From Bacteroidota bacterium (GTDB lineage: Bacteria > Bacteroidota > Bacteroidia > Flavobacteriales_C > GCA-002722245): DNA of 64,000 nucleotides. The notes beneath the pieces were generated by a model. The model did no database searches. It was given only the letters and a program-made list of their open reading frames with translations, and was not told the DNA's origin. This document shows positions 1 through 64,000 of the stretch, in pieces. Every line of letters begins with the position of its first letter. Positions within the stretch are counted from its first letter, which is position 1. The stretch is from the NCBI GenBank assembly GCA_026390935.1, contig JAPLEZ010000145.1, positions 143,961-207,960 on the forward strand, given 5' to 3'. The position numbers and the translations under genes were made by a program.

Positions 1-3000
1 TACTTTGTCGTTAACAATTTCAGCTTCCGTTTTGCGCATCATTTCGCCAATCTTGTCAAGATCGCCATTGCCACCAGCGCCCCCTTTCCCATCCTTGTTT
101 AGTTGCTGATTAAGTTGCTGTAAATGTTGTCGAATTGCAGCTTGTTGGGCCGCTAATTTAGCTAAATTTTTCTTTTCTCCGGATTCTCCTTTTTCACCAT
201 CTTTTCCAGATTTACCTCCCTTATCTTTTCCGTCCTTCATGTCCTGCATTTGCTTGCTCATCTGCTGTTGCATTTTCTTTAAAGTTGAAATAGAGGGGGG
301 GCCATTGCCAGGTTTATCGCATTTTTTGGATCCAAACATTTTTTGGGCCATTTGCTGCTGCATTTGCTGAAGAGACTCATCTAGCATCAAAGCCAAATTG
401 TTAGAAGAGGTCATCACGTAATGTTGCTTTTCATTGGCCTCACTTGTTCTTCTTTCTGCCAAAAGTGCTACGGCCTCCTGCAAATTCTGATTGATCATGC
501 CTATTTCCTTATTAACAATAGACTGCAACAGCACTTGCCTTTTGCTCAAAGCCAAAAGGGAATCTTCAATTATTTTTGCGTCGTTTTTCAATTTGTGCTG
601 CTCCTTCGTCAACTGCACATATTTTGGATCTTGAGGATAAGTTTTTTTGAAGCTATTCATCAACTTTTCTTGCTCAAACGAGAGGTACAAAAGATTTTCT
701 AATATCTGACGCATTGCGTTCATATCCTCCGCCTGCTGTTGTTTTTCTTCCTTTTCCTTCATTGCAGAAAGTTCCTTCGACATTTCCTGCATTTTTTCAG
801 ATGCGTTCTTTTGATTTTCGGAAGCAGGTTTATTCTTGTTTTGTTGAAGATTATCACCCGCCTTCTTCATTTCATCCTGCACCTCATTTTTCTTCTCCTG
901 CGGATCATTGAACAACTTAGGGTATTCCAGTTTTGAATTTTTATCTTTTAAATCTTCAATGTCCTTTTTCACGTTTTCAAACTCTTTGTTGAGCTCTTCC
1001 TGCTTCTTCATCAACTCCTCTTGCTTCTTCTTATCCGCATCTTTGGTTTCTTCAGACAACTTTTTTTGTTCCTGCGACAATTTATCCAATTGATTGATGG
1101 TGCTTTCCAATTTTTCCTCAAACTCTATTTGCTTAAATATTTCCAAGGTTCTGTCAAGTTCTTTTTCTGCTTCCTTGTTGTTCATGTTGATCTTTTCTAA
1201 CAGCTCCTCAGTTTTCTCTTTCGACATTTCATCCATCAGCTTTTTCAACTCTTCAAACTGCTCTTTCATCTCTTCAGGAAGGAGCTGATCCATCAATTTT
1301 TGCAACTGCTCCTGCTTTTTCATCAATTCTTCAGATTGCTCAAAAAACGCATCTTTTTGCTCATTGATATTTTTATTTTCCTCTTTCAACTGATCCACCT
1401 TTTCAGAGAAAGCGTCTTGCTTCTTTAAAAATTCCTTGAGTTTCTTTTTATCCGACCATTCCAGATCCTTTTTGTTCAACAACTCATTTTTGATTTCCTC
1501 ATATTCTTTTTGAAGTTGATCAGCCTCCTTTGCAGCGCTTTGCAGCTTGTCGATCATGTCGTTTTGCTTCGACTGTACACTTTCTTCAACATCACTCACA
1601 CTAGGCATCTGAAAGGATGATAATGCTGATTTAGCCGACTTCCTTCCATTAACGCCATCATTGTCCCAAACCTCAAAATAATATTCAATAGATTCCCCTG
1701 GCTTCAAATCAAGCGCCTTTAAATTCGTAAAATGGTTAAATTCCTGTTCTTGCAAAACGGAATTGATTTTAATTTCCTTCACCTGAAAAGATTTTGGCGC
1801 AGAACCATCCACCTCAATTTTATGGTAGTTAAAAGTCAATCGGGAAAGTCCATAATCATCAGCTATAAAGCCCACGCTGAATATTTTATTCAACTCAAGC
1901 GTATCTTCAACATTCTCAACTTTTATCTCTGGATAAGCATCTTTTTGCACGTTGATGAAATAACTTGTGGATTCAGAATTGTCCAGCATTTTATTAGACG
2001 CTTTCATCACATATTGCTGAGTCTCCACAATTTTTTTGCTAAAAGAAAAAACGTCATCCTCCTGTTTGAGGCGGTAAACGGAATCTGCAAAAGTGAGGGC
2101 AACGGCATCAGTATTTTTTGTGTTAAAATTCCAGCTCACCTTTGTTCCTTCAGGAATGGCTAAATCACCTGTGTTTTTAATGGTTTCCGCTGGTTTATGA
2201 AGATAAGGCGGATAATTCAATAGAATTTCCATCTCTGTTACCAAAGCTTTCGGAAGGGCTAAAAGAGTATGTTTTTCTGAAGTCACCTCGTCAGTTTTCA
2301 AAATAAACTCCGTGTTTTGATTCACGTTTTTAAACAAATAGCTAAAATGTATTTTATCCGCCTTTTGGAGTTTTATTGTACTGCCGGCCATTTCCACATA
2401 AACTTCTTCGGGAATGACAGAGCCTTCAACAATAATATTCAATTGAAAGTCTTCATTTTGGGCCACTTTCAATTCCTTATTTACAATATTAAAGTGATAA
2501 GGTAAAGGTGCCGCAAAGTACGTTTGATGATGGAGAATCCTATTTGCGCTATCCCTCACCACCTGTGGGAAAACCATCCACCCCAAAATGAAAAACAGAA
2601 AAATAAATGCCAGATAACGTGCATACTTAATGTTTTCACGAAAATCTACTGCCGAAGAAAAAGGAAGCGGACTTAATTCCTCTACCTTTTGATTGATTGA
2701 AGCCAACAACAACTCGTTTTGCTGTTGCGAAATATTTTGCAATTGTAAGGCATTAATTAATTTATCTTGAATCTGCTTAAAATGTCCCGATAACATTTTG
2801 GCCGCCTGTTCATAAGAAATCGTTTTGCTCCACTTGTACAATTTCGACAACGGAAGAACAAAAAATTTAGCAAACACAAACAGTGAAACACCTAACAAAC
2901 TATAAAACAAAAAGGTTCTCACGCCTGTTTCAAACCGTCCGAAATGTTCAGCCACAACAGTAAAAAGAAAGAAGGAAAGCACGATTATCGCAGCATACAA

Positions 3001-3084
3001 AGCTCCTTTAAGAAGTTGATTTTTATAATACTTCTTAATAAACTCATCCAATTTAAGGCGCAATATGTCGAACTGGTTATTCAA
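1..3084 (-). CDS. DUF4175 family membrane/coiled-coil protein (3' end cut by window edge)
   Basis: An open frame of at least 1028 codons runs leftwards off the window. The N-terminus (LRLKLDEFIKKYYKNQLLKG) is followed by two membrane segments within residues 30-85 and a third near residue 165. Then comes an extracytoplasmic region of about 400 residues. The second half is a very long Glu/Lys/Gln coiled coil, then a Gln- and Gly-rich tail. This matches the large DUF4175 proteins of Bacteroidota, whose function is unknown; a role at the cell envelope is inference. The frame has no ATG near the expected N-terminus. I placed the start at a TTG (3084-3082), which gives the usual family N-terminus; the in-frame stop upstream is the stop codon of the neighbouring methyltransferase gene, 57 bp away. 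The two genes may be co-transcribed. Confidence 0.8.
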   Translation of the reverse strand, partial: MNNQFDILRLKLDEFIKKYYKNQLLKGALYAAIIVLSFFLFTVVAEHFGRFETGVRTFLFYSLLGVSLFVFAKFFVLPLSKLYKWSKTISYEQAAKMLSGHFKQIQDKLINALQLQNISQQQNELLLASINQKVEELSPLPFSSAVDFRENIKYARYLAFIFLFFILGWMVFPQVVRDSANRILHHQTYFAAPLPYHFNIVNKELKVAQNEDFQLNIIVEGSVIPEEVYVEMAGSTIKLQKADKIHFSYLFKNVNQNTEFILKTDEVTSEKHTLLALPKALVTEMEILLNYPPYLHKPAETIKNTGDLAIPEGTKVSWNFNTKNTDAVALTFADSVYRLKQEDDVFSFSKKIVETQQYVMKASNKMLDNSESTSYFINVQKDAYPEIKVENVEDTLELNKIFSVGFIADDYGLSRLTFNYHKIEVDGSAPKSFQVKEIKINSVLQEQEFNHFTNLKALDLKPGESIEYYFEVWDNDGVNGRKSAKSALSSFQMPSVSDVEESVQSKQNDMIDKLQSAAKEADQLQKEYEEIKNELLNKKDLEWSDKKKLKEFLKKQDAFSEKVDQLKEENKNINEQKDAFFEQSEELMKKQEQLQKLMDQLLPEEMKEQFEELKKLMDEMSKEKTEELLEKINMNNKEAEKELDRTLEIFKQIEFEEKLESTINQLDKLSQEQKKLSEETKDADKKKQEELMKKQEELNKEFENVKKDIEDLKDKNSKLEYPKLFNDPQEKKNEVQDEMKKAGDNLQQNKNKPASENQKNASEKMQEMSKELSAMKEKEEKQQQAEDMNAMRQILENLLYLSFEQEKLMNSFKKTYPQDPKYVQLTKEQHKLKNDAKIIEDSLLALSKRQVLLQSIVNKEIGMINQNLQEAVALLAERRTSEANEKQHYVMTSSNNLALMLDESLQQMQQQMAQKMFGSKKCDKPGNGPPSISTLKKMQQQMSKQMQDMKDGKDKGGKSGKDGEKGESGEKKNLAKLAAQQAAIRQHLQQLNQQLNKDGKGGAGGNGDLDKIGEMMRKTEAEIVNDKV

Positions 3085-3141
3085 ATAAAAGCTTAGCTTT
3101 CCACTAAAATAACGAGTTATTCGCTTTGTTACACAAAAATA

Positions 3142-4017
3142 TTATTTGTCTTGACGGAACGCTCTAGCAAAAACACCCAAAGGCAACATTTGATTTTGAG
3201 AAGACGGAAGAACAATTTCCCCAATCTGGCATTGGTCATCCAGCTGTTTATACGACTGTAAAAGATTGCGCAAAATCAGCGAAGAAAAGCCCAAAGAGTA
3301 GGTGTTAATAATAAAGAAATGTTCTTTTGGATCAAGCATTTCGAATACACAAGCGAGTAATTCATCAATATCACGCTCTAGTTTCCAACTTTCTCCATTC
3401 GGACCGTGACCAAAAGCCGGGGGATCCAAAATGATTCCATTGTATTTAATTCCTTTTTTTGCAGCCTTTTTTGAATAATACAAAGCATCTTCCACCATCC
3501 AGCGAATATCTTTTAAGCCGCTGATTTCCATGTTTTCTTTTCCCCATGAAACCACTTGTTTGATCGCATCAAGATGAATTACATCTGCGCCCGCAGCTTT
3601 TGCAGCCAAGGAAGCTCCGCCGGTATAAGCAAACATATTCAGCACTTTTGGCTGTGGTGTATTCATTTTTTTAATGCTCTCATAAATGTAATCCCAATTG
3701 GCAGCTTGTTCAGGAAAAACCCCAACATGCTTGAATTTGGTGAGTCCCAATCGCAATTTAAAACCCAAATGATCGTAAGAAATCTTCCACTGATCAGGCA
3801 TTGTTTTAAGCTTCTTCCAGGTTCCCTGAGAACTGGAATCAGGTACAAATTTTACGTGAGCCATTTGCTCCCACTTTGAATAAGGAAGGGCTCTTTTCCA
3901 AACAGCTTGAGGTTCAGGACGAATGGTAATGTACTGTCCGAAGCGCTCGAGTTTTTCATCGTTACCACAATCAATTAACTCGTAATCTTTCCAATGTTGG
4001 GGAGATAAAATTTCCAT
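3142..4017 (-). CDS. class I SAM-dependent methyltransferase, RlmI/RlmK-like
   Basis: 291 residues. The C-terminal two thirds form a Rossmann-type methyltransferase domain. Motif I is the FAYTGGASLAAKAAGA stretch near residue 130, and the acidic HLDA motif follows. The DPPAFGHGP motif near residue 198 resembles the catalytic motif of rRNA cytosine/guanine methyltransferases of the RlmI/RlmK/YccW group. An N-terminal region of about 100 residues, rich in Trp and Lys, probably binds RNA. The likely role is methylation of rRNA; the exact base cannot be read from the sequence. It is divergent from gltX and lies upstream of the DUF4175 gene on the same strand. Confidence 0.8.
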   Translation of the reverse strand: MEILSPQHWKDYELIDCGNDEKLERFGQYITIRPEPQAVWKRALPYSKWEQMAHVKFVPDSSSQGTWKKLKTMPDQWKISYDHLGFKLRLGLTKFKHVGVFPEQAANWDYIYESIKKMNTPQPKVLNMFAYTGGASLAAKAAGADVIHLDAIKQVVSWGKENMEISGLKDIRWMVEDALYYSKKAAKKGIKYNGIILDPPAFGHGPNGESWKLERDIDELLACVFEMLDPKEHFFIINTYSLGFSSLILRNLLQSYKQLDDQCQIGEIVLPSSQNQMLPLGVFARAFRQDK

Positions 4018-4069
4018 AAAACAAAGATAAGTTTAATGTTTAAAGTTCAATGTTCAATGTTAGAAAAGC

Positions 4070-4077
4070 TATATTTG
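4070..4077 (+). promoter_or_regulatory. -7 promoter element (TATATTTG) of gltX
   Basis: TATATTTG is a perfect match to the Bacteroidota -7 consensus TAnnTTTG. It ends only 4 nt before the gltX ATG at 4082, so the transcript should begin at or very near the start codon (leaderless or nearly so). No Shine-Dalgarno sequence is present. Confidence 0.6.
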
Positions 4078-4081
4078 CATC

Positions 4082-5469
4082 ATGAGAAAAGTTAGAGTGC
4101 GATATGCACCAAGCCCAACAGGACCACAACATATAGGGGGAATCCGAACTGCATTATACAATTATCTATTCGCTAAAAAGCACGGAGGCGATTTTATCCT
4201 GCGTATTGAAGATACCGATCAGGGACGATATGTTGCTGGTGCTGAGCAGTATTTAATTGATTCCGTAAAATGGTGCGGATTTGATTTTGACGAAGGCGTT
4301 CACGTAGGCGGACCTCACGCTCCATACCGTCAAAGCGAAAGAAAAACGATTTATAAACAATATGCCGATCAGCTGATTGATTCCGGCAATGCCTATTATT
4401 CTTTCGATAGCAACGAAGCAGTAGAAGCAAAAAGAAAAGATGCCGAACAACAAAAGAAAACCTGGCAATACGACGCTTCTACAAGAGGTGAAATGATCAA
4501 TTCGTTGACCTTATCTCCGGAAGAAGTAGAACAAAAACTAAAAAAGTATTGTTCAAATCCGACGGCATGCCAACTTATCACCTGGCCAACGTTGTGGACG
4601 ATTATCTAATGCAGATTTCACACGTCATCAGAGGCGAAGAATGGTTGCCATCAGCACCACTTCACGTTCAACTATACCGAGCTTTAGGCTGGGAAAATGC
4701 AATGCCCGAATTTGCGCATTTGCCTCTATTGCTTAAACCCGACGGCAATGGAAAACTGAGCAAGCGCGATGGCGACAGATTGGGATTCCCTGTATTTCCG
4801 CTCAACTGGACTGATCCTAAAACAGGAGAATTTTCTTCAGGATATAAAGAAGCCGGATATTTCCCGGATGCTTTTTTAAATCTCCTCGCTTTATTGGGTT
4901 GGAACCCTGGAACAGAGCAAGAATTGTTTTCTATGGAAGAAATGATTCAAGCTTTTTCACTGGAAAAAGTAAGTAAGTCAGGCGCTAAATTTTCTTTGGA
5001 TAAAGCGCGATGGTTCAATCAGCAATACCTGCAAAAGAAAAGCGCGCAAGAGATCTTATCAATGTTAGAATTTCCGGCAAATAACTTGAATGCCCCGCAA
5101 TTAGAAAAAATAGTAGAGTTACTTAAACCGCGCTGTGTATTTGCAAAAGATATTCTAACTGTTGGCTCATTTTTCTTTGCTGCCCCAACAATATACGACG
5201 CTAAAACAGTAGAGAAAAAATGGAAAGAAAATTCTCCTCAAATCGTTAAAGATTTACAAGAAATATTCGCTCTGGAAACAGAATTTACTGCAGCAAATTT
5301 AGAGGCGAAATTTAAAGCTTACTTAGAAAGCAAACAACTGGGTTTTGGCGCAGCAATGCCTCCGTTAAGACTGATGATCACAGGATTTGGTGAAGGCCCG
5401 TCGTTATTTGATGTGATGGAGATTTTGGGGAAAAAGGAGTGTTTGACGAGAATGAATAAATCCATTTAA
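4082..5469 (+). pseudogene. gltX: glutamyl-tRNA synthetase, disrupted by internal deletion and frameshift
   Basis: The enzyme charges tRNA-Glu with glutamate. The first part (4082 to about 4545) has the class I signature [11 protein letters not shown] near the N-terminus and follows the family up to the [10 protein letters not shown] stretch. The reading frame then shifts. From about 4545 the second frame continues with [20 protein letters not shown], the IRGEEWLPS motif and the KLSKRDGDR version of the KMSKS loop, and runs to a normal C-terminus. The segment normally present between these parts, about 37 residues including the IRG strand, is absent. A loss of about 112 bp explains both the missing residues and the frame change. 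In the sequence as given, no full-length enzyme can be made. Because the enzyme is normally essential, an assembly or sequencing error, or a second copy elsewhere, must be considered. Confidence 0.85.
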
Positions 5470-5471
5470 AA

Positions 5472-5984
5472 ATGAAAATTTTTATTCTATTTCTTTTAAT
5501 ATTTGTGTCAATTAAGATTCCGGCCCAAATTGATACAAACACTAATGAAGAGATAAAATGCACCAGCCCTCTTTACTTCAAAAACCAAAAAGATTCATCT
5601 CATTATAAGATTGCCTGCTACTATAAAAACGACACAGCCGGAACCTTCTTTCAAGGCATTTATTCCTGGACAGACTATAAAAACTTCAAGAAACATGGAC
5701 TTGAAGAAATCTATTATCATGAAAAAGAAGTTCCCGTTATTACCAAAACAAAAGGAAATCACTACTACGAATATCAATATACAGGACAAAAACTCACAGG
5801 CTGGTGGAAAAACGGATTGAAACACGGTACTTGGTATTATTTTGATGTTTATGGCAAAATTATTCTCAGAGAAAAATGGAAGAATGGCATCAAAATAAAG
5901 CCTAGTAATCCTAGAAAAATTAAGCATCTTTGTTATCCACTAACACCATATGGAAGAAGAAATAAAATCCCTCAATTTCATTGA
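5472..5984 (+). CDS. secreted MORN-type repeat protein of unknown function
   Basis: 170 residues, beginning with a clear signal peptide ([19 protein letters not shown]). The second half carries two YwqK/MORN_2-type repeats with the characteristic W-KNG-KHGTW-Y pattern. The function is unknown; MORN_2 repeats are common in exported Bacteroidota proteins. The gene starts 2 bp after gltX and its end overlaps the glnS start by 35 bp, so it sits inside a housekeeping transcription unit. The overlapped C-terminal 11 residues look unconstrained. It shares repeat type with the longer protein at 13408-14961. Confidence 0.7.
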
Positions 5985-7620
5985 GCAAATCATTGAAAAA
6001 GACCTGTCCGAAGGTAAAAACGAAAAACGCGTTCACACCCGTTTCCCGCCTGAACCGAATGGTTATTTGCACATTGGACATGCAAAATCCATTTGCTTAA
6101 ACGGCGGATTGGCAAAGAAATACAACGGTAAATTCAACTTGCGTTTCGACGATACCAATCCCGAAACAGAAGAAGAAGAGTACGTAAAATCCATTCGTAA
6201 CGACGTACAATGGCTAGGCTTTCAATGGGACAATGAATTTTGCGCTTCTGACTATTTTGATCAGCTATATGAATATGCCGTTCAATTAATCAAAGCTGAT
6301 AAAGCTTTTGTTTGCTCTTTAACTTCTGAACAAACTTCTGAATACCGAGGTAACACAATGATTCCGGGAAAAAACAGTCCGGATAGAGATCGCTCTATTG
6401 AAGAAAATTTAGATTTATTCAACCGCATGAAAAACGGTGAATTCCCGGATGGAAAATACACGTTGAGAGCGAAAATCGACATGGCTTCTCAAAACATGCA
6501 TTTCCGGGATCCTGCAATGTACCGCATCAGAAAAAAACACCATTGGAGAACTGGCAATAAATGGAACATATATCCCATGTACGACTACGCGCACGGCGTT
6601 TCCGATGCAATCGAAGGCATTACACATTCCGTTTGTACATTGGAATTTGAAGTACATCGTCCGCTTTACGAGTGGTTTAACAATACCATCGCAACAAAAT
6701 ACCGCCCGCAACAAATTGAAATGTCGCGATTGAACATCACTTACACGGTGATGAGCAAAAGAAAACTCATGCAACTCGTGAATGAAAAACACGTGTCGGG
6801 ATGGGATGATCCGCGCATGCCCACGATTTCCGGATTGCGCAGAAGAGGTTACACACCTGAAGCCATTCGTGATTTTTGCGAAAGAGTAGGGATCTCCAAA
6901 AGAGAAAACCTGATTGATGTTTCTTTATTGGAATTCAGCATTCGTGAGGATTTAAATAAAAAAGCGCCGCGAGTAATGGGTGTTTTAAATCCACTAAAGG
7001 TTGTTATCACCAATTACCCGGATGATCAAATAGAAGAACTGGAAGCGATCAACAATCCTGAAAAACCCGAAGACGGCAGCCGCATGGTTCCTTTCAGCAA
7101 GGAGATTTATATTGAACAGGAAGATTTTCAGGAAGTACCAGCCAAAAAATGGTTCCGTTTAGCGCCAGGCACAGAAGTGCGTTTGCGTTATGCATACTTC
7201 ATTACTTGCCAAGAAATCATAAAAGACGCAAGTGGAAAAATCACGGAATTACATTGTACTTACGATCCTGCATCCCGCGGCGGAAATAGTCCGGATGGAA
7301 GAAAAGTAAAGGGCACTATACATTGGGTTTCTGCAACAAAAGGAATTCCTGCAGAAGTGCGATTATACGACAGGTTATTCACCGCAGAAACACCCGATAA
7401 AGGAGACGTAGACTTCAAAGAGTTAATCAATCCAAACTCTCTACAAGTCATTAAATCCATTCTAGAGCCTTCGTTAGCCGAGGCAAAAGCAGGGGAGACG
7501 TTCCAATTTGAGCGAATGGGGTATTTCTGCGTAGATAAAGAATCTTCAGCGCAAAATCTGGTTTTCAACCGGACAGTGACATTAAAAGATGGTTGGGCAA
7601 AACAAGCCGAAAAAAACTAA
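5950..7620 (+). CDS. glnS: glutaminyl-tRNA synthetase
   Basis: 556 residues, the usual length. The HIGH motif lies in [15 protein letters not shown] (residues 33-47) and the KMSKS equivalent is VMSKRKL near residue 266. The anticodon-binding beta-barrel domains follow to the C-terminus. It charges tRNA-Gln directly, so this organism does not need the amidotransferase route for glutamine. GlnRS cannot replace GluRS, which makes the disrupted gltX next door more notable. The folB gene follows 2 bp downstream. Confidence 0.96.
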
Positions 7621-7622
7621 AT

Positions 7623-7973
7623 ATGCATACAGTAACAATAGAAGGAATTAAGCTTTTCGCCTACCATGGTTGTTTGGAAGAAGAGGGGAAAGTAGGCCGA
7701 CACTACATCGTTGATGTGCATGTAGAAACCGATTTCACAGAAGCAGCAGAGAACGATGATCTTTCAAAAACGATTGATTACGTAACCATCAATACGATAG
7801 TGAAGGAAGAAATGGCTATCCCTTCTAAACTTATTGAAAGCGTTGCAGCGCGTATCATCAAACGGATTCGACAAGAATTCAACACCGTTTACGGCACCAA
7901 AGTTTGTATTAAAAAACTAAGTCCGCCCGTTCCAGGAGATGTTGAATGGGTGTCCGTAATCATCAGCGAATAA
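7623..7973 (+). CDS. folB: dihydroneopterin aldolase
   Basis: 116 residues. Converts 7,8-dihydroneopterin to 6-hydroxymethyl-dihydropterin in folate synthesis. The family pattern is clear: GIKLFAYHGCLEEEGKVGRHY near the N-terminus, with the conserved acidic residue after HGC, DLSKTIDY in the middle, and KKLSPPVPGDVE near the C-terminus with the conserved lysine. I chose the ATG at 7623, directly after the glnS stop. An upstream in-frame ATG at 7593 would lie within glnS and add a non-conserved extension. Confidence 0.92.
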   Translation: MHTVTIEGIKLFAYHGCLEEEGKVGRHYIVDVHVETDFTEAAENDDLSKTIDYVTINTIVKEEMAIPSKLIESVAARIIKRIRQEFNTVYGTKVCIKKLSPPVPGDVEWVSVIISE

Positions 7974-8004
7974 AATCAACTATACGTAGTAAAAGGATTA
8001 TTCC

Positions 8005-8012
8005 TATATTTG
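8005..8012 (+). promoter_or_regulatory. -7 promoter element (TATATTTG) of tRNA-Cys
   Basis: A perfect TAnnTTTG element ends 6 nt before the first base of the tRNA. It indicates that the tRNA has its own promoter rather than being read from folB. Confidence 0.6.
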
Positions 8013-8018
8013 TGTCAT

Positions 8019-8092
8019 GGTCCGGTGGCCGAGCGGCTAGGCAGAGGTCTGCAAAACCTTCCACAGCGGTTCAAATCCGCTCCGGACCTCCA
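8019..8092 (+). tRNA. tRNA-Cys (anticodon GCA)
   Basis: The cloverleaf is complete: a 7-bp acceptor stem GGTCCGG/CCGGACC, a D arm, an anticodon stem GAGGT/ACCTT around the loop CTGCAAA with anticodon GCA, and a T arm GCGGT-TCAAATC-CGC. The discriminator base is U (8089), the identity base of tRNA-Cys. The 3' CCA (8090-8092) is encoded. Confidence 0.95.
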
Positions 8093-8096
8093 ACAA

Positions 8097-8128
8097 AAAA
8101 CCCCTTATCGAAAAATAAGGGGTTTTTT
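8097..8128 (+). terminator. intrinsic terminator after tRNA-Cys
   Basis: The inverted repeat AAAACCCCTTAT / ATAAGGGGTTTT with a 6-nt loop is followed by a T run. It is symmetric, so it can also terminate transcription of the convergent Bax-inhibitor gene. Confidence 0.9.
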
Positions 8129-8146
8129 AATTTTAGAAAATTTACA

Positions 8147-8842
8147 TTAATCATCTCTTCTCCCGCCCAATATTCTAAGGAGCAATAAAAAGAGATTAAT
8201 AAAATCAAGATAAAGCGTTAAAGCGCCCATAATGGATAATTTTTTGAAATCTTCGGTTCCAGCTTCTCCTGCATAAATCTCTTTTATCTTTTGAGTGTCG
8301 TAAGCGGTAAGACCCACAAACACCAACACCCCAACATAGTTGATGATTTTAGCCGTCATAGTGCTTTCAACAAACATATTCACTACAGAAGCAATAATAA
8401 TTCCTATCAAAGCCATGGTCAATATCCTTCCCATCGACGTAAGATCTTTCTTAGTATAAAAACCATAAGCACTCATTGCTGTGAAAGTACCCGCAGTAAT
8501 AAGGAAAGTGGTGGCAATCGAGCTTTGAGTATAAACATGAAAAATCAAAGAAAGAGTTATGCCATTCAATACGGAATACGCGACAAATAAATAAGTAGCG
8601 GTTTGTGAGCTTAAAGTGTGAATTCTTGCTGCCAAATACCAAACCATAGCCACTTCACCTATTAGTAAACCAAAATAAAGAAATTGATTTCCAAGCAACA
8701 CTGCCATCATTTCTTCATTGGCTGCTGTTGCCATTGCAACAAAACCTGTAATCAATAAAGCTGCGGCCATCCAGGCATACACCTTCGAAATGAAAGTTGC
8801 TTGTTCATGTGCCTTATCCACTGTTAAATCTTGATTGTACAT
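8147..8842 (-). CDS. Bax inhibitor-1 / YccA family membrane protein
   Basis: 231 residues with seven hydrophobic segments from about residue 27 to the C-terminus. The TAYDTQKIKEIY motif near residue 180 is typical of the BI-1/YccA (TMBIM) family, whose members are calcium-leak or protease-associated inner-membrane proteins. The N-terminus is a short soluble tail. The exact bacterial role is not settled. The gene is monocistronic and converges with tRNA-Cys. Confidence 0.9.
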   Translation of the reverse strand: MYNQDLTVDKAHEQATFISKVYAWMAAALLITGFVAMATAANEEMMAVLLGNQFLYFGLLIGEVAMVWYLAARIHTLSSQTATYLFVAYSVLNGITLSLIFHVYTQSSIATTFLITAGTFTAMSAYGFYTKKDLTSMGRILTMALIGIIIASVVNMFVESTMTAKIINYVGVLVFVGLTAYDTQKIKEIYAGEAGTEDFKKLSIMGALTLYLDFINLFLLLLRILGGRRDD

Positions 8843-8920
8843 ATAGATTAATTTTACCGGAAAGATAATTGATTTTTAGAATTCCTTATCGGTCTTAGCT
8901 TAATCATAACATTTTTTAAA

Positions 8921-8928
8921 TAGTTTTG
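8921..8928 (+). promoter_or_regulatory. -7 promoter element (TAGTTTTG) of dprA
   Basis: A match to TAnnTTTG, 43 nt upstream of the dprA start codon, in the divergent spacer between the Bax-inhibitor gene and dprA. Confidence 0.45.
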
Positions 8929-8971
8929 CAGCTCACTGTTATCGCCTAACAGTTTACTAAACAAAAAAAGG

Positions 8972-10084
8972 ATGAAACCAGATTTAAATTATCAGGTTGC
9001 ACTTACCCTTATTCCGGGTGTGGGACCGCTCATTGCCAAAGCATTGACCGAACATTTAGGTTCAGCAGAAAAAGTCATTAACGCTAAACCGAAAGAAATA
9101 GAAGAAGTCCCTGGAGCCAGGAGAACACTATGGAAATCTATTGCAGAAAATAAAGACGAAGCTTTAAAACGCGCAGAAAAGGAAATTACCTTTATTGACA
9201 AACATAAGATTCATGCATTGTTTTATCAGGACGACGATTATCCATCGCGATTAAAAGAATGCGACGATAGTCCATATTTACTGTATTACAAGGGAAAAGC
9301 ATCGCTCAACGCAGGAAAAATAATAGCTGTGGTTGGTTCACGAAAATCAACGGAATACGGTCGTTCAGTCACCAATAAACTAATAAACGAACTAAAAGAT
9401 TACAACATTTTAGTGGTGAGTGGTTTAGCCTTGGGAATTGACATTGAGGCGCATCGGTCCTCTTTGGAACACAACCTTGATACCATTGGTGTTCTTGCGC
9501 ATGGATTAGATAGAATATACCCGTCACTACATCGAGATACTGCAGAAAAAATGTTGGAAAGGGGAGGGCTGCTAAGTGAATTTCTGTCGGAAACCAATCC
9601 CGACAGGGAGAATTTTCCCAAGAGAAACAGAATAGTCGCTGGAATGGCTGATGCAACAATAGTGATAGAATCAGGAGAAAAAGGAGGTTCATTAATCAGC
9701 GCTGATATTGCGCACTCCTACGGAAGAGAAGTATTTGCTTTTCCCGGAAGAACAATTGATAAATATTCCATTGGTTGCAACCGACTCATAAAATCGCAAA
9801 AAGCCATTATGATAGAAAACGCCGAAGACCTCATTCAGCAAATGGGTTGGGGCGAAGGAAAGAAGGAAAAACAGTTGAAATTACAAATGAATTTATTCAC
9901 GACTCCGGAGCAAATGATATTGAATTTCATTGCGGAAATGAGTCCAATACACATTGATTCTCTTTCGTCTTTGTCGGAGCTTTCCTTGCCGGTATTAAAA
10001 AATCATTTGTTTCAATTGGAGATGAAAGGCGTTATTAAAATGGTGCCGGGAAATAGAATACAGTTGGCTGAAATGGTGTTTTAA
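8972..10084 (+). CDS. dprA: DNA-processing protein DprA
   Basis: 370 residues. DprA binds incoming single-stranded DNA and loads RecA during natural transformation. The N-terminus is a helix-hairpin-helix-like region (LTLIPGVGPLIAKAL). The Rossmann domain shows VVGSRKSTEYGR, SGLALGIDIEAHRSSL and the NFPKRNRIVAGMAD and EKGGSLISA motifs (residues 110-265). A winged-helix DprA_WH domain occupies the last 60 residues. It is a single gene with its own promoter, convergent with the M28 peptidase gene. Confidence 0.95.
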   Translation: MKPDLNYQVALTLIPGVGPLIAKALTEHLGSAEKVINAKPKEIEEVPGARRTLWKSIAENKDEALKRAEKEITFIDKHKIHALFYQDDDYPSRLKECDDSPYLLYYKGKASLNAGKIIAVVGSRKSTEYGRSVTNKLINELKDYNILVVSGLALGIDIEAHRSSLEHNLDTIGVLAHGLDRIYPSLHRDTAEKMLERGGLLSEFLSETNPDRENFPKRNRIVAGMADATIVIESGEKGGSLISADIAHSYGREVFAFPGRTIDKYSIGCNRLIKSQKAIMIENAEDLIQQMGWGEGKKEKQLKLQMNLFTTPEQMILNFIAEMSPIHIDSLSSLSELSLPVLKNHLFQLEMKGVIKMVPGNRIQLAEMVF

Positions 10085-10101
10085 CGTATACCGAACCCAC
10101 C

Positions 10102-11538
10102 TTATCTGGTATTTTTAAAGTCGCTCTCGGTATCAACAATAATTTTCTCGTTCCTATTGGCCAATTCCCATGCGGTAAAGAAAACCAAACGGGCAATTTT
10201 TTCCACTTTATCAAAGTTGATTTTATCAACAGTATCGCTTGGTTGATGGTAATCGGCGTGAGTTCCATTAAAATAAAAAATAACCGGAATACCATTTTTC
10301 GCAAAATTGTAATGATCGGAACGGTAGTAAAAACGATTAGGGTCTTCTGGCGCATTAAAGGTATAATCCAATTCTAGCTTAGTGTACATGGTATTTGCGC
10401 TATCGCTGATTTTATGCAATTGAGAGCTTAATTTATCACTTCCAATCAAGTACACATAATCGGGATTGGTTCCATGCTTTTCATCAATACGACCTATCAT
10501 ATCAATGTTTAAATCGGCAACGGTACTTGCTAAAGGAAAAATAGGGTTAGAAGTATAAAAAGAAGAACCCAACAAACCCTTTTCTTCGCCTGAAACAGTC
10601 ATGAATAAAATACTTCGTCTTGGACCATGACCCTCTTTTTTTGCTTGCTGAAAAGCTTTAGACAGTGCTATCACAGCCGCAGTTCCCGAACCATCATCAT
10701 CGGCACCATAATAAATTTTACCATCATGTATGCCCAAATGATCGTAATGAGCTGTTATCACTACAACTTCATTTTTCAAATCACTGCCTTCTACATAACC
10801 CAACACGTTTTCAGAAGAAACTTTATCGGACTCGATACTGATTTTTATTCCAACAGTGCACTCCAATTCTTTGTTAGAAAAGTTTTTCATTTTGATTTTA
10901 AAACGAAGTGCTTTCTTAGCCGACTTAATAGATAAAAAGAAAAGCGGGGTTGAATGTTTCGCGTCTGTTTCTAATACTTTAAGCTTCTCGGCCCGCAAAC
11001 GATAGCCAGACAAATTCATTTTAGTAGCAGCCTTTTCATCTATCAAAAAAACAGCGCTTGCTCCCGAATTCATTAATTCCTTTATTTCCTTTTCCGTATA
11101 GCCTTTCAACATTGTAAAAACAACCTTGTCTTTTAAGTTGCTAGTGGGTTTGGTAATAAAAATGGCCTTATCAGCAGAAATCTCCGCATTTGAAAAATTA
11201 GAAAGATGATAATAGTCGACCAAAAAATCTAACTCTTTTCCATTGATATTAATGCTTACTTGCTCTGGCTTTATAGTAGACAAATAAAACGGCTGAAAGT
11301 ATGTGTTGTTATAGGGCGCTATTCCAAATGAGTTGAATTGCTTGGCAATATATCTTGCTGCCTTTTTTTGTCCGGGTTGTGCAGTTTCCCTTCCTTCTAA
11401 AGAATCAGAAGCGAGCACTGTAATAAATTCCTTTATATCGCTTGAACGAACAAACGTAGAATACTTTATTGCTACAGAATCCTGCGCAAATAAAGACATT
11501 CCCAGACTTAAAAAGCAAAAAACACAAATGTATTTCAT
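10102..11538 (-). CDS. M28 family zinc aminopeptidase, secreted
   Basis: 478 residues with an N-terminal signal peptide ending FAQ. A PA-like inserted region spans about residues 100-200. The M28 metal ligands are visible: the ITAHYDHLG motif (H264, D266), GADDDGSGTAA (bridging Asp near 280), SGEEKGLLGS (E318-E319), DMIG (near 346) and HADYHQPSDT near the C-terminus. It probably acts as a periplasmic or secreted aminopeptidase. It is followed upstream on the same strand by rpiB with a 1-bp gap, so the two may be co-transcribed. Confidence 0.9.
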   Translation of the reverse strand: MKYICVFCFLSLGMSLFAQDSVAIKYSTFVRSSDIKEFITVLASDSLEGRETAQPGQKKAARYIAKQFNSFGIAPYNNTYFQPFYLSTIKPEQVSININGKELDFLVDYYHLSNFSNAEISADKAIFITKPTSNLKDKVVFTMLKGYTEKEIKELMNSGASAVFLIDEKAATKMNLSGYRLRAEKLKVLETDAKHSTPLFFLSIKSAKKALRFKIKMKNFSNKELECTVGIKISIESDKVSSENVLGYVEGSDLKNEVVVITAHYDHLGIHDGKIYYGADDDGSGTAAVIALSKAFQQAKKEGHGPRRSILFMTVSGEEKGLLGSSFYTSNPIFPLASTVADLNIDMIGRIDEKHGTNPDYVYLIGSDKLSSQLHKISDSANTMYTKLELDYTFNAPEDPNRFYYRSDHYNFAKNGIPVIFYFNGTHADYHQPSDTVDKINFDKVEKIARLVFFTAWELANRNEKIIVDTESDFKNTR

Positions 11539-11539
11539 G

Positions 11540-11968
11540 CTAACAAGCTATTTTATTAACTCGGTTAGCATGTCTTCCTCCTTCAAAATCAGTTGAAACA
11601 AAAGCTTCTACAATTTCTATTGCGAGTTCTTTTGAAATAAAGCGAGAGGGAAGTGCCACTACATTAGCATTGTTATGTTGACGAGCTAGTTGAGCAACTT
11701 CAACATTCCAGCACAAAGCTGAACGCACATTTTGGTGCTTATTTGCTGTCATATTAACTCCATTTGCACTTCCGCAAATCAATATTCCTAATTTATAAGC
11801 ACCATCATTAACAGCCTTAGCTAACGGATGAGCATAATCAGGATAATCACAACTTTGATCGGAGTTGGTTCCGAAATCCTTTATTTGATGGCCTTTCGAC
11901 TGCAAATATTCTTTTATTGTATCTTTCAGCAGGTATCCTGCATGGTCGGCGGCAATTGCAATTTCCAT
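11540..11968 (-). CDS. rpiB: ribose-5-phosphate isomerase B
   Basis: 142 residues. Interconverts ribose-5-phosphate and ribulose-5-phosphate in the pentose phosphate pathway. The RpiB/LacAB signature is present: AIAADHAGYLLK at the N-terminus, the catalytic-site stretch LICGSANGVNMTANKH near residue 64, and NNANVVALPSRFI. It is the first gene of a probable two-gene unit with the M28 peptidase. Confidence 0.93.
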   Translation of the reverse strand: MEIAIAADHAGYLLKDTIKEYLQSKGHQIKDFGTNSDQSCDYPDYAHPLAKAVNDGAYKLGILICGSANGVNMTANKHQNVRSALCWNVEVAQLARQHNNANVVALPSRFISKELAIEIVEAFVSTDFEGGRHANRVNKIAC

Positions 11969-12408
11969 GGTTACGATATTAACATTTTACAAACAGTTCT
12001 TTTTTTTAAAAAATTAAACAACTGTTTTTTAGTGGTTTAACTTAGTGAGTTGTTAACAGGATTAATGTTCAGTAATAATAATGAGTCTGATAACTTTGAG
12101 GTAAAAATAGTCAGTTAATCTTAATAATAATTCTAATGCGTAATGTTATTTGAAAAGAAAAACGATTAAGTGAAAACTTAAGGTAAAAGAGTTAACAAAA
12201 TATAAACACTAAATATTGGAGGGTTTATTAACTTTATAAAAATTATCAATATTGTTAAAAACAAACTATTCACCTAATTATCAATTGATTCAAAAATTTA
12301 TGTAGTTGATAACCGGTTAATAAAGATGGATTAATCAACATTCCAAATAAAAGAGAAAAAGATAAACACAATACTAACAGGATATATTACAATAACATAA
12401 AAGATAAA
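11969..12408. other. 440-bp AT-rich divergent spacer between rpiB and nadA
   Basis: No credible gene is present. The stretch is strongly AT-rich and repeatedly contains GTTAAC or GTTAA (near 12052, 12113, 12191, 12255) and TTATCAA or its complement TTGATAA (near 12244, 12279, 12307). It must hold the nadA promoter. No clean TTATCCACA-type DnaA box was found, so I do not call it an origin. Confidence 0.4.
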
Positions 12409-13404
12409 ATGAATTTTAATATTAATGATATTGAGGAGAAAGGGTACTTAGACGTTTCTGTGAATCCTTCCTTAGATTTGTTCCATGAAATTGAAAAACT
12501 CAAAAAGGAAAAAAATGCAGTCATCTTAGCGCACTATTATCAGGATTCCGATATTCAGGATATTGCTGATTATATCGGAGATAGTTTAGGTTTATCGCAA
12601 CAGGCTGCTAAAACCAATGCCGACATTATTGTTTTCGCTGGTGTTCAGTTTATGGCAGAGACAGCAAAGATTTTATCTCCACAAAAAAAGGTTTTACTGC
12701 CCGATTTAAAGGCTGGTTGTTCACTAGCAGATTCTTGTCCGGGAGATGAATTTAAAAAGTTTAAAGATGCACATCCAGATCATTTAGTGATTTCATATGT
12801 AAATTGTTCAGCGGAAATTAAAGCATTAACAGATATCGTTTGTACATCAAGTAATGCTTTACAAATCATTGAAAGTCTGCCAAAAGAGCAAAAAATAATA
12901 TTTGCTCCCGACAAAAACTTAGGAGCTTACCTAATTAAAAAAACAGGACGAACTATGGTTTTGTGGGATGGATCCTGCATGGTTCATGAAATTTTTTCCT
13001 TAGAAAAGATAGCTCAATTGAAAAACAGGCATCCTAATGCACAATTACTAGCTCATCCAGAGTGTGAGGCGTCGTTATTACAAATGGCTGATTACATCGG
13101 TTCTACAACAGGAATATTAAACTATTCTGTTAAGAGTGATTGTAAAGAATTCATTGTTGCTACAGAAGCTGGAATTATCCATCAGATGCAAAAGAGTTCG
13201 CCTGAAAAAACATTTATTCCTGCACCTCCTAACAATACATGTGCTTGTAATGATTGTCCGCATATGAAACTAAATACTTTAGAAAAATTATACAATTGTT
13301 TGAAGTATGAATTACCTGCTATTGAAATGAATGCAGCGTTAATTGAACAAGCTAAAAAACCAATTATTAGAATGTTGGAAATTTCGGAGAAATTAGGATT
13401 ATAA
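12409..13404 (+). CDS. nadA: quinolinate synthase
   Basis: 331 residues. NadA condenses iminoaspartate with dihydroxyacetone phosphate to quinolinate in NAD synthesis, using a 4Fe-4S cluster. The N-terminal motif [20 protein letters not shown] is diagnostic. Candidate cluster cysteines are C104 ([10 protein letters not shown]), C190 (WDGSCMVHE) and C283 (CNDCPHM), at the family positions. nadB and nadC are not in the window. A MORN-repeat gene begins 3 bp after the stop, so it is probably on the same transcript. Confidence 0.95.
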
Positions 13405-13407
13405 AAA

Positions 13408-14961
13408 ATGGTTCAAAATTTAAAGTTTAAGGTTCAGCGTTTATTTTTTGGCTTATGCCTTATAACTTATAGCTTTTCATATTGTCAGGATTCCACACAA
13501 TTTAAAATTTACTATTATCCTTCAGGAATAAAATCCAGTGAAGGATATTTAAGCATGGGAAAACCTGATAAATATTGGAAAACATATTTTGAAAATGGAA
13601 AAATTAGAACAGAAGGAAATCGTAAAAACTTTGAATTAGATAGTATCTGGAAATTTTATTCTGACAACGGACAATTAAGTTCAACGATTGAATACAAAAA
13701 CGGAAAGAAACACGGTTGGAAAACAAATTATGACTCACTTCTTATTTCAAAAGAACATTTTGTTAATGATGAAAAAGAAGGCTGGTCGTACAGTTATTAT
13801 TCTTCAGGAAAAGTAAAAACAGAAGGCTGGTTTGAAAAGGGAAAGCAAGTTGGTAAAGCTTATAAGTACAGTGAAAATTCTGATACTTTAATTATTGAAA
13901 TAAGCATTTATAAAAATGGAATTCTTCAAAAAAAAGAAGACATTAATAGCATTGATAAATTAGGTAAAAAACAAGGAGCCTGGAAGTGGTTTTATCCCAA
14001 TAAAACAATAAAAGCAGAAGGGTATTTTAAAAATGATTTATTGCACGGATATTATAAAAGCTATGATATTTCGGGCAATTTGAAAGAAGTATTTAAATAT
14101 GAAAACGGAGTAAAAATTGAAAATGCTCCAGAGCTCGCAAAAGTAGAAGTGAAAAAAGAATATTATCCCAACATGAAAGTCAAATCATCGGGAGCTTACA
14201 TAGATGGAAAAAAAGAAGGTGCACATAAATTTTTTGATGAGCAAGGCAATGTAACAGCAACTAAAATTTACAAGGATGATGTGGAGATAGGTAGCGGAAT
14301 TATTGGTAATTCAGGAAAACGAGATGGCGAATGGAAAGAATTTTATGAAGATGGACAAGTAAAAGTAAGCGGTCTTTTTAAAAACGATGTAAGGGTAGGA
14401 AAATGGATTTATTACTATCCCAATAAACAAATAGAACAGATAGGCGAGTACAACGCTAAAGGACTTCCTGTTGGTGAATGGAAGTGGTATTATGCCTCAG
14501 GAAAATTATTGAGAGAAGAGAGATTTGATGGTGGTTTGGAAGAAGGTCTTTTGATTGAATATTCGGAAGCAGGAAAAGTAATTACAAAAGGTTCATTTGT
14601 TCTGGGTTTTAAAGAAGGTGAATGGATTTATGAAATGGGTGTTTACAAAGAAATTGGATCGTACAAAAACGATTTAAGAGAAGGTGTATGGAAGCACATT
14701 TACACCGATAATAATAAACTTCGATTTGAAGGATCTTTTCAAATGGGAAATGCAGTTGGACATCATAAATTTTATTATCCTTCGGGAATGCTGAAATCAG
14801 AAGGACCTTATGTTGGAGGAGCAAAAAATGGCGATTGGAAATATTATGATGAGGCAGGAGAAATAGAAAAAATAATTACTTTCAGGAACGACGAAGAATA
14901 TAAAATTAACGGACTTAAAGTAAATCCAGAAGAGCAAAAAGATGAAGGAAAAAAGCAATAA
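13408..14961 (+). CDS. exported YwqK/MORN_2-repeat protein
   Basis: 517 residues. An N-terminal hydrophobic segment ending in FSYCQ is a probable signal peptide. The remainder is almost entirely tandem repeats of about 22-25 residues with the pattern Y-sG-Kk-eG-ykng-k-GkWkyYy, typical of the YwqK/MORN_2 family (often annotated as antitoxin-like without evidence). At least fifteen degenerate units can be counted. The last 20 bp overlap the following histidine kinase gene, which suggests translational coupling. The function is unknown; an extended surface or periplasmic beta-rich structure is inferred. Confidence 0.75.
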   Translation: MVQNLKFKVQRLFFGLCLITYSFSYCQDSTQFKIYYYPSGIKSSEGYLSMGKPDKYWKTYFENGKIRTEGNRKNFELDSIWKFYSDNGQLSSTIEYKNGKKHGWKTNYDSLLISKEHFVNDEKEGWSYSYYSSGKVKTEGWFEKGKQVGKAYKYSENSDTLIIEISIYKNGILQKKEDINSIDKLGKKQGAWKWFYPNKTIKAEGYFKNDLLHGYYKSYDISGNLKEVFKYENGVKIENAPELAKVEVKKEYYPNMKVKSSGAYIDGKKEGAHKFFDEQGNVTATKIYKDDVEIGSGIIGNSGKRDGEWKEFYEDGQVKVSGLFKNDVRVGKWIYYYPNKQIEQIGEYNAKGLPVGEWKWYYASGKLLREERFDGGLEEGLLIEYSEAGKVITKGSFVLGFKEGEWIYEMGVYKEIGSYKNDLREGVWKHIYTDNNKLRFEGSFQMGNAVGHHKFYYPSGMLKSEGPYVGGAKNGDWKYYDEAGEIEKIITFRNDEEYKINGLKVNPEEQKDEGKKQ

Positions 14962-16471
14962 AACAAAAGCTTCATCCGGCGAAAAAGGCAAAAAACTGGA
15001 AATAGAAAGCCAGTTGCGCATAAGCGAAGAAAAACACAGAATGCTTTTCTCTAAAGCCAACGACTCCATTTTTATTATTAAAGACAATAAAGTGATTGAT
15101 TGTAATGAGAAATCACTGGAGATGTTTGCCTGCACACAAAATGAAATTATTGGAAAGGCGATGTATCATTTTTTGCCCGAGAAACAACCAGACGGCGCCG
15201 ACTCCATTTTAAATTTTTATGATCTTACACTGCTTGCTTCAAATGGACAATCGCAGTTTTTTTATTGGAAATTTTTGCGTTTTAAAGGCGAGCAATTTGA
15301 TGCAGAAGTGAGTTTAAATTCTTTTGTAGTGAACGGGGAAAATATGTTGCAGGCGATAGTACGCGACATTACACGCAGAAAGGAAGCAGAGGAATTTAAA
15401 AACAAAAGCATCAAGAGTTATTTCGAGATTTTTAATACTAGTTCCGACTATATTTTCATTATCAATGAGCAGGAATACATCATTGATGTTAACAAGTCAA
15501 CCATAGATCGATTCGGTATTTCCAAAGAGGAGATCATTGGAAATACTTTTAAAATACTAAGTGATCAGATTAGAAATGATTTTGCGATTTTTCAAAAGAA
15601 TATTAATGAAAGCTGGAAAAAGCAAAAAAAATTCGATTGGTGGGGGAAAACGCGCAAGGGAGAAATTTTCCCAATGGAGATCATTTTACGCAATGGATCT
15701 TATTTTGGAAAAAATGTGTTGATTGTCAATGCCCGTGATATTTCTGAGCGTGTAATGGCGGAAGAAGAAAGGCTAAGAGCTGAAATTGCTGAAGCGAATT
15801 CTACTTTTTTAAAGAAAGAAATTGATGAAAGAAAAATCAGTGAGGAAAAGCTGAAAGAAACTTTGTCGGAAAGAGAAATGCTGTTGAAAGAAGTTCACCA
15901 CCGTGTAAAAAACAACCTTCAGGTGATCTCTAGTATCCTTAATTTGCAGTCTTCTTATGTTAAGGATCAATACACGCTTTCCATGCTTAAAGAGTGTCGC
16001 GACAGAATTAAATCCATGTCGTTTATTCACGAAAGTTTGTACCAAACGAAAAACTTTTCTCATGTGGATTTCGGCGACTATTTGAAAAGCTTGTGTTCCA
16101 ATTTATTGTACTCTTATTCTGTAAGTGGTAGGGTAACACTGAATTACGATATTGACAATATTTTTTTAACGCTCGATACGGCAATTCCTGCAGGACTCAT
16201 TGTAAACGAGCTCGTGTCAAATTCGTTGAAATATGGCTTTCCAGATAATCAAAAGGGAAACATTTTTGTATCTTTGAAGAGCACGAAGAAAGGACTTAAT
16301 GTTTTAATTGTTGAGGACGACGGAGTGGGTATGCCACCAAGCGTAAATTTTAAGGAAACAGATTCTCTGGGATTACAGCTGGTAGTAACCTTGTCGGATC
16401 AAATTGACGGAGAAATAACATTGAAGGAAGGAAAAGGGGCTTGTTTTGTAATAGAATTTAAAGCAAATTAA
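14942..16471 (+). CDS. cytoplasmic PAS sensor histidine kinase (HisKA_2 type)
   Basis: 509 residues without membrane segments. Two PAS domains lie at about residues 28-145 and 155-272, each followed by a D-IS/T-R PAC motif (RDITRRKEAEE, RDISERVMAEE). A coiled coil (275-310) leads to the HisKA_2 dimerisation motif LLKEVHHRVKNNLQVIS, with the phospho-acceptor histidine at about 319. The HATPase domain follows, with the N box NELVSNSLKYGF and the G1 box VEDDGVGMP. The likely partner is the LytTR regulator 5 bp downstream. The sensed signal is unknown; a cytoplasmic small molecule or redox cofactor is plausible for PAS domains. Confidence 0.9.
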   Translation: MKEKSNKTKASSGEKGKKLEIESQLRISEEKHRMLFSKANDSIFIIKDNKVIDCNEKSLEMFACTQNEIIGKAMYHFLPEKQPDGADSILNFYDLTLLASNGQSQFFYWKFLRFKGEQFDAEVSLNSFVVNGENMLQAIVRDITRRKEAEEFKNKSIKSYFEIFNTSSDYIFIINEQEYIIDVNKSTIDRFGISKEEIIGNTFKILSDQIRNDFAIFQKNINESWKKQKKFDWWGKTRKGEIFPMEIILRNGSYFGKNVLIVNARDISERVMAEEERLRAEIAEANSTFLKKEIDERKISEEKLKETLSEREMLLKEVHHRVKNNLQVISSILNLQSSYVKDQYTLSMLKECRDRIKSMSFIHESLYQTKNFSHVDFGDYLKSLCSNLLYSYSVSGRVTLNYDIDNIFLTLDTAIPAGLIVNELVSNSLKYGFPDNQKGNIFVSLKSTKKGLNVLIVEDDGVGMPPSVNFKETDSLGLQLVVTLSDQIDGEITLKEGKGACFVIEFKAN

Positions 16472-16476
16472 GAGAT

Positions 16477-17235
16477 ATGAGCAACATTAGGGTATTGGTC
16501 GTTGAAGACGAAAATATTGTGGCCAAAGACATTCAGATGAGTTTGGAAAAAATGGGATACAACGTCATCGGAACAGCTTCCTCCGGCGAAAAAGCTTTGG
16601 AAATTCTGAAGGAAAATCAGCCAAGCATTATTTTGATGGACATCATGCTCAAAGGAAAAATGAGTGGAATTGACACCGCCGAAATAGTGAAAAACGAATA
16701 CGATTTACCCATTATATTTTTAACAGCATACGCCGACGAGAGTACGCTCTCCAAAGCAAAAATCACCGAACCTTACGGTTATATTCTTAAACCATTCAAA
16801 GAAATTGATTTACACACATCCATCGAAATGGCGCTTTACAAGCACAAAAAAACAATGGAATTAAAGAAAGAAGTAAAGGTTTTTTCGGCAATTTTAGACG
16901 AAAGAACTTCTCCTGATTTTATTTTCATTCGTGCAAAATCAAAGTTGGTGAAGATTAAAATGGCCGATCTTTTTTATGTAGAAGCATTGAAGGATTATGT
17001 TATTTTTCACACCGCCAGTGAAGATTTCACGCTGCACTCTACGATGAAGGATATTGAGACAAAACTGCCCGCCAGTCAATTCATTCGTGTTCATCGTTCG
17101 TTCATCGTTCGCGTAGATCGCATTATTTCTTTGGAGCAATCACAAGGAATTTTGTATCTCGAAGGTGATGAAACACCAATTTCTATTGGCGGATCTTATA
17201 AGGATGATTTGTTGAACAGATTGAATTTCGTTTAA
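16477..17235 (+). CDS. LytTR-family response regulator
   Basis: 252 residues. A CheY-like receiver domain (residues 4-120) has acidic residues VEDEN, phospho-acceptor D55 (ILMDIM), and the conserved Thr and Lys (LTAY, LKPF). A LytTR DNA-binding domain occupies about residues 150-250, with FYVEALKDYVIFHT and FIRVHRSFIVRVD typical of the family. It is encoded directly behind the HisKA_2 kinase, its probable partner. Its stop overlaps the start of the next small membrane protein gene (TAATG). Confidence 0.93.
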   Translation: MSNIRVLVVEDENIVAKDIQMSLEKMGYNVIGTASSGEKALEILKENQPSIILMDIMLKGKMSGIDTAEIVKNEYDLPIIFLTAYADESTLSKAKITEPYGYILKPFKEIDLHTSIEMALYKHKKTMELKKEVKVFSAILDERTSPDFIFIRAKSKLVKIKMADLFYVEALKDYVIFHTASEDFTLHSTMKDIETKLPASQFIRVHRSFIVRVDRIISLEQSQGILYLEGDETPISIGGSYKDDLLNRLNFV

Positions 17236-17495
17236 TGAACAAAGCTAATCTATTGAAGGGCGCATCTTGGTTTATTGCAGTTGTAGCCGTGCTTTCCTTG
17301 ATTTTATTTCTGGTGAGCGGACTTTTGAAAGATCACCTTTTTGATCTCATTCTGTTTGTGGGAATGCTTTTTATCATCTCCGATTTACTAAAGAAATACA
17401 AAGCCGAAAAAAAGAAATGGCATATACCTGCAATTATCTTCTTCGCAGCTGTATCGGTGCTTTATATAGTTTACTTTTTTGTGGTTTCGAAGTAA
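17235..17495 (+). CDS. small membrane protein, three predicted membrane segments
   Basis: 86 residues. Hydrophobic segments lie at about residues 8-30, 32-50 and 62-82, with the Lys-rich stretch LLKKYKAEKKKWH before the last. The start ATG overlaps the stop of the LytTR gene by one base, a strong sign of coupling. The family is not recognised. It could be a membrane accessory of the two-component system, but this rests only on the position. Confidence 0.7.
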   Translation: MNKANLLKGASWFIAVVAVLSLILFLVSGLLKDHLFDLILFVGMLFIISDLLKKYKAEKKKWHIPAIIFFAAVSVLYIVYFFVVSK

Positions 17496-17538
17496 GGCCA
17501 GGTTAAACTATTGCAAAACGAATGGGAACGCATGGAAA

Positions 17539-17584
17539 ATGGTCCGGTAATGTCCTCCTGACGAAGGAAGGATCTATCGCCCTC
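17539..17584 (+). repeat. left inverted repeat of the GIY-YIG element (stem type i)
   Basis: About 45 bp. It matches in reverse complement the repeat at 17935-17980 with a single 1-nt indel. It carries the type i stem sequence (GTCCTCCTGACGAAGG followed by AAGGATCTATCGCCCT) also found at 50615-50719 and 60896-60995. Here the CGCCCT end points towards the nuclease gene. Confidence 0.9.
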
Positions 17585-17599
17585 TAATTCACAAATCAT

Positions 17600-17607
17600 T
17601 ATATTTG
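17600..17607 (+). promoter_or_regulatory. -7 promoter element (TATATTTG) of the GIY-YIG gene
   Basis: A perfect TAnnTTTG element inside the inverted-repeat unit, 19 nt upstream of the start codon. The gene therefore appears to carry its own promoter within the element. Confidence 0.55.
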
Positions 17608-17626
17608 CTTCGCCAACTAAATATTA

Positions 17627-17929
17627 ATGGACCACAATTATTTCGTTTATATTCTTACTAATCCTAAGAAAACAGTTTTATATACTGGTGTTACCAATGA
17701 CTTAGCAAATCGTGTGAATGAGCATTTTGAAAAGCGAGGAAATCCATCTTCGTTTGCAGGAAAATATTATTGTTTTAATTTGATTTACTATGAGCGCTTT
17801 GATCAAATAGAACACGCTATAGAAAGGGAAAAGGAAATTAAAGGATGGAGAAGGGAAAAGAAGGAAAAGTTGATTGTGGCCTTTAATCCGGAATGGAAAT
17901 TTTTAAACAATGAGATGATGGATTTGTGA
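17627..17929 (+). CDS. GIY-YIG nuclease family protein (YhbQ/UPF0213-like)
   Basis: 100 residues, a stand-alone GIY-YIG domain. The motif lies in FVYILTNPKKTVLYTGVTND (residues 6-25), with YTG in place of YIG. The conserved Arg is in NRVNEHF and the metal-binding Glu is probably in EREKEIKGWRREKK (residues 67-80). Such small proteins are common and often multi-copy in Bacteroidota, with no settled role. Here the gene is enclosed by inverted repeats of a type that also occurs as gene-free hairpins at 50.6 and 60.9 kb. Cleavage of those hairpins or their mobilisation is a hypothesis. Confidence 0.9.
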   Translation: MDHNYFVYILTNPKKTVLYTGVTNDLANRVNEHFEKRGNPSSFAGKYYCFNLIYYERFDQIEHAIEREKEIKGWRREKKEKLIVAFNPEWKFLNNEMMDL

Positions 17930-17934
17930 AGTAT

Positions 17935-17980
17935 AGGGCGATAGATCCTTCCTTCGTCCAGGAGGACATTACCGGACCAT
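17935..17980 (-). repeat. right inverted repeat of the GIY-YIG element (stem type i)
   Basis: Reverse complement of the left repeat at 17539-17584 except for one extra C (GTCCAGGAGG instead of GTCAGGAGG). It starts 6 bp after the nuclease stop codon. Beyond the stem, both copies share ATTACCGGACCAT and then diverge. Confidence 0.9.
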
Positions 17981-18063
17981 ATTCACTGCACTTCCGCCAT
18001 TAGTGCCTCGAGGTGACCAATAAATTAAATTTTGCAGTTTGCACTTCTTAGAAAGAATAATTC

Positions 18064-20208
18064 CTAAAAATCCCCGTCTTCCTCCGTTGCGATATTGAAA
18101 TCCAATTGCTTTTTCACCAGATTGGCACCTATCACTTTAATTTTGATTTTATCGCCGAATTGGTACACTTTACCTGTGCTGCGACCAACCATGCGGTAAT
18201 TGTCGGGATCGTGCGACCACGTGTCTCCAAACATGCTTTTAACGGATACCATCCCTTCACATTTGTTCTCAATGATTTCGCAATAGAGCCCCCATTCGGT
18301 AACGCCTGAAATCACCGCTTCAAAAGTTTCACCAAGGTGAGTTTTCAAATATTCTACTTGTTTGTATTTGGTAGATTCACGCTCTGCTTCGGCTGCCAAT
18401 CGCTCTCTTTCAGAGCAATGCACGCATTGTTCTTCATAGGTTTCCTTGTTGGCAGATTTGTCGCCGCTGGCATATTGCTGCAATAAACGATGTGCCATTA
18501 CATCGGGATAACGACGGATAGGAGAGGTAAAGTGAGAATAAAAATCAAAAGCCAATCCGTAGTGACCAATATTGTCGGTAGAATATTCCGCTTTCGCCAT
18601 TGTACGAATGGCAAGGGTTTCCAGCATTGACCCGTAATTTTTTGTTTTGGCGTCGGCCAGCATTTTGTTGATGGCGTGACCTACTTGTCGCGGTGTTTGC
18701 GCATTTAACTCGTATCCGAATTGTCGCACGAAACCAGCGAAAACATTGAACTTTTCCATCGCTGGCAAGTCATGCACACGGTACACAAAAGTTTTGGCTG
18801 GTTTTAAATCTTTGCCCACCGACATTGCCACATATTTGTTTGCCAGCAACATGAATTCTTCAATGAGTTTGTTGGCGTCTTTTGATTCTTTAAAGTAGAT
18901 CCCAGTAGGGACACCGTGCTCATCGAGATGGAATTTAACTTCCATTTTATCGAAGCTCACTGCACCATCTTTCATTCTTTGTTTGCGAAGAATTTTTGCC
19001 AAACGATCGAAGGTTAAAATTTCATCTTTCAAATCTCCTTCTCCTGTTTCAATGACTTGTTGCGCTTCTTCGTAGCTAAAGCGACGATCAGAATAAATTA
19101 CGGTTCTTCCTATCCAGCGATTGACTACTTCTGCATTGTCTGTAATTTCAAAAATGCAGGAGTAGCATAGTTTTTCTTCGTGCGGACGAAGAGAACAAAC
19201 GCCATTAGATAATTTTTCGGGAAGCATTGGAACTACGCGATCCACAAGGTAAACAGAAGTCGCTCTATCGTATGCTTCTTTATCGAGAATGGATCCTGGT
19301 TGTACATAATGCGATACATCGGCGATGTGAACGCCAATTTCCCAGTTTCCGTTTTCCAGTTTTTGAATGGAAAGCGCATCGTCAAAATCTTTTGCGTCGT
19401 GCGGATCTATGGTGAACGTGGTGATTTTACGCATGTCGCGACGCTTGGCAATTTCAGCTTCGGAAATGGTATCGGGAATTCTTTCTGCGTATTCTTCCAC
19501 TTCTTTAGGGAACTTGGACGGAAGTCCATATTGAAAAAGAATGGCGTGCATTTCAACATCATTATCACCAGCATTTCCTAATACTTCAACAATTGCTCCG
19601 TTGGGATTTTTGGCGCCTTTGGGCCAGTCGAGCATTTTTACAATTACCTTCTGACCGTTTTTTGCGTTGTTTAATTTGCTGGAAGGAATGTAAAAATCAA
19701 CATGGATTTTCTGGTTGTCGGGAATCACAAAACCGAAGTCTTTTACCAATTCCACAGTACCAATAAAATCAACGCGTTTGCGCTCTACCACTTCAACAAT
19801 TTTACCTTCCGGTTTTTTTCCGCGACCAGGAATAATTTCCACTTTCACTATATCTTGATGCATTGCATCTCCAGTGAATTTTTGAGGAATATAAATGTCT
19901 TCTTCGCTGTCCTCAATAATGATATAGGCTGATCCCGACGCTGTAAAATCGGCTCTACCAACTAAACCCCCTTTGGATTCTTTTCCCGCACCGAGAACAA
20001 ATTTTCCGCGGTGAATTTCTTTAATACTTCCTTTCTCAACCAATTGAAACAAAACGTCCAATACTTTTCTTTGCGCGTCTTTGTTGGTGATGCGCAAATC
20101 TTTGGTGATTTGTTTATGGCTTAATTCTCTTTCACCGGCTTTGTAAAATAGCTGCAACACCGAGTTGGTGAGGGCTCCGGTACTAATGTCTCTGTTGTTT
20201 TTACTCAT
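18064..20208 (-). CDS. rnr: ribonuclease R
   Basis: 714 residues, normal for the family. RNase R is a 3'-to-5' exoribonuclease that degrades structured RNA. An N-terminal winged-helix-like region is followed by cold-shock domains (about 80-210). The catalytic RNB domain shows TIDPHDAKDFDDALS (acidic residues 268-277) and SHFTSPIRRYPDVMAHRLL. A C-terminal S1 domain contains ISGVTEWGLYCEI. It is a single gene in the minus direction. Confidence 0.96.
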   Translation of the reverse strand: MSKNNRDISTGALTNSVLQLFYKAGERELSHKQITKDLRITNKDAQRKVLDVLFQLVEKGSIKEIHRGKFVLGAGKESKGGLVGRADFTASGSAYIIIEDSEEDIYIPQKFTGDAMHQDIVKVEIIPGRGKKPEGKIVEVVERKRVDFIGTVELVKDFGFVIPDNQKIHVDFYIPSSKLNNAKNGQKVIVKMLDWPKGAKNPNGAIVEVLGNAGDNDVEMHAILFQYGLPSKFPKEVEEYAERIPDTISEAEIAKRRDMRKITTFTIDPHDAKDFDDALSIQKLENGNWEIGVHIADVSHYVQPGSILDKEAYDRATSVYLVDRVVPMLPEKLSNGVCSLRPHEEKLCYSCIFEITDNAEVVNRWIGRTVIYSDRRFSYEEAQQVIETGEGDLKDEILTFDRLAKILRKQRMKDGAVSFDKMEVKFHLDEHGVPTGIYFKESKDANKLIEEFMLLANKYVAMSVGKDLKPAKTFVYRVHDLPAMEKFNVFAGFVRQFGYELNAQTPRQVGHAINKMLADAKTKNYGSMLETLAIRTMAKAEYSTDNIGHYGLAFDFYSHFTSPIRRYPDVMAHRLLQQYASGDKSANKETYEEQCVHCSERERLAAEAERESTKYKQVEYLKTHLGETFEAVISGVTEWGLYCEIIENKCEGMVSVKSMFGDTWSHDPDNYRMVGRSTGKVYQFGDKIKIKVIGANLVKKQLDFNIATEEDGDF

Positions 20209-20280
20209 GCTAATAAAAATAGAAAAATGTATAACATGGTGCCATTGATGGTCCAGAAGTTATGAACAGAAGAGTATTAT

Positions 20281-22653
20281 CTAAAACAATATTTTGTACG
20301 ATCCTACAGGGAATAAGCCCAATTGGTATTCGGTTTTAACGGCCTTTGCGCTGTTGTCGTAAATTTGCTGAAATACGTTTTGTGTATTAAAAATATTTTG
20401 AACGTTGATGGTCCATTCTTGCGTGATTTTTTTCGAATTCAATCGATAGCTTGCTTTTAAATCTGCACGGAAGTAATCGTGGAATTTGTGCACGTAAATA
20501 TCAGTTGTATCATATTGAACTCTTGTAGCTGCAATAGATCTATTGAGGTCAATTCCGAGATATCTTTTGCCGCCAGCAAAGGTTACTTTAGCATCAACTT
20601 GTAACACGCCTCTTTTCCCCACTTTCCATTCAAACCCTGATAATGCATTAACGGCATAATTACCATTGAAAGCGGTGTTGCGCTCAACACCGTCGCCACC
20701 GCTGTATTTTGAATCGTAAAGAGAAGCGCTAACTAAATAGTAGTAACACTTATTGAAGTTTCTTTCCAAAGTAAATTCTAAACCATAATTTCTCCCTTTC
20801 CCTTCGTTTACTAGGCTATCCACACGAGGAAATGCAAAATCGGCCCCAAAATTTGCCATACTGAAATACGAGTTTTGAGCCACTGGAGTGTTGTAAACCT
20901 GCTGATAGTAACTCTCAATTTTCATGCGTGTATTTGCTTTTATGGCGATGTTGTAACCGAGCACGAGGTGATTGCTTTTTGTGAAACCCAACTTTTCGTT
21001 TGTTCGGATGGTTGAGTTGTCGCTAAGTGTGGTTTCAAGCAGGTAAGTGCTGAAAGGTTGAATTTGCGAGTGCACTCCGGCAGCTAGCGACAAAGACTGT
21101 TTTTTGGTTAAGTCCCAATTGAGTCCTGCACGAGGTTCCACTGCATAGGCTGCATTCATTGTCAAAGTTTGATAATGTAAACCAACATTCAGCTTTAATT
21201 GATCAGTAAATTTGTGCTGAAATTGTGAATATCCCTGCACCAAAAATGTTTCGCCAGTGAAGTCGTAACCCGTGAACCATTTTGAATTTGAAAGAAATTT
21301 TTCGTTGTAGCTTACATGATAGAGATCCACAATAAATCCCGATTTCCATGAATTTCGGGAAGAAAATTTGGTGTTGATATACCAGTTCAATGAATACTTT
21401 ATTTCGCTGGAGTTGTCTTCATAAATCTTTCCGGGATTAAGTTTATCCTTATCGAGGGAGTCGGTGCGCACCACTTGTCCAGTACCTGAGGTTGCATATA
21501 CAAGGCGCATGTGTGTTTTTTGATTGAGGTATAAAAGGTAGCTTATTCCCACAACACCCATGTTGGAATTGAGGTAAGCATTGCTTCCAGCCTGGGTATA
21601 TGAAACATCATTCTCTTTTTTCTTCTTGCTTTCCAGTATAGAAATATTGCTCATTCCACCCACCCCGAAAATTTCTAGTCGACCCGATTTTTGTCCGAGA
21701 GGAATGTCCACATTGAAAGTCAAATCTTGATACTGAGGAACAGCAGCAACACCAAAGGAAATGCCCAGCGCATCAAAAATTCCTAAAGTAGAATAACGGT
21801 AGTTTGCCATGTAGGAAGCTTTGCTTTTTTTACTGAAGGGGCCTTCTGCTCCCAGCTCCATACCATTGAAACCAAACATTCCAGTTCCCTCAAATTTTTC
21901 ATTGTTCCCGTGACGTAGTTTTAAGTCGAAGGCGCCAGCGACAGCATTCCCATAGTCGGCAGGAAAAGCGCCAGTCATAAAATCCGATTTCGCTAAATTA
22001 TTGTTGTTGAGGATAGTGATGGGACCACCTGTACTTCCCAGAGATCCAAAGTGATTGGGATTTGGAATATTAATGCCGTTCAAGCGCCACAAAATTCCCG
22101 ACGGAGAATTTCCGCGGATGATGATGTCGTTGCGATTGTCAGACGAAGAAATCACACCAGCGTAATTCATTGCCATCCTTGAAACGTCGTTTAAACTACC
22201 GGCAAAACGTTCGGTTTGTTTTGGAGTAAGATTCACGTTGCTATTGACTACCGCTTCGTTTTCGGCCTTAGTAGAGCTTTTTCTAACTATTTTAATTTCA
22301 TCGGCAGTAATTATTTTTTCTTCCATTTCTATTTCCAAATACAGCTCTTTTCCTGATTTCACTTCTTGGTTGGCAAGCGTCATTGAGCCGTGTGATGAGG
22401 AAGAAATAATAATAGTTTGACGACCAACAGGAACATTTTTCAATTTAAAATAACCTTTGGCGTCGGTGCTTGAAGAAAGATTTGTGCTTTCAACGCTAAC
22501 AACGGCGCCTTCCACAGGCAATTTGGAATTTTTATCGATCACCTGTCCGCGCACCGATTGTGTGAGGCCGTTGGAAAAAGCTGCGGTAGAATCCTGCGCA
22601 GATAATGCTGTGTAAGAAAACAGTAAAATGTATAGTAGGCTGTAAAGTTTCAT
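20281..22653 (-). CDS. TonB-dependent receptor with carboxypeptidase-like N-terminal domain
   Basis: 790 residues. A signal peptide (ending LSAQD) is followed by a CarboxypepD_reg-like domain (about 32-115, VRGQVIDKNSKLPVEGAVVSV). The plug domain (about 140-240) contains NVNLTPKQTERFAGSLNDVSRM and SSDNRNDIIIRGNSPSGILWRLNG. The rest is a 22-strand-type barrel ending in ...SYKILF, with a terminal aromatic residue. It imports an unknown ligand across the outer membrane. A -7 element (22666-22659) ends 5 nt before the start. The neighbouring divergent ferritin gene fits, but does not prove, an iron-related ligand. Confidence 0.9.
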   Translation of the reverse strand: MKLYSLLYILLFSYTALSAQDSTAAFSNGLTQSVRGQVIDKNSKLPVEGAVVSVESTNLSSSTDAKGYFKLKNVPVGRQTIIISSSSHGSMTLANQEVKSGKELYLEIEMEEKIITADEIKIVRKSSTKAENEAVVNSNVNLTPKQTERFAGSLNDVSRMAMNYAGVISSSDNRNDIIIRGNSPSGILWRLNGINIPNPNHFGSLGSTGGPITILNNNNLAKSDFMTGAFPADYGNAVAGAFDLKLRHGNNEKFEGTGMFGFNGMELGAEGPFSKKSKASYMANYRYSTLGIFDALGISFGVAAVPQYQDLTFNVDIPLGQKSGRLEIFGVGGMSNISILESKKKKENDVSYTQAGSNAYLNSNMGVVGISYLLYLNQKTHMRLVYATSGTGQVVRTDSLDKDKLNPGKIYEDNSSEIKYSLNWYINTKFSSRNSWKSGFIVDLYHVSYNEKFLSNSKWFTGYDFTGETFLVQGYSQFQHKFTDQLKLNVGLHYQTLTMNAAYAVEPRAGLNWDLTKKQSLSLAAGVHSQIQPFSTYLLETTLSDNSTIRTNEKLGFTKSNHLVLGYNIAIKANTRMKIESYYQQVYNTPVAQNSYFSMANFGADFAFPRVDSLVNEGKGRNYGLEFTLERNFNKCYYYLVSASLYDSKYSGGDGVERNTAFNGNYAVNALSGFEWKVGKRGVLQVDAKVTFAGGKRYLGIDLNRSIAATRVQYDTTDIYVHKFHDYFRADLKASYRLNSKKITQEWTINVQNIFNTQNVFQQIYDNSAKAVKTEYQLGLFPVGSYKILF

Positions 22654-22658
22654 GGTTG

Positions 22659-22666
22659 CAAAAGTA
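22659..22666 (-). promoter_or_regulatory. -7 promoter element (TACTTTTG) of the TonB receptor gene
   Basis: On the minus strand, TACTTTTG matches TAnnTTTG and ends 5 nt before the ATG, another case of a promoter placed almost directly at the start codon. Confidence 0.5.
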
Positions 22667-22744
22667 TAAATACAATGTTAATAATGCAGAGGTAAGGTGC
22701 ACTTTCATTCGAAGTTTGGATTAAACAATATGATTTTTCCATCC

Positions 22745-22776
22745 TTTGGTAAAGAAAAAATAATTCCCTATGTTTG
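22745..22776 (+). promoter_or_regulatory. promoter of the ferritin gene (-33 TTTG, -7 TATGTTTG)
   Basis: TTTG at 22745-22748 and TATGTTTG at 22769-22776 are separated by 20 nt. This fits the two-part Bacteroidota promoter (-33 TTG-like, -7 TAnnTTTG). The start codon follows at 22800. Confidence 0.5.
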
Positions 22777-22799
22777 GATAGAACCAAACCGGGCTTACA

Positions 22800-23324
22800 A
22801 TGCTTTCCAAAAAAGTACAAGACACTTTAAACAAGCAAATTTTATTAGAAGCAGAATCTTCAAACCTTTATCTGGCAATGGCTTCATGGTCGGAGAACAA
22901 GGGATTAAGTGGCACTTCTGAGTTTTTATACCGTCATTCTGATGAAGAAAGAACGCACATGTTGAAATTGGTGAGATATGTGAATGAAAGAGGCGGACAA
23001 GCAAAAATACCAGCCATTAAACAACCTCCAGTAGATTTTACATCATTAACAGCTTTATTTGAAGGCTTGTTGAAACACGAGATATTTGTATCCGACGAAA
23101 TCAATAATGTAGTGGACATCTGTTTGAAAGAAAAAGATTTTACTACTCACAATTTCATGCAGTGGTACGTGGCTGAACAAATTGAAGAAGAAGCAACAGC
23201 CAGAAAAGTAATGGATAAATTACACCTTATCGGAAATGACAAAGGTGGATTGTATTTATTCGACAGAGATTTAGAAAATCTCGCCGGTGCTTCAATAGCT
23301 ACCGGAAAACAAGATCAGAATTAA
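22800..23324 (+). CDS. ferritin, non-haem iron storage protein
   Basis: 174 residues, matching bacterial FtnA-type ferritins. Ferroxidase-centre residues are visible: E18 (LLEAESSNLY), E50 and H53 (SDEERTHML), and a further Glu pair in the third and fourth helices (HEIFVSDEIN, QIEEEATARK). It oxidises and stores Fe(II) in the cytoplasm. It is divergent from the TonB-dependent receptor and followed 22 bp downstream by a small lipoprotein gene. Confidence 0.95.
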   Translation: MLSKKVQDTLNKQILLEAESSNLYLAMASWSENKGLSGTSEFLYRHSDEERTHMLKLVRYVNERGGQAKIPAIKQPPVDFTSLTALFEGLLKHEIFVSDEINNVVDICLKEKDFTTHNFMQWYVAEQIEEEATARKVMDKLHLIGNDKGGLYLFDRDLENLAGASIATGKQDQN

Positions 23325-23346
23325 CTAAACAGCTGTAATAATTATT

Positions 23347-23703
23347 TTGACACGTTTAATTGCTACCATATCACTTGTGCTCACTGCCGTAATTTTTACA
23401 GGTTGTCACAGAACTTATTACGATGATACCGTTAGAACTCCGCGAGGGAAGCAAGGGTATCACGACAGTTACAGTTCCCGTCCTTATCAAAAAAAGAGGG
23501 TGAAAATGGGCGACTCTTATGCTAGTGAGGGCAGAACCAAAGTGCAACAAGAGTACAGAGACAGCTACTCCACCAAATCCAAAAAATCATCGGGCAGCAA
23601 ATACAAAGATTCGTATTCTTCCGGTCACGGTAAGAAAAGAAGACTTAGGTTTTACGATAGCTTCTCTTCCAAAAAGAGAAAGAATATATTCCTGTCGAAG
23701 TAA
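23347..23703 (+). CDS. small basic lipoprotein with DSYSS repeats
   Basis: 118 residues from a TTG start. The N-terminus is a lipoprotein signal peptide with the lipobox IFTGC (Cys 20). The mature protein is strongly basic and contains five degenerate repeats every 16-20 residues: YHDSYSS, MGDSYAS, YRDSYST, YKDSYSS and FYDSFSS. I do not recognise the family. The close spacing to ferritin (22 bp) suggests co-transcription. The Lys/Arg-rich linkers suggest binding to an acidic polymer (nucleic acid, LPS or peptidoglycan-attached polymer), which is inference. Confidence 0.7.
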   Translation: MTRLIATISLVLTAVIFTGCHRTYYDDTVRTPRGKQGYHDSYSSRPYQKKRVKMGDSYASEGRTKVQQEYRDSYSTKSKKSSGSKYKDSYSSGHGKKRRLRFYDSFSSKKRKNIFLSK

Positions 23704-23816
23704 GCACTTGATTAATGAATTAGAAGGGATAGCTCAAAAATCCCTTAATCTTTTCATCAAGTGAATCAAGGTTCATACATTTTCCCTACTTTAGAAGCGC
23801 AGAAATTCGAAATATT

Positions 23817-26800
23817 TTGAGGGCACTTTTTTTCCTTTCTTCCTTGTTTTTTTTCCAGCTTTTAGCAGGACAGAGTGACGACATTAAATTTAGTCGCTTT
23901 ACCACAAAGGCCGGACTTTCCCACAACATTGTAAATGAAGTAATTCAGGATGGTAGAGGTTTCATGTGGTTTGGAACCCAGGATGGATTGAACCGCTACG
24001 ACGGCTATAATTTTGTGGTTTACAAACCCGATTTGTATGATAGCACGTCTTTATCCAACAATCGCATTACCGCTTTGTGCTATGATCCACGCGGATTTAT
24101 ATGGATTGGAACAGCGGCAGGATTAAATATTTATAAGATAGACAGCGATGAATTTATTTCCCTTTCCAATCTGGCAGGTGGATCTTTGGCAGCCAGCAAG
24201 CTCGCTATTCAAGGCTTGTACCGTGATCAGCTGGGCACCATTTGGGTGGCAACACGTGAAGGTGGGTTAAGTAAAATCACCATTACCGGAAGTAATTTGG
24301 AAACTTTGCAAGTGAAGCATTTTGTATGGCTGCACAAAAACCCCAAATCATTAAGCTCTAACAATGTTACCGCTATAACTCAAGATGCATCAGGGTTTAT
24401 ATGGGTGGGAACTGATAATGGCTTAAACATTTACAATCCCAAAACAGAGGACTTTCAAAGGATTTTATCTGGAAGCAAAAGAAACGACAAGCTTTCTCAT
24501 CCTTATGTGACCAGTATTTTTGAAGATTTGAGAGGAGATGTTTGGGTAGGTACCAAGCGAGGATTGAACAGAGTGATTATCGATGAAACAGATTTAAAAA
24601 ATGTTCAATTTGCAACTATTCCTTATTATCACAACGCCAGGAGTGCTTATTCGCTATCTGATGATCGGGTAGAAAGTATCTTTCAGGACGCTGAAGGAAT
24701 TTTGTGGGTAGGGACCGATTATGGATTGAATGCCATGGATTTGGCAGAAAAATCCAGTAAGGACACCTCGGTGCAATTTGTAAAATATTTTTCAGAAGCC
24801 ATCAAAGACTTGTCGCTCGCACACAACAAAGTCAATAAAATTTATCAAGACGAATCGGGAATCATATGGCTGGCCACAGAAAGAGGCATTAGCAAGTTTG
24901 ATAAACTAAAGCAAAAACTTCAAAATTATTCTTTGGAGCAATATTGGGACATCACTACACACACCATTAATGTGTGGTCATTTTGCGAGGATGAGTCGGG
25001 TGGTTCATGGATCGGCAATGAAAAGGGCTTGTGCTATATCAATCGCAAAAAAGGCACAACTTACAAAGTACAGCTCAAGGATCCTATGAACGTGTATGCC
25101 TTATGCTACGATAAGAAAAAAAGAGTATTGGCAGGAACCGATCAGGGCTTGTTCATAGTGCAAAAAAACAGCGACACCACTTATGTCTTAAAGCGTTTTG
25201 CCTTGCCAGGCATCAAAGAATTTGTTGATCCTGTGTATTCTATAGTATGTGATGCTAAAGGTACCTATTGGATTGGTGGGCTGCGCGGTTTGGTGGTAAT
25301 GAATGCGCAGGAAACAAGGGCTTACAAGCATTATTACGATGTAAATAATTTCAAAGGAATAGGGAAGGGAGCTGTAAATTTCATTTTTGAAGATGCTGCT
25401 CATGATATTTGGTTGGCCACTAATGGCGGTGGATTGAATAAGGTGGTGAATCCTTCGGATTTGAATTTGCTGGAGTTTTCAAAAATCACACACGACAAGA
25501 AACTACCCTATTCTCTTAACAATGATGCTATTCTTTGCATAGAAGAGTTTCCTAAAGGAATACTTTGGCTTGGAACGTACGGAGGTGGGTTAAACAAATA
25601 TGATATTGAAAGAGGGAGAACAAAACACTTCACAGAGCAAAATGGCTTGAGTAATAATATTGTGTACGGTATATTAAAGGACAATGCCGGCAAACTGTGG
25701 CTGAGCACAAATAAAGGCTTGTCGAAGTTTGATCCCATCGCCGAAAAATTCCGCGTATTCAAAGAAGAGGACGGTTTGCAAAGTGATGAATTCAACAAAG
25801 GCGCATCATATAAATCACCACAAGGCGAAATGTATTTTGGAGGAATCAATGGCTTCAACGTGTTTTTTCCGGCCGATGTAAAGCCTAATAAAATTCCGCC
25901 TAAAATCGCGCTCACTGCGCTTTTACTGTCGAATAGGCTAATTGAACCTGGTCCGAATTCTTTATTGAAAAAAGACATTAATTCTTTGGAGTACATTGAA
26001 ATTCCATACGTTGACAATGCCATTACTATTAAGTATTCTGGTTTACATTTTACTTCTCCCGAAAACAATCAGTATTCCTATATCCTTGAAGGGTTCATGG
26101 AAAGCTGGCAAGATGTAGGCAATAAAAGAGAGGTGAGCTTTACCAATCTCGATCCGGGAATTTATACTTTCCGAGTGCGCGCGGCCAATAGCGATGGCAT
26201 TAAATCCAATGACGTTCCATCCCTTAAAATTATCATTACACCACCTTTTTGGATGACTTGGTGGTTCCGAACTTTCATCATTGCTGTTGCACTCGCCATT
26301 GTTTTGGGTGTGTATTATTCAAGGGTGGCCATCATTAAAACACAAAAGAGGGTGTTGGAATACAAGGTGCAGCAACGTACCGAAGAGGTAATGCAGAAAA
26401 AGGGAGAGATTGAGGAGCAAAAGGAGAAACTGGAGATTGAGAAAAATAAAACAGAACAGTTGCTGTTGAATATTCTTCCGGCTGAAACAGCAAAAGAATT
26501 ATTGTCGACTGGTCGCGCTGCGCCACGTCACTACAGAATGGTGACTGTGCTTTTTGCCGACTTTAAAGGCTTTACCCAAATTGCTGAGCGTTTGCGTCCG
26601 GCAGAACTGGTAGAGGAGTTGGATACTGCTTTTAATGCCTTTGATGATATTGCCGACAAGCACAATATTGAAAAAATTAAAACCAGCGGTGATGCGTACA
26701 TGGCCGCAGGTGGTGTGCCTATCCGTAATAAAACCAATCCGGTGGATTGTATCTTGGCTGCCATGCAGATTCAAGCCTATATTAAGGACCAATCTATAAT

Positions 26801-27755
26801 TAATGCCAATAATCCCGACAAGCCGAAATGGGAATTAAGAATAGGAATTCACACAGGTGAAATCATTGCTGGTGTGGTTGGAAAGAAAAAGTTCGCTTAT
26901 GACATTTGGGGCGATACTGTAAATACTGCAAGTAGGATGGAGTCTAGTTCTCAGGCCGGACAAATTAACATTTCAGGAACCACTTACAACATGGTTCAGG
27001 AGTATTTTGATTGCGAGTATCGCGGAAAGATTCCGGTGAAGAATAAGGGCGACATTGATATGTACTTTGTTAAAGGAATCAAGCCTGAATTGTCGAAAGA
27101 CAAAAAAGGATTTGTTCCTAATATCGCCTTCCAGGAATTACATCATTTCAACGTTTACAGTAAGCTTAATTACAATAAGGTAAAACAGTTTGTGATCAAC
27201 AAGCTGGAGAAAGAGTTGCCGGAAAACCTGTATTATCACGGTCCGCACCATACCCGAGATGTTGTTCAGGCAGCAGAACGAATTGGTAAAGCCGAAGGAT
27301 TAGATCCTGAAGAATTGATGTTGGTTAAAATGGCGTCGCTACTGCATGATGCGGGCTTCCTGAATAAATACTGGAGCAATGAGCCTGAAGGCGTTAAAAT
27401 AGCCAAGGAAATGCTTCCTGCTTACGGATTTACCGATTCACAAATTGATATTATTGAAGGATTGATCATGGCCACCAGCATTCCGCAAAAACCTACGAAT
27501 CACCTTGAGGAAATCATTTGTGATGCCGATTTGGATTATTTAGGAAGAGATGATTTTGAAAAAATCAGTCTGACTTTACAGCAGGAATTGCTCGATTACG
27601 GCGGCATCAAGAATCCGGAAGATTGGGATCCTATTCAGGTCAAATTCCTAACTGCACATAAGTACTTTACTAAAACAAATGTAGAGACGCGTCAGGCTAA
27701 AAAAGAAGAGCATCTAGCCACTATTAAGAAGAGGATAGAGGCGAATAGTAAGTAA
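23817..27755 (+). CDS. propeller sensor with adenylate cyclase and HD domains
   Basis: 1312 residues. A TTG start is needed to include the signal peptide. Residues 20-700 contain repeated two-component-regulator propeller blades (F-WiGT--GLn-yd pattern, about 12-14 blades). A Y_Y_Y domain (about 740-805) precedes a membrane segment (811-833), followed by a coiled coil (840-890). A class III cyclase domain spans about 905-1085: FADFKGF supplies a metal-binding Asp near 914, GDAYMAAGG a second near 958, and IWGDTVNTASRM the Asn/Arg pair. The KTSGD lysine with the DIWGD aspartate suggests ATP as substrate. The C-terminus (about 1130-1265) is an HD domain (HGPHHTRDV, LLHDAGF, DADLDYLG), of the type that often hydrolyses phosphoester bonds. 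The extracytoplasmic propeller presumably senses a ligand and controls nucleotide signalling. Substrate and ligand are inferred. Confidence 0.88.
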   Translation: MRALFFLSSLFFFQLLAGQSDDIKFSRFTTKAGLSHNIVNEVIQDGRGFMWFGTQDGLNRYDGYNFVVYKPDLYDSTSLSNNRITALCYDPRGFIWIGTAAGLNIYKIDSDEFISLSNLAGGSLAASKLAIQGLYRDQLGTIWVATREGGLSKITITGSNLETLQVKHFVWLHKNPKSLSSNNVTAITQDASGFIWVGTDNGLNIYNPKTEDFQRILSGSKRNDKLSHPYVTSIFEDLRGDVWVGTKRGLNRVIIDETDLKNVQFATIPYYHNARSAYSLSDDRVESIFQDAEGILWVGTDYGLNAMDLAEKSSKDTSVQFVKYFSEAIKDLSLAHNKVNKIYQDESGIIWLATERGISKFDKLKQKLQNYSLEQYWDITTHTINVWSFCEDESGGSWIGNEKGLCYINRKKGTTYKVQLKDPMNVYALCYDKKKRVLAGTDQGLFIVQKNSDTTYVLKRFALPGIKEFVDPVYSIVCDAKGTYWIGGLRGLVVMNAQETRAYKHYYDVNNFKGIGKGAVNFIFEDAAHDIWLATNGGGLNKVVNPSDLNLLEFSKITHDKKLPYSLNNDAILCIEEFPKGILWLGTYGGGLNKYDIERGRTKHFTEQNGLSNNIVYGILKDNAGKLWLSTNKGLSKFDPIAEKFRVFKEEDGLQSDEFNKGASYKSPQGEMYFGGINGFNVFFPADVKPNKIPPKIALTALLLSNRLIEPGPNSLLKKDINSLEYIEIPYVDNAITIKYSGLHFTSPENNQYSYILEGFMESWQDVGNKREVSFTNLDPGIYTFRVRAANSDGIKSNDVPSLKIIITPPFWMTWWFRTFIIAVALAIVLGVYYSRVAIIKTQKRVLEYKVQQRTEEVMQKKGEIEEQKEKLEIEKNKTEQLLLNILPAETAKELLSTGRAAPRHYRMVTVLFADFKGFTQIAERLRPAELVEELDTAFNAFDDIADKHNIEKIKTSGDAYMAAGGVPIRNKTNPVDCILAAMQIQAYIKDQSIINANNPDKPKWELRIGIHTGEIIAGVVGKKKFAYDIWGDTVNTASRMESSSQAGQINISGTTYNMVQEYFDCEYRGKIPVKNKGDIDMYFVKGIKPELSKDKKGFVPNIAFQELHHFNVYSKLNYNKVKQFVINKLEKELPENLYYHGPHHTRDVVQAAERIGKAEGLDPEELMLVKMASLLHDAGFLNKYWSNEPEGVKIAKEMLPAYGFTDSQIDIIEGLIMATSIPQKPTNHLEEIICDADLDYLGRDDFEKISLTLQQELLDYGGIKNPEDWDPIQVKFLTAHKYFTKTNVETRQAKKEEHLATIKKRIEANSK

Positions 27756-27771
27756 CGCATTTCGTATAGAG

Positions 27772-27813
27772 TTTTCTTGTAGAGACGCAAAATTTTGCGT
27801 CTCTACAAGAAAA
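27772..27813. repeat. 42-bp perfect palindrome
   Basis: TTTTCTTGTAGAGACGCAAAA is followed immediately by its exact reverse complement. It lies 16 bp behind the cyclase/HD gene, before the terminator that serves the convergent uspA-type gene. It can terminate transcription in both directions, but it could also be a repeat element: GTAGAGACGC-type palindromes are familiar in Bacteroidota and cyanobacterial intergenic DNA. Confidence 0.85.
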
Positions 27814-27831
27814 CCCGAGATTGATAAAACA

Positions 27832-27863
27832 AAAAAACGCCCTGTATACACAAGGCGTTTTCC
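27832..27863 (-). terminator. intrinsic terminator of the universal stress protein gene
   Basis: AAAACGCC / GGCGTTTT with a 12-nt loop. On the minus strand it is followed by a run of seven T, directly downstream of the stress protein stop. Confidence 0.8.
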
Positions 27864-27882
27864 ATTTAATTCAATCTTATTT

Positions 27883-28716
27883 TTACAATGTTCTGTAGTT
27901 GTACATAGGGTTAAGCTCAGTGAAGTCTTTTGTTGGATTAACCGTCAAAACTGGTATTTGAGCTTCATTGGTAATCAACTCTTCTTCGTTTTGTTTGAAC
28001 ATAGGATTTAAAGTTCTGTAGTTCAAATTGATGATGGCGATCAAATCGGCATCAACGCTAACAGCGTAATGGATACAGTGTTTTGAAAAGTCACCATCTT
28101 CGCCGCTAATGGCTACTTCAAAAGGAACTTTTTGCTGAGCGAAGAATTTTTTCGCGTAAGCAATATTGGCTTCTAATTGTTTTTTGGTGAAAGGATCGTC
28201 TTCTTTATTTCCAAAAATGTGAACTGTTGAGCCCAAACGTTTGGCCATTGCCGCAGTCATATCCAGTTTTAATTTGGTTTCTGCAGAAAGGTCGATAGGG
28301 AATACAATGTTTTTATAGCTTTCAGGCACACGCTTGTCTTGAACTACGATAAACGGAATAACAGAAGCAGTGATCACTTTCATGGCGTAGCTTCCAACCA
28401 AGTGCTGAATACCTTTTCTTCCGTGAGTTCCCATGATGATCAATTGAACATCCATAGCTTCCGCTACAATAGGAATTTGTTTGATAAAATCACCAACAGC
28501 CACTTTCGCTTCGGCAGTGATGCCTGATTCGCGAATACCTTCTACAATTGGTTTTAATTTAGCCAAAACGGCTTGAACCTGAGATTCTTTTTCCACTACG
28601 TGAAGAACAATGATGTGTCCGTTCATTATTGTAGCCATCTTTTTCCCGTGATTGATAGCCGTTGTAGCAACTGAACTAAAGTCGGTTGGGATTAAAATCT
28701 TATAAGTTGTTTCCAT
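27883..28716 (-). CDS. universal stress protein with two UspA domains
   Basis: 277 residues in two tandem UspA-like domains (about 1-140 and 145-277). The first domain has the ATP-binding pattern G-x2-G-x8-G-S (IMGTHGRKGIQHLVGSYA, near residue 95). In the second the motif is degenerate (AIINLNYRTL), so only the first half is likely to bind nucleotide. It is cytoplasmic and probably induced by stress or starvation, as usual for the family. It is a single gene. Confidence 0.9.
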   Translation of the reverse strand: METTYKILIPTDFSSVATTAINHGKKMATIMNGHIIVLHVVEKESQVQAVLAKLKPIVEGIRESGITAEAKVAVGDFIKQIPIVAEAMDVQLIIMGTHGRKGIQHLVGSYAMKVITASVIPFIVVQDKRVPESYKNIVFPIDLSAETKLKLDMTAAMAKRLGSTVHIFGNKEDDPFTKKQLEANIAYAKKFFAQQKVPFEVAISGEDGDFSKHCIHYAVSVDADLIAIINLNYRTLNPMFKQNEEELITNEAQIPVLTVNPTKDFTELNPMYNYRTL

Positions 28717-28911
28717 GAAGAAGAATTAATTAATGCTTGTGCCCGGTTAATTAAGTTATGCAAAAATATATAATTAATGCATAGTGTCAATTAAGATAAT
28801 AAAAAACATGAAATAAATTTGCCTTCTTATAAAATCTGCCGAGTGAAATGGTGTGGAAAGGGAGTCAAAGTAAAAATGAATGTCTAATCAATAGATGTTT
28901 TGAGGATTATA

Positions 28912-28919
28912 TATATTTG
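28912..28919 (+). promoter_or_regulatory. -7 promoter element (TATATTTG) of the metal locus
   Basis: A perfect TAnnTTTG element ending 4 nt before the GTG at 28924. The spacing equals that at gltX and predicts a leaderless or nearly leaderless transcript for the first gene of the locus. Confidence 0.5.
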
Positions 28920-28923
28920 AAAA

Positions 28924-29298
28924 GTGATACATAGAATTGTTTCCATATTAATACTTGTAGCAGTTTTGTCGCAAAGCCTTGTTAAATCAATGCTTGTGGT
29001 GAATTATGAGGTCAATAAGACTTCTATTGCCAAAAAATATTGCGAGAACAAGGCGAAGCCAAAAATGCATTGCGATGGTAAATGTCATCTCAAAAAGCAA
29101 TTGAAAAAAGAAGAAAAAAGAGAAAAGTCGCCTTTTTCGGAAAATCAAAAGGAACAATACGAGGTACAGTTTTTTGTTGAAGACTCTGCACTCAATAACA
29201 ATCTTGATTTCCCTAACGTTGGAAACAATCCCGTGGATTATTCGTGTTCTATAAGCACGGTTGATCCCAACAAAATCTTCCAGCCGCCTAAATGTTGA
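28924..29298 (+). CDS. small exported Cys/His protein (HYC_CC_PP-like)
   Basis: 124 residues from a GTG start. An N-terminal hydrophobic segment (residues 4-26) is followed by the Cys/His cluster KKYCENKAKPKMHCDGKCHL (residues 38-57) and a Lys/Glu-rich helix. The C-terminus is FQPPKC. This layout resembles a family of short Bacteroidota proteins encoded next to metal-related outer-membrane proteins. A role in metal (copper or iron) handling is inferred from the Cys/His pattern and the neighbours. It leads a run of four or five genes on the same strand. Confidence 0.65.
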   Translation: MIHRIVSILILVAVLSQSLVKSMLVVNYEVNKTSIAKKYCENKAKPKMHCDGKCHLKKQLKKEEKREKSPFSENQKEQYEVQFFVEDSALNNNLDFPNVGNNPVDYSCSISTVDPNKIFQPPKC

Positions 29299-29341
29299 TT
29301 TCAATTCAGCAAATCACATTTATTCATTAATACATTTTTCA

Positions 29342-30415
29342 ATGCGTTTATCTTTCCTCGGATGGGCTATAGCGTTATTGCTTTGGCCATCTAAAGAGAT
29401 ATTTGCTCAGGTAGTTCGCGATAGTGTTTTTACCTGCAGCGATAATTGTTGTTGCGATATTGCCGTAGCTCCACCTGCCGGAGTGATGATCAGTCATGTT
29501 CATCGCAAAGGGGAGTGGATGCTTTCTTACCGACTGATGAATTCTGCAACAGACGGATTGCTATCGGGAAGTTCGGCGATTGCAGCCAACAGCGTTTTTA
29601 CCAATTATTTGATGTTGCCTTCCAGCGCTCAAATGAATATGCATATGTTTATGGCGATGTATGGCGTAAGCAATAAATTAACCCTGATGACCATGTTCAA
29701 TTACAATAGCATGAGCATGGAAATGGCGATTTTTTCCAATGATGCAGAGCACAATCATTCTTCAGTAGCCGGTAAAAACAATGTGATGCAAACAGCGGGT
29801 TTTGGGGATGTGAAAGTGCAGGCTTTGTATGATGTTTTAAACTCTAACAAACAGCAGTTGGTGTTTAGTCTAGGCGCTAGTCTCCCTTCAGGTAATATTT
29901 CATTGCAGGGCAATTCCAATGATCTAGTCTATACCAATAGTCGTTTGCCTTATTCCATGCAAATGGGCTCCGGAACGGTAGATGCTTTAACGGGCATTAG
30001 TTATATGTATCACAACCGTAAAATTGCCACAGGGGCGCAGTCAACCGCTGTTTTTCGCACTTACAACAACAGTGTGGGGTATCATTTGGGCAATGAATAT
30101 TCGTTGCAGGCATGGATGGCTTACAAGTACTTGAATTTTTTGAGTACTTCAGTTCGTGCTGAGTATAGCGTTGTCAATAAAATTTCAGGAAAGGATGCTT
30201 CTTTGTATGTTTATAATGAGCCCTCTGCAAATCCTGATAATTATGGCGGACAAAAACTAACTCTTTATCTTGGCTCTACCTGGCAAATAGGAAGTGGAAT
30301 TTTTAAAAACAATCAATTGGGTGTCGAATATGGATTACCAGTGTATCAATATGTGCAAGGAATACAGCCACGCGTAAGCTCTTTTTTATATGCCTCATGG
30401 GCATTTACATTTTAA
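29342..30415 (+). CDS. outer-membrane beta-barrel protein, Met/His-rich, putative metal transport
   Basis: 357 residues from the ATG at 29342, which gives a clean signal peptide ending IFAQ. An in-frame ATG at 29261 would overlap the previous gene and is not preferred. After the signal comes a Cys cluster (CSDNCCCDI, residues 33-41), then a Met/His-rich region (AQMNMHMFMAMYG, MSMEMAIFSNDAEHNHS). The alternating pattern and the terminal WAFTF fit an outer-membrane barrel. The Met/His/Cys content suggests copper. The family is not certain; outer-membrane transporter is the best guess. Confidence 0.65.
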   Translation: MRLSFLGWAIALLLWPSKEIFAQVVRDSVFTCSDNCCCDIAVAPPAGVMISHVHRKGEWMLSYRLMNSATDGLLSGSSAIAANSVFTNYLMLPSSAQMNMHMFMAMYGVSNKLTLMTMFNYNSMSMEMAIFSNDAEHNHSSVAGKNNVMQTAGFGDVKVQALYDVLNSNKQQLVFSLGASLPSGNISLQGNSNDLVYTNSRLPYSMQMGSGTVDALTGISYMYHNRKIATGAQSTAVFRTYNNSVGYHLGNEYSLQAWMAYKYLNFLSTSVRAEYSVVNKISGKDASLYVYNEPSANPDNYGGQKLTLYLGSTWQIGSGIFKNNQLGVEYGLPVYQYVQGIQPRVSSFLYASWAFTF

Positions 30416-30425
30416 ATAATAATTT

Positions 30426-31205
30426 ATGTCGAAAAAAATAATTTATATGTTTTTGATCTTCGGACTAGGATTTTCTTCTTGTGAGAAACCTAATCCCGAT
30501 GATGAGGACAAAGACGAGCAAAAACCAGTTCCCACAGGGACTCTGCGTTTTCATTTGCATACCTACGTTGAGAACAACGAAGTAGATGGCTATAATATCT
30601 CTTATACCACTGATGCCGGCCGACAAATATCGCTGTCCATCGCTCAGGTATATATTTCAAATGTACAGGTGGTAAAATTAGATGGATCGGTAATTAATTT
30701 GCCAGATACAATTCTACTTAAGACCTTAGCGGACGAAACGTATACCGTTGGCAAAGTTCCTGTGGGAAATTACAAAGGTATACGCTTTAAGGTGGGACTG
30801 AGCGCGGCCTATGATGCACAAAACCCTGTGCTATCGAAAGATTCGGCTGCGCTCAACCACTCTGAAATGTGGTTTGGAAATACCGCTCAATCCGATGGTT
30901 ATATTTTTATGAATGTGCAGGGCTCTGTAGATACTACTTCAGATCTTTCGGGCGTAATGATGCCTTTCATATATAAAGTTGGTACGGCCAGCAATTATGT
31001 TTCTGTAAACATGCCGGAGCAAAATTTTTCTATCCTTGAAAATCAGGTGGAATATGCGCACATGGTTTTGGATTGCAGCAAATTGTTTAACGGAATAAAA
31101 CTGAATGAAGCAGCCAATCTTTCCCTTGCAGGCAAAGCAGATAACAACAGCGCCCTTGCTCAGAAAATAGCAGCCAACATCCCATTAATGTTTAAGCTCG
31201 AATGA
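30426..31205 (+). CDS. MbnP-like lipoprotein
   Basis: 259 residues with a lipoprotein signal (LGFSSC, Cys 19) and an acidic linker (DDEDKDE). The body has the MbnP-like pattern: LRFHLHTYVENNEV, ISLSIAQVYISNVQVVKLDGS, a GNYKGIRFKVGLS segment, and ALNHSEMWFGNTAQSDGYIFMNVQG. MbnP proteins are periplasmic or surface copper-binding partners, first named in methanobactin operons. The stop overlaps the start of the next gene by 4 bp, so the two genes are coupled. Confidence 0.75.
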   Translation: MSKKIIYMFLIFGLGFSSCEKPNPDDEDKDEQKPVPTGTLRFHLHTYVENNEVDGYNISYTTDAGRQISLSIAQVYISNVQVVKLDGSVINLPDTILLKTLADETYTVGKVPVGNYKGIRFKVGLSAAYDAQNPVLSKDSAALNHSEMWFGNTAQSDGYIFMNVQGSVDTTSDLSGVMMPFIYKVGTASNYVSVNMPEQNFSILENQVEYAHMVLDCSKLFNGIKLNEAANLSLAGKADNNSALAQKIAANIPLMFKLE

Positions 31206-31585
31206 TAAGAGGAGCGACATGTTTTTTATTCTTTTTTCTGGCGGCCTGTACCTACGAAAAGATAGAGCCGGTGAAAGATTGTGGATTGCCGGAAACGGTG
31301 TCTTTTAGCAAAGATGTTTTGCCTTTGTTGAATGCCAATTGCAGTTATGCAGGGTGTCATTCGGGCGTTTCTCCGGCAGGCGGATTGGATTTAGCGGATT
31401 CCGTTGCATACAAAGAATTATTAAAGCCCGGAAGTGGATATGTGGATACTTTAAATCCATCGTTCAGCATCTTGTATGCGCAAATGAAATCCACTTCCAA
31501 TCCAATGCCACCCAGCGGAAAACTGGATGATTGCAAATTGCAGTTGATCTTAAAATGGCTTGAACAAAAAGCCAAAAATAATTAA
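31202..31585 (+). CDS. cytochrome c-like lipoprotein with CX4CH motif
   Basis: 127 residues. A lipoprotein signal (FFLAAC) is followed by VLPLLNANCSYAGCHSG, a CX4CH haem-attachment motif instead of the usual CX2CH, and a Met-containing segment (MKSTSNPMPPSGKLDD) that can give the distal ligand. It is probably a membrane-anchored periplasmic electron carrier. It is translationally coupled to the MbnP-like gene. A related protein is encoded at 57154-57513. Confidence 0.72.
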   Translation: MIRGATCFLFFFLAACTYEKIEPVKDCGLPETVSFSKDVLPLLNANCSYAGCHSGVSPAGGLDLADSVAYKELLKPGSGYVDTLNPSFSILYAQMKSTSNPMPPSGKLDDCKLQLILKWLEQKAKNN

Positions 31586-31602
31586 TTAGAAAACTTAAAA
31601 TC

Positions 31603-34167
31603 ATGAACTCAAAAAATATACATTTTTTAAGCGCATTAATGCTGCTTATATCTCACATTTCATTTGCCCATTTTGGCCAGAGAGGTCCACTCGGAGGAAC
31701 CGCAACTATAGGGTACACTTATGATACTCTTGTATGTATTGGTACTGCTGAAGGTGGTATTTTCTTCAGCACCAATTCCAATACTACAGCCTGGTCGGTG
31801 AAACCTGTTGGCTTACACAGTGGAAAAATCACAGCCATAACCCATTCGGGAAAATATCTTTTCACCGGAACGGCTGAAACAGGGGTATACCGTTATACTG
31901 GTTTTGTGGGCAGCGACCGCTACTGGGAAAAAGTAAGCAGTGGCTTGACCAATACTAAGATTAAGTCGTTGGCTGCGATTGACTCCATTACTGTAGTAGT
32001 TGGTACCGATGGCGGCGGATTGTTTAAAACCAAAAATAAAGGCGCAAGCTGGACAGCAATAAACAACGTATCATTGAACAGCAAAGTGATTACTGCAATT
32101 GTAAATGCAGGCGCACGACTCCTCCTTTCAACACAGGATGGCGGCGTGTTTTTCTCTGATGACAAAGGAGATACCTGGCAAAGCTTTAATGATGTAAACA
32201 CTGCAGGCATCGCAGGAACCAACATGCTTTCGTACAATGCCACCAGCGACGAGCTTCTGGTGTTGAACAACAGCGGTTTGTTTATTGCGGGCAGCGCAAG
32301 TACTGTCAACACAGCCAACTACAGTGCTGTAACAGCTCTTGCCAATACAATTATCAAAGACATCGATAACAATGGAACTACATGGATCATCGCTACCGAT
32401 AAAGGGGTATATACATCTGCTTCAGGAAGCATCAGTTTCTCTGCTCAAAACAATGGTTTGCCAAGTACCAACGTAAATGTGGTGGTGGCTTTTAAACTTA
32501 AATCACGTTTTATTGCCGGAGTTGATCACGAAACAATGTACAAATCAAATGACACTGGCATCAGCTGGAGCGCAGTAAATACAGGATTTAACAATCTTGC
32601 TACTTACGCGATGTTTACCAACGGAGTGAATTTTGTGGTGGCTGCTACCGAAAGAGGTGTGCACATAAGCACCGATTTTGGCGCCAATTACAAGATTCTG
32701 AACAAAGGCCTTAGCGACAGTTTGAATGTAAGCGATATTACTTTATTTGGAACCAAATTGCTGGCTACCACTAAAACGGGAGTTTTCCTAAGCGCCGATA
32801 CAGCCAAAAACTGGAGCGATATCAGCGGAGCTATTGGCAGCGTTCCTATAAAGAAAGTTTTTTCTTCTGCTTCCTATGCATATGTAATTACTGCCGATGG
32901 GAAAGTTTACCAGTCGGATTTGGTAAACGGATGGACCTTGATTCAAACCGGCTTACCACTAAATGTAAAAACTAGCTCTCTGGCTTTTTATGAGGGCAAA
33001 ATCATCTTGGGAGCTTATGGTGACGGAGTATATACAGCTGATGAAGCTTTCAGCAGCTGGACAGCCCTAAATACAGGACTTACCAACAAGAATGTAACAT
33101 CAGTTACAACCTTGGTAAGAGCAGCTGGAACCAAATTGTTTGCTGGAACCGATGGAGCAGGGGTGTTTGTGGCTGATGTGGTTTCAAGCAACTGGACAGC
33201 TACTTCTCCTACATCCATTTCCCATACTACCATGATTAATCTTGACGGAAGCAAAATTGAAGCTATGGCTACTTACGGCGGATATGTGTTTGCCAGCTAT
33301 CAGGGCGGATTGTTAACTACCAAGGATTTCGGTCAAACCTGGGTTGCTGGTGGTAACCAGTTTAATTTGCCGAGTTATACGCATGTTAGCAAAATTTCTT
33401 GTGTTACCACCCGTGTTTATGTAGTAACCGATAACAATGGTTTGTATTCTAATGCGCTTTCAGAACTTGATCCTGTCGCAAGTATTTCAGAAGCGCAAAA
33501 TTTACTATGTAACAATACCTGCAATGGAACAGCAGCAGCAACTGTTGTGGCAGGAAGTGGAGCCGTTTCTTATTTGTGGAGCAATGGACAAACATCAGCT
33601 ACTGCCACCGGTTTGTGTGCAGGTAAATATGTTGTAACGGTAACCGTTGGAGTAGAAACAGCCACCGACAGTATTGTAATTAGCGAACCAGCTGCTTTGA
33701 GCGTTGTGCTTTCTTCTGTGGCAAGCTCAGGCAGCAATGGTGAGGCTTCTGCTTTAGTTTCAGGCGGAAAAGCACCTTACAGCTACGCATGGAGCAATGG
33801 CAAAGACAGCTCAGCTATTGTAAATCTTGCGCCTGGTAAATACGATCTTACTATTAGTGATGCTAATGGCTGTACTCTGGATACCAGCGTAAACATTGTT
33901 TCTTCTAACGGTGTTATGGCATTGGAAAACAATGTTGTTAATGTTTTCCCTAATCCAAGCAACGGTAAAGTAATTTTGGATCTTTCATCACTAAAAGGAT
34001 CAGTTCAAAGCATTGCAGTATATGATGTTACCGGAAGAATGATTCAAAATCACGCGTCGGTACATGTCTCTTCATTTGCATTGGATATCAACGGTATCGC
34101 AGGCGTTTACTTTATCAGAGTAAGCACTGGGGATGCTGTAATTGTTTCAAGAGTAATTGTAGAATAA
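31603..34167 (+). CDS. T9SS-exported propeller protein with SprB-type repeats
   Basis: 854 residues. A signal peptide precedes about 600 residues of BNR/photosystem-II-stability-like propeller repeats (GTADGGvF-S-d-G-tW pattern). Two SprB-like repeats follow at about 640-770 (SYLWSNGQTSATATGLCAGKY and YSYAWSNGKDSSAIVNLAPGKY). The last 75 residues are a T9SS type A sorting domain (VFPNPSNGK ... GVYFIRVSTGD). It should be exported by the type IX system and attached to the cell surface. It lies 17 bp behind the cytochrome-like gene and is followed by a strong terminator, so it may be the last gene of the metal locus. Confidence 0.85.
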   Translation: MNSKNIHFLSALMLLISHISFAHFGQRGPLGGTATIGYTYDTLVCIGTAEGGIFFSTNSNTTAWSVKPVGLHSGKITAITHSGKYLFTGTAETGVYRYTGFVGSDRYWEKVSSGLTNTKIKSLAAIDSITVVVGTDGGGLFKTKNKGASWTAINNVSLNSKVITAIVNAGARLLLSTQDGGVFFSDDKGDTWQSFNDVNTAGIAGTNMLSYNATSDELLVLNNSGLFIAGSASTVNTANYSAVTALANTIIKDIDNNGTTWIIATDKGVYTSASGSISFSAQNNGLPSTNVNVVVAFKLKSRFIAGVDHETMYKSNDTGISWSAVNTGFNNLATYAMFTNGVNFVVAATERGVHISTDFGANYKILNKGLSDSLNVSDITLFGTKLLATTKTGVFLSADTAKNWSDISGAIGSVPIKKVFSSASYAYVITADGKVYQSDLVNGWTLIQTGLPLNVKTSSLAFYEGKIILGAYGDGVYTADEAFSSWTALNTGLTNKNVTSVTTLVRAAGTKLFAGTDGAGVFVADVVSSNWTATSPTSISHTTMINLDGSKIEAMATYGGYVFASYQGGLLTTKDFGQTWVAGGNQFNLPSYTHVSKISCVTTRVYVVTDNNGLYSNALSELDPVASISEAQNLLCNNTCNGTAAATVVAGSGAVSYLWSNGQTSATATGLCAGKYVVTVTVGVETATDSIVISEPAALSVVLSSVASSGSNGEASALVSGGKAPYSYAWSNGKDSSAIVNLAPGKYDLTISDANGCTLDTSVNIVSSNGVMALENNVVNVFPNPSNGKVILDLSSLKGSVQSIAVYDVTGRMIQNHASVHVSSFALDINGIAGVYFIRVSTGDAVIVSRVIVE

Positions 34168-34177
34168 GTTTTTAATT

Positions 34178-34214
34178 AGAAAGGGGGCAGATTTTTCTGT
34201 CCCCTTTCTTTTTT
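34178..34214 (+). terminator. intrinsic terminator after the T9SS propeller gene
   Basis: AGAAAGGGGGCAGA pairs with TCTGTCCCCTTTCT around a short T-rich loop (one mismatch), followed by a T run. Confidence 0.9.
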
Positions 34215-34226
34215 CAATCATAAAAT

Positions 34227-34234
34227 TATCTTTG
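34227..34234 (+). promoter_or_regulatory. -7 promoter element (TATCTTTG) of the DUF1016 gene
   Basis: A TAnnTTTG match between the upstream terminator and the DUF1016 remnant, 45 nt before its start codon. Confidence 0.4.
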
Positions 34235-34279
34235 TGGGGCTTAATTAAACGAGTCGCCTGACTCCCTAAACAAAATTTT

Positions 34280-35196
34280 ATGGTATTAAAAAACGAACTC
34301 ATTGTTCAAATTAAGAGCATTATTGCTCAGTCTCAAGAGAACGCTATTCGCTCGGTTGATTTCCAAAGAGTGTTGATGTACTGGAACGTTGGCAAAACTA
34401 TTTTAGAAGAAGAGCAAGAAGGAAAACAAAGGGCAAATTACGGCCAATTTTTAATAAAGAATCTTGCGGCAGCTTTACAGCCGGAATTTGGCAGCGGCTT
34501 TTCAGTGCGGCAATTGGAGCGTTATCGGCAGTTTTACAGGGCCTTTCCAAATGCGTCCGCACTGCGGACGCATTTGAGTTGGATGAGGTCATCCACCTGT
34601 TCCACACAACCCTTCAGGCCCTCGGCATCCAGGCAAGTAACAAAGAAGATATAATTGCAATGGCTCGTGGTGAAAAAATTCCGGACAAAGCCAGCGATAT
34701 TATTAAGGATCCAATGGTTCTTGAGTTTTTGGGACTAAAGCAGAATGCGTCTTATTATGAAAAAGATTTTGAACAAGCGATCATCACGCATTTACAAGAT
34801 TTTTTATTGGAGATGGGAAATGGATTTTCTTTTGTGGCCCGTCAGCAGCGCATCCATTTAGAAGGAGATGAATTTTTTGTTGATTTGGTTTTTTACAATC
34901 GTTTATTGCGTTGTTTTGTGATCATTGAAATTAAAACGCATAAATTGACCCATCAGGATTTAGGTCAGTTGCAAATGTATGTCAACTACTTTGACCGTAC
35001 TCAGTGTTTGCCCGATGAAAACCCCAGTATTGGAATTTTACTTTGTGCCGATAAAAATAATGCGGTGGTGAAATATACCTTGCCGTCAGATAATAAAACA
35101 ATTGTCGCTACTCAGTATCATTTATATCTTCCTACAGAGGAGCAGCTTACCAAAGAACTTAAACAGGAGTGGAATCGATTCAATCAGAAAAAGTAA
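34280..35196 (+). pseudogene. DUF1016 / YhcG-type PD-(D/E)XK nuclease, decayed
   Basis: The N-terminal DUF1016 domain (34280 to about 34577; VLMYWNVGKTILEEEQEGKQ, FSVRQLERYRQFYRAFPN) ends in SALRTHLSW. The next conserved part (from about 34635; DIIKDPMVLEFLGL, YEKDFEQAIITHLQDFLLEMG) is in another frame. The linking region of roughly 60-80 residues that follows LSW in relatives is missing or replaced by unrelated sequence. The C-terminal nuclease core is intact (GDEFFVDLVFYNRLLRCFVIIEIKT). A 27-bp palindrome (34549-34575) sits at the end of the conserved N-terminal part. The remnant may still give a C-terminal protein starting at 34579 (205 residues). The family is often linked to restriction or defence loci. 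Confidence 0.75.
34549..34575. repeat. 27-bp palindrome at the DUF1016 break
   Basis: AAATGCGTCCGCA, one C, then TGCGGACGCATTT. The left half codes for a normal part of the DUF1016 domain (NASALR). The break in homology follows directly, so hairpin-driven deletion is plausible. Confidence 0.75.
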
Positions 35197-35232
35197 AACT
35201 ATTTTTGAAAAGAGTATTTTTACAGAACAATT

Positions 35233-35823
35233 ATGATCTCATTTGAATTTTCGCAACAGGAACAAAGCATCCAGCCTCATTTAGAAAAAGAGGAAAAGCT
35301 TTTATGGATAGGCATTCCCAAACAAGGAATCTTATTTTCCTGGTTCGATATTTTTTTAATTCCATTTAGTTTGGCCTGGGGCGGTTTCGCTATTTTTTGG
35401 GAATACATGGCCTTGCAAATTGTATCAGAGGGCGAACCATTTTTTGAATATATTTTTCCCATTGTTGGTATTCCCTTCGTCATCATTGGTTTTCAGTTGA
35501 TGATAGGGCGCTTTTTTTCTGATAAGAGAAGAAGAGCAAATACCATTTATGCCCTTACCAATCAAAGGGTTTTGTTTCAACAGAAAGAAGAAATCTGGTA
35601 TTACAAATTGGAAGACATAAAGAACATTAATGTGTCGGAAAGGAAAGACGGTTCGGGAACTATTTTCTTTTCTGACGTTTATTCCCCTGTCCTGAATATT
35701 GAAACCATCAACTGGCCTTCACGGAAAAAACAAAAACCACAACCAACATCTTTTGATAAAATCCAGGAAGTACGGGTGGTTTACGAGAAGATTCTAAAAG
35801 CGCAAAGTAATAAAATTCCTTAA
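35233..35823 (+). CDS. membrane protein with bacterial PH domain
   Basis: 196 residues. A cytoplasmic N-terminus (about 40 residues) is followed by two membrane segments (about 43-62 and 75-98). A bacterial PH-like domain follows, with the characteristic NTIYALTNQRVLFQQ stretch near residue 112 and the WYYKLEDIKNINV strand. The domain is related to the YdbS/YdbT group; its role is unknown. It lies between the DUF1016 remnant and the arsenic cluster and shows no clear link to either. Confidence 0.75.
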   Translation: MISFEFSQQEQSIQPHLEKEEKLLWIGIPKQGILFSWFDIFLIPFSLAWGGFAIFWEYMALQIVSEGEPFFEYIFPIVGIPFVIIGFQLMIGRFFSDKRRRANTIYALTNQRVLFQQKEEIWYYKLEDIKNINVSERKDGSGTIFFSDVYSPVLNIETINWPSRKKQKPQPTSFDKIQEVRVVYEKILKAQSNKIP

Positions 35824-35842
35824 ACACTTTTTTGTTTTCAAT

Positions 35843-35872
35843 TAATATCGTAATATTGCAATATAGATATAT
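35843..35872. promoter_or_regulatory. candidate ArsR operator
   Basis: An AT-rich imperfect inverted repeat around TATTGCAATA lies 10-30 nt upstream of the arsR start. Its size and position suit autorepression by the encoded ArsR protein. No consensus can be verified from one copy. Confidence 0.35.
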
Positions 35873-35876
35873 AGCA

Positions 35877-36206
35877 ATGGGAATTTCAAAAACCGAACAT
35901 TTTACCGAAAAGCAAAACGAACTGGCTTCTTTAATGAAGGCATTGGCACATCCAGCGCGTATTGCAATAATTGAGCATATCATAAAAGTAAACGCCTGCA
36001 TATGCAACGATATAGTGAACGAACTGCCGCTGGCCCAACCCACTATTTCGCAGCATTTAAAAGAGTTGAAAAACGCAGGGATCATCAAGGGAAATATTGA
36101 AGGAAATGCCATTTGTTACTGCATCGACGAAAAAGTGATTGCCAAATTGCAAAAAATATTTTCGGGTTATGAAATGAAAATTGAAAAGAAAAGATCTTGT
36201 TGTTAG
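35877..36206 (+). CDS. arsR: ArsR-family transcriptional repressor
   Basis: 109 residues from the ATG at 35877; an upstream in-frame ATG (35832) would extend into the probable operator and is not preferred. The winged helix-turn-helix is typical: LMKALAHPARIAIIEHI, then CICNDIVNELPLAQPTISQHLKELKNAG. The CIC pair at about residues 41-43 lies at the start of the recognition region, where As(III) is bound in classical ArsR (CVC), and the protein ends in CC. It probably represses the downstream arsenic genes in the absence of arsenite. Confidence 0.9.
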   Translation: MGISKTEHFTEKQNELASLMKALAHPARIAIIEHIIKVNACICNDIVNELPLAQPTISQHLKELKNAGIIKGNIEGNAICYCIDEKVIAKLQKIFSGYEMKIEKKRSCC

Positions 36207-36304
36207 ACTTAAAAATCAAAAAGATGAAATATTCATTATTCCAAAACGAAATAATTACAGATAATGAACATTCCATCTGACCCTAAAAATTAAATTATAT
36301 ACAG

Positions 36305-36778
36305 ATGAAACTATCCCAAATCAAAAACATTTTAACTTCTTTAGAAGCGGTTAATTTTGAATTACCAGACGGAACAATGGTTCCTGTGCATTATCATGTA
36401 ACGGAAGTCGGACAAATAACCAAAAACTTTATTGATTGCGGCGGCACCATCCGACAAGAAAAGAAAGTGAATTTTCAATTGTGGGAAGCCAATGATACCG
36501 ATCATCGCTTGGCGGCGCAAAAGCTTTTGAAAATTATTGCCCTTTCCGAAAAGGCTTTAAACATTGAAGATGCAGAGGTTGAGGTGGAATATCAAACCAC
36601 AACAATTGGCAAATACGGCGTGGAATTTAATGGAAAAAACTTTGAGCTGGTTTCATTAAGCACTGCTTGTTTGGCGAGCGACAGTTGTGGAATTCCTGCT
36701 GAAAAAATGAAACTGAATTTAGTGGATTTGGGAGCAAAGGAATCTTCTTGTTGTGCGCCTGGAGGCGGCTGTTGTTAA
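36305..36778 (+). CDS. DUF6428 family protein, arsenic-cluster associated
   Basis: 157 residues. The N-terminal half (VPVHYHVTEVGQITKNFIDCGGTIR, VNFQLWEANDTDHRL) matches the DUF6428 family, which is found next to arsR genes in Bacteroidota. The C-terminus is a thiol-rich tail (ESSCCAPGGGCC) that could bind As(III) or another soft metal. The exact function is unknown; binding or delivery of a metalloid is inferred from the tail and the neighbours. Confidence 0.75.
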   Translation: MKLSQIKNILTSLEAVNFELPDGTMVPVHYHVTEVGQITKNFIDCGGTIRQEKKVNFQLWEANDTDHRLAAQKLLKIIALSEKALNIEDAEVEVEYQTTTIGKYGVEFNGKNFELVSLSTACLASDSCGIPAEKMKLNLVDLGAKESSCCAPGGGCC

Positions 36779-36795
36779 CTTACATAGAGGCCGGG

Positions 36796-36888
36796 ATAGA
36801 TCCTGAAACAAGTGCAGGATGACATTAGCGGGCATTATCTGAAGAATATGGTTCACATTGGTCATCCTGAACTTGTTTCAGGATCTAT
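36796..36888 (+). repeat. hairpin element, stem type ii, conserved 37-nt core
   Basis: 28-bp stems (ATAGATCCTGAAACAAG followed by TGCAGGATGAC on the left; 36861-36888 on the right) with one mismatch flank a 37-nt core (36824-36860). The core begins ATTAGCGGGCATT and ends TATGGTTCACATTG. Each stem half also contains its own small inverted repeat (CCTGAA/TTCAGG). It lies between the DUF6428 gene and the phosphatase gene. Confidence 0.92.
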
Positions 36889-36921
36889 TTTCATTCTAAA
36901 TAATAATCAAAAAATAAAACC

Positions 36922-37533
36922 ATGAATACCCTTTTACCTTCTCTCGAAAGCTTCAGAAAAAAGCTTGATTTTTCAGTCATCTCTGATGAAAGAAAAATAA
37001 TTTTAAATGAATTGATCACCTACATTCAGCAGCAGCGTAATTCCGGCAAAGAAATTCACCTGAATTTTATTTGCACGCACAACAGTCGTAGAAGTCAGTT
37101 CTCCCAAATCTGGGCACAAACTGCCGCCTATTATTATGGGATAAAAGCCCATTGTTATTCGGGCGGAGTGGAAGTAACGGCATTTAATGAACGTGCCGTT
37201 GAATCTATAAAGCGGACAGGATTCAAAGTGGAAAAAAACGGAGAAGGCAATCCGAAATATTCGCTTTTTTTCTCTGATGATGCAGCGCCTATTATTGCTT
37301 TTTCAAAATTGTATGATGATGAAACAAGCGCGAAATCAAATTTTGCAGCAGTAATGACCTGTTCTCATGCCGATGAGAATTGTCCCTTCATTCCCGGTGC
37401 CGACAAACGCATTCCGGTGAGATATAACGATCCAAAAGCATTTGACGACACTCCTCTTGAAGTGCAAAAGTACGATGAGCGCTCAAAAGAAATTGCTACT
37501 GAAATGTTTTATATTTTTAGTCAAATATTATAG
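36922..37533 (+). CDS. arsenate reductase-like low-molecular-weight phosphatase
   Basis: 203 residues. The domain is of the low-molecular-weight protein tyrosine phosphatase/ArsC type, preceded by about 45 extra residues. The P-loop is FICTHNSRRSQFSQIW (CX5R-like, with Cys near residue 50). AVMTCSHADENCPFIPGADKR near residue 148 supplies further Cys residues for the thiol cascade. In this context it probably reduces arsenate to arsenite. It is followed 6 bp later by an aquaporin gene, as in arsenic operons that export arsenite through a channel. Confidence 0.82.
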   Translation: MNTLLPSLESFRKKLDFSVISDERKIILNELITYIQQQRNSGKEIHLNFICTHNSRRSQFSQIWAQTAAYYYGIKAHCYSGGVEVTAFNERAVESIKRTGFKVEKNGEGNPKYSLFFSDDAAPIIAFSKLYDDETSAKSNFAAVMTCSHADENCPFIPGADKRIPVRYNDPKAFDDTPLEVQKYDERSKEIATEMFYIFSQIL

Positions 37534-37539
37534 ACGCAA

Positions 37540-38172
37540 ATGAAAAAACATTTCCCTGAATTTCTAGCCACGTTTATTGTTGTGTTTTGCGGAACAGGTT
37601 CAATAATTATCAATCAAATTAGTGGCGGTATAATTGGTCATAGTGGTATTGCCGTGACGTTCGGATTGGTGATTATGGCGATGGTATATGCTTTTCCGAA
37701 AGCACAATTTAATCCTGCAGTATCATTGAGTTTAGCTCTTTTTGGCTTGTTGAATAAAGTCGACGCAGCGAAAAATATCGCGTTTCAGTTTGCAGGGGCT
37801 TTTGCAGCAAGTGTAGTATTAAAATTAATATTTCCAGAAGCACTAACATTAGGCGCCACTATTCCTTCCGGACCGCATATGCAATCGTTTATTTTAGAAA
37901 TATTTTTGATGTTTTTCTTGGTGTTGGCTGCGTTAAAAGTGGGTGAATATACCAAAGAAATTCAAGCTTTTACAGGAGTTGTAGTTGGCGGAGTAGTATT
38001 GCTGGAAGCCATGTTTGCCGGACCAATTAGCGGAGCATCAATGAATCCTGCGCGTAGTTTTGCTCCAGCTATTTTAAGCGGGAATTTGGATGGATTGTGG
38101 ATTTATTTAACGGCGCCTTTTATTGGAGCCATAGGAGCATTTATAGTTTGGAAATGGTTAAAAGAGATATAG
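37540..38172 (+). CDS. MIP-family channel (aquaporin/AqpS-like), probable arsenite efflux channel
   Basis: 210 residues with six membrane segments and both NPA motifs (FNPAVSLSLAL near residue 53, MNPARSFAPA near 168). MIP channels conduct water, glycerol or As(OH)3. The position directly behind an arsenate-reductase-like gene in an arsR cluster resembles the aqpS type of resistance, in which arsenite made in the cell leaves by diffusion. No ArsB or Acr3 pump gene was found nearby, which supports this reading. The end overlaps the haemoglobin gene by 19 bp. Confidence 0.85.
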   Translation: MKKHFPEFLATFIVVFCGTGSIIINQISGGIIGHSGIAVTFGLVIMAMVYAFPKAQFNPAVSLSLALFGLLNKVDAAKNIAFQFAGAFAASVVLKLIFPEALTLGATIPSGPHMQSFILEIFLMFFLVLAALKVGEYTKEIQAFTGVVVGGVVLLEAMFAGPISGASMNPARSFAPAILSGNLDGLWIYLTAPFIGAIGAFIVWKWLKEI

Positions 38173-38537
38173 AAAATCGTGCAGATATTGAAGCATTGGT
38201 AAATGCATTTTATCTGAAGGTGGAAAAGGACGACGTGATTCGTCATTTTTTTACGGATGTGGTGAAACTGGATTGGAGTAAACATATTCCAGTGATGTAC
38301 GATTTTTGGGAATCCATTCTTTTAAATACGCACAACTACAAAGGAAATCCAATGCCTGCGCATGTTTCTCTCAACGAAAAGTCACCAATGAAAAAGGAGC
38401 ATTTCGACAGATGGATACAACTTTTTTCTGCTACTATAGATGAATTGTTTCAAGGTGAAAAGGCAGAGCAGGCAAAGACAAGAGCATTGTCAATTGCAAC
38501 TGTAATGCAAATAAAAATGATTCAAAAAAGTAAATAG
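38154..38537 (+). CDS. group III truncated haemoglobin
   Basis: 127 residues from the ATG at 38154, inside the end of the aquaporin gene; an in-frame ATG at 38097 would extend the overlap and is less likely. The 2-on-2 globin pattern is clear: LVNAFYLKVEKDDVIRHFFT, HIPVMYDFWESILLNTHNYKGNPMPAH (with the proximal His region near residue 62-70) and HFDRWIQLFSATIDELF. It binds O2, NO or similar ligands. Its overlap with the aquaporin gene shows that it belongs to the arsenic transcription unit, though its role there is unknown. Confidence 0.88.
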   Translation: MVKRDIENRADIEALVNAFYLKVEKDDVIRHFFTDVVKLDWSKHIPVMYDFWESILLNTHNYKGNPMPAHVSLNEKSPMKKEHFDRWIQLFSATIDELFQGEKAEQAKTRALSIATVMQIKMIQKSK

Positions 38538-38626
38538 ATCCTGAAACAAGTTCAGGAAGACGTTAGCATGTATTATCTGAAGAGTATGGTTCACATTTGT
38601 CATCCTGAACATGTTTCAGGATCTAT
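38534..38626 (+). repeat. hairpin element, stem type ii, conserved 37-nt core
   Basis: Same architecture and orientation as the element at 36796-36888: 28-bp stems with few mismatches and a core of exactly 37 nt (38562-38598) that begins GTTAGC and ends TATGGTTCACATTT. The left stem overlaps the stop of the haemoglobin gene. Together with the 36.8-kb copy it brackets the phosphatase-aquaporin-haemoglobin block. Confidence 0.92.
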
Positions 38627-38678
38627 TACAGGAGGACAAGAATAGGGTTACCTTTTTCATTTTTTGGAATGAATAAAT

Positions 38679-39326
38679 ATGAAAACCTTTTTTAAATATT
38701 TGTTGCGTTGCACTTTAGTGGTGCTTTCGTTGATTGCTTTATATTTCGTTGTAGCCTTTATTTTATCCTATATTCCGGCAGATGTAGAAGAAGTGCTCGA
38801 TGAAAAAAATCAAACATTTTACATTCAATCCAATGGGACACATTTGGATATTGTGTTGCCGGCAGAGGCGATTGACACTTCTTTTCTAAATAAATTACAA
38901 GTACCGAAAAGCACAAAATACCTTGCCTTCGGATGGGGAAATAAGGAGTTTTATTTTAATGTGCCTGAGTGGAAAGATCTTTCCGTGGGCTTAGCGTTTC
39001 GTGCAGCATTTATGCAATTGGAGGCGGCGCAAAGAGTCGCATACATAACACGATCTCGTGAGAATTGGACAGAGGTGAAAGTGAGTTCGTCGCAAATGAA
39101 AAAACTAAATGATTTCATTTTTTCATCTTTTGTTTTGAAAGAAAAGCAACTCGTGAAATGCGATTGTCCGCTTGAATATCAAAACGTAAATTTTTACGAT
39201 GCTAAGGGAAATTATTCCTGTATCAACACTTGCAATGTGTGGGTGAATGATGCCATGAAAGCCTCGGGGGTAGAGACTTCTGTGTGGTCGCCTTTTCATT
39301 TTGGTGTGCTGCATCATTTGGAATAA
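38679..39326 (+). CDS. DUF2459 / TIGR02117 family protein
   Basis: 215 residues. One N-terminal membrane segment (about 8-32) is followed by an extracytoplasmic domain. The family pattern is visible: SNGTHLDIVLPAEA, YLAFGWGNKEFYFNVPEWKDL, then a Cys-containing region (KCDCPLEYQ, SCINTCNVWVNDAMKASGVETSVWSPF). The THLD and CNTW-like motifs resemble an amidase/NlpC-like fold, but no activity is known. It is a single gene between a hairpin element and the kinase gene. Confidence 0.8.
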   Translation: MKTFFKYLLRCTLVVLSLIALYFVVAFILSYIPADVEEVLDEKNQTFYIQSNGTHLDIVLPAEAIDTSFLNKLQVPKSTKYLAFGWGNKEFYFNVPEWKDLSVGLAFRAAFMQLEAAQRVAYITRSRENWTEVKVSSSQMKKLNDFIFSSFVLKEKQLVKCDCPLEYQNVNFYDAKGNYSCINTCNVWVNDAMKASGVETSVWSPFHFGVLHHLE

Positions 39327-39350
39327 AAACGAAAATACTATCTTCATCAC

Positions 39351-40931
39351 ATGAAGAACTTTGTTGAAAAGCTGGATCATTTTTTCATTCATCCTAAACT
39401 TCACTCCAATATTGAAGAGTACGGAAGAGCCCGCATTTTACTGTATGCGATGATGATGACCACATTGTTTTCTGCTTCATATAGTACCTACTACGAATTA
39501 ACACATGAGAATATTCATATTGTAAAGCACGTCGCAAATATTGTTGGTGCTTTTACCGGATTGATAGGGATGATCCTTCTAAAGTTCATCTCAAAATTTA
39601 AAGTCACTTTTTTTTCAATGTTGGTGCTTGCGGATATTTTGGTGTTTACTAGCACTTTTTTTTCTGGTGGAATTTATTCGGTGGATTTACTGTGGATGGT
39701 GATTATTACCATGATAGGATTTTTGTTTGTAGGCAATAAGAGTGGAATTATTTTGTTGTTTACCGCATTGGCGTATTTTGCGGCTTTCTTCGCAATGGAG
39801 AATTTGGGCATTCATAATTTTGCAAAGGACAGTCTGGATTTAGGCGCTGGCTATAAGTTATACAATCTTATTTTTTTAGGAGGATTGGCTTCTTTCATCA
39901 CTTATTTTTTTGTGAGTGGAGCTGGTAAAATCAGAAAGGAGTTGGATGAGTTAAAGGAACGTCACGTAAAAAGTTTGGATTACAAATACCAACACATTAC
40001 TGAAAATGCAAACGAAATTATTGCATTGCACAGTGCAAATGGAGACACAACTTTTATCTCTTCTGCTATAAAATCAATTTTGGGTTATGAAGCAGAAGAA
40101 TTGCTGGGAAATAAATATGCTTTACTTTTAGGTGAACAGCTGGGGAACAAAGAATTGATGTGTGTTTCAAAGGATGGTAGAGAAGTGTGGTTGGAACTTT
40201 CATACAATCCCATTAAAGATGAAATGGGCAGCGGTGAAGTGTTTATTTCTATGGCGCGCGACATCAGTGCGAAAGTTTTAGAGAATCAGAAAATCACACA
40301 GCTGCGCAAGCAAATCGCCAATGATTTCCATGATGAAATGGGCAATAAACTGGCTGCCATTACTTTGAATTCAAATATTTTGTCCATCAAAACAAAAGAT
40401 AATCCGGAGGTGACAGATATTATTTCTAAAATTGAAAGCACTTCTAAATCTTTATACCAGCAATCTCGAGATTTCATTTGGTCTATTGACGCTAAGAGTG
40501 ATGAACTGCGGGAAATATTTTCTTACCTGAGAGATTTCGGGGACGATTTTTTTCATTCTCTTCCTGTTAATTTTTTGGTGGAAAGCAAAGGCTTTAGTGA
40601 GCAGGAAAAAATTATATTGCCCATGTATTGCGGTCGGCACATCATTTTAATTTTTAAAGAAGCGTTGACAAATTCTGCAAAGCACTCGAAATGTAAAAAT
40701 GTAATTTTGTCGCTGGCAATTGAAAAAGACGCCTTTACCATTAGCGCTAAAGATGATGGAAAGGGAATTTCAGCAGAAGCAAAGGCGGGAAAAGGATTGA
40801 ATTCCATTCGTGAACGCGCTAAGAATATTCATTGCGAATTGAATGTCGTTACAGATGCTTCAGGCACAAAAATTTCTCTGCGAGGAGAACTACCCAAAAT
40901 GGGTGAGATAGTATCATCAATTCAACAGTAG
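39351..40931 (+). CDS. membrane-bound PAS sensor kinase, HisKA_3 (NarX) type
   Basis: 526 residues. The first 190 residues hold six membrane segments. A PAS domain spans about 208-310 (ITENANEIIALHS ... MARDISAKV). The dimerisation motif ITQLRKQIANDFHDEMGNKLAA has the phospho-acceptor His at 327, in the HisKA_3/NarL-partner class. The HATPase domain shows LIFKEALTNSAKHSKC and AKDDGKGISAEAKAGKGLNSIRERA. It pairs with the LuxR-type regulator 9 bp downstream. Confidence 0.92.
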   Translation: MKNFVEKLDHFFIHPKLHSNIEEYGRARILLYAMMMTTLFSASYSTYYELTHENIHIVKHVANIVGAFTGLIGMILLKFISKFKVTFFSMLVLADILVFTSTFFSGGIYSVDLLWMVIITMIGFLFVGNKSGIILLFTALAYFAAFFAMENLGIHNFAKDSLDLGAGYKLYNLIFLGGLASFITYFFVSGAGKIRKELDELKERHVKSLDYKYQHITENANEIIALHSANGDTTFISSAIKSILGYEAEELLGNKYALLLGEQLGNKELMCVSKDGREVWLELSYNPIKDEMGSGEVFISMARDISAKVLENQKITQLRKQIANDFHDEMGNKLAAITLNSNILSIKTKDNPEVTDIISKIESTSKSLYQQSRDFIWSIDAKSDELREIFSYLRDFGDDFFHSLPVNFLVESKGFSEQEKIILPMYCGRHIILIFKEALTNSAKHSKCKNVILSLAIEKDAFTISAKDDGKGISAEAKAGKGLNSIRERAKNIHCELNVVTDASGTKISLRGELPKMGEIVSSIQQ

Positions 40932-40940
40932 TTTTGTAGT

Positions 40941-41561
40941 ATGGGAAACAGAATAGTGATTATTGAAGACAACAAAGACATTAGGGAAGCCTTTACTCTT
41001 TTATTGAATTTGCGAGATGATTTTTTAGTGGTGAATGCCTATTCCAATTGTGAAGATGCACTAAAAAATATAGAAGAAGATGCTCCACATATCGTATTGA
41101 TGGATATTGATTTGCCGGGTATGAGCGGTATTGAGGGCACTAAAATCATCAAGAAAAATTTGCCTTCCGCCAACATCATCATCATCACTGTTTTTGAAAA
41201 TGGCAAAACCGTTTTTGATGCGCTGTGTGCAGGTGCTACAGGCTATTTGACAAAGAATAGCGATAAGGACCGGCTCATGAGTGCCATCGACGAAGTGATT
41301 AAAGGCGGTGCGCCAATGAGCAGTAAAATTGCGCGATTGGTGGTACAGTCGTTTCAAAAAAACAGGAACTCACCCCTCACTTCCCGTGAAACGGAAATAC
41401 TTTCGCAAATCGCAGAAGGGAAGAGCTACACGAATATTGCCGATACCATTTTCATTTCAAAAGAAACAGTGAAATACCATATCAAAAACATCTACATCAA
41501 ATTGCAGGTGAACAATAAAGCCGACGCAATTAAAAGAGCGAACGAGGATAGGTTGATTTAA
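40941..41561 (+). CDS. NarL/LuxR-family response regulator
   Basis: 206 residues. The receiver domain (2-120) has acidic residues IIEDNKD, the phospho-acceptor D55 (VLMDIDLPGMSG) and the conserved Thr and Lys (IITVFENGK, YLTKNS). The C-terminal LuxR helix-turn-helix (about 140-205) has LTSRETEILSQIAEGKSYTNIADTIFISKETVKYHIKNIYIKL. It is probably phosphorylated by the kinase directly upstream. Three identical-layout palindromic sites just downstream (41896, 42023, 43160) are good candidates for its binding sites. Confidence 0.95.
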   Translation: MGNRIVIIEDNKDIREAFTLLLNLRDDFLVVNAYSNCEDALKNIEEDAPHIVLMDIDLPGMSGIEGTKIIKKNLPSANIIIITVFENGKTVFDALCAGATGYLTKNSDKDRLMSAIDEVIKGGAPMSSKIARLVVQSFQKNRNSPLTSRETEILSQIAEGKSYTNIADTIFISKETVKYHIKNIYIKLQVNNKADAIKRANEDRLI

Positions 41562-41882
41562 CCCACCCCTAGCCCCTCCAAGGAGGGGAATTAGTTACTG
41601 AACCATATTCAAATCATTTTCAGGAAATGCCAGCTAATTAATTCCCCTCCTTGGAGGGTGATGACCCAGCATTTGGCAAATCGGCTTTTTTATTGAGAAT
41701 GCTCCGCGCTCACGGCTTCGCCGGCGCGGAATCTTTTTGTTTAGAGCTTAATACGAGGCGAAGCATCTACACAAATAAATACCGCGCCGGCGAAGCCGTG
41801 AGCGCGGAGCGTGAAATCTTAGTTATTTGCCGATTTGCCAAATGCTGGGACATCACCCCTTGGAGGGGTTAGGGGTGGGTTG
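41560..41882. repeat. nested inverted-repeat structure (about 320 bp)
   Basis: Four stems are nested. An outer 24-bp stem pairs 41560-41583 with 41858-41881 (one mismatch; AACCCACCCCTA end). A side hairpin pairs 41582-41593 with 41639-41650 around a core that on the minus strand contains ATTAGCTGGCATTTCCTGAA and GAATATGGTTCA, the same core as in the type i and ii hairpins. A 30-bp stem pairs 41656-41685 with 41829-41858 (one mismatch). The innermost GC-rich 29-bp stem pairs 41701-41729 with 41782-41810 perfectly. No gene is encoded. It reads as hairpin elements inserted into one another. Confidence 0.92.
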
Positions 41883-41895
41883 ATTCAATAAAAAC

Positions 41896-41941
41896 TACCC
41901 AATTCAGGGAGTACAACTTTTTCATGTGGGCAGTAGTTTCG
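41896..41941 (+). promoter_or_regulatory. promoter 1 of the TACCC-motif set
   Basis: The 18-bp motif TACCCAATTCAGGGAGTA (41896-41913), preceded by AAAAAC, lies 20 nt upstream of TAGTTTCG (41934-41941), one mismatch from TAnnTTTG. It stands in front of the small ORF at 41946. The same layout occurs before both LamG genes. Confidence 0.6.
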
Positions 41942-41945
41942 TTGC

Positions 41946-42017
41946 ATGCAAAACAAACTCTTCCATTTCTTTCTTTTACTCCTTTCCATTTTTCTTTTGA
42001 TCATTTCGAAGCCCTAA
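41946..42017 (+). CDS. possible small hydrophobic peptide (23 residues)
   Basis: ATG to TAA, encoding 23 residues that read MQNKLFHFFLLLLSIFLLII followed by SKP. It is a single hydrophobic helix, either a membrane peptide or an orphan signal-peptide remnant. Support comes from the motif-bearing promoter whose -7 box ends 4 nt before the ATG. Without that promoter I would not report it. An alternative is a degraded third LamG/T9SS gene whose signal peptide alone survives. Confidence 0.4.
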   Translation: MQNKLFHFFLLLLSIFLLIISKP

Positions 42018-42022
42018 AAAAC

Positions 42023-42069
42023 TACCCAATATGGGGGGTACTGCTAAGGGTGTTCAGGACGTAGCTTTG
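42023..42069 (+). promoter_or_regulatory. promoter 2 of the TACCC-motif set (first LamG gene)
   Basis: The motif TACCCAATATGGGGGGTA (42023-42040), preceded by AAAAAAC, lies 21 nt upstream of a perfect -7 element TAGCTTTG (42062-42069). The gene starts at 42095. Confidence 0.7.
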
Positions 42070-42094
42070 GCCCATCACTAAAAAACCAGAAACT

Positions 42095-43099
42095 ATGAAC
42101 AAAAAAATTACTTCTTTATTTTTCACATTATTCGCTGCAACGTTTGTGATGGCGCAAACTGCGCCAGTATTGCACTTTAAAATTAAAGGCAATATAGCCG
42201 ATTCATCTACAAACAGTTTTGCCACTACAGCCATTGGTTCGGTGACGTATACCAATGGTCGTCACGGAGATGCAAGCAGCGGATTAGAAACAACAGCTGG
42301 AGCAATACAGCTCTCTAATGCTATGGGCGCATATAAAGTTTCTTTCCCTTTTACTTTTGCCACATGGATGAAGATCAATGGTTTCAAAACAGTAAATCCA
42401 CTTTTTACTTCTGAAGACGATCAAACATCTTATAGTGGAATATGGGTGCAGGTGCTTGCTGACGGAACGGTAGCTGCAAACGTGGGCAATGGCGGTTTGC
42501 CAAATTCTACAGGAAGAAAATCGGCTGTCACAAATTCGCCTGTAATTACCAATACTAATGCTTGGTATCAAATTGTGGTGGTAGCCAATTCCATTTCCAA
42601 TTTTGCAATTTATGTGAATGGCGTGTTGGCTCCATCTACTTTGTCGGGTTCGGCAACAAGTATGGTGTATCTCAATGGCATGAACAGTTTTGGAAAAGTG
42701 GGTTCGTACAACAAAGGCAGCTCAAGCAATTATTATTTTGATGGTGTAATTGATGAAATGGCTTTGTGGTCAACGGGGATCAATGAAAGTGAATTGGATG
42801 CTATTTTATTAGAAGGCACAACCAATTACAACACTGCTGTTGAAAACAAGGAGGAAGTGAATTTTTCCTTTTACCCGAATCCATCCAATGATAATATTTC
42901 TATCACACTGCCTTCCTCTTTCAATGGTGAAAGCACCAGCATTAAAATTTACGATGCTTTGGGTGCTTTAGTTAAGCAAGAGCAGATTACTGTTTCAGGT
43001 GTTCATGATTTATTGATTCAGGATTTGGCGAAAGGAGCTTACGTGCTACAAATTCAAAACGATAGAGGAAGTGCTAATAAAGCGCTTATCGCTTATTAG
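42095..43099 (+). CDS. LamG-domain protein with T9SS sorting domain
   Basis: 334 residues. A signal peptide (ending VMAQT) precedes a LamG/concanavalin-like domain at about residues 25-245 (FTFATWMKIN, WYQIVVVANSISNFAIYVNGV, FDGVIDEMALWSTGI). The last 75 residues are a T9SS type A sorting domain (FSFYPNPSNDNISI ... KGAYVLQIQNDRGSANKALIAY). It should be secreted and surface-attached; LamG domains bind glycans or proteins. It shares its promoter motif with the next LamG gene and has its own terminator. Confidence 0.88.
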   Translation: MNKKITSLFFTLFAATFVMAQTAPVLHFKIKGNIADSSTNSFATTAIGSVTYTNGRHGDASSGLETTAGAIQLSNAMGAYKVSFPFTFATWMKINGFKTVNPLFTSEDDQTSYSGIWVQVLADGTVAANVGNGGLPNSTGRKSAVTNSPVITNTNAWYQIVVVANSISNFAIYVNGVLAPSTLSGSATSMVYLNGMNSFGKVGSYNKGSSSNYYFDGVIDEMALWSTGINESELDAILLEGTTNYNTAVENKEEVNFSFYPNPSNDNISITLPSSFNGESTSIKIYDALGALVKQEQITVSGVHDLLIQDLAKGAYVLQIQNDRGSANKALIAY

Positions 43100-43117
43100 T
43101 GATTGTCTAAATTTTTT

Positions 43118-43149
43118 AAAAGCTCCTGTTAAAAACAGGGGCTTTTTTT
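43118..43149 (+). terminator. intrinsic terminator after the first LamG gene
   Basis: AAAAGCTCCTGTT pairs with AACAGGGGCTTTT around a short A-rich loop, followed by T residues. Confidence 0.9.
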
Positions 43150-43159
43150 ATTTAAAAAC

Positions 43160-43206
43160 TACCCACATTGGGGGATACAGCATCCCTGCTTCTGCATGTA
43201 GATTTG
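43160..43206 (+). promoter_or_regulatory. promoter 3 of the TACCC-motif set (second LamG gene)
   Basis: The motif TACCCACATTGGGGGATA (43160-43177), preceded by AAAAAC, lies 21 nt upstream of a perfect -7 element TAGATTTG (43199-43206). The gene starts at 43226. It follows directly on the terminator of the first LamG gene, so the second gene is transcribed independently. Confidence 0.7.
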
Positions 43207-43225
43207 CTCAACTAAAATAAATACT

Positions 43226-44782
43226 ATGAAAAAACAATTACTCACATTAATGCTCATTGCTTTTTTATGCAATGGTTCTTTCGCTTTTAACAAAGCTATC
43301 AACACCTATTCTTCTGGTTATGGTGCTACTTCCACGTATCCTTTAACAGGAGTATGTGCTTTTACACTTGAAACCTGGTTCAATGGTTCATCAGGAACAA
43401 CGTACGCTCGATTAATTAGTTTTTCTAATTATGCATTTGAAATTGCTGGTGGAGGAGGAACAATTAGTATTTATGATGGATCCTGGAGAGCTACTGGTGT
43501 TACTGGAATGGGTAGTGGCTGGCATCATGTAGCGGTTACCAATGACCTAACGAATTTTGTTGTGTATGTGGACGGAGTGCAGGTATATACCAAAGCTTCT
43601 GTTGCAAGAGATTTTACAGGACAAGTGATGAATATCGGACACGATGCTAAAGTTCATACTGCCAATCAGAGATTTCCCGGGAAATTCGATGAAGTTAGAG
43701 TTTGGAACAGAGCTTTATCTGCGATAGAAATTGCTATTGTAAAAACCAAGCAAGCGTTAGGTACTGAAAGTGGTTTGGTGGTGTATTATGATTTTAACGA
43801 CGGAACAGGAACAAATAAAGTGAGCAACACACATCATTTAACCCTTGCAAGCTCTCCAGCTATTATCACCACCAATTTCATCGACTATATCAAAGATTGG
43901 GGCATGTCGTACGATGGTACAGATGATAGAACTTATTTGGCAACACCTATTACAGGCAACAACAATTTCACTTTCGAAACGCAATTTAAAACTACATCAA
44001 CAAATCCTTCAACTCATAGCCGATTTATTAGCTTTCCATCCTACCTATGTGAAGTAGCTATTGTAAATGGAGTGATACAATCATACATGGGCTCAGGAAC
44101 CTGGGTAGCTTGTTCTGGAAGCGGATTTAACGACGGACAATGGCATCACTTGGGAGTTACAAAAAATGGAACAGCAGTAACCATTTACGTTGATGGTGTT
44201 GTTGTAGGAACAAGATCCGCAACACTCAATCTATCTAGCAACATGTATTTTGGCGGGACTTCAGTTTCAACAGATTATTTTGTAGGAACTTTGGATGAGA
44301 TCAGAATTTGGAATATTGTAAGAACTAAGGATGAAATCGGACTAAATTTTAATACCGAGTTGGCTGGCAATGAAACGGGTTTAGTAGCTTATTGGGATTT
44401 CAATACAGCAACTGGAGCAACAAATATTAGTAATATGGTTAATTCTGGGACAGCCTTGACACGAGCTGGTGCTGGAGGCTCAAACAATTATCCGCAATTT
44501 GTCGATGCCACAAAAAATGAAATTGCAACTTCAACCAATGAAATTTTATCAGCAAATGAATCTGTGCTTACAGTGTATCCAAATCCGTTTACTTCAGTAA
44601 TTACTTTGAACATACCTTCAGTAAATAAGGTAGTGGTGATGGATGCAGCTGGTAAAGCGGTTTTTTCGGTAAATAATTCGGGTTCACAAATTGATTTGTC
44701 GTCGTTGAATGCCGGAACATATTTCATGAATGTTTATAGCGATCAAGCAGTGCAAACCGCTATTGTAGTGAAACAGCAATAA
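43226..44782 (+). CDS. double LamG-domain protein with T9SS sorting domain
   Basis: 518 residues. A signal peptide (ending GSFAF) is followed by two LamG/concanavalin-like domains at about 22-210 and 225-420, each with the pattern FTLETWF, GWHHVAVTNDLTNFVVYVDGV and FDEVRVWNRALS. The C-terminus (about 440-518) is a T9SS type A sorting domain (VLTVYPNPFTSVITLNIPS ... AGTYFMNVYS). It is likely a surface adhesin or glycan-binding protein. It uses the same promoter layout as the preceding LamG gene. Confidence 0.88.
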   Translation: MKKQLLTLMLIAFLCNGSFAFNKAINTYSSGYGATSTYPLTGVCAFTLETWFNGSSGTTYARLISFSNYAFEIAGGGGTISIYDGSWRATGVTGMGSGWHHVAVTNDLTNFVVYVDGVQVYTKASVARDFTGQVMNIGHDAKVHTANQRFPGKFDEVRVWNRALSAIEIAIVKTKQALGTESGLVVYYDFNDGTGTNKVSNTHHLTLASSPAIITTNFIDYIKDWGMSYDGTDDRTYLATPITGNNNFTFETQFKTTSTNPSTHSRFISFPSYLCEVAIVNGVIQSYMGSGTWVACSGSGFNDGQWHHLGVTKNGTAVTIYVDGVVVGTRSATLNLSSNMYFGGTSVSTDYFVGTLDEIRIWNIVRTKDEIGLNFNTELAGNETGLVAYWDFNTATGATNISNMVNSGTALTRAGAGGSNNYPQFVDATKNEIATSTNEILSANESVLTVYPNPFTSVITLNIPSVNKVVVMDAAGKAVFSVNNSGSQIDLSSLNAGTYFMNVYSDQAVQTAIVVKQQ

Positions 44783-44807
44783 ATTTTCTCAGTTGTTTTT
44801 TAAAGCC

Positions 44808-44840
44808 AAAAAGCTCTTGTCATATGACGGGAGCTTTTTT
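44808..44840 (+). terminator. intrinsic terminator after the second LamG gene
   Basis: AAAAGCTCTTGTCAT pairs almost completely with ATGACGGGAGCTTTT (T-G pairs included), followed by T residues. Confidence 0.9.
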
Positions 44841-44844
44841 GTTT

Positions 44845-44852
44845 TATCTTTA
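44845..44852 (+). promoter_or_regulatory. -7 promoter element (TATCTTTA) of tRNA-Arg
   Basis: One mismatch from TAnnTTTG, ending 7 nt before the first base of the tRNA, the same arrangement as at tRNA-Cys. Confidence 0.4.
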
Positions 44853-44859
44853 CCCTGCT

Positions 44860-44933
44860 GGTTTCGTAGCTCAACTGGATAGAGCATCAGGCTTCGAACC
44901 TGAGGGTTGGGGGTTCGAATCCCTTCGGGACCA
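44860..44933 (+). tRNA. tRNA-Arg (anticodon TCG)
   Basis: The acceptor stem is GGTTTCG/CGGGACC (with two G-T pairs) and the D arm is GCTC-AACTGGATA-GAGC. The anticodon stem TCAGG/CCTGA encloses the loop CTTCGAA with anticodon TCG, and the T arm contains GGG-TTCGAAT-CCC. The discriminator base is A (44933). The 3' CCA is not encoded, unlike at tRNA-Cys. Confidence 0.95.
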
Positions 44934-44948
44934 CACTTAGCGCATCTA

Positions 44949-44985
44949 AAAAGGCTTGAAAGCATTGATTTTCAAGTCTTTTTTG
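44949..44985 (+). terminator. intrinsic terminator after tRNA-Arg
   Basis: AAAAAGGCTTGAAA pairs with TTTCAAGTCTTTTT around a short loop, followed by T residues. It lies just downstream of the convergent glycosyltransferase stop and may serve both directions. Confidence 0.75.
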
Positions 44986-44993
44986 TTTTTGTT

Positions 44994-47006
44994 CTAATAT
45001 ATTTTAAACTCAAAATCGTGGTAGTATAAACTGTCGTGTTGAACGTTGTTGATACTAATGAAAAACTCATAGGGCGCTTTCGTGATTTTTGGAAGATATA
45101 CTGGTAGATCTATTTTTTCCCATTGACCGTTTTTTTTCAGTAAGTTTTTTAGTCGGAAGGTTTTATTAAAAACACCTTCATCATCTACTACCACCGATAC
45201 CGCTATTTCGCAATTTACTTGCTTAGGGGAGAAGAAGTAAGAGGAGATGAGCACGATATTATCGCGTTGTGTGATCAACGGAATATTTTTGGATTTGTAA
45301 GCGATGCCGTAGTCCATTGTGGGCGTCATAAATCCTACCGGTTGATTTTCAAACAGAAGTTTTTTTGTACTTTTTCTATTGTGCCAATGCGCCTGTTGTT
45401 TGAGTCCTGGAATAAATTTTTCGTGCAGTAACAGTTCTTTGTTTTCTATGCCGATAAAGTCGTGTAAACTTTGATTTACATTAGATAGCGCACAAACTGA
45501 GATTTTACCATTGTCGGCAATTTTTTTAATTCTTGTCAAAATTTCAGGACAGTTCAAATAAACATCTGTGACAAAAAACTCATTTTGAACCACAATATAA
45601 TCGTACTTCCATTGCAGTGCTTTTAGCAAATTTTCTTTAGTGGTGGTCATTACAGCAAATCCTTTTCGTTGCATGAGCACAAAGGGAATGTTGGGGGCGT
45701 ATGCGTCAATCACAAGGATGGTGGCGTTGCGTTTTATTTTAAGCTGATCGAGAAATTCAGCTGAACCTTCAAAATTGTTTGTGGTTGCAGCAACTCTGTC
45801 CCAGGATCCACTTTCTCTTTTTAGTTTTTGTGTGTGCAAAGCTGCTGCTGCAAGCGGAATTCCTACAAGTAGCAAAGCTAGAGTTGCCAAGCGAGGAGCG
45901 CGATTAAAGTGCGGTAAGCGGGCTAACAGAAGAATGAGAAATAAAAGCGCTGGAAGAAAAAAGCTGTCTAAAAAGTAATAGTCGTGAGCAGGAAATTGTC
46001 GCAGCATAGCGATGGCGAAAAGCACGCAACCAACAAAATATGCGGTCAGAAAAATACCCATGGAGCGCAGAGGTAATGCACGCTCTGCTTTGCTTTTAAA
46101 CATTTGGAGTAGTGCGCCCAGCAGCACAAGCGATAGCAACATGTAGTGGATTGCAGTGAAGTATTGAGTGCTCCAATTGTTGTACACATCTTTAACTATT
46201 TCTTTGGTTCCATGTAAAGTTTTGGCTGGCAGTAGTTGATTTAAAAAAAGCGAGCCATAAGTGAATTGCATGTGATTTTGATAGGCAATCGCGGTAAACA
46301 GAATAAGGGCTGCCGCAGGGAAAGCCAGAAGCAGCGATTTAAACGCAATTTCTTTTTTGATACTGCGCAAAATTTCTAGTCCGAAAACAGCAATCAACGG
46401 CAAAACAAATGTTGTTCTGGCCAGCGCACCAAGCAAGAGAAAGCCAATCGCGACGTACAAGTTTTTTTGCCTACCGTCTTGCAAATATTTTACATAGAAA
46501 TGGAGGCCGATGATGGCGTTGGCCAAGGAAGGAATAGTAGGCAGAAAGCCTGACTGATAGTAAACAAATACGGGCGAGCAGGCGGCGAAGAGCAGCACTA
46601 GTAGCGATTTAAAAAAGTCTTTAGTCAGCAACTGCGTCAATTGAAACAGAAAAAACAAAGCAGCGAAACTATAAAGTAAAATATATCCTCTAAAAATACA
46701 GGGAGCGTTTGTATTAAAAAGCTTCATGAAGATGGCTGGAATATAATCGTGGATAGGGAAATTCACAGCAGTAATTCTTTCGGCAGACGGCACTTCAAAA
46801 TTGCCAGGAAACTGGCGATTGAGCACATAGGTTTGAGGATGAAAGAAATCGAGATTGTTTTCCACAAAACCGATGGAAAGCGCATATCTATCGCTTTGTG
46901 CCCAGGCGTGCGTATGTGAAGGAAAATCGTTGATGTAGGAATGCTGAAAGAGAATTCCCAGTATCAAGATGACGCAGAATGCAAATGCTGATTCAAATTT
47001 TTTCAT
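44994..47006 (-). CDS. membrane glycosyltransferase, GT39/ArnT-like (GT-C fold)
   Basis: 670 residues. About ten to twelve membrane segments occupy residues 8-400, followed by an extracytoplasmic C-terminal domain of about 270 residues. The first loop (HAWAQSDRYALSIGFVENN) contains the acidic residue expected for the catalytic site of GT-C enzymes, and ARTTFVLPL is typical of PMT/ArnT relatives. It probably transfers a sugar from a lipid-linked donor to an envelope component; donor and acceptor are unknown. It is a single gene on the minus strand. Confidence 0.75.
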   Translation of the reverse strand: MKKFESAFAFCVILILGILFQHSYINDFPSHTHAWAQSDRYALSIGFVENNLDFFHPQTYVLNRQFPGNFEVPSAERITAVNFPIHDYIPAIFMKLFNTNAPCIFRGYILLYSFAALFFLFQLTQLLTKDFFKSLLVLLFAACSPVFVYYQSGFLPTIPSLANAIIGLHFYVKYLQDGRQKNLYVAIGFLLLGALARTTFVLPLIAVFGLEILRSIKKEIAFKSLLLAFPAAALILFTAIAYQNHMQFTYGSLFLNQLLPAKTLHGTKEIVKDVYNNWSTQYFTAIHYMLLSLVLLGALLQMFKSKAERALPLRSMGIFLTAYFVGCVLFAIAMLRQFPAHDYYFLDSFFLPALLFLILLLARLPHFNRAPRLATLALLLVGIPLAAAALHTQKLKRESGSWDRVAATTNNFEGSAEFLDQLKIKRNATILVIDAYAPNIPFVLMQRKGFAVMTTTKENLLKALQWKYDYIVVQNEFFVTDVYLNCPEILTRIKKIADNGKISVCALSNVNQSLHDFIGIENKELLLHEKFIPGLKQQAHWHNRKSTKKLLFENQPVGFMTPTMDYGIAYKSKNIPLITQRDNIVLISSYFFSPKQVNCEIAVSVVVDDEGVFNKTFRLKNLLKKNGQWEKIDLPVYLPKITKAPYEFFISINNVQHDSLYYHDFEFKIY

Positions 47007-47101
47007 ATCGGTTAAAAGGCCTTCTGTGTTTTCCTTTAGTGAAAGTACTTATCTCTTTGGAAAATAAATTCTTTGTTGGTGAAAAATATTTTAGATCATA
47101 C

Positions 47102-47130
47102 TAGGGGTATTTTCATGTTCGGTTGTCTTA
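47102..47130 (+). promoter_or_regulatory. probable autoregulated ECF promoter of the sigma factor gene
   Basis: TAGGGGTA (47102-47109) and TTGTCTTA (47123-47130) are separated by 13 nt. The same pair with the same spacing occurs twice upstream of the surface-repeat gene at 50.8 kb. This fits the -35/-10 elements of an ECF sigma factor that activates its own operon. Confidence 0.65.
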
Positions 47131-47184
47131 ATGATATTGCTGTACATTCTTAAAATGTATCTTAGCGGAAATTTTCTGAATGAG

Positions 47185-47760
47185 ATGCATTTGAATGAGC
47201 AGCAATACTGGCAGTTTATTCGTGAAGGCGATAAAAAAGTGTTTGAACAAGCGTTCAAGACTTACTATTCTCCTTTGTGCAATTATGCTTGCTCAATTTT
47301 GAAAGATATGGATGAAGCAGAAGAGGTAGTGCAAAATTTATTTTATTCCATTTGGAATAAGCGAGAATCTTTGCAGATTACTGATTCCTTGAAATCCTAT
47401 TTATACAGGGCAACGCACAATGATTGTTTGAACAAGTTGAAACACGGCAAGGTGCGGGCGATGCATGCTGAAGAAATTAAAATGACCACAGGATTTCATT
47501 CTGATGATGCATCAAAAGATTTGCAGGGAAAGGAATTGGCCGCGCAAATCAACACTGCAATTGAAGCGCTTCCTGAGCAATGTGGAATAGTATTTAAACT
47601 GAGTCGTTTTGAAGAATTGAAATATTCGGAAATAGCAGCACAACTGAATATTTCCATCAAAACGGTAGAAAATCATATGGGTAAAGCTTTGAAGCTATTG
47701 CGCGATAGTTTAAAGGAATATTTGCCTTTTTGGCTGCTGATGTTATTTTTAAATTGTTGA
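47185..47760 (+). CDS. ECF sigma factor (RpoE/FecI type)
   Basis: 191 residues from the ATG at 47185. An upstream in-frame ATG at 47131 directly abuts the presumed -10 element and would lie before the transcription start, so it is rejected. Region 2 is AFKTYYSPLCNYACSILKDMDEAEEVVQNLFYSIW; region 4 is EELKYSEIAAQLNISIKTVENHMGKALKLLR. It belongs to the Bacteroidota sigma-70 family that works with FecR-type anti-sigma factors. The FecR gene starts one base after the stop, and an STN-domain protein follows, so this is a transmembrane signalling unit. Confidence 0.9.
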   Translation: MHLNEQQYWQFIREGDKKVFEQAFKTYYSPLCNYACSILKDMDEAEEVVQNLFYSIWNKRESLQITDSLKSYLYRATHNDCLNKLKHGKVRAMHAEEIKMTTGFHSDDASKDLQGKELAAQINTAIEALPEQCGIVFKLSRFEELKYSEIAAQLNISIKTVENHMGKALKLLRDSLKEYLPFWLLMLFLNC

Positions 47761-47761
47761 T

Positions 47762-48757
47762 ATGGAACTAGAAAATATAGACGATTTAATTGCAAAAGTG
47801 CTCGCTGGAGAAGCCAGTGAGAAGGAAATTTCTACTCTCAATGCATGGAGAAATGTTTCGGATGAAAACAGAGTTTATGTAACGCAAAGTGAAGAAATTT
47901 TTCATCAGATACACAGTGTGCGTTTGGAGCGTAAAGTGGATGTGAATAGAGCCTGGAAGGACTTAAATGAAAAAATTTCAACTCCCGAAATCAAGAAAAT
48001 TTCGTGGTTCAACAGCAAAACGATCATTAGAATTGCAGCATTATTTATTATTCTTTTAGGTGCAGCCCTAACATTAAAATTGTTGAATCACGACAATGCG
48101 CAAAGTACTATGCAAGTGGTGGCAAGCAACACTAGCGTGTTGGATACTTTGCCAGATGGAAGCACTGTCTTTTTGAACAAAAAAAGTACGATTACTTATT
48201 CATTAAATGCGGATAATATTCGTGAAGTGCACTTGAGCGGTGAAGCATTTTTTAACGTGGTGCACAACAAGGAGCAAGCATTTGAAATTGTAATTGATGG
48301 CGTGAGGGTAAAAGATATCGGCACAGCGTTCAATGTAAAAGCACTACCTGGAAGCAATGAGGTGGAGGTAGTTGTAGAAGAAGGAGAAGTGCAATTTTTC
48401 ACCAATGACAACCAAGGGCTTAATTTGATTAAGGGACAGAAAGCGCAGTACAATTTAAACACGAAATTATTTTCGCAAAGCGTGATCAATGTGAATGAAA
48501 ATGCATTGAGCTATCGTACCAAGGAATTTCATTTTAGCGAAAGCACTTTGAAAGAAGTAGTACAAAAACTGAATGATGTGTATGCTTGCGACATTCGTTT
48601 GTACGACGATAAAATTGCCAATTGTAAAGTGTCGGTGGTTTTTAAAAATGAAGATTTAGAAATGATACTTTCTGTTTTATCCGAAACACTTGATTTAAAA
48701 ATTGAACGAAAAGAAAATCATTTTCTTTTGAAGGGAGAATCCTGTTCGGAAATTTAA
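47762..48757 (+). CDS. FecR-family anti-sigma factor
   Basis: 331 residues. The N-terminal cytoplasmic region (about 1-80, including the LIAKVLAGEASEKEISTLNAWR motif) binds the sigma factor. One membrane segment follows at about 84-106. The periplasmic FecR domain (about 118-220) contains LPDGSTVFLNKKSTITY and VKDIGTAFNVKALPGSNEVEVVVEEGEV. A DUF4974 domain forms the last 75 residues. It should hold the sigma factor inactive until an outer-membrane STN-domain partner signals. The next gene begins 3 bp after its stop. Confidence 0.93.
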   Translation: MELENIDDLIAKVLAGEASEKEISTLNAWRNVSDENRVYVTQSEEIFHQIHSVRLERKVDVNRAWKDLNEKISTPEIKKISWFNSKTIIRIAALFIILLGAALTLKLLNHDNAQSTMQVVASNTSVLDTLPDGSTVFLNKKSTITYSLNADNIREVHLSGEAFFNVVHNKEQAFEIVIDGVRVKDIGTAFNVKALPGSNEVEVVVEEGEVQFFTNDNQGLNLIKGQKAQYNLNTKLFSQSVINVNENALSYRTKEFHFSESTLKEVVQKLNDVYACDIRLYDDKIANCKVSVVFKNEDLEMILSVLSETLDLKIERKENHFLLKGESCSEI

Positions 48758-48760
48758 TTT

Positions 48761-50581
48761 ATGAAGCAGCGCATCGTCCTTCTTTTGCTTGGTTTTTTCT
48801 TGTGTACTCAATCTGCATATGCTGTGGTTCCTGCGTTGGAGCGGGAAGTAAATTTTACTGTAAGCAATGAACCCATTGCAAAAGTTCTTGCAAAAATACA
48901 GGAGCAAACCGATGTAATTTTCTCTTACAATTCTTTATTGCTGAGTAATATTTCTCCGCTTACTTTACAACTCAAACACAAAACCATTCGTGAAGCACTC
49001 ACTTTAATGTTGCCAAAATCGATAGAGTATAAGGCCAAAAACAACTACATCATATTGAAGGAGCAAGTCGTTAAACCGAATGAAAAGAAAAAAGAAATCA
49101 GCGGTTACGTTTATGAAAAGAACACGAACAAAAAAGTAGCCAACGTTACCATTTACGATAAAACCACCTTACAATCGGCAACCACCAACGATTACGGATT
49201 TTATAGCATAAGTGCTGCTAAAGAAGAACAGTGCTTAACGGTGAACAAAGAAAAGTACCGCGATACTTGTGTGGCGCTCACCACGCTGGAAGATTCACAA
49301 CTTGCCAACATTACTATTGATCCTGTTGCCGATACTTTGCAAGAAGATAGCTTGCGATGGAAGTTAGCGCGTGCGGAATTTAACACGCATATCAACAATT
49401 TATTTGTGCGTTCTAAGGCGTATTTCAATATGCTCAATGTGAAAGATAGTTTGTCTCGCGACTTCCAATTGTCACTTCTTCCTTTCGTTGGAACGAATGG
49501 CTTGCTGTCGGGAAATGTGTACAATAAATTTTCTGTCAATGTATTTGGTGGTTATGCTCGTGGAACTAAAGGAGTGGAAGCAGGAGGTTTTTTTAACATC
49601 GACAGGGAGAACATGAAAGGTGCACAATTTGCGGGATTTTTTAACGTGGTGGGTGATACAATGAAGGGAGTGCAGGCGGCAGGGTTTTTTAATGTAACGG
49701 GAAAAGGCGCGCGGGGAATTCAAGGGGCAGGTTTTTTTAATTTAAATTTTGGGGAAGTGAAAGGTGTACAGGGCGCTGGATTTTTAAATGTAAATCGGGA
49801 ATTGTTTAAGGGCCTGCAAATGGCCGGATTCATGAATGTGGGATTAAACAATTTATATGGAGGAACACTTTCTGGGTTGGTAAATTTCACATGGAAAAGT
49901 AATCGTTCTATTGAAGCTGCAGGATTGGTGAACGTTGCCCAATTTGGGGATAACAACATACAACTTGCCGGATTGGCAAACAAAACAACAAAGGGCACAA
50001 CAGCTTTTCAGGCGGCAGGATTACTCAACAGCGCTCACTTTTTAAAAGGAGCGCAAATAGGTGTGATCAACTATGCTGATTCAGCAAGCGGAGTTCCAAT
50101 TGGCTTATTAAGCATTGTAAAAACTGGGGTTCATCAAATTGAAATTTCGGCCGATGAGTGGATGTACGGCAATGTATCTTTGCGAAGTGGAGTGAATGCT
50201 TTCCACAATATTTTTAGCGCTGGTATTAGTCCCAATCAAAATGTATGGCAAGTTGGGTACGGTGTAGGAACTTCGATTAAAATAAAAAATAAATTAAGAG
50301 CTGATGTAAACGTATCGGTGCATCATATCAGCAAAGGAAATTTTTATATAGGCACCAGTGAATGGGGTAAAATTTATCTTGGTTTGGAATACCGTTTTTC
50401 AAAAGGATTGTCGCTTGCTGCGGGTCCTACATTTAATTTTTATTGGTCGGATAAATTGTTGCCCGACTATAACAGCACGTACAGCAGCATAACTCCGTAT
50501 CATTCGTACAATGTTGATTTGGCAAACGATTTCAACTTAAAGGGATGGTATGGTGCACGAGTGGCGCTGAGGGTTTTTTAA
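48761..50581 (+). CDS. STN-domain outer-membrane protein with LA_2272-type surface repeats
   Basis: 606 residues. A signal peptide (ending SAYAV) precedes an STN domain at about 28-105 (FTVSNEPIAKVLAKIQEQT, YKAKNNYIILKE). A carboxypeptidase-like regulatory domain spans about 112-190. About ten GaQ-AGFfNv repeats follow (residues 260-440), then a barrel-like C-terminus of 170 residues (LYRF/YRFSKGLSLAAGPTFNFYW). The repeats resemble the LA_2272 surface-repeat family. It occupies the place usually held by a TonB receptor in FecIR systems, but no TonB plug domain is visible. It probably signals to FecR through the STN domain. Confidence 0.8.
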   Translation: MKQRIVLLLLGFFLCTQSAYAVVPALEREVNFTVSNEPIAKVLAKIQEQTDVIFSYNSLLLSNISPLTLQLKHKTIREALTLMLPKSIEYKAKNNYIILKEQVVKPNEKKKEISGYVYEKNTNKKVANVTIYDKTTLQSATTNDYGFYSISAAKEEQCLTVNKEKYRDTCVALTTLEDSQLANITIDPVADTLQEDSLRWKLARAEFNTHINNLFVRSKAYFNMLNVKDSLSRDFQLSLLPFVGTNGLLSGNVYNKFSVNVFGGYARGTKGVEAGGFFNIDRENMKGAQFAGFFNVVGDTMKGVQAAGFFNVTGKGARGIQGAGFFNLNFGEVKGVQGAGFLNVNRELFKGLQMAGFMNVGLNNLYGGTLSGLVNFTWKSNRSIEAAGLVNVAQFGDNNIQLAGLANKTTKGTTAFQAAGLLNSAHFLKGAQIGVINYADSASGVPIGLLSIVKTGVHQIEISADEWMYGNVSLRSGVNAFHNIFSAGISPNQNVWQVGYGVGTSIKIKNKLRADVNVSVHHISKGNFYIGTSEWGKIYLGLEYRFSKGLSLAAGPTFNFYWSDKLLPDYNSTYSSITPYHSYNVDLANDFNLKGWYGARVALRVF

Positions 50582-50614
50582 ATAACATTCTAAAAGTAGT
50601 TAGGAGTGCGATGT

Positions 50615-50719
50615 AAAGGGCGATAGATCCTTCCTTCGTCAGGAGGACAAATGTGAACCACACTCGGCAGGAAATGCCCGCTAATGTCCTCCTGACGAAG
50701 GAAGGATCTATCGCCCTTT
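50615..50719. repeat. hairpin element, stem type i, conserved 37-nt core
   Basis: Perfect 34-bp inverted repeats (50615-50648 and 50686-50719; outer ends AAAGGGCGATAG and CTATCGCCCTTT) around a 37-nt core. Read on the minus strand, the core begins ATTAGCGGGCATT and ends TGTGGTTCACATTT; it matches the core of the type ii hairpin at 36.8 kb at 30 of 37 positions, although the stems differ. The stem equals the repeats around the GIY-YIG gene. Confidence 0.95.
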
Positions 50720-50774
50720 AAATAATACTGCTCCTGCTTAATCGCGCTTCTTTTTAAAATATTTTTTTCGGGAG

Positions 50775-50803
50775 TAGGGGTAAGTTCTTTTTATGTTGTC
50801 TTA
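50775..50803 (+). promoter_or_regulatory. ECF-type promoter, upstream copy
   Basis: TAGGGGTA (50775-50782), 13 nt, TTGTCTTA (50796-50803), identical in both elements and spacing to the sigma factor gene promoter. A transcript from here would include the first signal peptide at 50822. Confidence 0.65.
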
Positions 50804-50903
50804 AAGCAAAACATAAAAATTATGAAACATTTAAAACTACTTTTCACCATTGTCTTTTTCAATCTCTCTTTATTTTGTTTTGCTCAAGAGCTTTTTTCTG
50901 GAG

Positions 50904-50932
50904 TAGGGGTATGTCCTTTTTATGTTGTCTTA
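50904..50932 (+). promoter_or_regulatory. ECF-type promoter, downstream copy
   Basis: TAGGGGTA (50904-50911), 13 nt, TTGTCTTA (50925-50932). It is exactly 129 bp behind the upstream copy and 18 nt before the second start codon at 50951. This is probably the ancestral promoter/start pair. Confidence 0.65.
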
Positions 50933-50950
50933 AAGCAAAACATAAAAATT

Positions 50951-52078
50951 ATGAAACATTTAAAACTACTTTTCACCATTGTCTTTTTCAATCTCTCTTT
51001 ATTTTGTTTTGCTCAAGAGCAAGACAGCGCAGCGGAAAAGCAAAGAGATTTTCAACTCACGTTCGTTACTCCTATGGGAACCAATGGAGTGGAGTCGCAC
51101 AAAACAATTAATAAATTATCCGTCAATATTTTGGCTGGTGTAGCCAAGGGAGTGAATGGTATTGAGCTGGGCGGATTCAGCAATGTAATTTTGCAAGATG
51201 TACATGGAATTCAGGCTTCGGGCTTCAGCAATGTTGTGCTAGGAAAGGTGCAGGGAGCGCAGTTTTCTGGATATGTCAATTTTAATAAAGACAGTTTAAC
51301 AGGCGCACAATTTTCGGGATTTACCAACGTGAATTTAGGAAATACCAAAGGTGCGCAACTCACTGGTTTTGCTAATTACAATCGTAAAAATTTAGTCGGA
51401 CTGCAAGGTAGTGGATTTACCAATGTGAATTTGGGTACCTTGAAAGGCGCTCAACTAGCGGGTTTTGCCAACATTAATTCGGGTGATGTTGATGGCTTGC
51501 AGGCGAGTGGATTTATCAATTATGCGCGCAAAGTAAAAGGTGCACAATTGGGCTTTATCAATATAGCGGATTCAGTGGATGGCGCGTCAATAGGATTTCT
51601 TAGCATAGTAAAAAAGGGAATGCATCAAGTGGAATTGTCGGCCGATGAATTGTTTTACGGTAACGTTGCAGTAAGAACAGGAACCCATTTATTTCATAAT
51701 ATTTTTAGCGTTGGAGCGGCATCTAATTCGTCGGGTTTATTGTGGCACGTTGGATATGGAATAGGTACTTCTTTTCGTATCAACGATAAAATTCGCAGCG
51801 ATTTAACTCTTTCTACACAGCACGTGAGCAAAGGGTTATTTCATTTCGGCACCAGTGAATTGTACAAAGTTTACCTTGGTGTGGAATATCGTTTAGCGCC
51901 TAAAATCAGTATTGCTGCGGGACCAACCTTTAACTTGTTTGTGAGTGATGCTTTGCTTCCTGAATATACTGGAATTTATGATGGCATTGCTCCCTATTCC
52001 ATTTTGAATGAAACCAACAGCAATGGCTTCAATGTGAAGGCATGGGTTGGCGGAAAAGTCGCCTTTCGCTTTTTGTAA
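50951..52078 (+). CDS. LA_2272-type surface-repeat protein
   Basis: 375 residues from the ATG at 50951. Because of the tandem duplication, the frame is also open from 50822, giving a 418-residue version with two consecutive signal peptides. The signal peptide ends FCFAQ. Residues 60-240 contain about ten GaQ-sGFtNvnlg repeats (for example KGAQLTGFANYNRKNLVGLQ), and the C-terminus resembles that of the 606-residue protein upstream (VEYRLAPKISIAAGPTFNLFV). It is probably a surface-exposed outer-membrane protein and a target of the ECF sigma factor. Its function is unknown. Confidence 0.82.
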   Translation: MKHLKLLFTIVFFNLSLFCFAQEQDSAAEKQRDFQLTFVTPMGTNGVESHKTINKLSVNILAGVAKGVNGIELGGFSNVILQDVHGIQASGFSNVVLGKVQGAQFSGYVNFNKDSLTGAQFSGFTNVNLGNTKGAQLTGFANYNRKNLVGLQGSGFTNVNLGTLKGAQLAGFANINSGDVDGLQASGFINYARKVKGAQLGFINIADSVDGASIGFLSIVKKGMHQVELSADELFYGNVAVRTGTHLFHNIFSVGAASNSSGLLWHVGYGIGTSFRINDKIRSDLTLSTQHVSKGLFHFGTSELYKVYLGVEYRLAPKISIAAGPTFNLFVSDALLPEYTGIYDGIAPYSILNETNSNGFNVKAWVGGKVAFRFL

Positions 52079-52108
52079 AATCAATATTCATAACTAAAAT
52101 CATATACA

Positions 52109-52837
52109 ATGAAAAACTTAAAAACACTGTTAATAGCTACGGCTTCTGCACTAATTTTTTTTCAATCCTGTTCTCCTGATGGTGCCTGGGCAATCAAAGG
52201 AGAAGGTGCGCAAATCACCGAAACAAAAGATCTTTCCAACTTTGATGCTATTGAGTTAGAAATAGATGCGGATGTCATTTATGTGCAGGACAGCGTGTAT
52301 AAAGTAGAGATAAAAGCGCAGCAAAATATACTCGCTATAATGGAAGTGGAAGTGGAAGGAAATGAATTGCAACTGGATTTCCGCAGAAATGTATGGAAGC
52401 ACGATGGGATTGAAATCATTGTGCATTCGCCGCATTTGAAAGCCATGACAATTAATGGAAGTGGAAATGTGAATGTGACTGATACAATAGAAGAAACAAG
52501 CCTGGAGCTTTTAATTACTGGATCTGGAAACATAAAAATAGCGGCGCTTTCTTTGCAAAGTTTAGATGCAAAAATAACTGGTTCAGGAAATGTGACTGTT
52601 GATGGCGGAGTTTGTAGCAGTGAATATTTGACTGTTACTGGTTCAGGAAATATGGACATGGTTATGCTTAGTGCGCAGTCGGCCGATGTTAAAATTACTG
52701 GGTCTGGCGAAGTGTCGGTGGCTGCATCAAACGTTCTTAAAGTGGACGTGTCGGGAAGCGGAAATGTGAAGTACAAAGGAAATCCTTCCATTAGCAAAGA
52801 TATTAGTGGATCGGGAGATCTTATTCACTTGAATTAA
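52109..52837 (+). CDS. DUF2807 (head GIN domain) lipoprotein
   Basis: 242 residues. A lipoprotein signal (IFFQSC, Cys 21) is followed by a DUF2807 beta-helix-like domain with repeated ITGSGNV or VTGSGNM turns (at least six). The domain is common in Bacteroidota cell-surface or periplasmic proteins of unknown function. It follows the surface-repeat gene by 30 bp, with a strong terminator behind it, so it is probably the last gene of the ECF-controlled unit. Confidence 0.88.
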   Translation: MKNLKTLLIATASALIFFQSCSPDGAWAIKGEGAQITETKDLSNFDAIELEIDADVIYVQDSVYKVEIKAQQNILAIMEVEVEGNELQLDFRRNVWKHDGIEIIVHSPHLKAMTINGSGNVNVTDTIEETSLELLITGSGNIKIAALSLQSLDAKITGSGNVTVDGGVCSSEYLTVTGSGNMDMVMLSAQSADVKITGSGEVSVAASNVLKVDVSGSGNVKYKGNPSISKDISGSGDLIHLN

Positions 52838-52843
52838 TTGAAG

Positions 52844-52873
52844 AAGCGCCCGAAATTTTTCGGGCGCTTTTTT
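52844..52873 (+). terminator. intrinsic terminator after the DUF2807 gene
   Basis: AAGCGCCCGAAA pairs perfectly with TTTCGGGCGCTT, followed by T residues. Confidence 0.93.
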
Positions 52874-52975
52874 AACTCGATCAGTAATCATGACCCTCAA
52901 TTCTTTCAAAATCAATTTAGTTGACCTGTATTGCAATATCTCTTATTTTCGCAGCGCAACACACAACTAACTTGT

Positions 52976-55081
52976 ATGAAAAAATTATTATTCCTTGCCT
53001 GTTTGGCAGCGACTCTTCAATTGAGCGCATCTTCTTTTATTATTAGTAAGCAAGCTTCCGACACCACAGTGTGTTTGGGTTCTTCAGCTTCTTTTTCAGT
53101 AGAAGTCAGCAGCACCGATTCCGTTATCTATAACTGGGAAATCGACAGAGGAAGTGGTTTTATAGTTCTTTCTGGAACGGTATATTCAGGCCTAACTACA
53201 AAAACACTTTCTATCAATGCGGTGTTGGATTCTATTAAGACGTATAAATTTCGTTGTGTAGTGAACGATACCATAGGCGATACTTTGCAAAGCACGCAGT
53301 GCCAATTCAAAATCCCAGCCGGAATTTCAAAAATCAGTCAAACAGAATATACTATTTATTGCCAGGAAACCATCGACACGATGAGCATTACTGCTACTGG
53401 TGTAGTGAGCTATCAATGGAAGTGGGATAATGGTTCGGGTTTTGTAAACATGATGGATGACGCCGATTACAGTGGAACAAATACACGAAAGCTTACTTTA
53501 AAAAATCCGAATTCGGCAATGAATAACTACAAATACAAATGTATGCTTACCTCTGCCTGTGGATTGCAGGACAGCTCCAATACTATAAATTTCACGGGAG
53601 TTACTACCTGTTATTTTTCTTCGGATCCAACAGACGTGACCATGTGTTCATCCAGCGGCGTTTCCAAGCAATTTAGTTGTGGAATGTATGGTCCGCACTT
53701 TTCTGCCCGATGGCAAGTGGATTCAGCAGGCACAGGTTTCAGAGATATTTCCAACAGTGATCCTCTATATTTTTCACCTCACAATGGAAATGGCTTGGCA
53801 ATGAAAGGCAATCCGCCAAGTTATATGGACGGCAATAAATACCGCTGTGTGATGGTGAGTATTTGTAGTGAAGATATATTTTCTGGTGAAGCTACTTTGC
53901 ATGTTGGGTCTTCAACCATTCCGGTGACATCACAACCAAAAAGTGTAACTGCACTTACCAATTCTGATGCAACATTTTCTATTGCGCACACAGGTACAAA
54001 TGTGAGTTATCAATGGCAAGTGAACACTGGTGGCGGCTTTGCTGATATTACCAATAATGCTACGTATCAAGGCGCAACGAGTGCGACTTTAAAGGTGACA
54101 AACGTTAGCAATTCACTCAACGGATATTCGTACAGATGCAAATTGTCGAACACCTGTGCATCCACAGTTACCAGCTCAACGGCAACATTGAGTGTTTTCG
54201 ATTTTAAAATTTGTATGGTGACAATTGAGGATGAAAAAAATCAAATTGTTTTTCAAAAACCAACGAACATGACAACGGTGGATTCTTTCTTTATTTACCG
54301 AGAAGGAACAGTTACCGATCAGTTTGATTTGATAGGAAAATTATTGAGCACAGATTACAGTGCTTTTATCGATGCAACTTCAAAGCCACGCCAGCAGGCC
54401 GAAATTTACAGAATGGCCATTAAGTTTAAAGACGGATCATTGTCCACTATGACCACTCCTCATCAAACGATGTTGCTCACCACTAACCGTGGAGTGAACA
54501 ACTCTACCTGGAATTTAATTTGGAACAAGTACACCGGAATTTCAGTGGCAAGTTATGATATTTACAGAGGGGTTGATTCTACAGCATTGTCTTATTTGGC
54601 AACGGTTTCAGGAAGCAACAGTATTTTCACCGATAATGCAGCTCCAGCGGGAGATATCTATTACCAAATTGTAATTTTAGGCAACACATGTACGCCTGCG
54701 CAAGGCGGACCAGTACCTGCCGGAGTTCCTCATGCCTTAGGAGGAGCAAGCTATACGGCCATTAAATCCAACATCAATCGCACTAAAGATACTGCAAGTG
54801 TTGTAACAGGAATGCTATCTCTTCCTACAGCAGATTTTCAGATTTACCCTAATCCAAGCAGTGGAAATTTCACTATTGATGTCAATGCCAGCACTTCTGT
54901 TTTAGCTACTATTTCGATAACTAATGTTTTGGGTGAAACAGTATTCAGTCAGCAGCAAATGTTGAATGGGGAACAAAAAATTCCTGTAGCATTAGGCGTT
55001 ATATCACATGGAATGTATTTGGTTAAAATACAAAGTGGTGATGCATTGATCAGCAAAAGAATATTGATCAATCAAAAGTAA
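52976..55081 (+). CDS. Ig-like repeat protein with T9SS sorting domain
   Basis: 701 residues from the ATG at 52976, which gives a clean signal peptide (MKKLLFLACLAATLQLSASS). An upstream in-frame ATG (52931) adds 15 non-signal residues. Four Ig-like modules of about 90 residues (YNWEIDRGSGFIVLS, YQWKWDNGSGFVNMM, ARWQVDSAGTGF, YQWQVNTGGGFADIT) each contain a Cys pair. A region with fibronectin-like character follows (about 430-610). The T9SS type A sorting domain is at the end (IYPNPSSGNFTIDV ... GMYLVKIQSGDA). It is probably a secreted surface adhesin. Confidence 0.87.
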   Translation: MKKLLFLACLAATLQLSASSFIISKQASDTTVCLGSSASFSVEVSSTDSVIYNWEIDRGSGFIVLSGTVYSGLTTKTLSINAVLDSIKTYKFRCVVNDTIGDTLQSTQCQFKIPAGISKISQTEYTIYCQETIDTMSITATGVVSYQWKWDNGSGFVNMMDDADYSGTNTRKLTLKNPNSAMNNYKYKCMLTSACGLQDSSNTINFTGVTTCYFSSDPTDVTMCSSSGVSKQFSCGMYGPHFSARWQVDSAGTGFRDISNSDPLYFSPHNGNGLAMKGNPPSYMDGNKYRCVMVSICSEDIFSGEATLHVGSSTIPVTSQPKSVTALTNSDATFSIAHTGTNVSYQWQVNTGGGFADITNNATYQGATSATLKVTNVSNSLNGYSYRCKLSNTCASTVTSSTATLSVFDFKICMVTIEDEKNQIVFQKPTNMTTVDSFFIYREGTVTDQFDLIGKLLSTDYSAFIDATSKPRQQAEIYRMAIKFKDGSLSTMTTPHQTMLLTTNRGVNNSTWNLIWNKYTGISVASYDIYRGVDSTALSYLATVSGSNSIFTDNAAPAGDIYYQIVILGNTCTPAQGGPVPAGVPHALGGASYTAIKSNINRTKDTASVVTGMLSLPTADFQIYPNPSSGNFTIDVNASTSVLATISITNVLGETVFSQQQMLNGEQKIPVALGVISHGMYLVKIQSGDALISKRILINQK

Positions 55082-55096
55082 ATAGCTGAGCGAATT

Positions 55097-57022
55097 TTAA
55101 TAGTTAAACTCCCAAGCGGTTTTGTACGCAGAAATACTATCTGCATAGTCCAAAAAGTCTTTGTAAAACTGGTGGTTGGCCAAAGTTCCACTATCGCCAA
55201 TCACCACTAATTTTTTCTTTGCGCGGGTCAGCGCTACGTTCATCCTGCGGATATCGCTAAGGAAGCCAATGTCGCGCATATCGTTGCTGCGCACGAGAGA
55301 AATGTAAATGATGTCGCGTTCTTGTCCCTGAAATCCATCAATGGTTTTAATGGCGATGTTAGCAGGAAATGCTTTTAATTCTTCATCTTCCGAGATCAAT
55401 TGCGTGAGGTAGTTCACTTGCTCTTTGTAAGGAGAAATAATGCCTATGCTTAATTTTTTTTCGGGTGTGTGATTTTGAAAAAATTCTTGCAAAAGCATTT
55501 TCAAATGTTTGATCAGCAACACCGCTTCTTCGGGATTGGATGTACTTAAACTTTCTGGATTTAGCACTTCCGTATATCCGCAACCGGCAGTGTCGATAAA
55601 GTCTACAGGGGTATTGAGGAAAGTTTCGTCTTCGTTAAAACTCAGCGTGTTTTGTTTTACAGAATCATCGGCAATCAAATTTGAAGCATAAAATTTTTTG
55701 TTGGAAAAATTCATGATGTGTTCGTGCATGCGGTATTGTGTGTTGAGCATCACCGCTACATTTTCAATGTTCATGCAATGTTCAAACAAGGTTTCTTTGA
55801 GTCCTTGTGCCTCTGCAATTTTCGATTTTACTGTTGGTGGTAACTGACAATGATCACCAGCGAAAATTACGCGCGAAGATCGTGTAATAGGAATCCAGCA
55901 CATGGGCTCTAAAGCTTGTGCCGCCTCATCAATAAACAAAGTTGTGAAATGACGGTTGCGCATCATTTTGCCCGATGACACCACGGGAGTACACGCAATC
56001 ACCTGTGCTTTTTCAAATTGCGATTCAATAATGTAATCTTCTAAATTGTTGGCATCACGCAGGATTTGCTTGGCCTGCTGGTAAAACAATTGTTTTTGTT
56101 CTCTTTCATCGCGATTAAAAACGCGCTTGTATTTTCCTGCCATGCGAAAATATTCTTCGGCAGTTTTTCTAAAGTTTTTTAATTCTTTGTAGGATTCGTG
56201 TGCTGCAATTTTTGCATCTAAAGTGTTCATTAAAACTTCTTCGGAAATACGCGCCGGATTGCCTAAACGCAAAACGGAAATTCCTTCTCGATGCAATTTT
56301 TCCGTTAGCAAATCCACAGCGGTATTGCTGGAACTGCACACCAAAACCTGAGATTCATTTTTTAAAGTTTCGCGGATGGCCTGCACAAGTGTAGTTGTTT
56401 TACCCGTTCCAGGCGGTCCGTGAATAATGGCAATGTCTTTAGCCGACAAAATTTTATTGACTGCTTCATTTTGCGATGCGTTCAAGCGAGGAAGATGCAC
56501 CGGCTGAATTTTTTCAAATGCAGGATTCTTTTTCCCCAACATTACATCACGCAATTGTGCTAGTCGGTTGCCCGATGCAGAAATCACTTTTTCCATCGCA
56601 ATATTCATTTCGCGATAACTGCTTTCGTCAAATAAAATATTCATTCCCAGTTTGCCTTCTTCGCACCAATCGGGCAATTCATCAACTGTTGTAGACAAGC
56701 GGATTTTATTTGGACCAAGAATTTTTACTGTTCCAACCAGAGGGTCAACATCATTGTGTTTATTGGAAAAAAGTGCTGCTTGTTTTCCTCCTGAGAATTG
56801 ATGTGGTTCATTGAAATTGCTTGTTCTTTCAATGTCGAGGTACAAGTATTCTCCCAAACCTACCTCTACATTGCTGATCACTATTGGATACCACGTAACG
56901 CCGTTTTCCTTTCGGTAGTTGATGTTGTTGCGTGAAAAATGTTGTTGGTATTGCGCGAAGTCTTCGTCGCGTTCAATCTTCAATAATTTTACCAGATGTA
57001 ATAAGCGGTCAAGTCCTTCCAT
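55097..57022 (-). CDS. SF1 helicase, UPF1/SMUBP-2-like
   Basis: 641 residues. A beta-barrel-like N-terminal domain (about 1-170) precedes the helicase core. Walker A is GPPGTGKTTT (202-211), motif Ia is SSSNTAVDLL, Walker B is FIDEAAQALEP near residue 365, and motif III is AGDHCQLPPTV. Motifs IV-VI include NTQYRMHEHIM, IDGFQGQERDIIYISLVRSN and NVALTRAKKKLVVIGD. Proteins of this family unwind DNA or RNA 5' to 3'. The bacterial role is not settled. It is a single gene, convergent with the Ig-like protein gene. Confidence 0.93.
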   Translation of the reverse strand: MEGLDRLLHLVKLLKIERDEDFAQYQQHFSRNNINYRKENGVTWYPIVISNVEVGLGEYLYLDIERTSNFNEPHQFSGGKQAALFSNKHNDVDPLVGTVKILGPNKIRLSTTVDELPDWCEEGKLGMNILFDESSYREMNIAMEKVISASGNRLAQLRDVMLGKKNPAFEKIQPVHLPRLNASQNEAVNKILSAKDIAIIHGPPGTGKTTTLVQAIRETLKNESQVLVCSSSNTAVDLLTEKLHREGISVLRLGNPARISEEVLMNTLDAKIAAHESYKELKNFRKTAEEYFRMAGKYKRVFNRDEREQKQLFYQQAKQILRDANNLEDYIIESQFEKAQVIACTPVVSSGKMMRNRHFTTLFIDEAAQALEPMCWIPITRSSRVIFAGDHCQLPPTVKSKIAEAQGLKETLFEHCMNIENVAVMLNTQYRMHEHIMNFSNKKFYASNLIADDSVKQNTLSFNEDETFLNTPVDFIDTAGCGYTEVLNPESLSTSNPEEAVLLIKHLKMLLQEFFQNHTPEKKLSIGIISPYKEQVNYLTQLISEDEELKAFPANIAIKTIDGFQGQERDIIYISLVRSNDMRDIGFLSDIRRMNVALTRAKKKLVVIGDSGTLANHQFYKDFLDYADSISAYKTAWEFNY

Positions 57023-57153
57023 TGCAGTAAAAATAGAAATTAAAGTAGATATCTATTTTGCGTATTAAATATCAATGCGATATGAAATCAGGAATTTTCA
57101 TGGTCTCACACAACTTCTTGATTGTTTATGCGTCTTCTGAAAAACCCTCTGTT

Positions 57154-57513
57154 ATGAAGAATACAATTAAATTATCACTAGCGCTATTAGTAGTAAGCTC
57201 TGTTTTTATGGTGTCATGTAGTAAGACTTCCACAGCCACTACGACTGACTGTACTGGCGTTGCGCCAACGTACAATGCAGATATTAAAGCTATCATGACG
57301 GCAAACTGCACCTTATCAGGATGTCATAATTCATCTGCTGCTGGTGGTTATAATCTTACTACTTATGAGGCTTGTAAGAATGCAAAAGATAAAATTGTAG
57401 GTTCAGTTCAACATGTTTCAGGCTATCAGGCAATGCCTCAAGGTAGTGGAAAACTGGATGATTCTACTATCACGAAAATCTTTTGCTGGGCCCAAAATGG
57501 CTGCATGCAATAA
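57154..57513 (+). CDS. cytochrome c-like lipoprotein with CX4CH motif
   Basis: 119 residues from the ATG at 57154. This start places a lipoprotein signal (VFMVSC, Cys 18) at the N-terminus; an ATG at 57058 lies before it. The mature part has IKAIMTANCTLSGCHNSSAAGG, a CX4CH haem site, and QAMPQGSGKLDD as the likely distal Met region. It also has two further Cys (CKNAK and CWAQNGC). It resembles the protein at 31202-31585 and is probably a periplasmic membrane-attached electron carrier. The partner oxidase is not visible. Confidence 0.75.
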   Translation: MKNTIKLSLALLVVSSVFMVSCSKTSTATTTDCTGVAPTYNADIKAIMTANCTLSGCHNSSAAGGYNLTTYEACKNAKDKIVGSVQHVSGYQAMPQGSGKLDDSTITKIFCWAQNGCMQ

Positions 57514-57514
57514 T

Positions 57515-57727
57515 TTAATCGAGAGAATTGATATATAGCTCTTCTACTTTTTTGCGAGCCCATGGGGTTTTGCGTAAAAAGGTGAGACTGGATTTAATGC
57601 TCGGATTGCTTTTAAAGCAGTTGATGTTGATGTGATCGCTCAACTCTTCCCAACTGTATTTTGTAGTCAAGTCCTCCAAAATCATTTGAAGTGTTTTACC
57701 GTGAAGAGGGTCTTTGCTTTGGGGCAT
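57515..57727 (-). CDS. VF530 family small DNA-binding protein
   Basis: 70 residues matching the VF530/DUF2132 family from end to end: [23 protein letters not shown], then [29 protein letters not shown]. It is a small helical protein thought to bind DNA; the physiological role is unknown. It is convergent with the cytochrome-like gene, with only 1 bp between the stops. Confidence 0.9.
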
Positions 57728-57814
57728 TTCAGTAGTTTGAAATCAAAAGTAGGGATTTGCTTCCTTTTTGTTAAATCCACTTTTAAATAATAAATCTCCA
57801 AGAAAACAGTTAAA

Positions 57815-60172
57815 TTGGTGCTAATGATGTACCGAATGAAAAAATTTCTGCTTTTTTATACCCTTAGTTTTTCGCTGTTGAGCGCCAATGCGCAAGGCGT
57901 TGCAATTGGTCAATGGCGCGATCATTTGCCTTATAACAAAGGGATTGCTGTTGGTGTTGGAGGAAGTAATATATACTGCGCCACCAGTCCCGGAATGTTT
58001 AATTACGATACTCAGGATAAAACTATCAGTCGCATGTCCAAAGCCGAGGGCTACTCGGATGTAGCCGTGAACAGCATGGCGTATTCCGCAACGTATAAAA
58101 TGGAAATTTTGGGTTATAGCAATGGCAATATCGACTTGGTGATTGGTCAGGAGATAGTGAACATTCCTGATATTAAACGCAGTAGCATCCTTGGAAATAA
58201 AACCATCAATCATATTTGTGTTTCTGGTGACCTCGCCTATATCTCTTGCGGGTTTGGAATTGTGGTGCTCGATCTAGCCAAAAGAGAAATAAAGGACACT
58301 TATAAAATAGGGATGAATGGATCCTTTGTTTTTGTCAATGAAATAGCGGTGTACCACGATAAAATTTATGCCGCTACCAAAGAAGGTGTATATGTAGCTA
58401 GTTTAAATAACAGCAATCTGGCGGCTTTTCAAAGTTGGAGCAAAGCCGCTCTACCCGATGGAAATTTTAATACGATTGATGTAGTGAACGACTTGTTGTA
58501 CACTAATTTTGATAAAGCCAACAGCGGAAATCAGGACACCATATTTGCATTTAACAACAGCGTTTGGAGTAAACCTGCTTTGGGTGTGTATTATAACAAC
58601 AATGACATTAAAGACATCAATGCCAGCGCCACTGAATTGCTTATTTGCCTTTTTGGTAGGGCATGGGTGGTGGCTTCTGATTATTCTTTGAAATATGAAT
58701 TTACTGGCTACCACCACGTAAAAAATTGGCCGGATTGGGCAACGGTGGCTCGACCTATGGAATTGGTGGAAAAAGGTGGAGAGTATTGGGTGGCTGATTC
58801 TCTTTTTGGACTTATTCATTTCAAGGAAATGATGGATGAACAGATTATTCCTAACGGTCCGGATTATGCTGATGTGTGGGATATGAAAGCTAAAAATGGA
58901 ACACTTTGGGTGGCTACAGGTGGCTACAGTGGCTCCATCGGACAAACATGGACCAACAAAGGTTTTTATTCTTATAATGGCGCGGAGTGGACGAATTACA
59001 ACGATGTCATCACTCCTGGATGGGCCACCGTCCGCGATTTAATTACAGTTGCTCCTCATCCTACCGACAATAGCGCTTATTTTGGTTCTTTTGGTTACGG
59101 CTTGATTGGCGCTTCCAATGGTTCTGTGGTGGCGGCTTACAACAAAAGCAATTCTACTTTAAAGGACTATAATACTTTTGGGACGGTGTTGGTAACCGGA
59201 TTGGATTTTGACACCAATAATAATTTGTGGGCGCTCAATAGTGGAATGCTTGGATTCCCGGTGGATGAGCCTTTACATCTTTTTAAAAACGGACAATGGA
59301 CGGGATATAAAATTCCAGCGCTTACTTCCAACGCTTCAGTTTTAATTAAATTGATGATTGATTCCGATGGCAATAAATGGATGATTAAAACCAAAACAAA
59401 TTTTGGTGCAGTGGTAGTGAAAGAATCCACCGGAGGAAATTTCAATGTGCGTCACTTCTCCATCAATGAAGGAAGTGGTAAACTTCCATCGGAAAAAGTA
59501 AATGATATTGCGCAGGACAAAAAAGGAAAAATATGGTTTGCTACGGATCAAGGTGTGGCAGTACTCGACTTTAGTTCCGACATGTATAAAAGCAATGTTT
59601 CCTATGATGTGCAGCAAGTTCTTATTCAGGAAGATGGTGTGTGGCATCACCTGCTGGAGTCGCAACGAGTAACAGCCATTGCCATTGATGGCGGCAATAA
59701 AAAATGGTTTGGAACAGAAGGCTCAGGTGTTTTCCAATTGTCGGAAGACGGCAGTAAACAATTACAACATTTCACGAAGGAAAATAGTGCGCTTATTTCC
59801 GATAATATTTTGGATATCGCCATTGATGATGTGACAGGCGAAGTGTTTTTTGGTACCGACAGAGGCATTGTGTCTTACCGAGGAACCGCTACTGAGGGCG
59901 AAGATTACAACGGAATTGTGTACGCTTATCCTAATCCGGTGACCCACGATTTCACAGGAACAATTGGCATTAAAGGCTTGGTGAAAAATGCTTTTGTAAA
60001 AATTACCGACATTACCGGAACGCTGGTGTATGAAACCCGTGCCGAAGGCGGACAGGCTACCTGGGATGGTAAGCGCAACGGGGAACGTGTACAAACTGGA
60101 GTTTACTTAGTGTTTATTTCCAATGACGACGGGACAGAAACTGCGGTGACTAAAATTTTGTTTATCAATTAA
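57815..60172 (+). CDS. porZ: PorZ-like T9SS component
   Basis: 785 residues. A signal peptide (ending LSANAQ) follows the probable start at Met8 (57836) or the first ATG (57815). Two propeller domains (about 30-700) have regular W-T--GvavldF-- blades (KIWFATDQGVAVLDFSS, KWFGTEGSGVFQLSEDG). The C-terminal T9SS-like domain includes YAYPNPVTHDFTGTIGIKGL and GVYLVFISNDDG. PorZ delivers anionic LPS for cargo attachment to the surface. The conserved neighbour recO starts 11 bp downstream. This is the only apparent T9SS machinery gene in the window; the cargo genes are elsewhere in it. Confidence 0.88.
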   Translation: MVLMMYRMKKFLLFYTLSFSLLSANAQGVAIGQWRDHLPYNKGIAVGVGGSNIYCATSPGMFNYDTQDKTISRMSKAEGYSDVAVNSMAYSATYKMEILGYSNGNIDLVIGQEIVNIPDIKRSSILGNKTINHICVSGDLAYISCGFGIVVLDLAKREIKDTYKIGMNGSFVFVNEIAVYHDKIYAATKEGVYVASLNNSNLAAFQSWSKAALPDGNFNTIDVVNDLLYTNFDKANSGNQDTIFAFNNSVWSKPALGVYYNNNDIKDINASATELLICLFGRAWVVASDYSLKYEFTGYHHVKNWPDWATVARPMELVEKGGEYWVADSLFGLIHFKEMMDEQIIPNGPDYADVWDMKAKNGTLWVATGGYSGSIGQTWTNKGFYSYNGAEWTNYNDVITPGWATVRDLITVAPHPTDNSAYFGSFGYGLIGASNGSVVAAYNKSNSTLKDYNTFGTVLVTGLDFDTNNNLWALNSGMLGFPVDEPLHLFKNGQWTGYKIPALTSNASVLIKLMIDSDGNKWMIKTKTNFGAVVVKESTGGNFNVRHFSINEGSGKLPSEKVNDIAQDKKGKIWFATDQGVAVLDFSSDMYKSNVSYDVQQVLIQEDGVWHHLLESQRVTAIAIDGGNKKWFGTEGSGVFQLSEDGSKQLQHFTKENSALISDNILDIAIDDVTGEVFFGTDRGIVSYRGTATEGEDYNGIVYAYPNPVTHDFTGTIGIKGLVKNAFVKITDITGTLVYETRAEGGQATWDGKRNGERVQTGVYLVFISNDDGTETAVTKILFIN

Positions 60173-60183
60173 TAGCACTTATT

Positions 60184-60891
60184 GTGTCGGGAGATTTTGT
60201 ATCGCAAGCCATCGTAATCAACACAATTAATTATTCGGAAAGCGGAGTAATCATTAAATTCTTTACCCGTGAAAATGGTTTGGTAAGTGTGTTTGCGCCG
60301 AAAAAAAAAGGCAATAAAAAAAATTCTTTTCAAGCCTTGTCGATAGTTGAGATTGAATACATGAGCAGAAAAAAAGCTTCCTTGTATCGACTCAAAAGCA
60401 GCAAAATCATCGCCCCCTTCAATTCTATTTACAATGATCCATTAAAAACAATGATGCTGCTGTTTTTGTCGGAAGTGCTCGTTAAAACAGTAAAAGATGA
60501 AGCGGCCAATCCCGAGTTGTATAATTTCCTGCGTCGTGAATTGTTGTTTTTCGATCAGCTGGAAGAAGGTGTTCACAATTTCCATTTGTATTTTTTGTCG
60601 CACTTGATTACACATTTGGGTTTCCGTCCTCTGCAAGGCGAAGGGAAGTTTTTCAACATTGAAGAAGGAGAATTTGTAGAGTTTGAGCCGCGAGAAAAAT
60701 ATTTCAATGAACCCGAAAGTAAAATGTTCTTAAGCTTGTTGCAGAGTTCAGGCGACGATTTAAAATCCATTTGTGTGGATCGCACTTCGCGCATAAATTT
60801 ATTGAAAGGCATTGTTGGTTTTTATCGTTATCACTGTCCGGGTTTTGGCGAATTGAAATCATTAGAAGTACTGGAAGAAGTGTATGTTTAA
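60184..60891 (+). CDS. recO: DNA repair protein RecO
   Basis: 235 residues from a GTG start; no ATG is available. RecO loads RecA onto gaps together with RecF/RecR. The N-terminal OB fold is clear (AIVINTINYSESGVIIKFFTREN), followed by a helical part without an obvious zinc site. The order porZ-recO is common in Bacteroidota. It is followed by a hairpin element and then uvrC. Confidence 0.9.
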   Translation: MSGDFVSQAIVINTINYSESGVIIKFFTRENGLVSVFAPKKKGNKKNSFQALSIVEIEYMSRKKASLYRLKSSKIIAPFNSIYNDPLKTMMLLFLSEVLVKTVKDEAANPELYNFLRRELLFFDQLEEGVHNFHLYFLSHLITHLGFRPLQGEGKFFNIEEGEFVEFEPREKYFNEPESKMFLSLLQSSGDDLKSICVDRTSRINLLKGIVGFYRYHCPGFGELKSLEVLEEVYV

Positions 60892-60895
60892 AGGC

Positions 60896-60995
60896 CAGGG
60901 CGATAGATCCTTCGTTCGTCAGGAGGACATTACTTACCCATATTGGTATTTCCACTCTGGCTGTCCTCCTGACGAAGGAAGGATCTATCGCCCTG
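60896..60995. repeat. hairpin element, stem type i
   Basis: 34-bp inverted repeats (60896-60929 and 60962-60995; outer ends CAGGGCGATAG and CTATCGCCCTG) with one mismatch around a 32-nt centre. The stem matches that at 50.6 kb and the repeats around the GIY-YIG gene, but the centre is diverged from the 37-nt core. It lies between recO and uvrC and could end the recO transcript. Confidence 0.94.
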
Positions 60996-61016
60996 TAAGT
61001 ATTAATTAATTATTCA

Positions 61017-62822
61017 ATGACTGATCATATCACCGATATTTTAAAAACGCTTCCCGACAATCCCGGCGTGTATCAGTTTTTTGATGCGCAGGGAAAGCTC
61101 ATCTACGTAGGAAAAGCGAAGGTTTTAAAAAACCGTGTGCGCTCGTACTTCAATAATTTAGCAAGTCATCATGGCAAAACAAAAGCACTTGTTAGAAACA
61201 TCCGCGACATAAAATATATTTTGGTGGAAAGCGAGCAGGACGCGCTCCTACTGGAAAATTCGCTCATCAAACAATACTTGCCGCGTTACAATATCCTGCT
61301 CAAGGATGATAAAACCTATCCTTGGATCTGTATTAAAAACGAAAGGTTTCCGCGTGTATTTTCTACCCGGAAAATGATCAGGGACGGCAGTCAGTATTTT
61401 GGTCCTTATGCTTCGGGAAGAATGATTTTTACTTTGCTGGATTTCATTCATGAGTTGTTTCCTTTGCGCAATTGCAACCTCAATCTTTCCAGTGAAAACA
61501 TTGGGAATAAAAAATTTAAAGTGTGTTTGGAATACCACATTGGGAATTGTGCCGGACCATGTGAATCAAAGGAAATAGAGGAAGAATACAACGCGAAGAT
61601 TGCTCAGATTAAGAATATTCTGAAAGGAAATATTTCCACGGTGATTCAGCATTTGAAACAAATGATGCAATTGCATGTGGAGAAAATGGAATTTGAAAAA
61701 GCACAAATCATTAAAGAAAAACTGGAGGTACTGGCGAATTATCAAAGCAAGTCGACAGTGGTAAGTCCTACCATAAAAAATATTGATGTTTTCAGCATTG
61801 TAAGCAAAGAAGAAGAGGCCTATGTTAATTATTTAAAAGTTGTGGATGGTGCGATTGTACAGGGACATACGGTGGAAGTGAAAAAGAAGCTGGATGAAAC
61901 GGATGAAGAAATTTTATTGCTGGCCATAGTGGAATTGCGCGAAAGATACCAAAGTGATGCGCCGGAAATCATAGTTCCTTTTGTTCCTGAATTGCAATTA
62001 AGTGGCGTAGAATGGACGCTTCCGCAGCGTGGTGATAAAAAGAAATTACTGGAATTATCAGAGCGCAACGCAAAATTTTTCGGACTCGAAAAAAAGAAAT
62101 CGGCTACAATCAATAAGCCTCTGGAAAAATCTTTAAGAATTTTAGAGCAGATGAAAAAAGATTTGCGACTCTCGCAATTGCCTGTGCACATTGAGTGTTT
62201 TGATAATTCCAACATTCAGGGAGCTTTTCCGGTTTCGGCTTGCGTGGTGTTTAAAAATGCAGTGCCGAGCAAAAAAGATTACCGCATTTTTAACATCAAA
62301 ACAGTAGAAGGTCCAGATGACTTTGCTTCCATGGAAGAAGTGATTTTAAGGCGCTATAAACGCATGTTGGATGAAGCGCAGGACTTACCTCAGCTCATTG
62401 TGATTGATGGCGGAAAAGGGCAGCTGAGTGCTGCGCTGGAGAGTTTGGAAAAACTGGATTTGCGTGGAAAAATTGCCATCATAGGCATTGCCAAACGTTT
62501 GGAAGAAATTTATTTCCCTGGAGATTCCGTCCCGCTTTATTTGGATAAACGATCGGAGAGTTTAAAAGTGATTCAGCAGCTGCGCAACGAAGCACATCGT
62601 TTCGGGATCACTGCACACCGCAATCGCCGTTCAAAAGCACTCACGCAAACGCGTTTGAAAGACATTCCGGGTGTGGGTGAACAAACCATACAAATTTTAT
62701 TGCGCCACTTTAAATCGGTGAAAAAAGTGAGTGAAGCTTCCTTTGAAGAGCTGGATGCCTTGCTTGGAAAAACCAGAGCAGAAGCAGTTTTTAAGGGTTT
62801 GAGTGAAGAGGAGAAGAAATAA
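61017..62822 (+). CDS. uvrC: excinuclease ABC subunit C
   Basis: 601 residues, normal length. UvrC makes both incisions in nucleotide excision repair. The N-terminal GIY-YIG domain (about 12-92) includes GVYQFFDAQGKLIYVGKAK. A UvrB-binding UVR motif lies at about 205-240. The RNase H-like 3' domain spans about 370-540 (HIECFDNSNIQG, LIVIDGGKGQLSAAL), and a C-terminal helix-hairpin-helix (DIPGVGEQTIQILLRHF) ends the protein. It is read independently of recO, with a hairpin element between them. Confidence 0.96.
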   Translation: MTDHITDILKTLPDNPGVYQFFDAQGKLIYVGKAKVLKNRVRSYFNNLASHHGKTKALVRNIRDIKYILVESEQDALLLENSLIKQYLPRYNILLKDDKTYPWICIKNERFPRVFSTRKMIRDGSQYFGPYASGRMIFTLLDFIHELFPLRNCNLNLSSENIGNKKFKVCLEYHIGNCAGPCESKEIEEEYNAKIAQIKNILKGNISTVIQHLKQMMQLHVEKMEFEKAQIIKEKLEVLANYQSKSTVVSPTIKNIDVFSIVSKEEEAYVNYLKVVDGAIVQGHTVEVKKKLDETDEEILLLAIVELRERYQSDAPEIIVPFVPELQLSGVEWTLPQRGDKKKLLELSERNAKFFGLEKKKSATINKPLEKSLRILEQMKKDLRLSQLPVHIECFDNSNIQGAFPVSACVVFKNAVPSKKDYRIFNIKTVEGPDDFASMEEVILRRYKRMLDEAQDLPQLIVIDGGKGQLSAALESLEKLDLRGKIAIIGIAKRLEEIYFPGDSVPLYLDKRSESLKVIQQLRNEAHRFGITAHRNRRSKALTQTRLKDIPGVGEQTIQILLRHFKSVKKVSEASFEELDALLGKTRAEAVFKGLSEEEKK

Positions 62823-62877
62823 TAATTTGTTTAATACCCGACTTAAATTTAGTTTTGAAAACATTAACTAACACAAA

Positions 62878-63471
62878 ATGAAATCCTTCAAAAAACTATT
62901 TTTTCTTGCCTCCTTAATGGCATTTGCATTGACTTCCTGTACCATTGAAAAGCGATTGTATTCCAAGGGGTATCACTTCCATTTTAAAAATGAAAAACAC
63001 AACGCCAACCAAGAGGAAATTACATCCAGCGTTAAGAAAAAACCTGTAGAAAAAATAGCTAACACCTCTGTTTTCCCCGACAACCAAACCGCATGCATAA
63101 ATGAAGACGAAGTGCCTGTGATCGCAAAACGGGAAAATGATGCTTCGTCCTTCCACAAAGAACAACCAAAGCAAATCCCTGAAATAAGCGCAAAACCATC
63201 TTTTGAAAAAGAGGCTTTAGTACTTGAAACGCCAAATGAATACAGCTATCTGGCCATTGCTTCTTTGGCACTTAGCTTTTTCGGATTGGGAATTCCGGGA
63301 ATTATTTTTGGTGTTATGGCTCTGCATGAAATTGAAGAAAAACCTGCCTTAAAAGGAAAAGGTCTGGCCGTGGCAGGCATCGTTTTGGGCATTGTTCAAA
63401 TTATAGCAATGGTAGGTGCAATAATATTTTTTGTTTTGCTGCTTTCGGCAATGCCGAACGCAACAATTTAA
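62878..63471 (+). CDS. DUF4190-containing lipoprotein/membrane protein
   Basis: 197 residues. A lipoprotein signal (MAFALTSC, Cys 21) is followed by a polar linker of about 100 residues rich in Lys and Glu. The C-terminal part has two membrane segments typical of DUF4190 (YLAIASLALSFFGLGIPGIIFGVMAL, then KGKGLAVAGIVLGIVQIIAM). Combining a lipobox with inner-membrane helices suggests an inner-membrane lipoprotein. Function unknown. Confidence 0.75.
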   Translation: MKSFKKLFFLASLMAFALTSCTIEKRLYSKGYHFHFKNEKHNANQEEITSSVKKKPVEKIANTSVFPDNQTACINEDEVPVIAKRENDASSFHKEQPKQIPEISAKPSFEKEALVLETPNEYSYLAIASLALSFFGLGIPGIIFGVMALHEIEEKPALKGKGLAVAGIVLGIVQIIAMVGAIIFFVLLLSAMPNATI

Positions 63472-63475
63472 AAAC

Positions 63476-64000
63476 TTAATTTTCTTTTGAAATCAACAAC
63501 TTCTGATGCGCCACAGCCCCTTTGCATACAGCCGTTAAAGTGTAAATCCCAAAAGCGATGGTTGAGCTTTCTATAGTGCTTATATGATTACCCGCTGAAA
63601 CAAAGATTACATTGGTATAAACAGTTTTTCCCGACAAATCCACTACACTAATACTTACTTGTCCTGGTGAGTTCATGCCAGAAAATGAAAGAGTAATATT
63701 TTGATCATTTGCTCCGGTGTAGGCATTAAAGGAAAAGGAATTTGCGCTACTTGTGCTTATGCTTATTGTTTTGGAATAAGATGTTGTTCCGTCATTGTCG
63801 CTTTGCTTTAAGCGGTAGTAGGACGATCCCTGAAACGGACTCTCGTCTTTTGCCGAATAATTGAGTACAGCAGAACTGTTGCCAGCTCCTACCACATGAT
63901 CGAAAGCAAGAAATGAAATACCGTCGCTGCTTTTTTCTACTTCGAAAAAATCATTATTAATTTCAGTGGCAGTGCTCTAGTTTAAGTCAATTGCCGATCC
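63476..64000 (-). pseudogene. C-terminal part of a T9SS-exported protein, interrupted by an in-frame TAG
   Basis: The frame enters from the right edge. Upstream of a stop it reads GSAIDLN; after the stop it reads STATEINNDFFEVEKSSDG, continuing to FQGSSYYRLKQSDNDGTTSYSKTI and a C-terminal T9SS-like sorting domain of about 75 residues (SISVVDLSGKTVYTNVIF ... GIYTLTAVCKG). In relatives this junction reads LNWSTATEINNDFFEVE, so TAG (63979-63977) stands exactly where the conserved Trp codon TGG is expected. A single base change would restore the frame. Either the gene is inactivated (losing its sorting domain) or this is a sequencing error. The 5' end lies outside the window. Confidence 0.75.

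Follow-up and report, generated by a model that had tools for sequence, protein, structure and literature searches.

The nuclease gene and hairpin elements of the window

The window, by which the whole stretch of 64,000 nucleotides is meant, carries a family of hairpin elements, all copies of which lie between ORFs, and a small GIY-YIG nuclease gene bracketed by units of the hairpin type, an arrangement that may be likened to that of a RAYT gene among its REPINs (Table 1).

Table 1. Positions of the nuclease gene, its brackets and the hairpin elements in the window
Feature	Position	Strand	Remark
Left bracket: half-core ATGGTCCGGTAATG and B-type unit, tag outward	17537..17583		
GIY-YIG nuclease gene, 100 aa (P0001)	17627..17929	+	
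Right bracket: inverted B-type unit, tag outward, and half-core CATTACCGGACCAT	17932..17989		
A-type head-to-head CGTC-REP dimer with core (36823-36861)	36796..36888	+	arms and core
A-type dimer with core; CGTC tag of left unit on minus strand	38534..38626	+	
C-stem hairpin (CCCCTCCAAGGAGGGG), diverged core with insertion; core model match 41599-41638	41574..41658	-	
B-type dimer, same core on minus strand (50648-50686)	50602..50732	-	
B-type dimer, different core; directly upstream of ORF 61017-62822	60896..60995		

The Pfam domain PF01541 is present in 19 of 19 members of the gene's family, and residues Y8, Y19, G21, R29, H33, E68 and N87 are invariant in 33 of 33 rows; catalytic roles of Tyr, Tyr, Arg, His, Glu and Asn are assumed here after I-TevI. 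The nearest solved structures by sequence are those of UPF0213 (1zg2 and 1ywl), and by fold 1zg2, followed by Slx1 with weak E-values. The UPF0213-like free-standing GIY-YIG nucleases are presumably COG2827-like. Neither an intron nor an intein was seen as a host.

The elements at 36.8 and 38.5 kb consist of arms of 28-29 nt, 96% and 93% complementary, respectively, with exactly 37 nt between them. The initial annotation had assigned a core of this length to the 50.6 kb element as well; the arms found at 50602-50732 are longer (48 nt, 90% complementary) and 35 nt apart. The identity of 30 of 37 nucleotides between the 36.8 kb core and the 50.6 kb core, which lies on the minus strand, was reproduced in a count by eye, and the related core with an insertion in the 41.6 kb side hairpin was confirmed with the core model (22.7 bits, E 3.3e-4). 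The C stem of this hairpin has no GTC tag and is thus not a CGTC REP. The initial annotation had overlooked the related elements at 60896-60995 and those that surround the gene (17536-17989). The ORF next to the former, in which a GIY-YIG match sits within a 601-aa frame, is taken to be uvrC.

Cores and stems across the genome

The number of copies is far in excess of chance. A blastn search of the own genome with the 36.8 kb element returned at least 85 match rows, each palindromic element counting as two (40 of 69 candidates scored), and the core-only model, with 150 of 1850 candidates scored, gave at least 49 matches at E<=0.1, of which at least 34 reached 34 bits. The family is therefore genome-wide, and one outcome that the initial annotation had named as a refutation, a core confined to the copies of the window, did not occur. 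The copies at 36.8 and 38.5 kb agree to 90%, as would be expected if a few copies had come out of one recent duplication, but the genome scan refuted this origin, as dozens of copies are dispersed over many contigs with unrelated flanks, and its probability is practically nil.

The core was found under four stem types. Most copies are carried by stem A (CCTGAAACAAGTTCAGG), three places by stem B (CCTTCCTTCGTCAGGAGG), which carries other cores as well, one place by stem D (CCTTCGCTGCGCTCAGG), and stem C has it at 41.6 kb. The stems had been described as exchangeable, which is correct insofar as one core stands under several types; A, B and D, however, have a common foot (GTC[AC]TCCTGA...AGGATC) and differ in the apex alone, and so count as forms of a single repeat, not as unrelated stems. 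From type to type, the differences are block swaps. In A and B units, TGTC, GGTC or CGTC adjoins the core.

Arms and cores were compared in 36 CCTGAAACAAGTTCAGG-type dimers (38 stretches and two window copies, less four without two recognisable arms). The arms hardly vary, with about 2% changes, against about 12% in the core, whose mean column identity is 88% in 34 rows. Changes were found in one arm in 31 cases and in both arms in three, all at the outermost position, so that there is no basewise covariation; compensatory stem changes are missing from these dimers, and the description of a conserved loop with co-varying stems proved largely wrong. That description had come from a comparison of copies of differing stem types. 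A reading of the hairpins as conserved RNA elements, be they small RNAs, terminators or regulators, with recognition via the core, would suit the position of the window copies between ORFs and the sharing of the core by several stems. However, the Rfam scan of the window gave nothing besides two tRNAs, and the arms are better conserved than the core, without compensatory change, which leaves this reading a very slight chance.

CGTC REPs are defined by a CGTC tag, or its variants TGTC and CCTC, at one unpaired end, a stem of 8-9 bp starting with AT, a loop of 4-5 nt and a short tail, and head-to-head dimers with conserved spacers predominate among them (PMC3733652). The A type fits the stem form (ATCCTGAA / TTCAGGAT, 8-bp stem, 5-nt loop), and in the own genome head-to-head dimers with conserved spacers also predominate, but at the 80 loci of relatives described below tail-to-tail pairs are the more numerous. 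In the B type the foot is mismatched and the apex is a different one, and the tail of the own-genome units is CTA, versus CCA in CGTC REPs.

Three Y1_Tnp genes are present in the own genome, one of them a clear RAYT (REP-associated tyrosine transposase; NF047646, 103.6 bits, cut-off 80), and this would favour the hairpins being ordinary REPINs moved by RAYT. However, no CGTC unit was detected at the three genes by a metric that misses mismatched units, inspection by eye showed a different palindrome, GAAGCTGAAAGCTTC, on the flanks of L010 and L011, and it has been reported that CGTC units flank no tyrosine transposase gene (PMC3733652). The hairpin units carry GTC tags instead of the GTAG tag. 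RAYT was rejected as the mover, the RAYT genes of the own genome carrying different palindromes, and this origin of the hairpins is considered very improbable.

Association of the nuclease gene with tagged units in relatives

Among 80 loci of the family from many phyla, an outward-tagged unit lies within 150 nt of the gene at 61 (13 of 419 control ORFs), and such units lie on both sides at 37 (2 of 419). A unit is here a tag with a 5-bp outer stem, a metric adopted after a strict definition (8-bp near-perfect hairpin; 19 of 80 versus 4 of 419) proved too narrow. The CGTC/TGTC tag is found in family units across phyla, the search having been defined by that tag. Tight inverted repeats of at least 34 bits occur at 23 of 80 loci and at 1 of 294 controls. 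In the genus, inverted repeats of at least 30 bits were found at 10 of 12 loci, while the tag metric detects units at 2 of the 12, so that the unit counts there are lower bounds. Within the same 198 Bacteroidota genomes, an outward unit was found at 12 of 29 family genes versus 0 of 29 genes of the other, UPF0213-like GIY-YIG subfamily.

In Sphingobium, the gene-less records L196 and L198 hold at the same point one palindrome with both ends tagged, put together from the outer half of each bracket. It was found in two of four gene-less alleles, the other two being without it. The search in Rhizobium gave no usable empty site.

Protein sequence, REP class and copy number

The units to the left and right of a gene are alike, and units farther off in the same stretch are likewise similar to those of the gene (in each case 0 of 10,000 permutations). 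The protein-REP correlation was 0.44 in the Mantel test (n=71) and 0.42 across phyla, and the nearest cross-phylum protein neighbour had the same REP class in 31 of 71 cases (7.9 expected). These tests cover the 71 of 102 loci with a detected unit and, since the tag metric misses most loci of the genus, just 2 of 10 there. On the protein tree, whose resolution is poor, with 43 of 68 inner branches open, REP class changes 16 times among 58 loci with a common class, compared with a shuffled minimum of 30. The suggestion of the initial annotation that the core may be the recognised part is not supported: it is the stems that are invariant within a type, flank nuclease genes as units and are tracked by the nuclease sequence.

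Copy numbers within the genus were also compared. The A unit gave 74 rows in G000 and 0-5 in nine other genomes, and the type of L019 gave 57 rows in G006, 54 in G008 and 0-4 elsewhere. High copy numbers of a REP type thus mostly coincide with presence of the matching gene. The one exception is G006, with 34 rows of the L021 type, for which a matching gene was not found.

This exception and the doubly tagged palindrome of the gene-less Sphingobium loci can be read in another way: the GIY-YIG gene could be a passenger or a homing gene, inserting into REPs already present and of a type that it favours, with another enzyme moving the REPs. ISs that target REPs are reportedly known, which counts in favour of this possibility. 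Nevertheless, it appears unlikely, because across phyla the protein goes with the REP class, abundance is for the most part linked to the gene, and the own genome yielded no further enzyme gene associated with the CGTC units; the fused palindrome is equally explicable as the scar of a loss.

Proposed spread of the hairpins by GIY-YIG nucleases

The hairpins are best explained as non-autonomous paired CGTC REPs spread by cognate small GIY-YIG nucleases, to which we give a probability of about 0.7. The gene is bracketed, the tags point outward and the unit type matches on both sides of the gene; protein sequence and REP class go together across phyla, and the GIY-YIG motif residues are conserved. 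Cleavage and movement by the nuclease are proposed from these observations. The nuclease would recognise its own unit by tag and palindrome, perhaps when these are extruded into a hairpin or cruciform, and would cut there, and repair or copying from another copy would then spread the dimers and, more rarely, the gene cassette. The core would be a spacer carried along. Its occurrence under several stem types could be due to replacement of the unit apex facing the nuclease in elements that kept their spacer, and template switching during replication (palindrome correction) would be the simplest way to alter both arms together.

Several observations were counted against this explanation: the 19 of 80 loci at which the metric finds no outward unit, the share of only 12 of 29 in Bacteroidota, nearest units that point inward (21 of 59 and 18 of 63 cases), L022 and L043, which have no bracket, the L021 type in G006, the excess of tail-to-tail over head-to-head pairs at the 80 loci (89 versus 65, the window dimers being head-to-head), the poorly resolved tree, and the tagless C-type stem at 41.6 kb, for which it does not account.

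On a wider scale, the GIY-YIG nucleases are probably the missing dedicated enzymes of the CGTC REP superfamily, driving repeat spread in many bacterial phyla without transposase or integrase, each lineage reading its own palindrome class and travelling with it between phyla. The dRS3 units of Neisseria, which we take to be members of the CGTC REP class, would be included. If so, the enzymes known to drive small bacterial repeats would gain a nuclease superfamily, as a parallel to RAYT/REPIN, and a role would be suggested for a common gene annotated merely as 'GIY-YIG nuclease family protein'.

Comparison with known systems

Some free-standing GIY-YIG nucleases are homing endonucleases. With these, UPF0213 and Slx1, the present family shares the GIY-YIG fold and invariant motif residues, but the UPF0213-like control subfamily differs in having no outward CGTC unit. 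A literature search, with bioRxiv and most subscription papers outside its scope, found no paper linking GIY-YIG to REPs.

CGTC-tagged REPs were described in 2013 by Di Nocera et al. as a superfamily in five phyla without a dedicated transposase, and it was proposed that the enzyme had been lost or that enzymes were borrowed (PMC3733652). A nuclease partner would fill this gap, because the class had no known mover, and with a candidate enzyme co-varying with the repeat, the question left in 2013 can be put directly to a test in vitro. The hairpins resemble the CGTC REPs in the CGTC/TGTC tag, the A-type stem and loop, the dimers with conserved spacers, the high copy number, the presence in Bacteroidetes and the lack of an adjoining RAYT, and differ in the GIY-YIG gene tied to the units, the mismatched foot of the B type and the one spacer common to several REP types (PMC3733652). 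With RAYT/REPIN systems (REPtrons) they have in common that a pair of inverted REPs is probably what replicates and that the cognate enzyme gene lies among, and co-evolves with, its own REP type, but the enzyme is a GIY-YIG nuclease instead of an HUH tyrosine transposase and the tag is CGTC instead of GTAG (PMC3116915, PMC8266576).

Hairpins in the window

The hairpins are head-to-head dimers of REP palindromes with a CGTC tag (CGTC REPs), one palindrome with its tag being referred to here as a unit. All three elements were found where the initial annotation had placed them, and the identity of 30 of 37 core positions between the 36.8 and 50.6 kb copies was reproduced; exactly 37 nt lie between the arms of the first two, and 35 nt between those of the third. 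The window corresponds to G000:C92:143961-207960 in a genome of 3.76 Mb and 155 contigs, and two of its proteins end in sorting tails of the type IX secretion system, which points to Bacteroidota. The 28-nt repeats in the table are possibly operator sites.

Coordinates of hairpins, repeats and the bracketed gene (window positions unless a contig is given)
Position	Feature	Detail
17536-17989	Bracketed ORF P0001 (17627..17929, +)	100 aa, between inverted B-type units; core-like half-sites outside the units
36796-36888	Hairpin	37 nt between inverted arms of 28-29 nt
38534-38626	Hairpin	37 nt between inverted arms of 28-29 nt
41553-41888	Island of several nested inverted repeats	Includes a 45-nt pair at 41701-41810; C-type stem without GTC tag
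41890-41917, 42017-42044, 43154-43181	28-nt repeat, three copies	AAAAACTACCC...GGG(T/A)TAC-like, internally symmetric; near ORF 40941-41561, upstream of ORFs 42095 and 43226
50602-50732	Hairpin	35 nt between arms longer than 28-29 nt
50763-51020	129-nt tandem duplication	98% identical; adjoins the 50.6 kb dimer, spans the start of ORF 50822-52078
C97:13092-13435	A-type dimer (L154)	Core split by an insert; the insert has inverted ends of its own

Cores and stems across the genome

Searches of the same genome by blastn gave at least 85 match rows for the 36.8 kb element, with strands double-counted (40 of 69 candidates scored), and at least 63 for the 50.6 kb element (40 of 80 scored). With a sequence-only model of the core, built from 34 rows, 150 of 1850 candidates were scored; at least 49 matched at E<=0.1, and 34 of these reached at least 34 bits. 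The core lies within A stems in most places, within B stems on C48, on C12 and in the 50.6 kb copy (C92:194608), and within a fourth stem, D, on C59, with a weaker match in the 41.6 kb structure, which bears out the proposal that one core occurs under different stem types. Since other cores were also found under B stems, cores and stems have been combined in more than one way. The foot GTC[AC]TCCTGA...AGGATC is common to A, B and D stems, and the apex differs; the sharing of one core by several stem types is only partly explained.

It had further been proposed that the loop is conserved and the stems co-vary. In 36 A-type dimers (36 x 26 pairs), 31 one-arm and 3 both-arm changes were counted in the arms, all three of the latter at the outermost position, and the mean column identity of the core was 88%. 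Within a type the arms are therefore the conserved part, and the opposite impression arose because different types had been compared.

GIY-YIG genes between repeat units

P0001 is a GIY-YIG protein (Pfam). A second gene of its family, on C17 of the same genome, has A-type units on either side, and a third, broken one on C5 is flanked by units of a third type; thus each gene is flanked left and right by a unit type of its own. Family genes of the same genus (G006-G009) are likewise bracketed, and an inverted repeat of at least 30 bits was present within 150 nt on both sides in 10 of 12 tested loci; the 12 include L022 of the sister genus (G004), where no such repeat was present. Y1_Tnp genes on C106 and C135, one of them a clear RAYT (REP-associated tyrosine transposase), are flanked by GAAGCTGAAAGCTTC palindromes and are a second, independent REP system.

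In a plasmid collection, relatives of the gene were found in 33 records, including Sinorhizobium meliloti, Novosphingobium aromaticivorans, Azospirillum lipoferum and Neisseria. Twelve of these loci were inspected by inverted-repeat list and by eye: seven have CGTC-unit brackets (L034, L036, L037, L038, L039, L041, L042), a Neisseria gonorrhoeae gene (L044) lies amid CGTC units, CGTCATTCCCGC...GGGAATC, which we take to be dRS3 repeats, three (L033, L035, L040) have units or palindromes close by, and L043 has none nearby. The bracketed gene of Azospirillum lipoferum AZO_p3 (L041) has sufB on one side and sufC on the other, within a cluster of Fe-S assembly genes.

A GTDB genome scan with a 19-protein profile was evaluated on the best 80 of 574 confirmed loci, from many phyla. 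A unit with its tag pointing away from the gene lay within 150 nt at 61/80 loci vs 13/419 small control ORFs of the same loci, and on both sides at 37/80 vs 2/419; an inverted repeat of at least 34 bits was present at 23/80 vs 1/294 (one contig-edge locus scored as a miss), and under a strict hairpin definition of the unit the counts were 19/80 vs 4/419. The nearest unit points outward on the left in 38 of 59 cases and on the right in 45 of 63, at a median of 22 nt from both the start and the stop codon.

Are GIY-YIG genes of any kind attracted to such repeats? The 29 best-scoring loci per search in the same 198 Bacteroidota genomes were compared: an outward unit accompanied 12/29 family loci vs 0/29 UPF0213-like GIY-YIG loci, and any unit 15/29 vs 1/29; the inverted-repeat test at 30 bits gave only 3/29 vs 0/29. 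GIY-YIG genes in general are not attracted to CGTC REPs. By eye, UPF0213-like genes at L025, L029, L031 and L032 adjoin tRNA-like sequences, pieces of which recur after the gene in some of them, a possible further insertion habit.

Sphingobium provides seven plasmid-collection records with the whole or partial gene, and these seven align along the locus, which is flanked by fnrL and a response regulator. Alleles were read in L042, three more gene-holding records and four gene-less ones. Gene-less L196 and L198 carry a single palindrome, tagged at both ends, that matches, exactly or almost so, both brackets' outer halves; L197 and L202 lack such a palindrome. This is compatible with gene loss via the repeats as well as with insertion of the gene into a REP.

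Specificity and copy number

The units to the left and right of a gene are alike (similarity 0.65 vs 0.31 permuted; n=44; 0/10,000 permutations), and units farther off in a stretch are similar to those at its gene (54 loci, 215 units; 0/10,000). Similarity between proteins is correlated with similarity between their units (r=0.44, n=71, 0/5000 permutations), also in cross-phylum pairs only (r=0.42, 0/5000). In 31/71 cases the closest protein of a different phylum goes with the same REP class (7.9 expected, maximum 22). On the weakly resolved protein tree, REP class changes 16 times vs 30-42 with shuffled labels, and phylum labels 34 times. Related proteins go with TTTCGA units in Chloroflexi, Gammaproteobacteria, CPR, Desulfobulbaceae and Planctomycetes.

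Within the genus, counts are match rows with strands double-counted. The A-type unit has 74 rows in G000 vs 0-5 in nine other genomes, and the L019-type unit 57 in G006, 54 in G008 and 0-4 elsewhere. The L021-type unit has 66 rows in G007, where the gene is intact, 24 in G008, which holds genes of this type, 49 in G000, where the gene is a pseudogene, and 0 in G009 and G001-G005; no family gene was found in G001-G005 except the unbracketed relative in G004. G006, with 34 rows and no matching gene found, departs from this pattern; gene loss or another enzyme would have to account for it.

The enzyme and comparison with known REPs

At the residues of the GIY-YIG motif 33/33 proteins are identical, a conservation that argues for an active nuclease. 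The predicted structure of P0001 (pLDDT 92.2) consists of one small domain, and its 100 residues include no further domain for DNA binding; its best PDB match is the UPF0213 protein 1zg2 (E 3.9e-4), followed weakly by Slx1, a branched-DNA nuclease (E 0.05 and above). The GIY-YIG enzyme may cut at an extruded palindrome in a structure-directed manner, and we infer, with a probability of about 0.7, that it moves the repeats.

In a 2013 survey (PMC3733652), CGTC REPs are described with CGTC, TGTC or CCTC tags, stems of 8-9 bp with AT at the start and loops of 4-5 nt, mainly as head-to-head dimers with conserved spacers, in five phyla including Bacteroidetes; the A-type unit matches this description. 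The four plasmid-collection taxa named above also appear in that survey, which states that these REPs "apparently lack a dedicated transposase" (PMC3733652). The hairpins belong to this known kind; what is new is the GIY-YIG link, which may answer the question of the missing enzyme of CGTC REPs.

Follow-up and report, generated by a model that had tools for sequence, protein, structure and literature searches.

A probable NarL/FixJ-type two-component regulon with bipartite operators before its own regulator gene and T9SS LamG genes in a Bacteroidota bacterium

In the genome of a Bacteroidota bacterium (GenBank assembly GCA_026390935.1) three copies of one motif, each followed at almost the same distance by a -7 box, lie next to a gene for a LuxR-type response regulator. 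This raises the question whether the copies are operators of that regulator and, if so, which genes it controls and with which sign. The window, i.e., the whole stretch of 64,000 nucleotides that was analysed (contig JAPLEZ010000145.1, positions 143,961 to 207,960 of the forward strand), contains the following genes at this locus, with all coordinates counted from the first letter of the window:

39351 to 40931, + strand: sensor histidine kinase, 526 aa (hydrophobic N-terminal half, PAS, HisKA_3, HATPase_c)
40941 to 41561, + strand: NarL/FixJ-type response regulator, 206 aa (receiver and GerE/LuxR HTH)
41946 to 42017, + strand: tiny ORF, 23 codons, MQNKLFHFFLLLLSIFLLIISKP, with one predicted membrane span
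42095 to 43099, + strand: LamG1, 334 aa (Laminin_G_3 and T9SS type A tail)
43226 to 44782, + strand: LamG2, 518 aa (two Laminin_G_3 and T9SS type A tail)

The kinase was recognised by HisKA_3 (2.4e-8) and PAS (1.3e-7) and ends about 10 bp 5' of the regulator gene, and the pair is kept in three species. The regulator matches Response_reg (PF00072, 2.8e-26) and GerE (PF00196, 4.3e-18), and VraR, DesR and NarL are its closest relatives of solved structure. The T9SS C-terminal sorting domain was found in both LamG proteins by PF18962 and TIGR04183, so that the downstream genes, the tiny ORF and two genes for LamG proteins with sorting tails, are as a first-pass annotation of this DNA had described them. 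Further upstream (35832-38172), what looks by eye like an arsenic-type cluster is found, with an ArsR-like regulator, an arsenate-reductase-like protein, an aquaporin-like protein and a cysteine-rich small protein.

The three sites, at 41896, 42023 and 43160, have the common motif AAAAACTACCC-N6-GGG-NN-TAC and belong to a family of 28-nt direct repeats with 79-82% identity:

41890 to 41914, + strand: operator 1, AAAAACTACCCAATTCAGGGAGTAC; site 41896 is AAAAACTACCC-AATTCA-GGG-AG-TAC
42017 to 42041, + strand: operator 2, AAAAACTACCCAATATGGGGGGTAC, overlapping the stop codon of the tiny ORF by its last base; site 42023 is AAAAACTACCC-AATATG-GGG-GG-TAC
43154 to 43178, + strand: operator 3, AAAAACTACCCACATTGGGGGATAC; site 43160 is AAAAACTACCC-ACATTG-GGG-GA-TAC

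The first-pass annotation had placed these sites correctly, each with AAAAAC directly on its 5' side, but its formula, TACCC-N8-GGG-N-NTA, leaves 2 mismatches at all three of them: N8 should be N6, and the 18-bp form that fits every site is TACCC-N6-GGG-NN-TA. A pattern scan of the 3.76-Mb genome gave 3 exact matches to AACTACCCANNNNNGGGNNTAC, all at this locus, and allowing 2 mismatches added 2 matches genome-wide versus 10 for the reversed control. The motif shared by the three sites is not a product of chance. Nor did the genome contain the many unlinked copies that would have spoken against the annotation; the exact motif is confined to the locus. No operator of such kind was found for Bacteroidota in a literature search of open-licence papers, and it may be described elsewhere.

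A fourth site was found directly before the regulator gene itself:

40887 to 40909, + strand: fourth operator, GAACTACCCAAAATGGGTGAGAT, within the 3' end of the kinase gene

This site, at 40891, is composed of AGAACTACCC-AAAAT-GGGTGAGAT, has a degenerate right arm and lies in the last kinase codons, with its -7 box four bases 5' of the regulator ATG. When a position matrix was built from operators 1-3 of two congeners (G002 and G003) alone, and hence from no sites of the 40891 type, it ranked the three window operators first to third (48.5, 45.4 and 44.6 bits) and site 40891 fourth (25.3 bits), the fifth-best of 127,892 window positions scoring 10.5. A sequence model covering both operator and box gave E values of 1e-13 to 1e-11 for the four window sites, which fit by construction, the model having been trained on the window plus G002 and G003; its next match had an E value of 0.1. 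The arrangement of operator, box and regulator gene is also present in G002 and G003, and a site occupies the same place in G037, a genome of another family. The codons GAA CTA CCC AAA at the end of the kinase gene are identical in three species; among the conserved Leu and Pro codons of the kinase only 23% are identical across the three. CTA makes up 5% of Leu codons and CCC 15% of Pro codons. Since the fourth operator stands directly before its gene, the regulator probably controls its own expression, and autoregulation is common in NarL/FixJ-type two-component systems. The regulon of the first-pass annotation is supported as to motif, regulator and surface genes and was incomplete in having overlooked site 40891.

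The four promoters have the following -7 boxes, with distances counted from the T of TACCC:

40929 to 40936, + strand: -7 box of the regulator promoter, TAGTTTTG, at T+38
41934 to 41941, + strand: -7 box of the tiny ORF promoter, TAGTTTCG, at T+38, one mismatch to TAnnTTTG
42062 to 42069, + strand: -7 box of the LamG1 promoter, TAGCTTTG, at T+39
43199 to 43206, + strand: -7 box of the LamG2 promoter, TAGATTTG, at T+39

The distance from operator to box is nearly fixed at all four sites, and TAGTTTCG, TAGCTTTG and TAGATTTG start 20-21 nt 3' of the 18-mer, the spacing that had been noted before. Apart from the single mismatch in TAGTTTCG, all boxes agree with the Bacteroidota sigma-A consensus TAnnTTTG, which spans -12 to -5 in Flavobacterium psychrophilum (PMC9723704). 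Given that placement, the operators extend from about -52 to -32 with their centre near -42. No box is accompanied by a TTG -33 element, and the operators cover its place. This geometry is that of an activator in contact with the polymerase, which makes activation the likelier sign. A regulator that binds the sites and represses, or acts with both signs (e.g., activating the LamG genes and limiting its own gene), is an unlikely alternative: repression would not need an almost fixed distance between operator and box at all sites, the boxes lack a TTG element, and polymerase-contacting activators are usually centred near -42, even though an operator overlapping the -33 region could also seat a repressor and the degenerate right arm of the autoregulatory operator may act differently. 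In the window and in G002 alike, transcription of the regulator gene and of the tiny ORF is predicted to begin at the A of the start codon ATG, and leaderless mRNAs would therefore be expected for both genes. Only 5.5% of the mRNAs with mapped starts are leaderless in F. psychrophilum (PMC9723704).

The two congeners G002 and G003 have retained the gene order of kinase, regulator, tiny ORF and two LamG/T9SS genes. Orthologues of the kinase are 86% (G002) and 70% (G003) identical and those of the regulator 99 and 91%. The linker and DNA-binding part of the regulator is identical at 80 of 81 positions in every pair of the three species, and its near invariance while the kinase drifts to 70% counts in favour of the regulon. 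LamG1 has orthologues in G002 (75%) and G003 (62%) and in no other of the 10 family genomes, and LamG2 orthologues are also present in these two. In the tiny ORF, 23-24 hydrophobic amino acids are kept in both congeners, the changes are mostly in third positions and the pairwise dN/dS values are about 0.10, 0.13 and 0.31, which, within only 23 codons, is suggestive of coding conservation.

All three operators and their boxes have likewise been retained in G002 and G003, with the boxes at T+38/39. The right arms AGGGAGTAC, GGGGGGTAC and GGGGGATAC are specific to their sites and each is kept across the three species, and this speaks for selection on every one of the sites. The other seven family genomes have neither a regulator orthologue nor a LamG1 orthologue; of the 10 family genomes, the three with the regulator also have the motif and the LamG1 gene, as the proposed check of co-conservation would have it. 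Across the class (395 genomes) the motif is present in three copies in each of the three species and in one copy in G001; in three further genomes its occurrence is no higher than that of the reversed control. The copy in G001, which belongs to the same genus, is a perfect operator 3 (L061:3868-3890) before a kelch-repeat lipoprotein gene, in a genome that has no regulator orthologue, and no -7 box is present at the usual distance from it.

Between the regulator gene and operator 1 there is a repeat of another kind:

41560 to 41885, no strand assigned: nested inverted-repeat element, 326 bp, with arms of 45, 30, 31 and 24 nt

It has 43 matches listed in the genome, itself included. The gap from the regulator stop codon to TACCC is 335 nt in the window and much shorter, 116 and 16 nt, in G002 and G003, and for this reason the element is most simply explained as an insertion of the genome's repeat family, outside the regulon. 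The presence of a real repeat element next to the 28-nt repeats, with the identity these show among themselves, could suggest that the three motif copies are just recent promoter duplications or a repeat element without regulatory role. This is extremely improbable, as the likeness stops at the operator, the approximately 20 nt before the box differ among the sites, each site has kept its own right arm in three species and the motif is absent elsewhere in the genome.

If the sites are operators of the adjacent regulator, similar sites could be looked for beside its homologues. Indeed, regulators with approximately 40-60% identity in other families of the class are accompanied by similar inverted repeats 37-40 nt 5' of a -7 box, standing before the regulator gene and/or before lipoprotein and T9SS-cargo genes. 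In G037, whose regulator is 60% identical, a perfect 9-5-9 palindrome (GTACTACCC-ATATA-GGGTAGTAC) precedes a LamG/T9SS gene, with no recognisable box at T+38; the kinase tail of the same genome contains CAACTACCCGTTTCAGGTAGTAC, with TAACTTTG at T+37, before the regulator gene, and an unlinked site, AAACTACCCATTAGGGGTAGTAC (AAACTACCC-ATTAG-GGGTAGTAC), with TAATTTTG at T+38, lies before an fn3/GEVED/T9SS gene. A paralogue in G002 has variant sites before the regulator gene and before a T9SS gene. TACCC-N4/5-GGGTA with boxes at T+37 to +39 was found in G054 and G093 before a pair of genes, the first for a lipoprotein and the second for a T9SS protein; G093 has an operator-type site before the regulator gene in addition, and the kinase tail of G054 contains a similar repeat, coding for IPHMGN, with no box noted. 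In G365 an unlinked site stands before a lipoprotein and T9SS pair, and in G092 a site 3' of the regulator gene precedes a lipoprotein/T9SS-like pair, where a strict box is absent. No operator-type site was found near several other homologous regulators (e.g., those of G243 and G217).

When the three species of the window locus were excluded, 7 sites followed by a box at a distance of 36-40 nt were counted in 22.5 kb beside homologous regulators, versus 1 in 378 kb elsewhere (Markov shuffles averaged 0.04); this figure is descriptive, since some of the sites were already known when the pattern was drawn up. Before that, a palindrome scan with no preset pattern (arms of 9 nt, a spacer of 5 nt, 8 or more pairs, a box 17-21 nt further on) had given matches for G054, G093 and the G002 paralogue, and every one of them flanked the regulator gene. 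In G037 (E 0.043) and G093 (E 0.069) the operator plus box model also gave first rank to sites flanking the regulator; these scores are weak, and the location of the sites adds weight to them.

Two further observations belong to the same set of genomes. G049 has CAAAACTACCTGATTTGGTAGTTTT and a box before its regulator gene and a second site (L207:9351), CAACTACCAAATGTGGTAGTTG with TAATTTTG at T+38, before a gene for a 113-aa protein with no Pfam match. In addition, the kinase C-termini IPHMGN, ITRMGEER and IPNMGD (L098, L096 and L135) resemble the LPKMGE of the window and can be read as translated operator-like repeats.

It could also be asked whether the motif is the target of an unlinked transcription factor, with the adjoining NarL-type regulator as a bystander. 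The class does contain many promoters of the type TACCC-N6-GGGTATTG, some of them before iron-uptake-like genes. These have another spacer and a TTG 3' of the palindrome, however, the window motif matches none of them, and G000 has zero matches, whereas the N4/N5 type adjoins this regulator family in several taxonomic families, and the family genomes without the regulator, with the one exception of G001, are also without the motif. A bystander role of the regulator is accordingly very unlikely. The N6 promoters with a -7 box (L174-L203) gave about 90 matches in 60 of 395 genomes, versus 15 for the control, with clusters in G131 and G190; some of the proteins encoded downstream are by eye FeoA-like or iron-related lipoproteins, which would fit an iron regulator. 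Since a strict palindrome search of the 395 genomes (TACCC-N4..6-GGGTA and box) returned mostly these different promoters, it was rejected as support and kept only for matches by a homologous regulator.

The reading of the first-pass annotation, in which the neighbouring regulator is the factor for the motif, is thus favoured by co-occurrence and by the same operator type beside homologues, from which binding may be inferred. We consider it likely, on the grounds of sequence comparison, that the locus is a self-contained two-component regulon in which the NarL/FixJ-type regulator activates four promoters, i.e., those of its own gene, the 23-aa peptide and the two LamG genes. The membrane histidine kinase would sense a signal and phosphorylate the regulator, which, probably as a dimer, would bind the bipartite operator of about 23 bp, ACTACCC-N5/6-GGG-NN-GTAC. 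With the right arm of the operator occupying the place of the -33 element, the bound regulator would recruit sigma-A polymerase to the TAnnTTTG promoters. Its own promoter would have the operator embedded in the last kinase codons and probably give rise to a leaderless mRNA. The remaining targets would be the membrane peptide and the two T9SS-exported LamG proteins, for which a role in adhesion or as lectins may be supposed. Our guess for the peptide, by analogy, is that it might feed back on the kinase in an MgrB-like manner; we know of no sequence relation between the two. It is conceivable, though rather doubtful, that such modules exist class-wide in Bacteroidia, each dedicated to a single set of exported cargo, be it lipoprotein, LamG or other T9SS proteins, and having an autoregulatory operator in the last kinase codons, where tails of the form (L/I)P-x-M-G would be kept for the DNA and not for the protein, with peptide feedback on the kinase in the genus of the window.

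Among known systems, NarXL, DesKR and VraSR likewise combine a HisKA_3 kinase with a receiver-GerE regulator, and the locus has the NarL/FixJ features of receiver plus HTH, pairing with a kinase and (predicted) inverted-repeat operators close to the target promoters. The regulator scores below the cut-off of every named equivalog shown, reaching 123.9 bits against 250 for NarL and staying far below for MadR and MctR, and a transfer of known function is thereby ruled out. The left arm TACCCA agrees with the NarL heptamer TACYYMT (PMC4886647) at positions one to six, the seventh being A or C, and the operator arms are separated differently from those of the NarL 7-2-7 sites. In contrast to the three systems, the sensor here is a membrane protein with PAS, the target genes code for T9SS surface proteins and the operator for autoregulation lies within kinase codons. 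A tiny membrane peptide encoded within the regulon of its kinase is also found with PhoQ, whose inhibitor MgrB, a membrane protein of 47 aa, belongs to the PhoPQ regulon (PMC8404706).

What is known in this locus is the NarL-type two-component system with local targets; new are the operator, its location in the kinase gene and the T9SS cargo. The operator within kinase codons would be a case of regulatory DNA shaping the end of a protein. To our knowledge, hardly any regulators have been described in Bacteroidota that act on individual T9SS cargo genes, and none was found in a literature search of open-licence papers. As regulator, operator, geometry and targets can be read at one locus and checked in relatives, the operator could serve to find the regulons of many orphan pairs of kinase and regulator. 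PorXY-SigP is likewise a Bacteroidota two-component system tied to the T9SS; PorX is reportedly not of LuxR type and works via an ECF sigma factor on the genes of the secretion machinery, whereas the window has a GerE-domain regulator, placed at cargo genes with sigma-A boxes.
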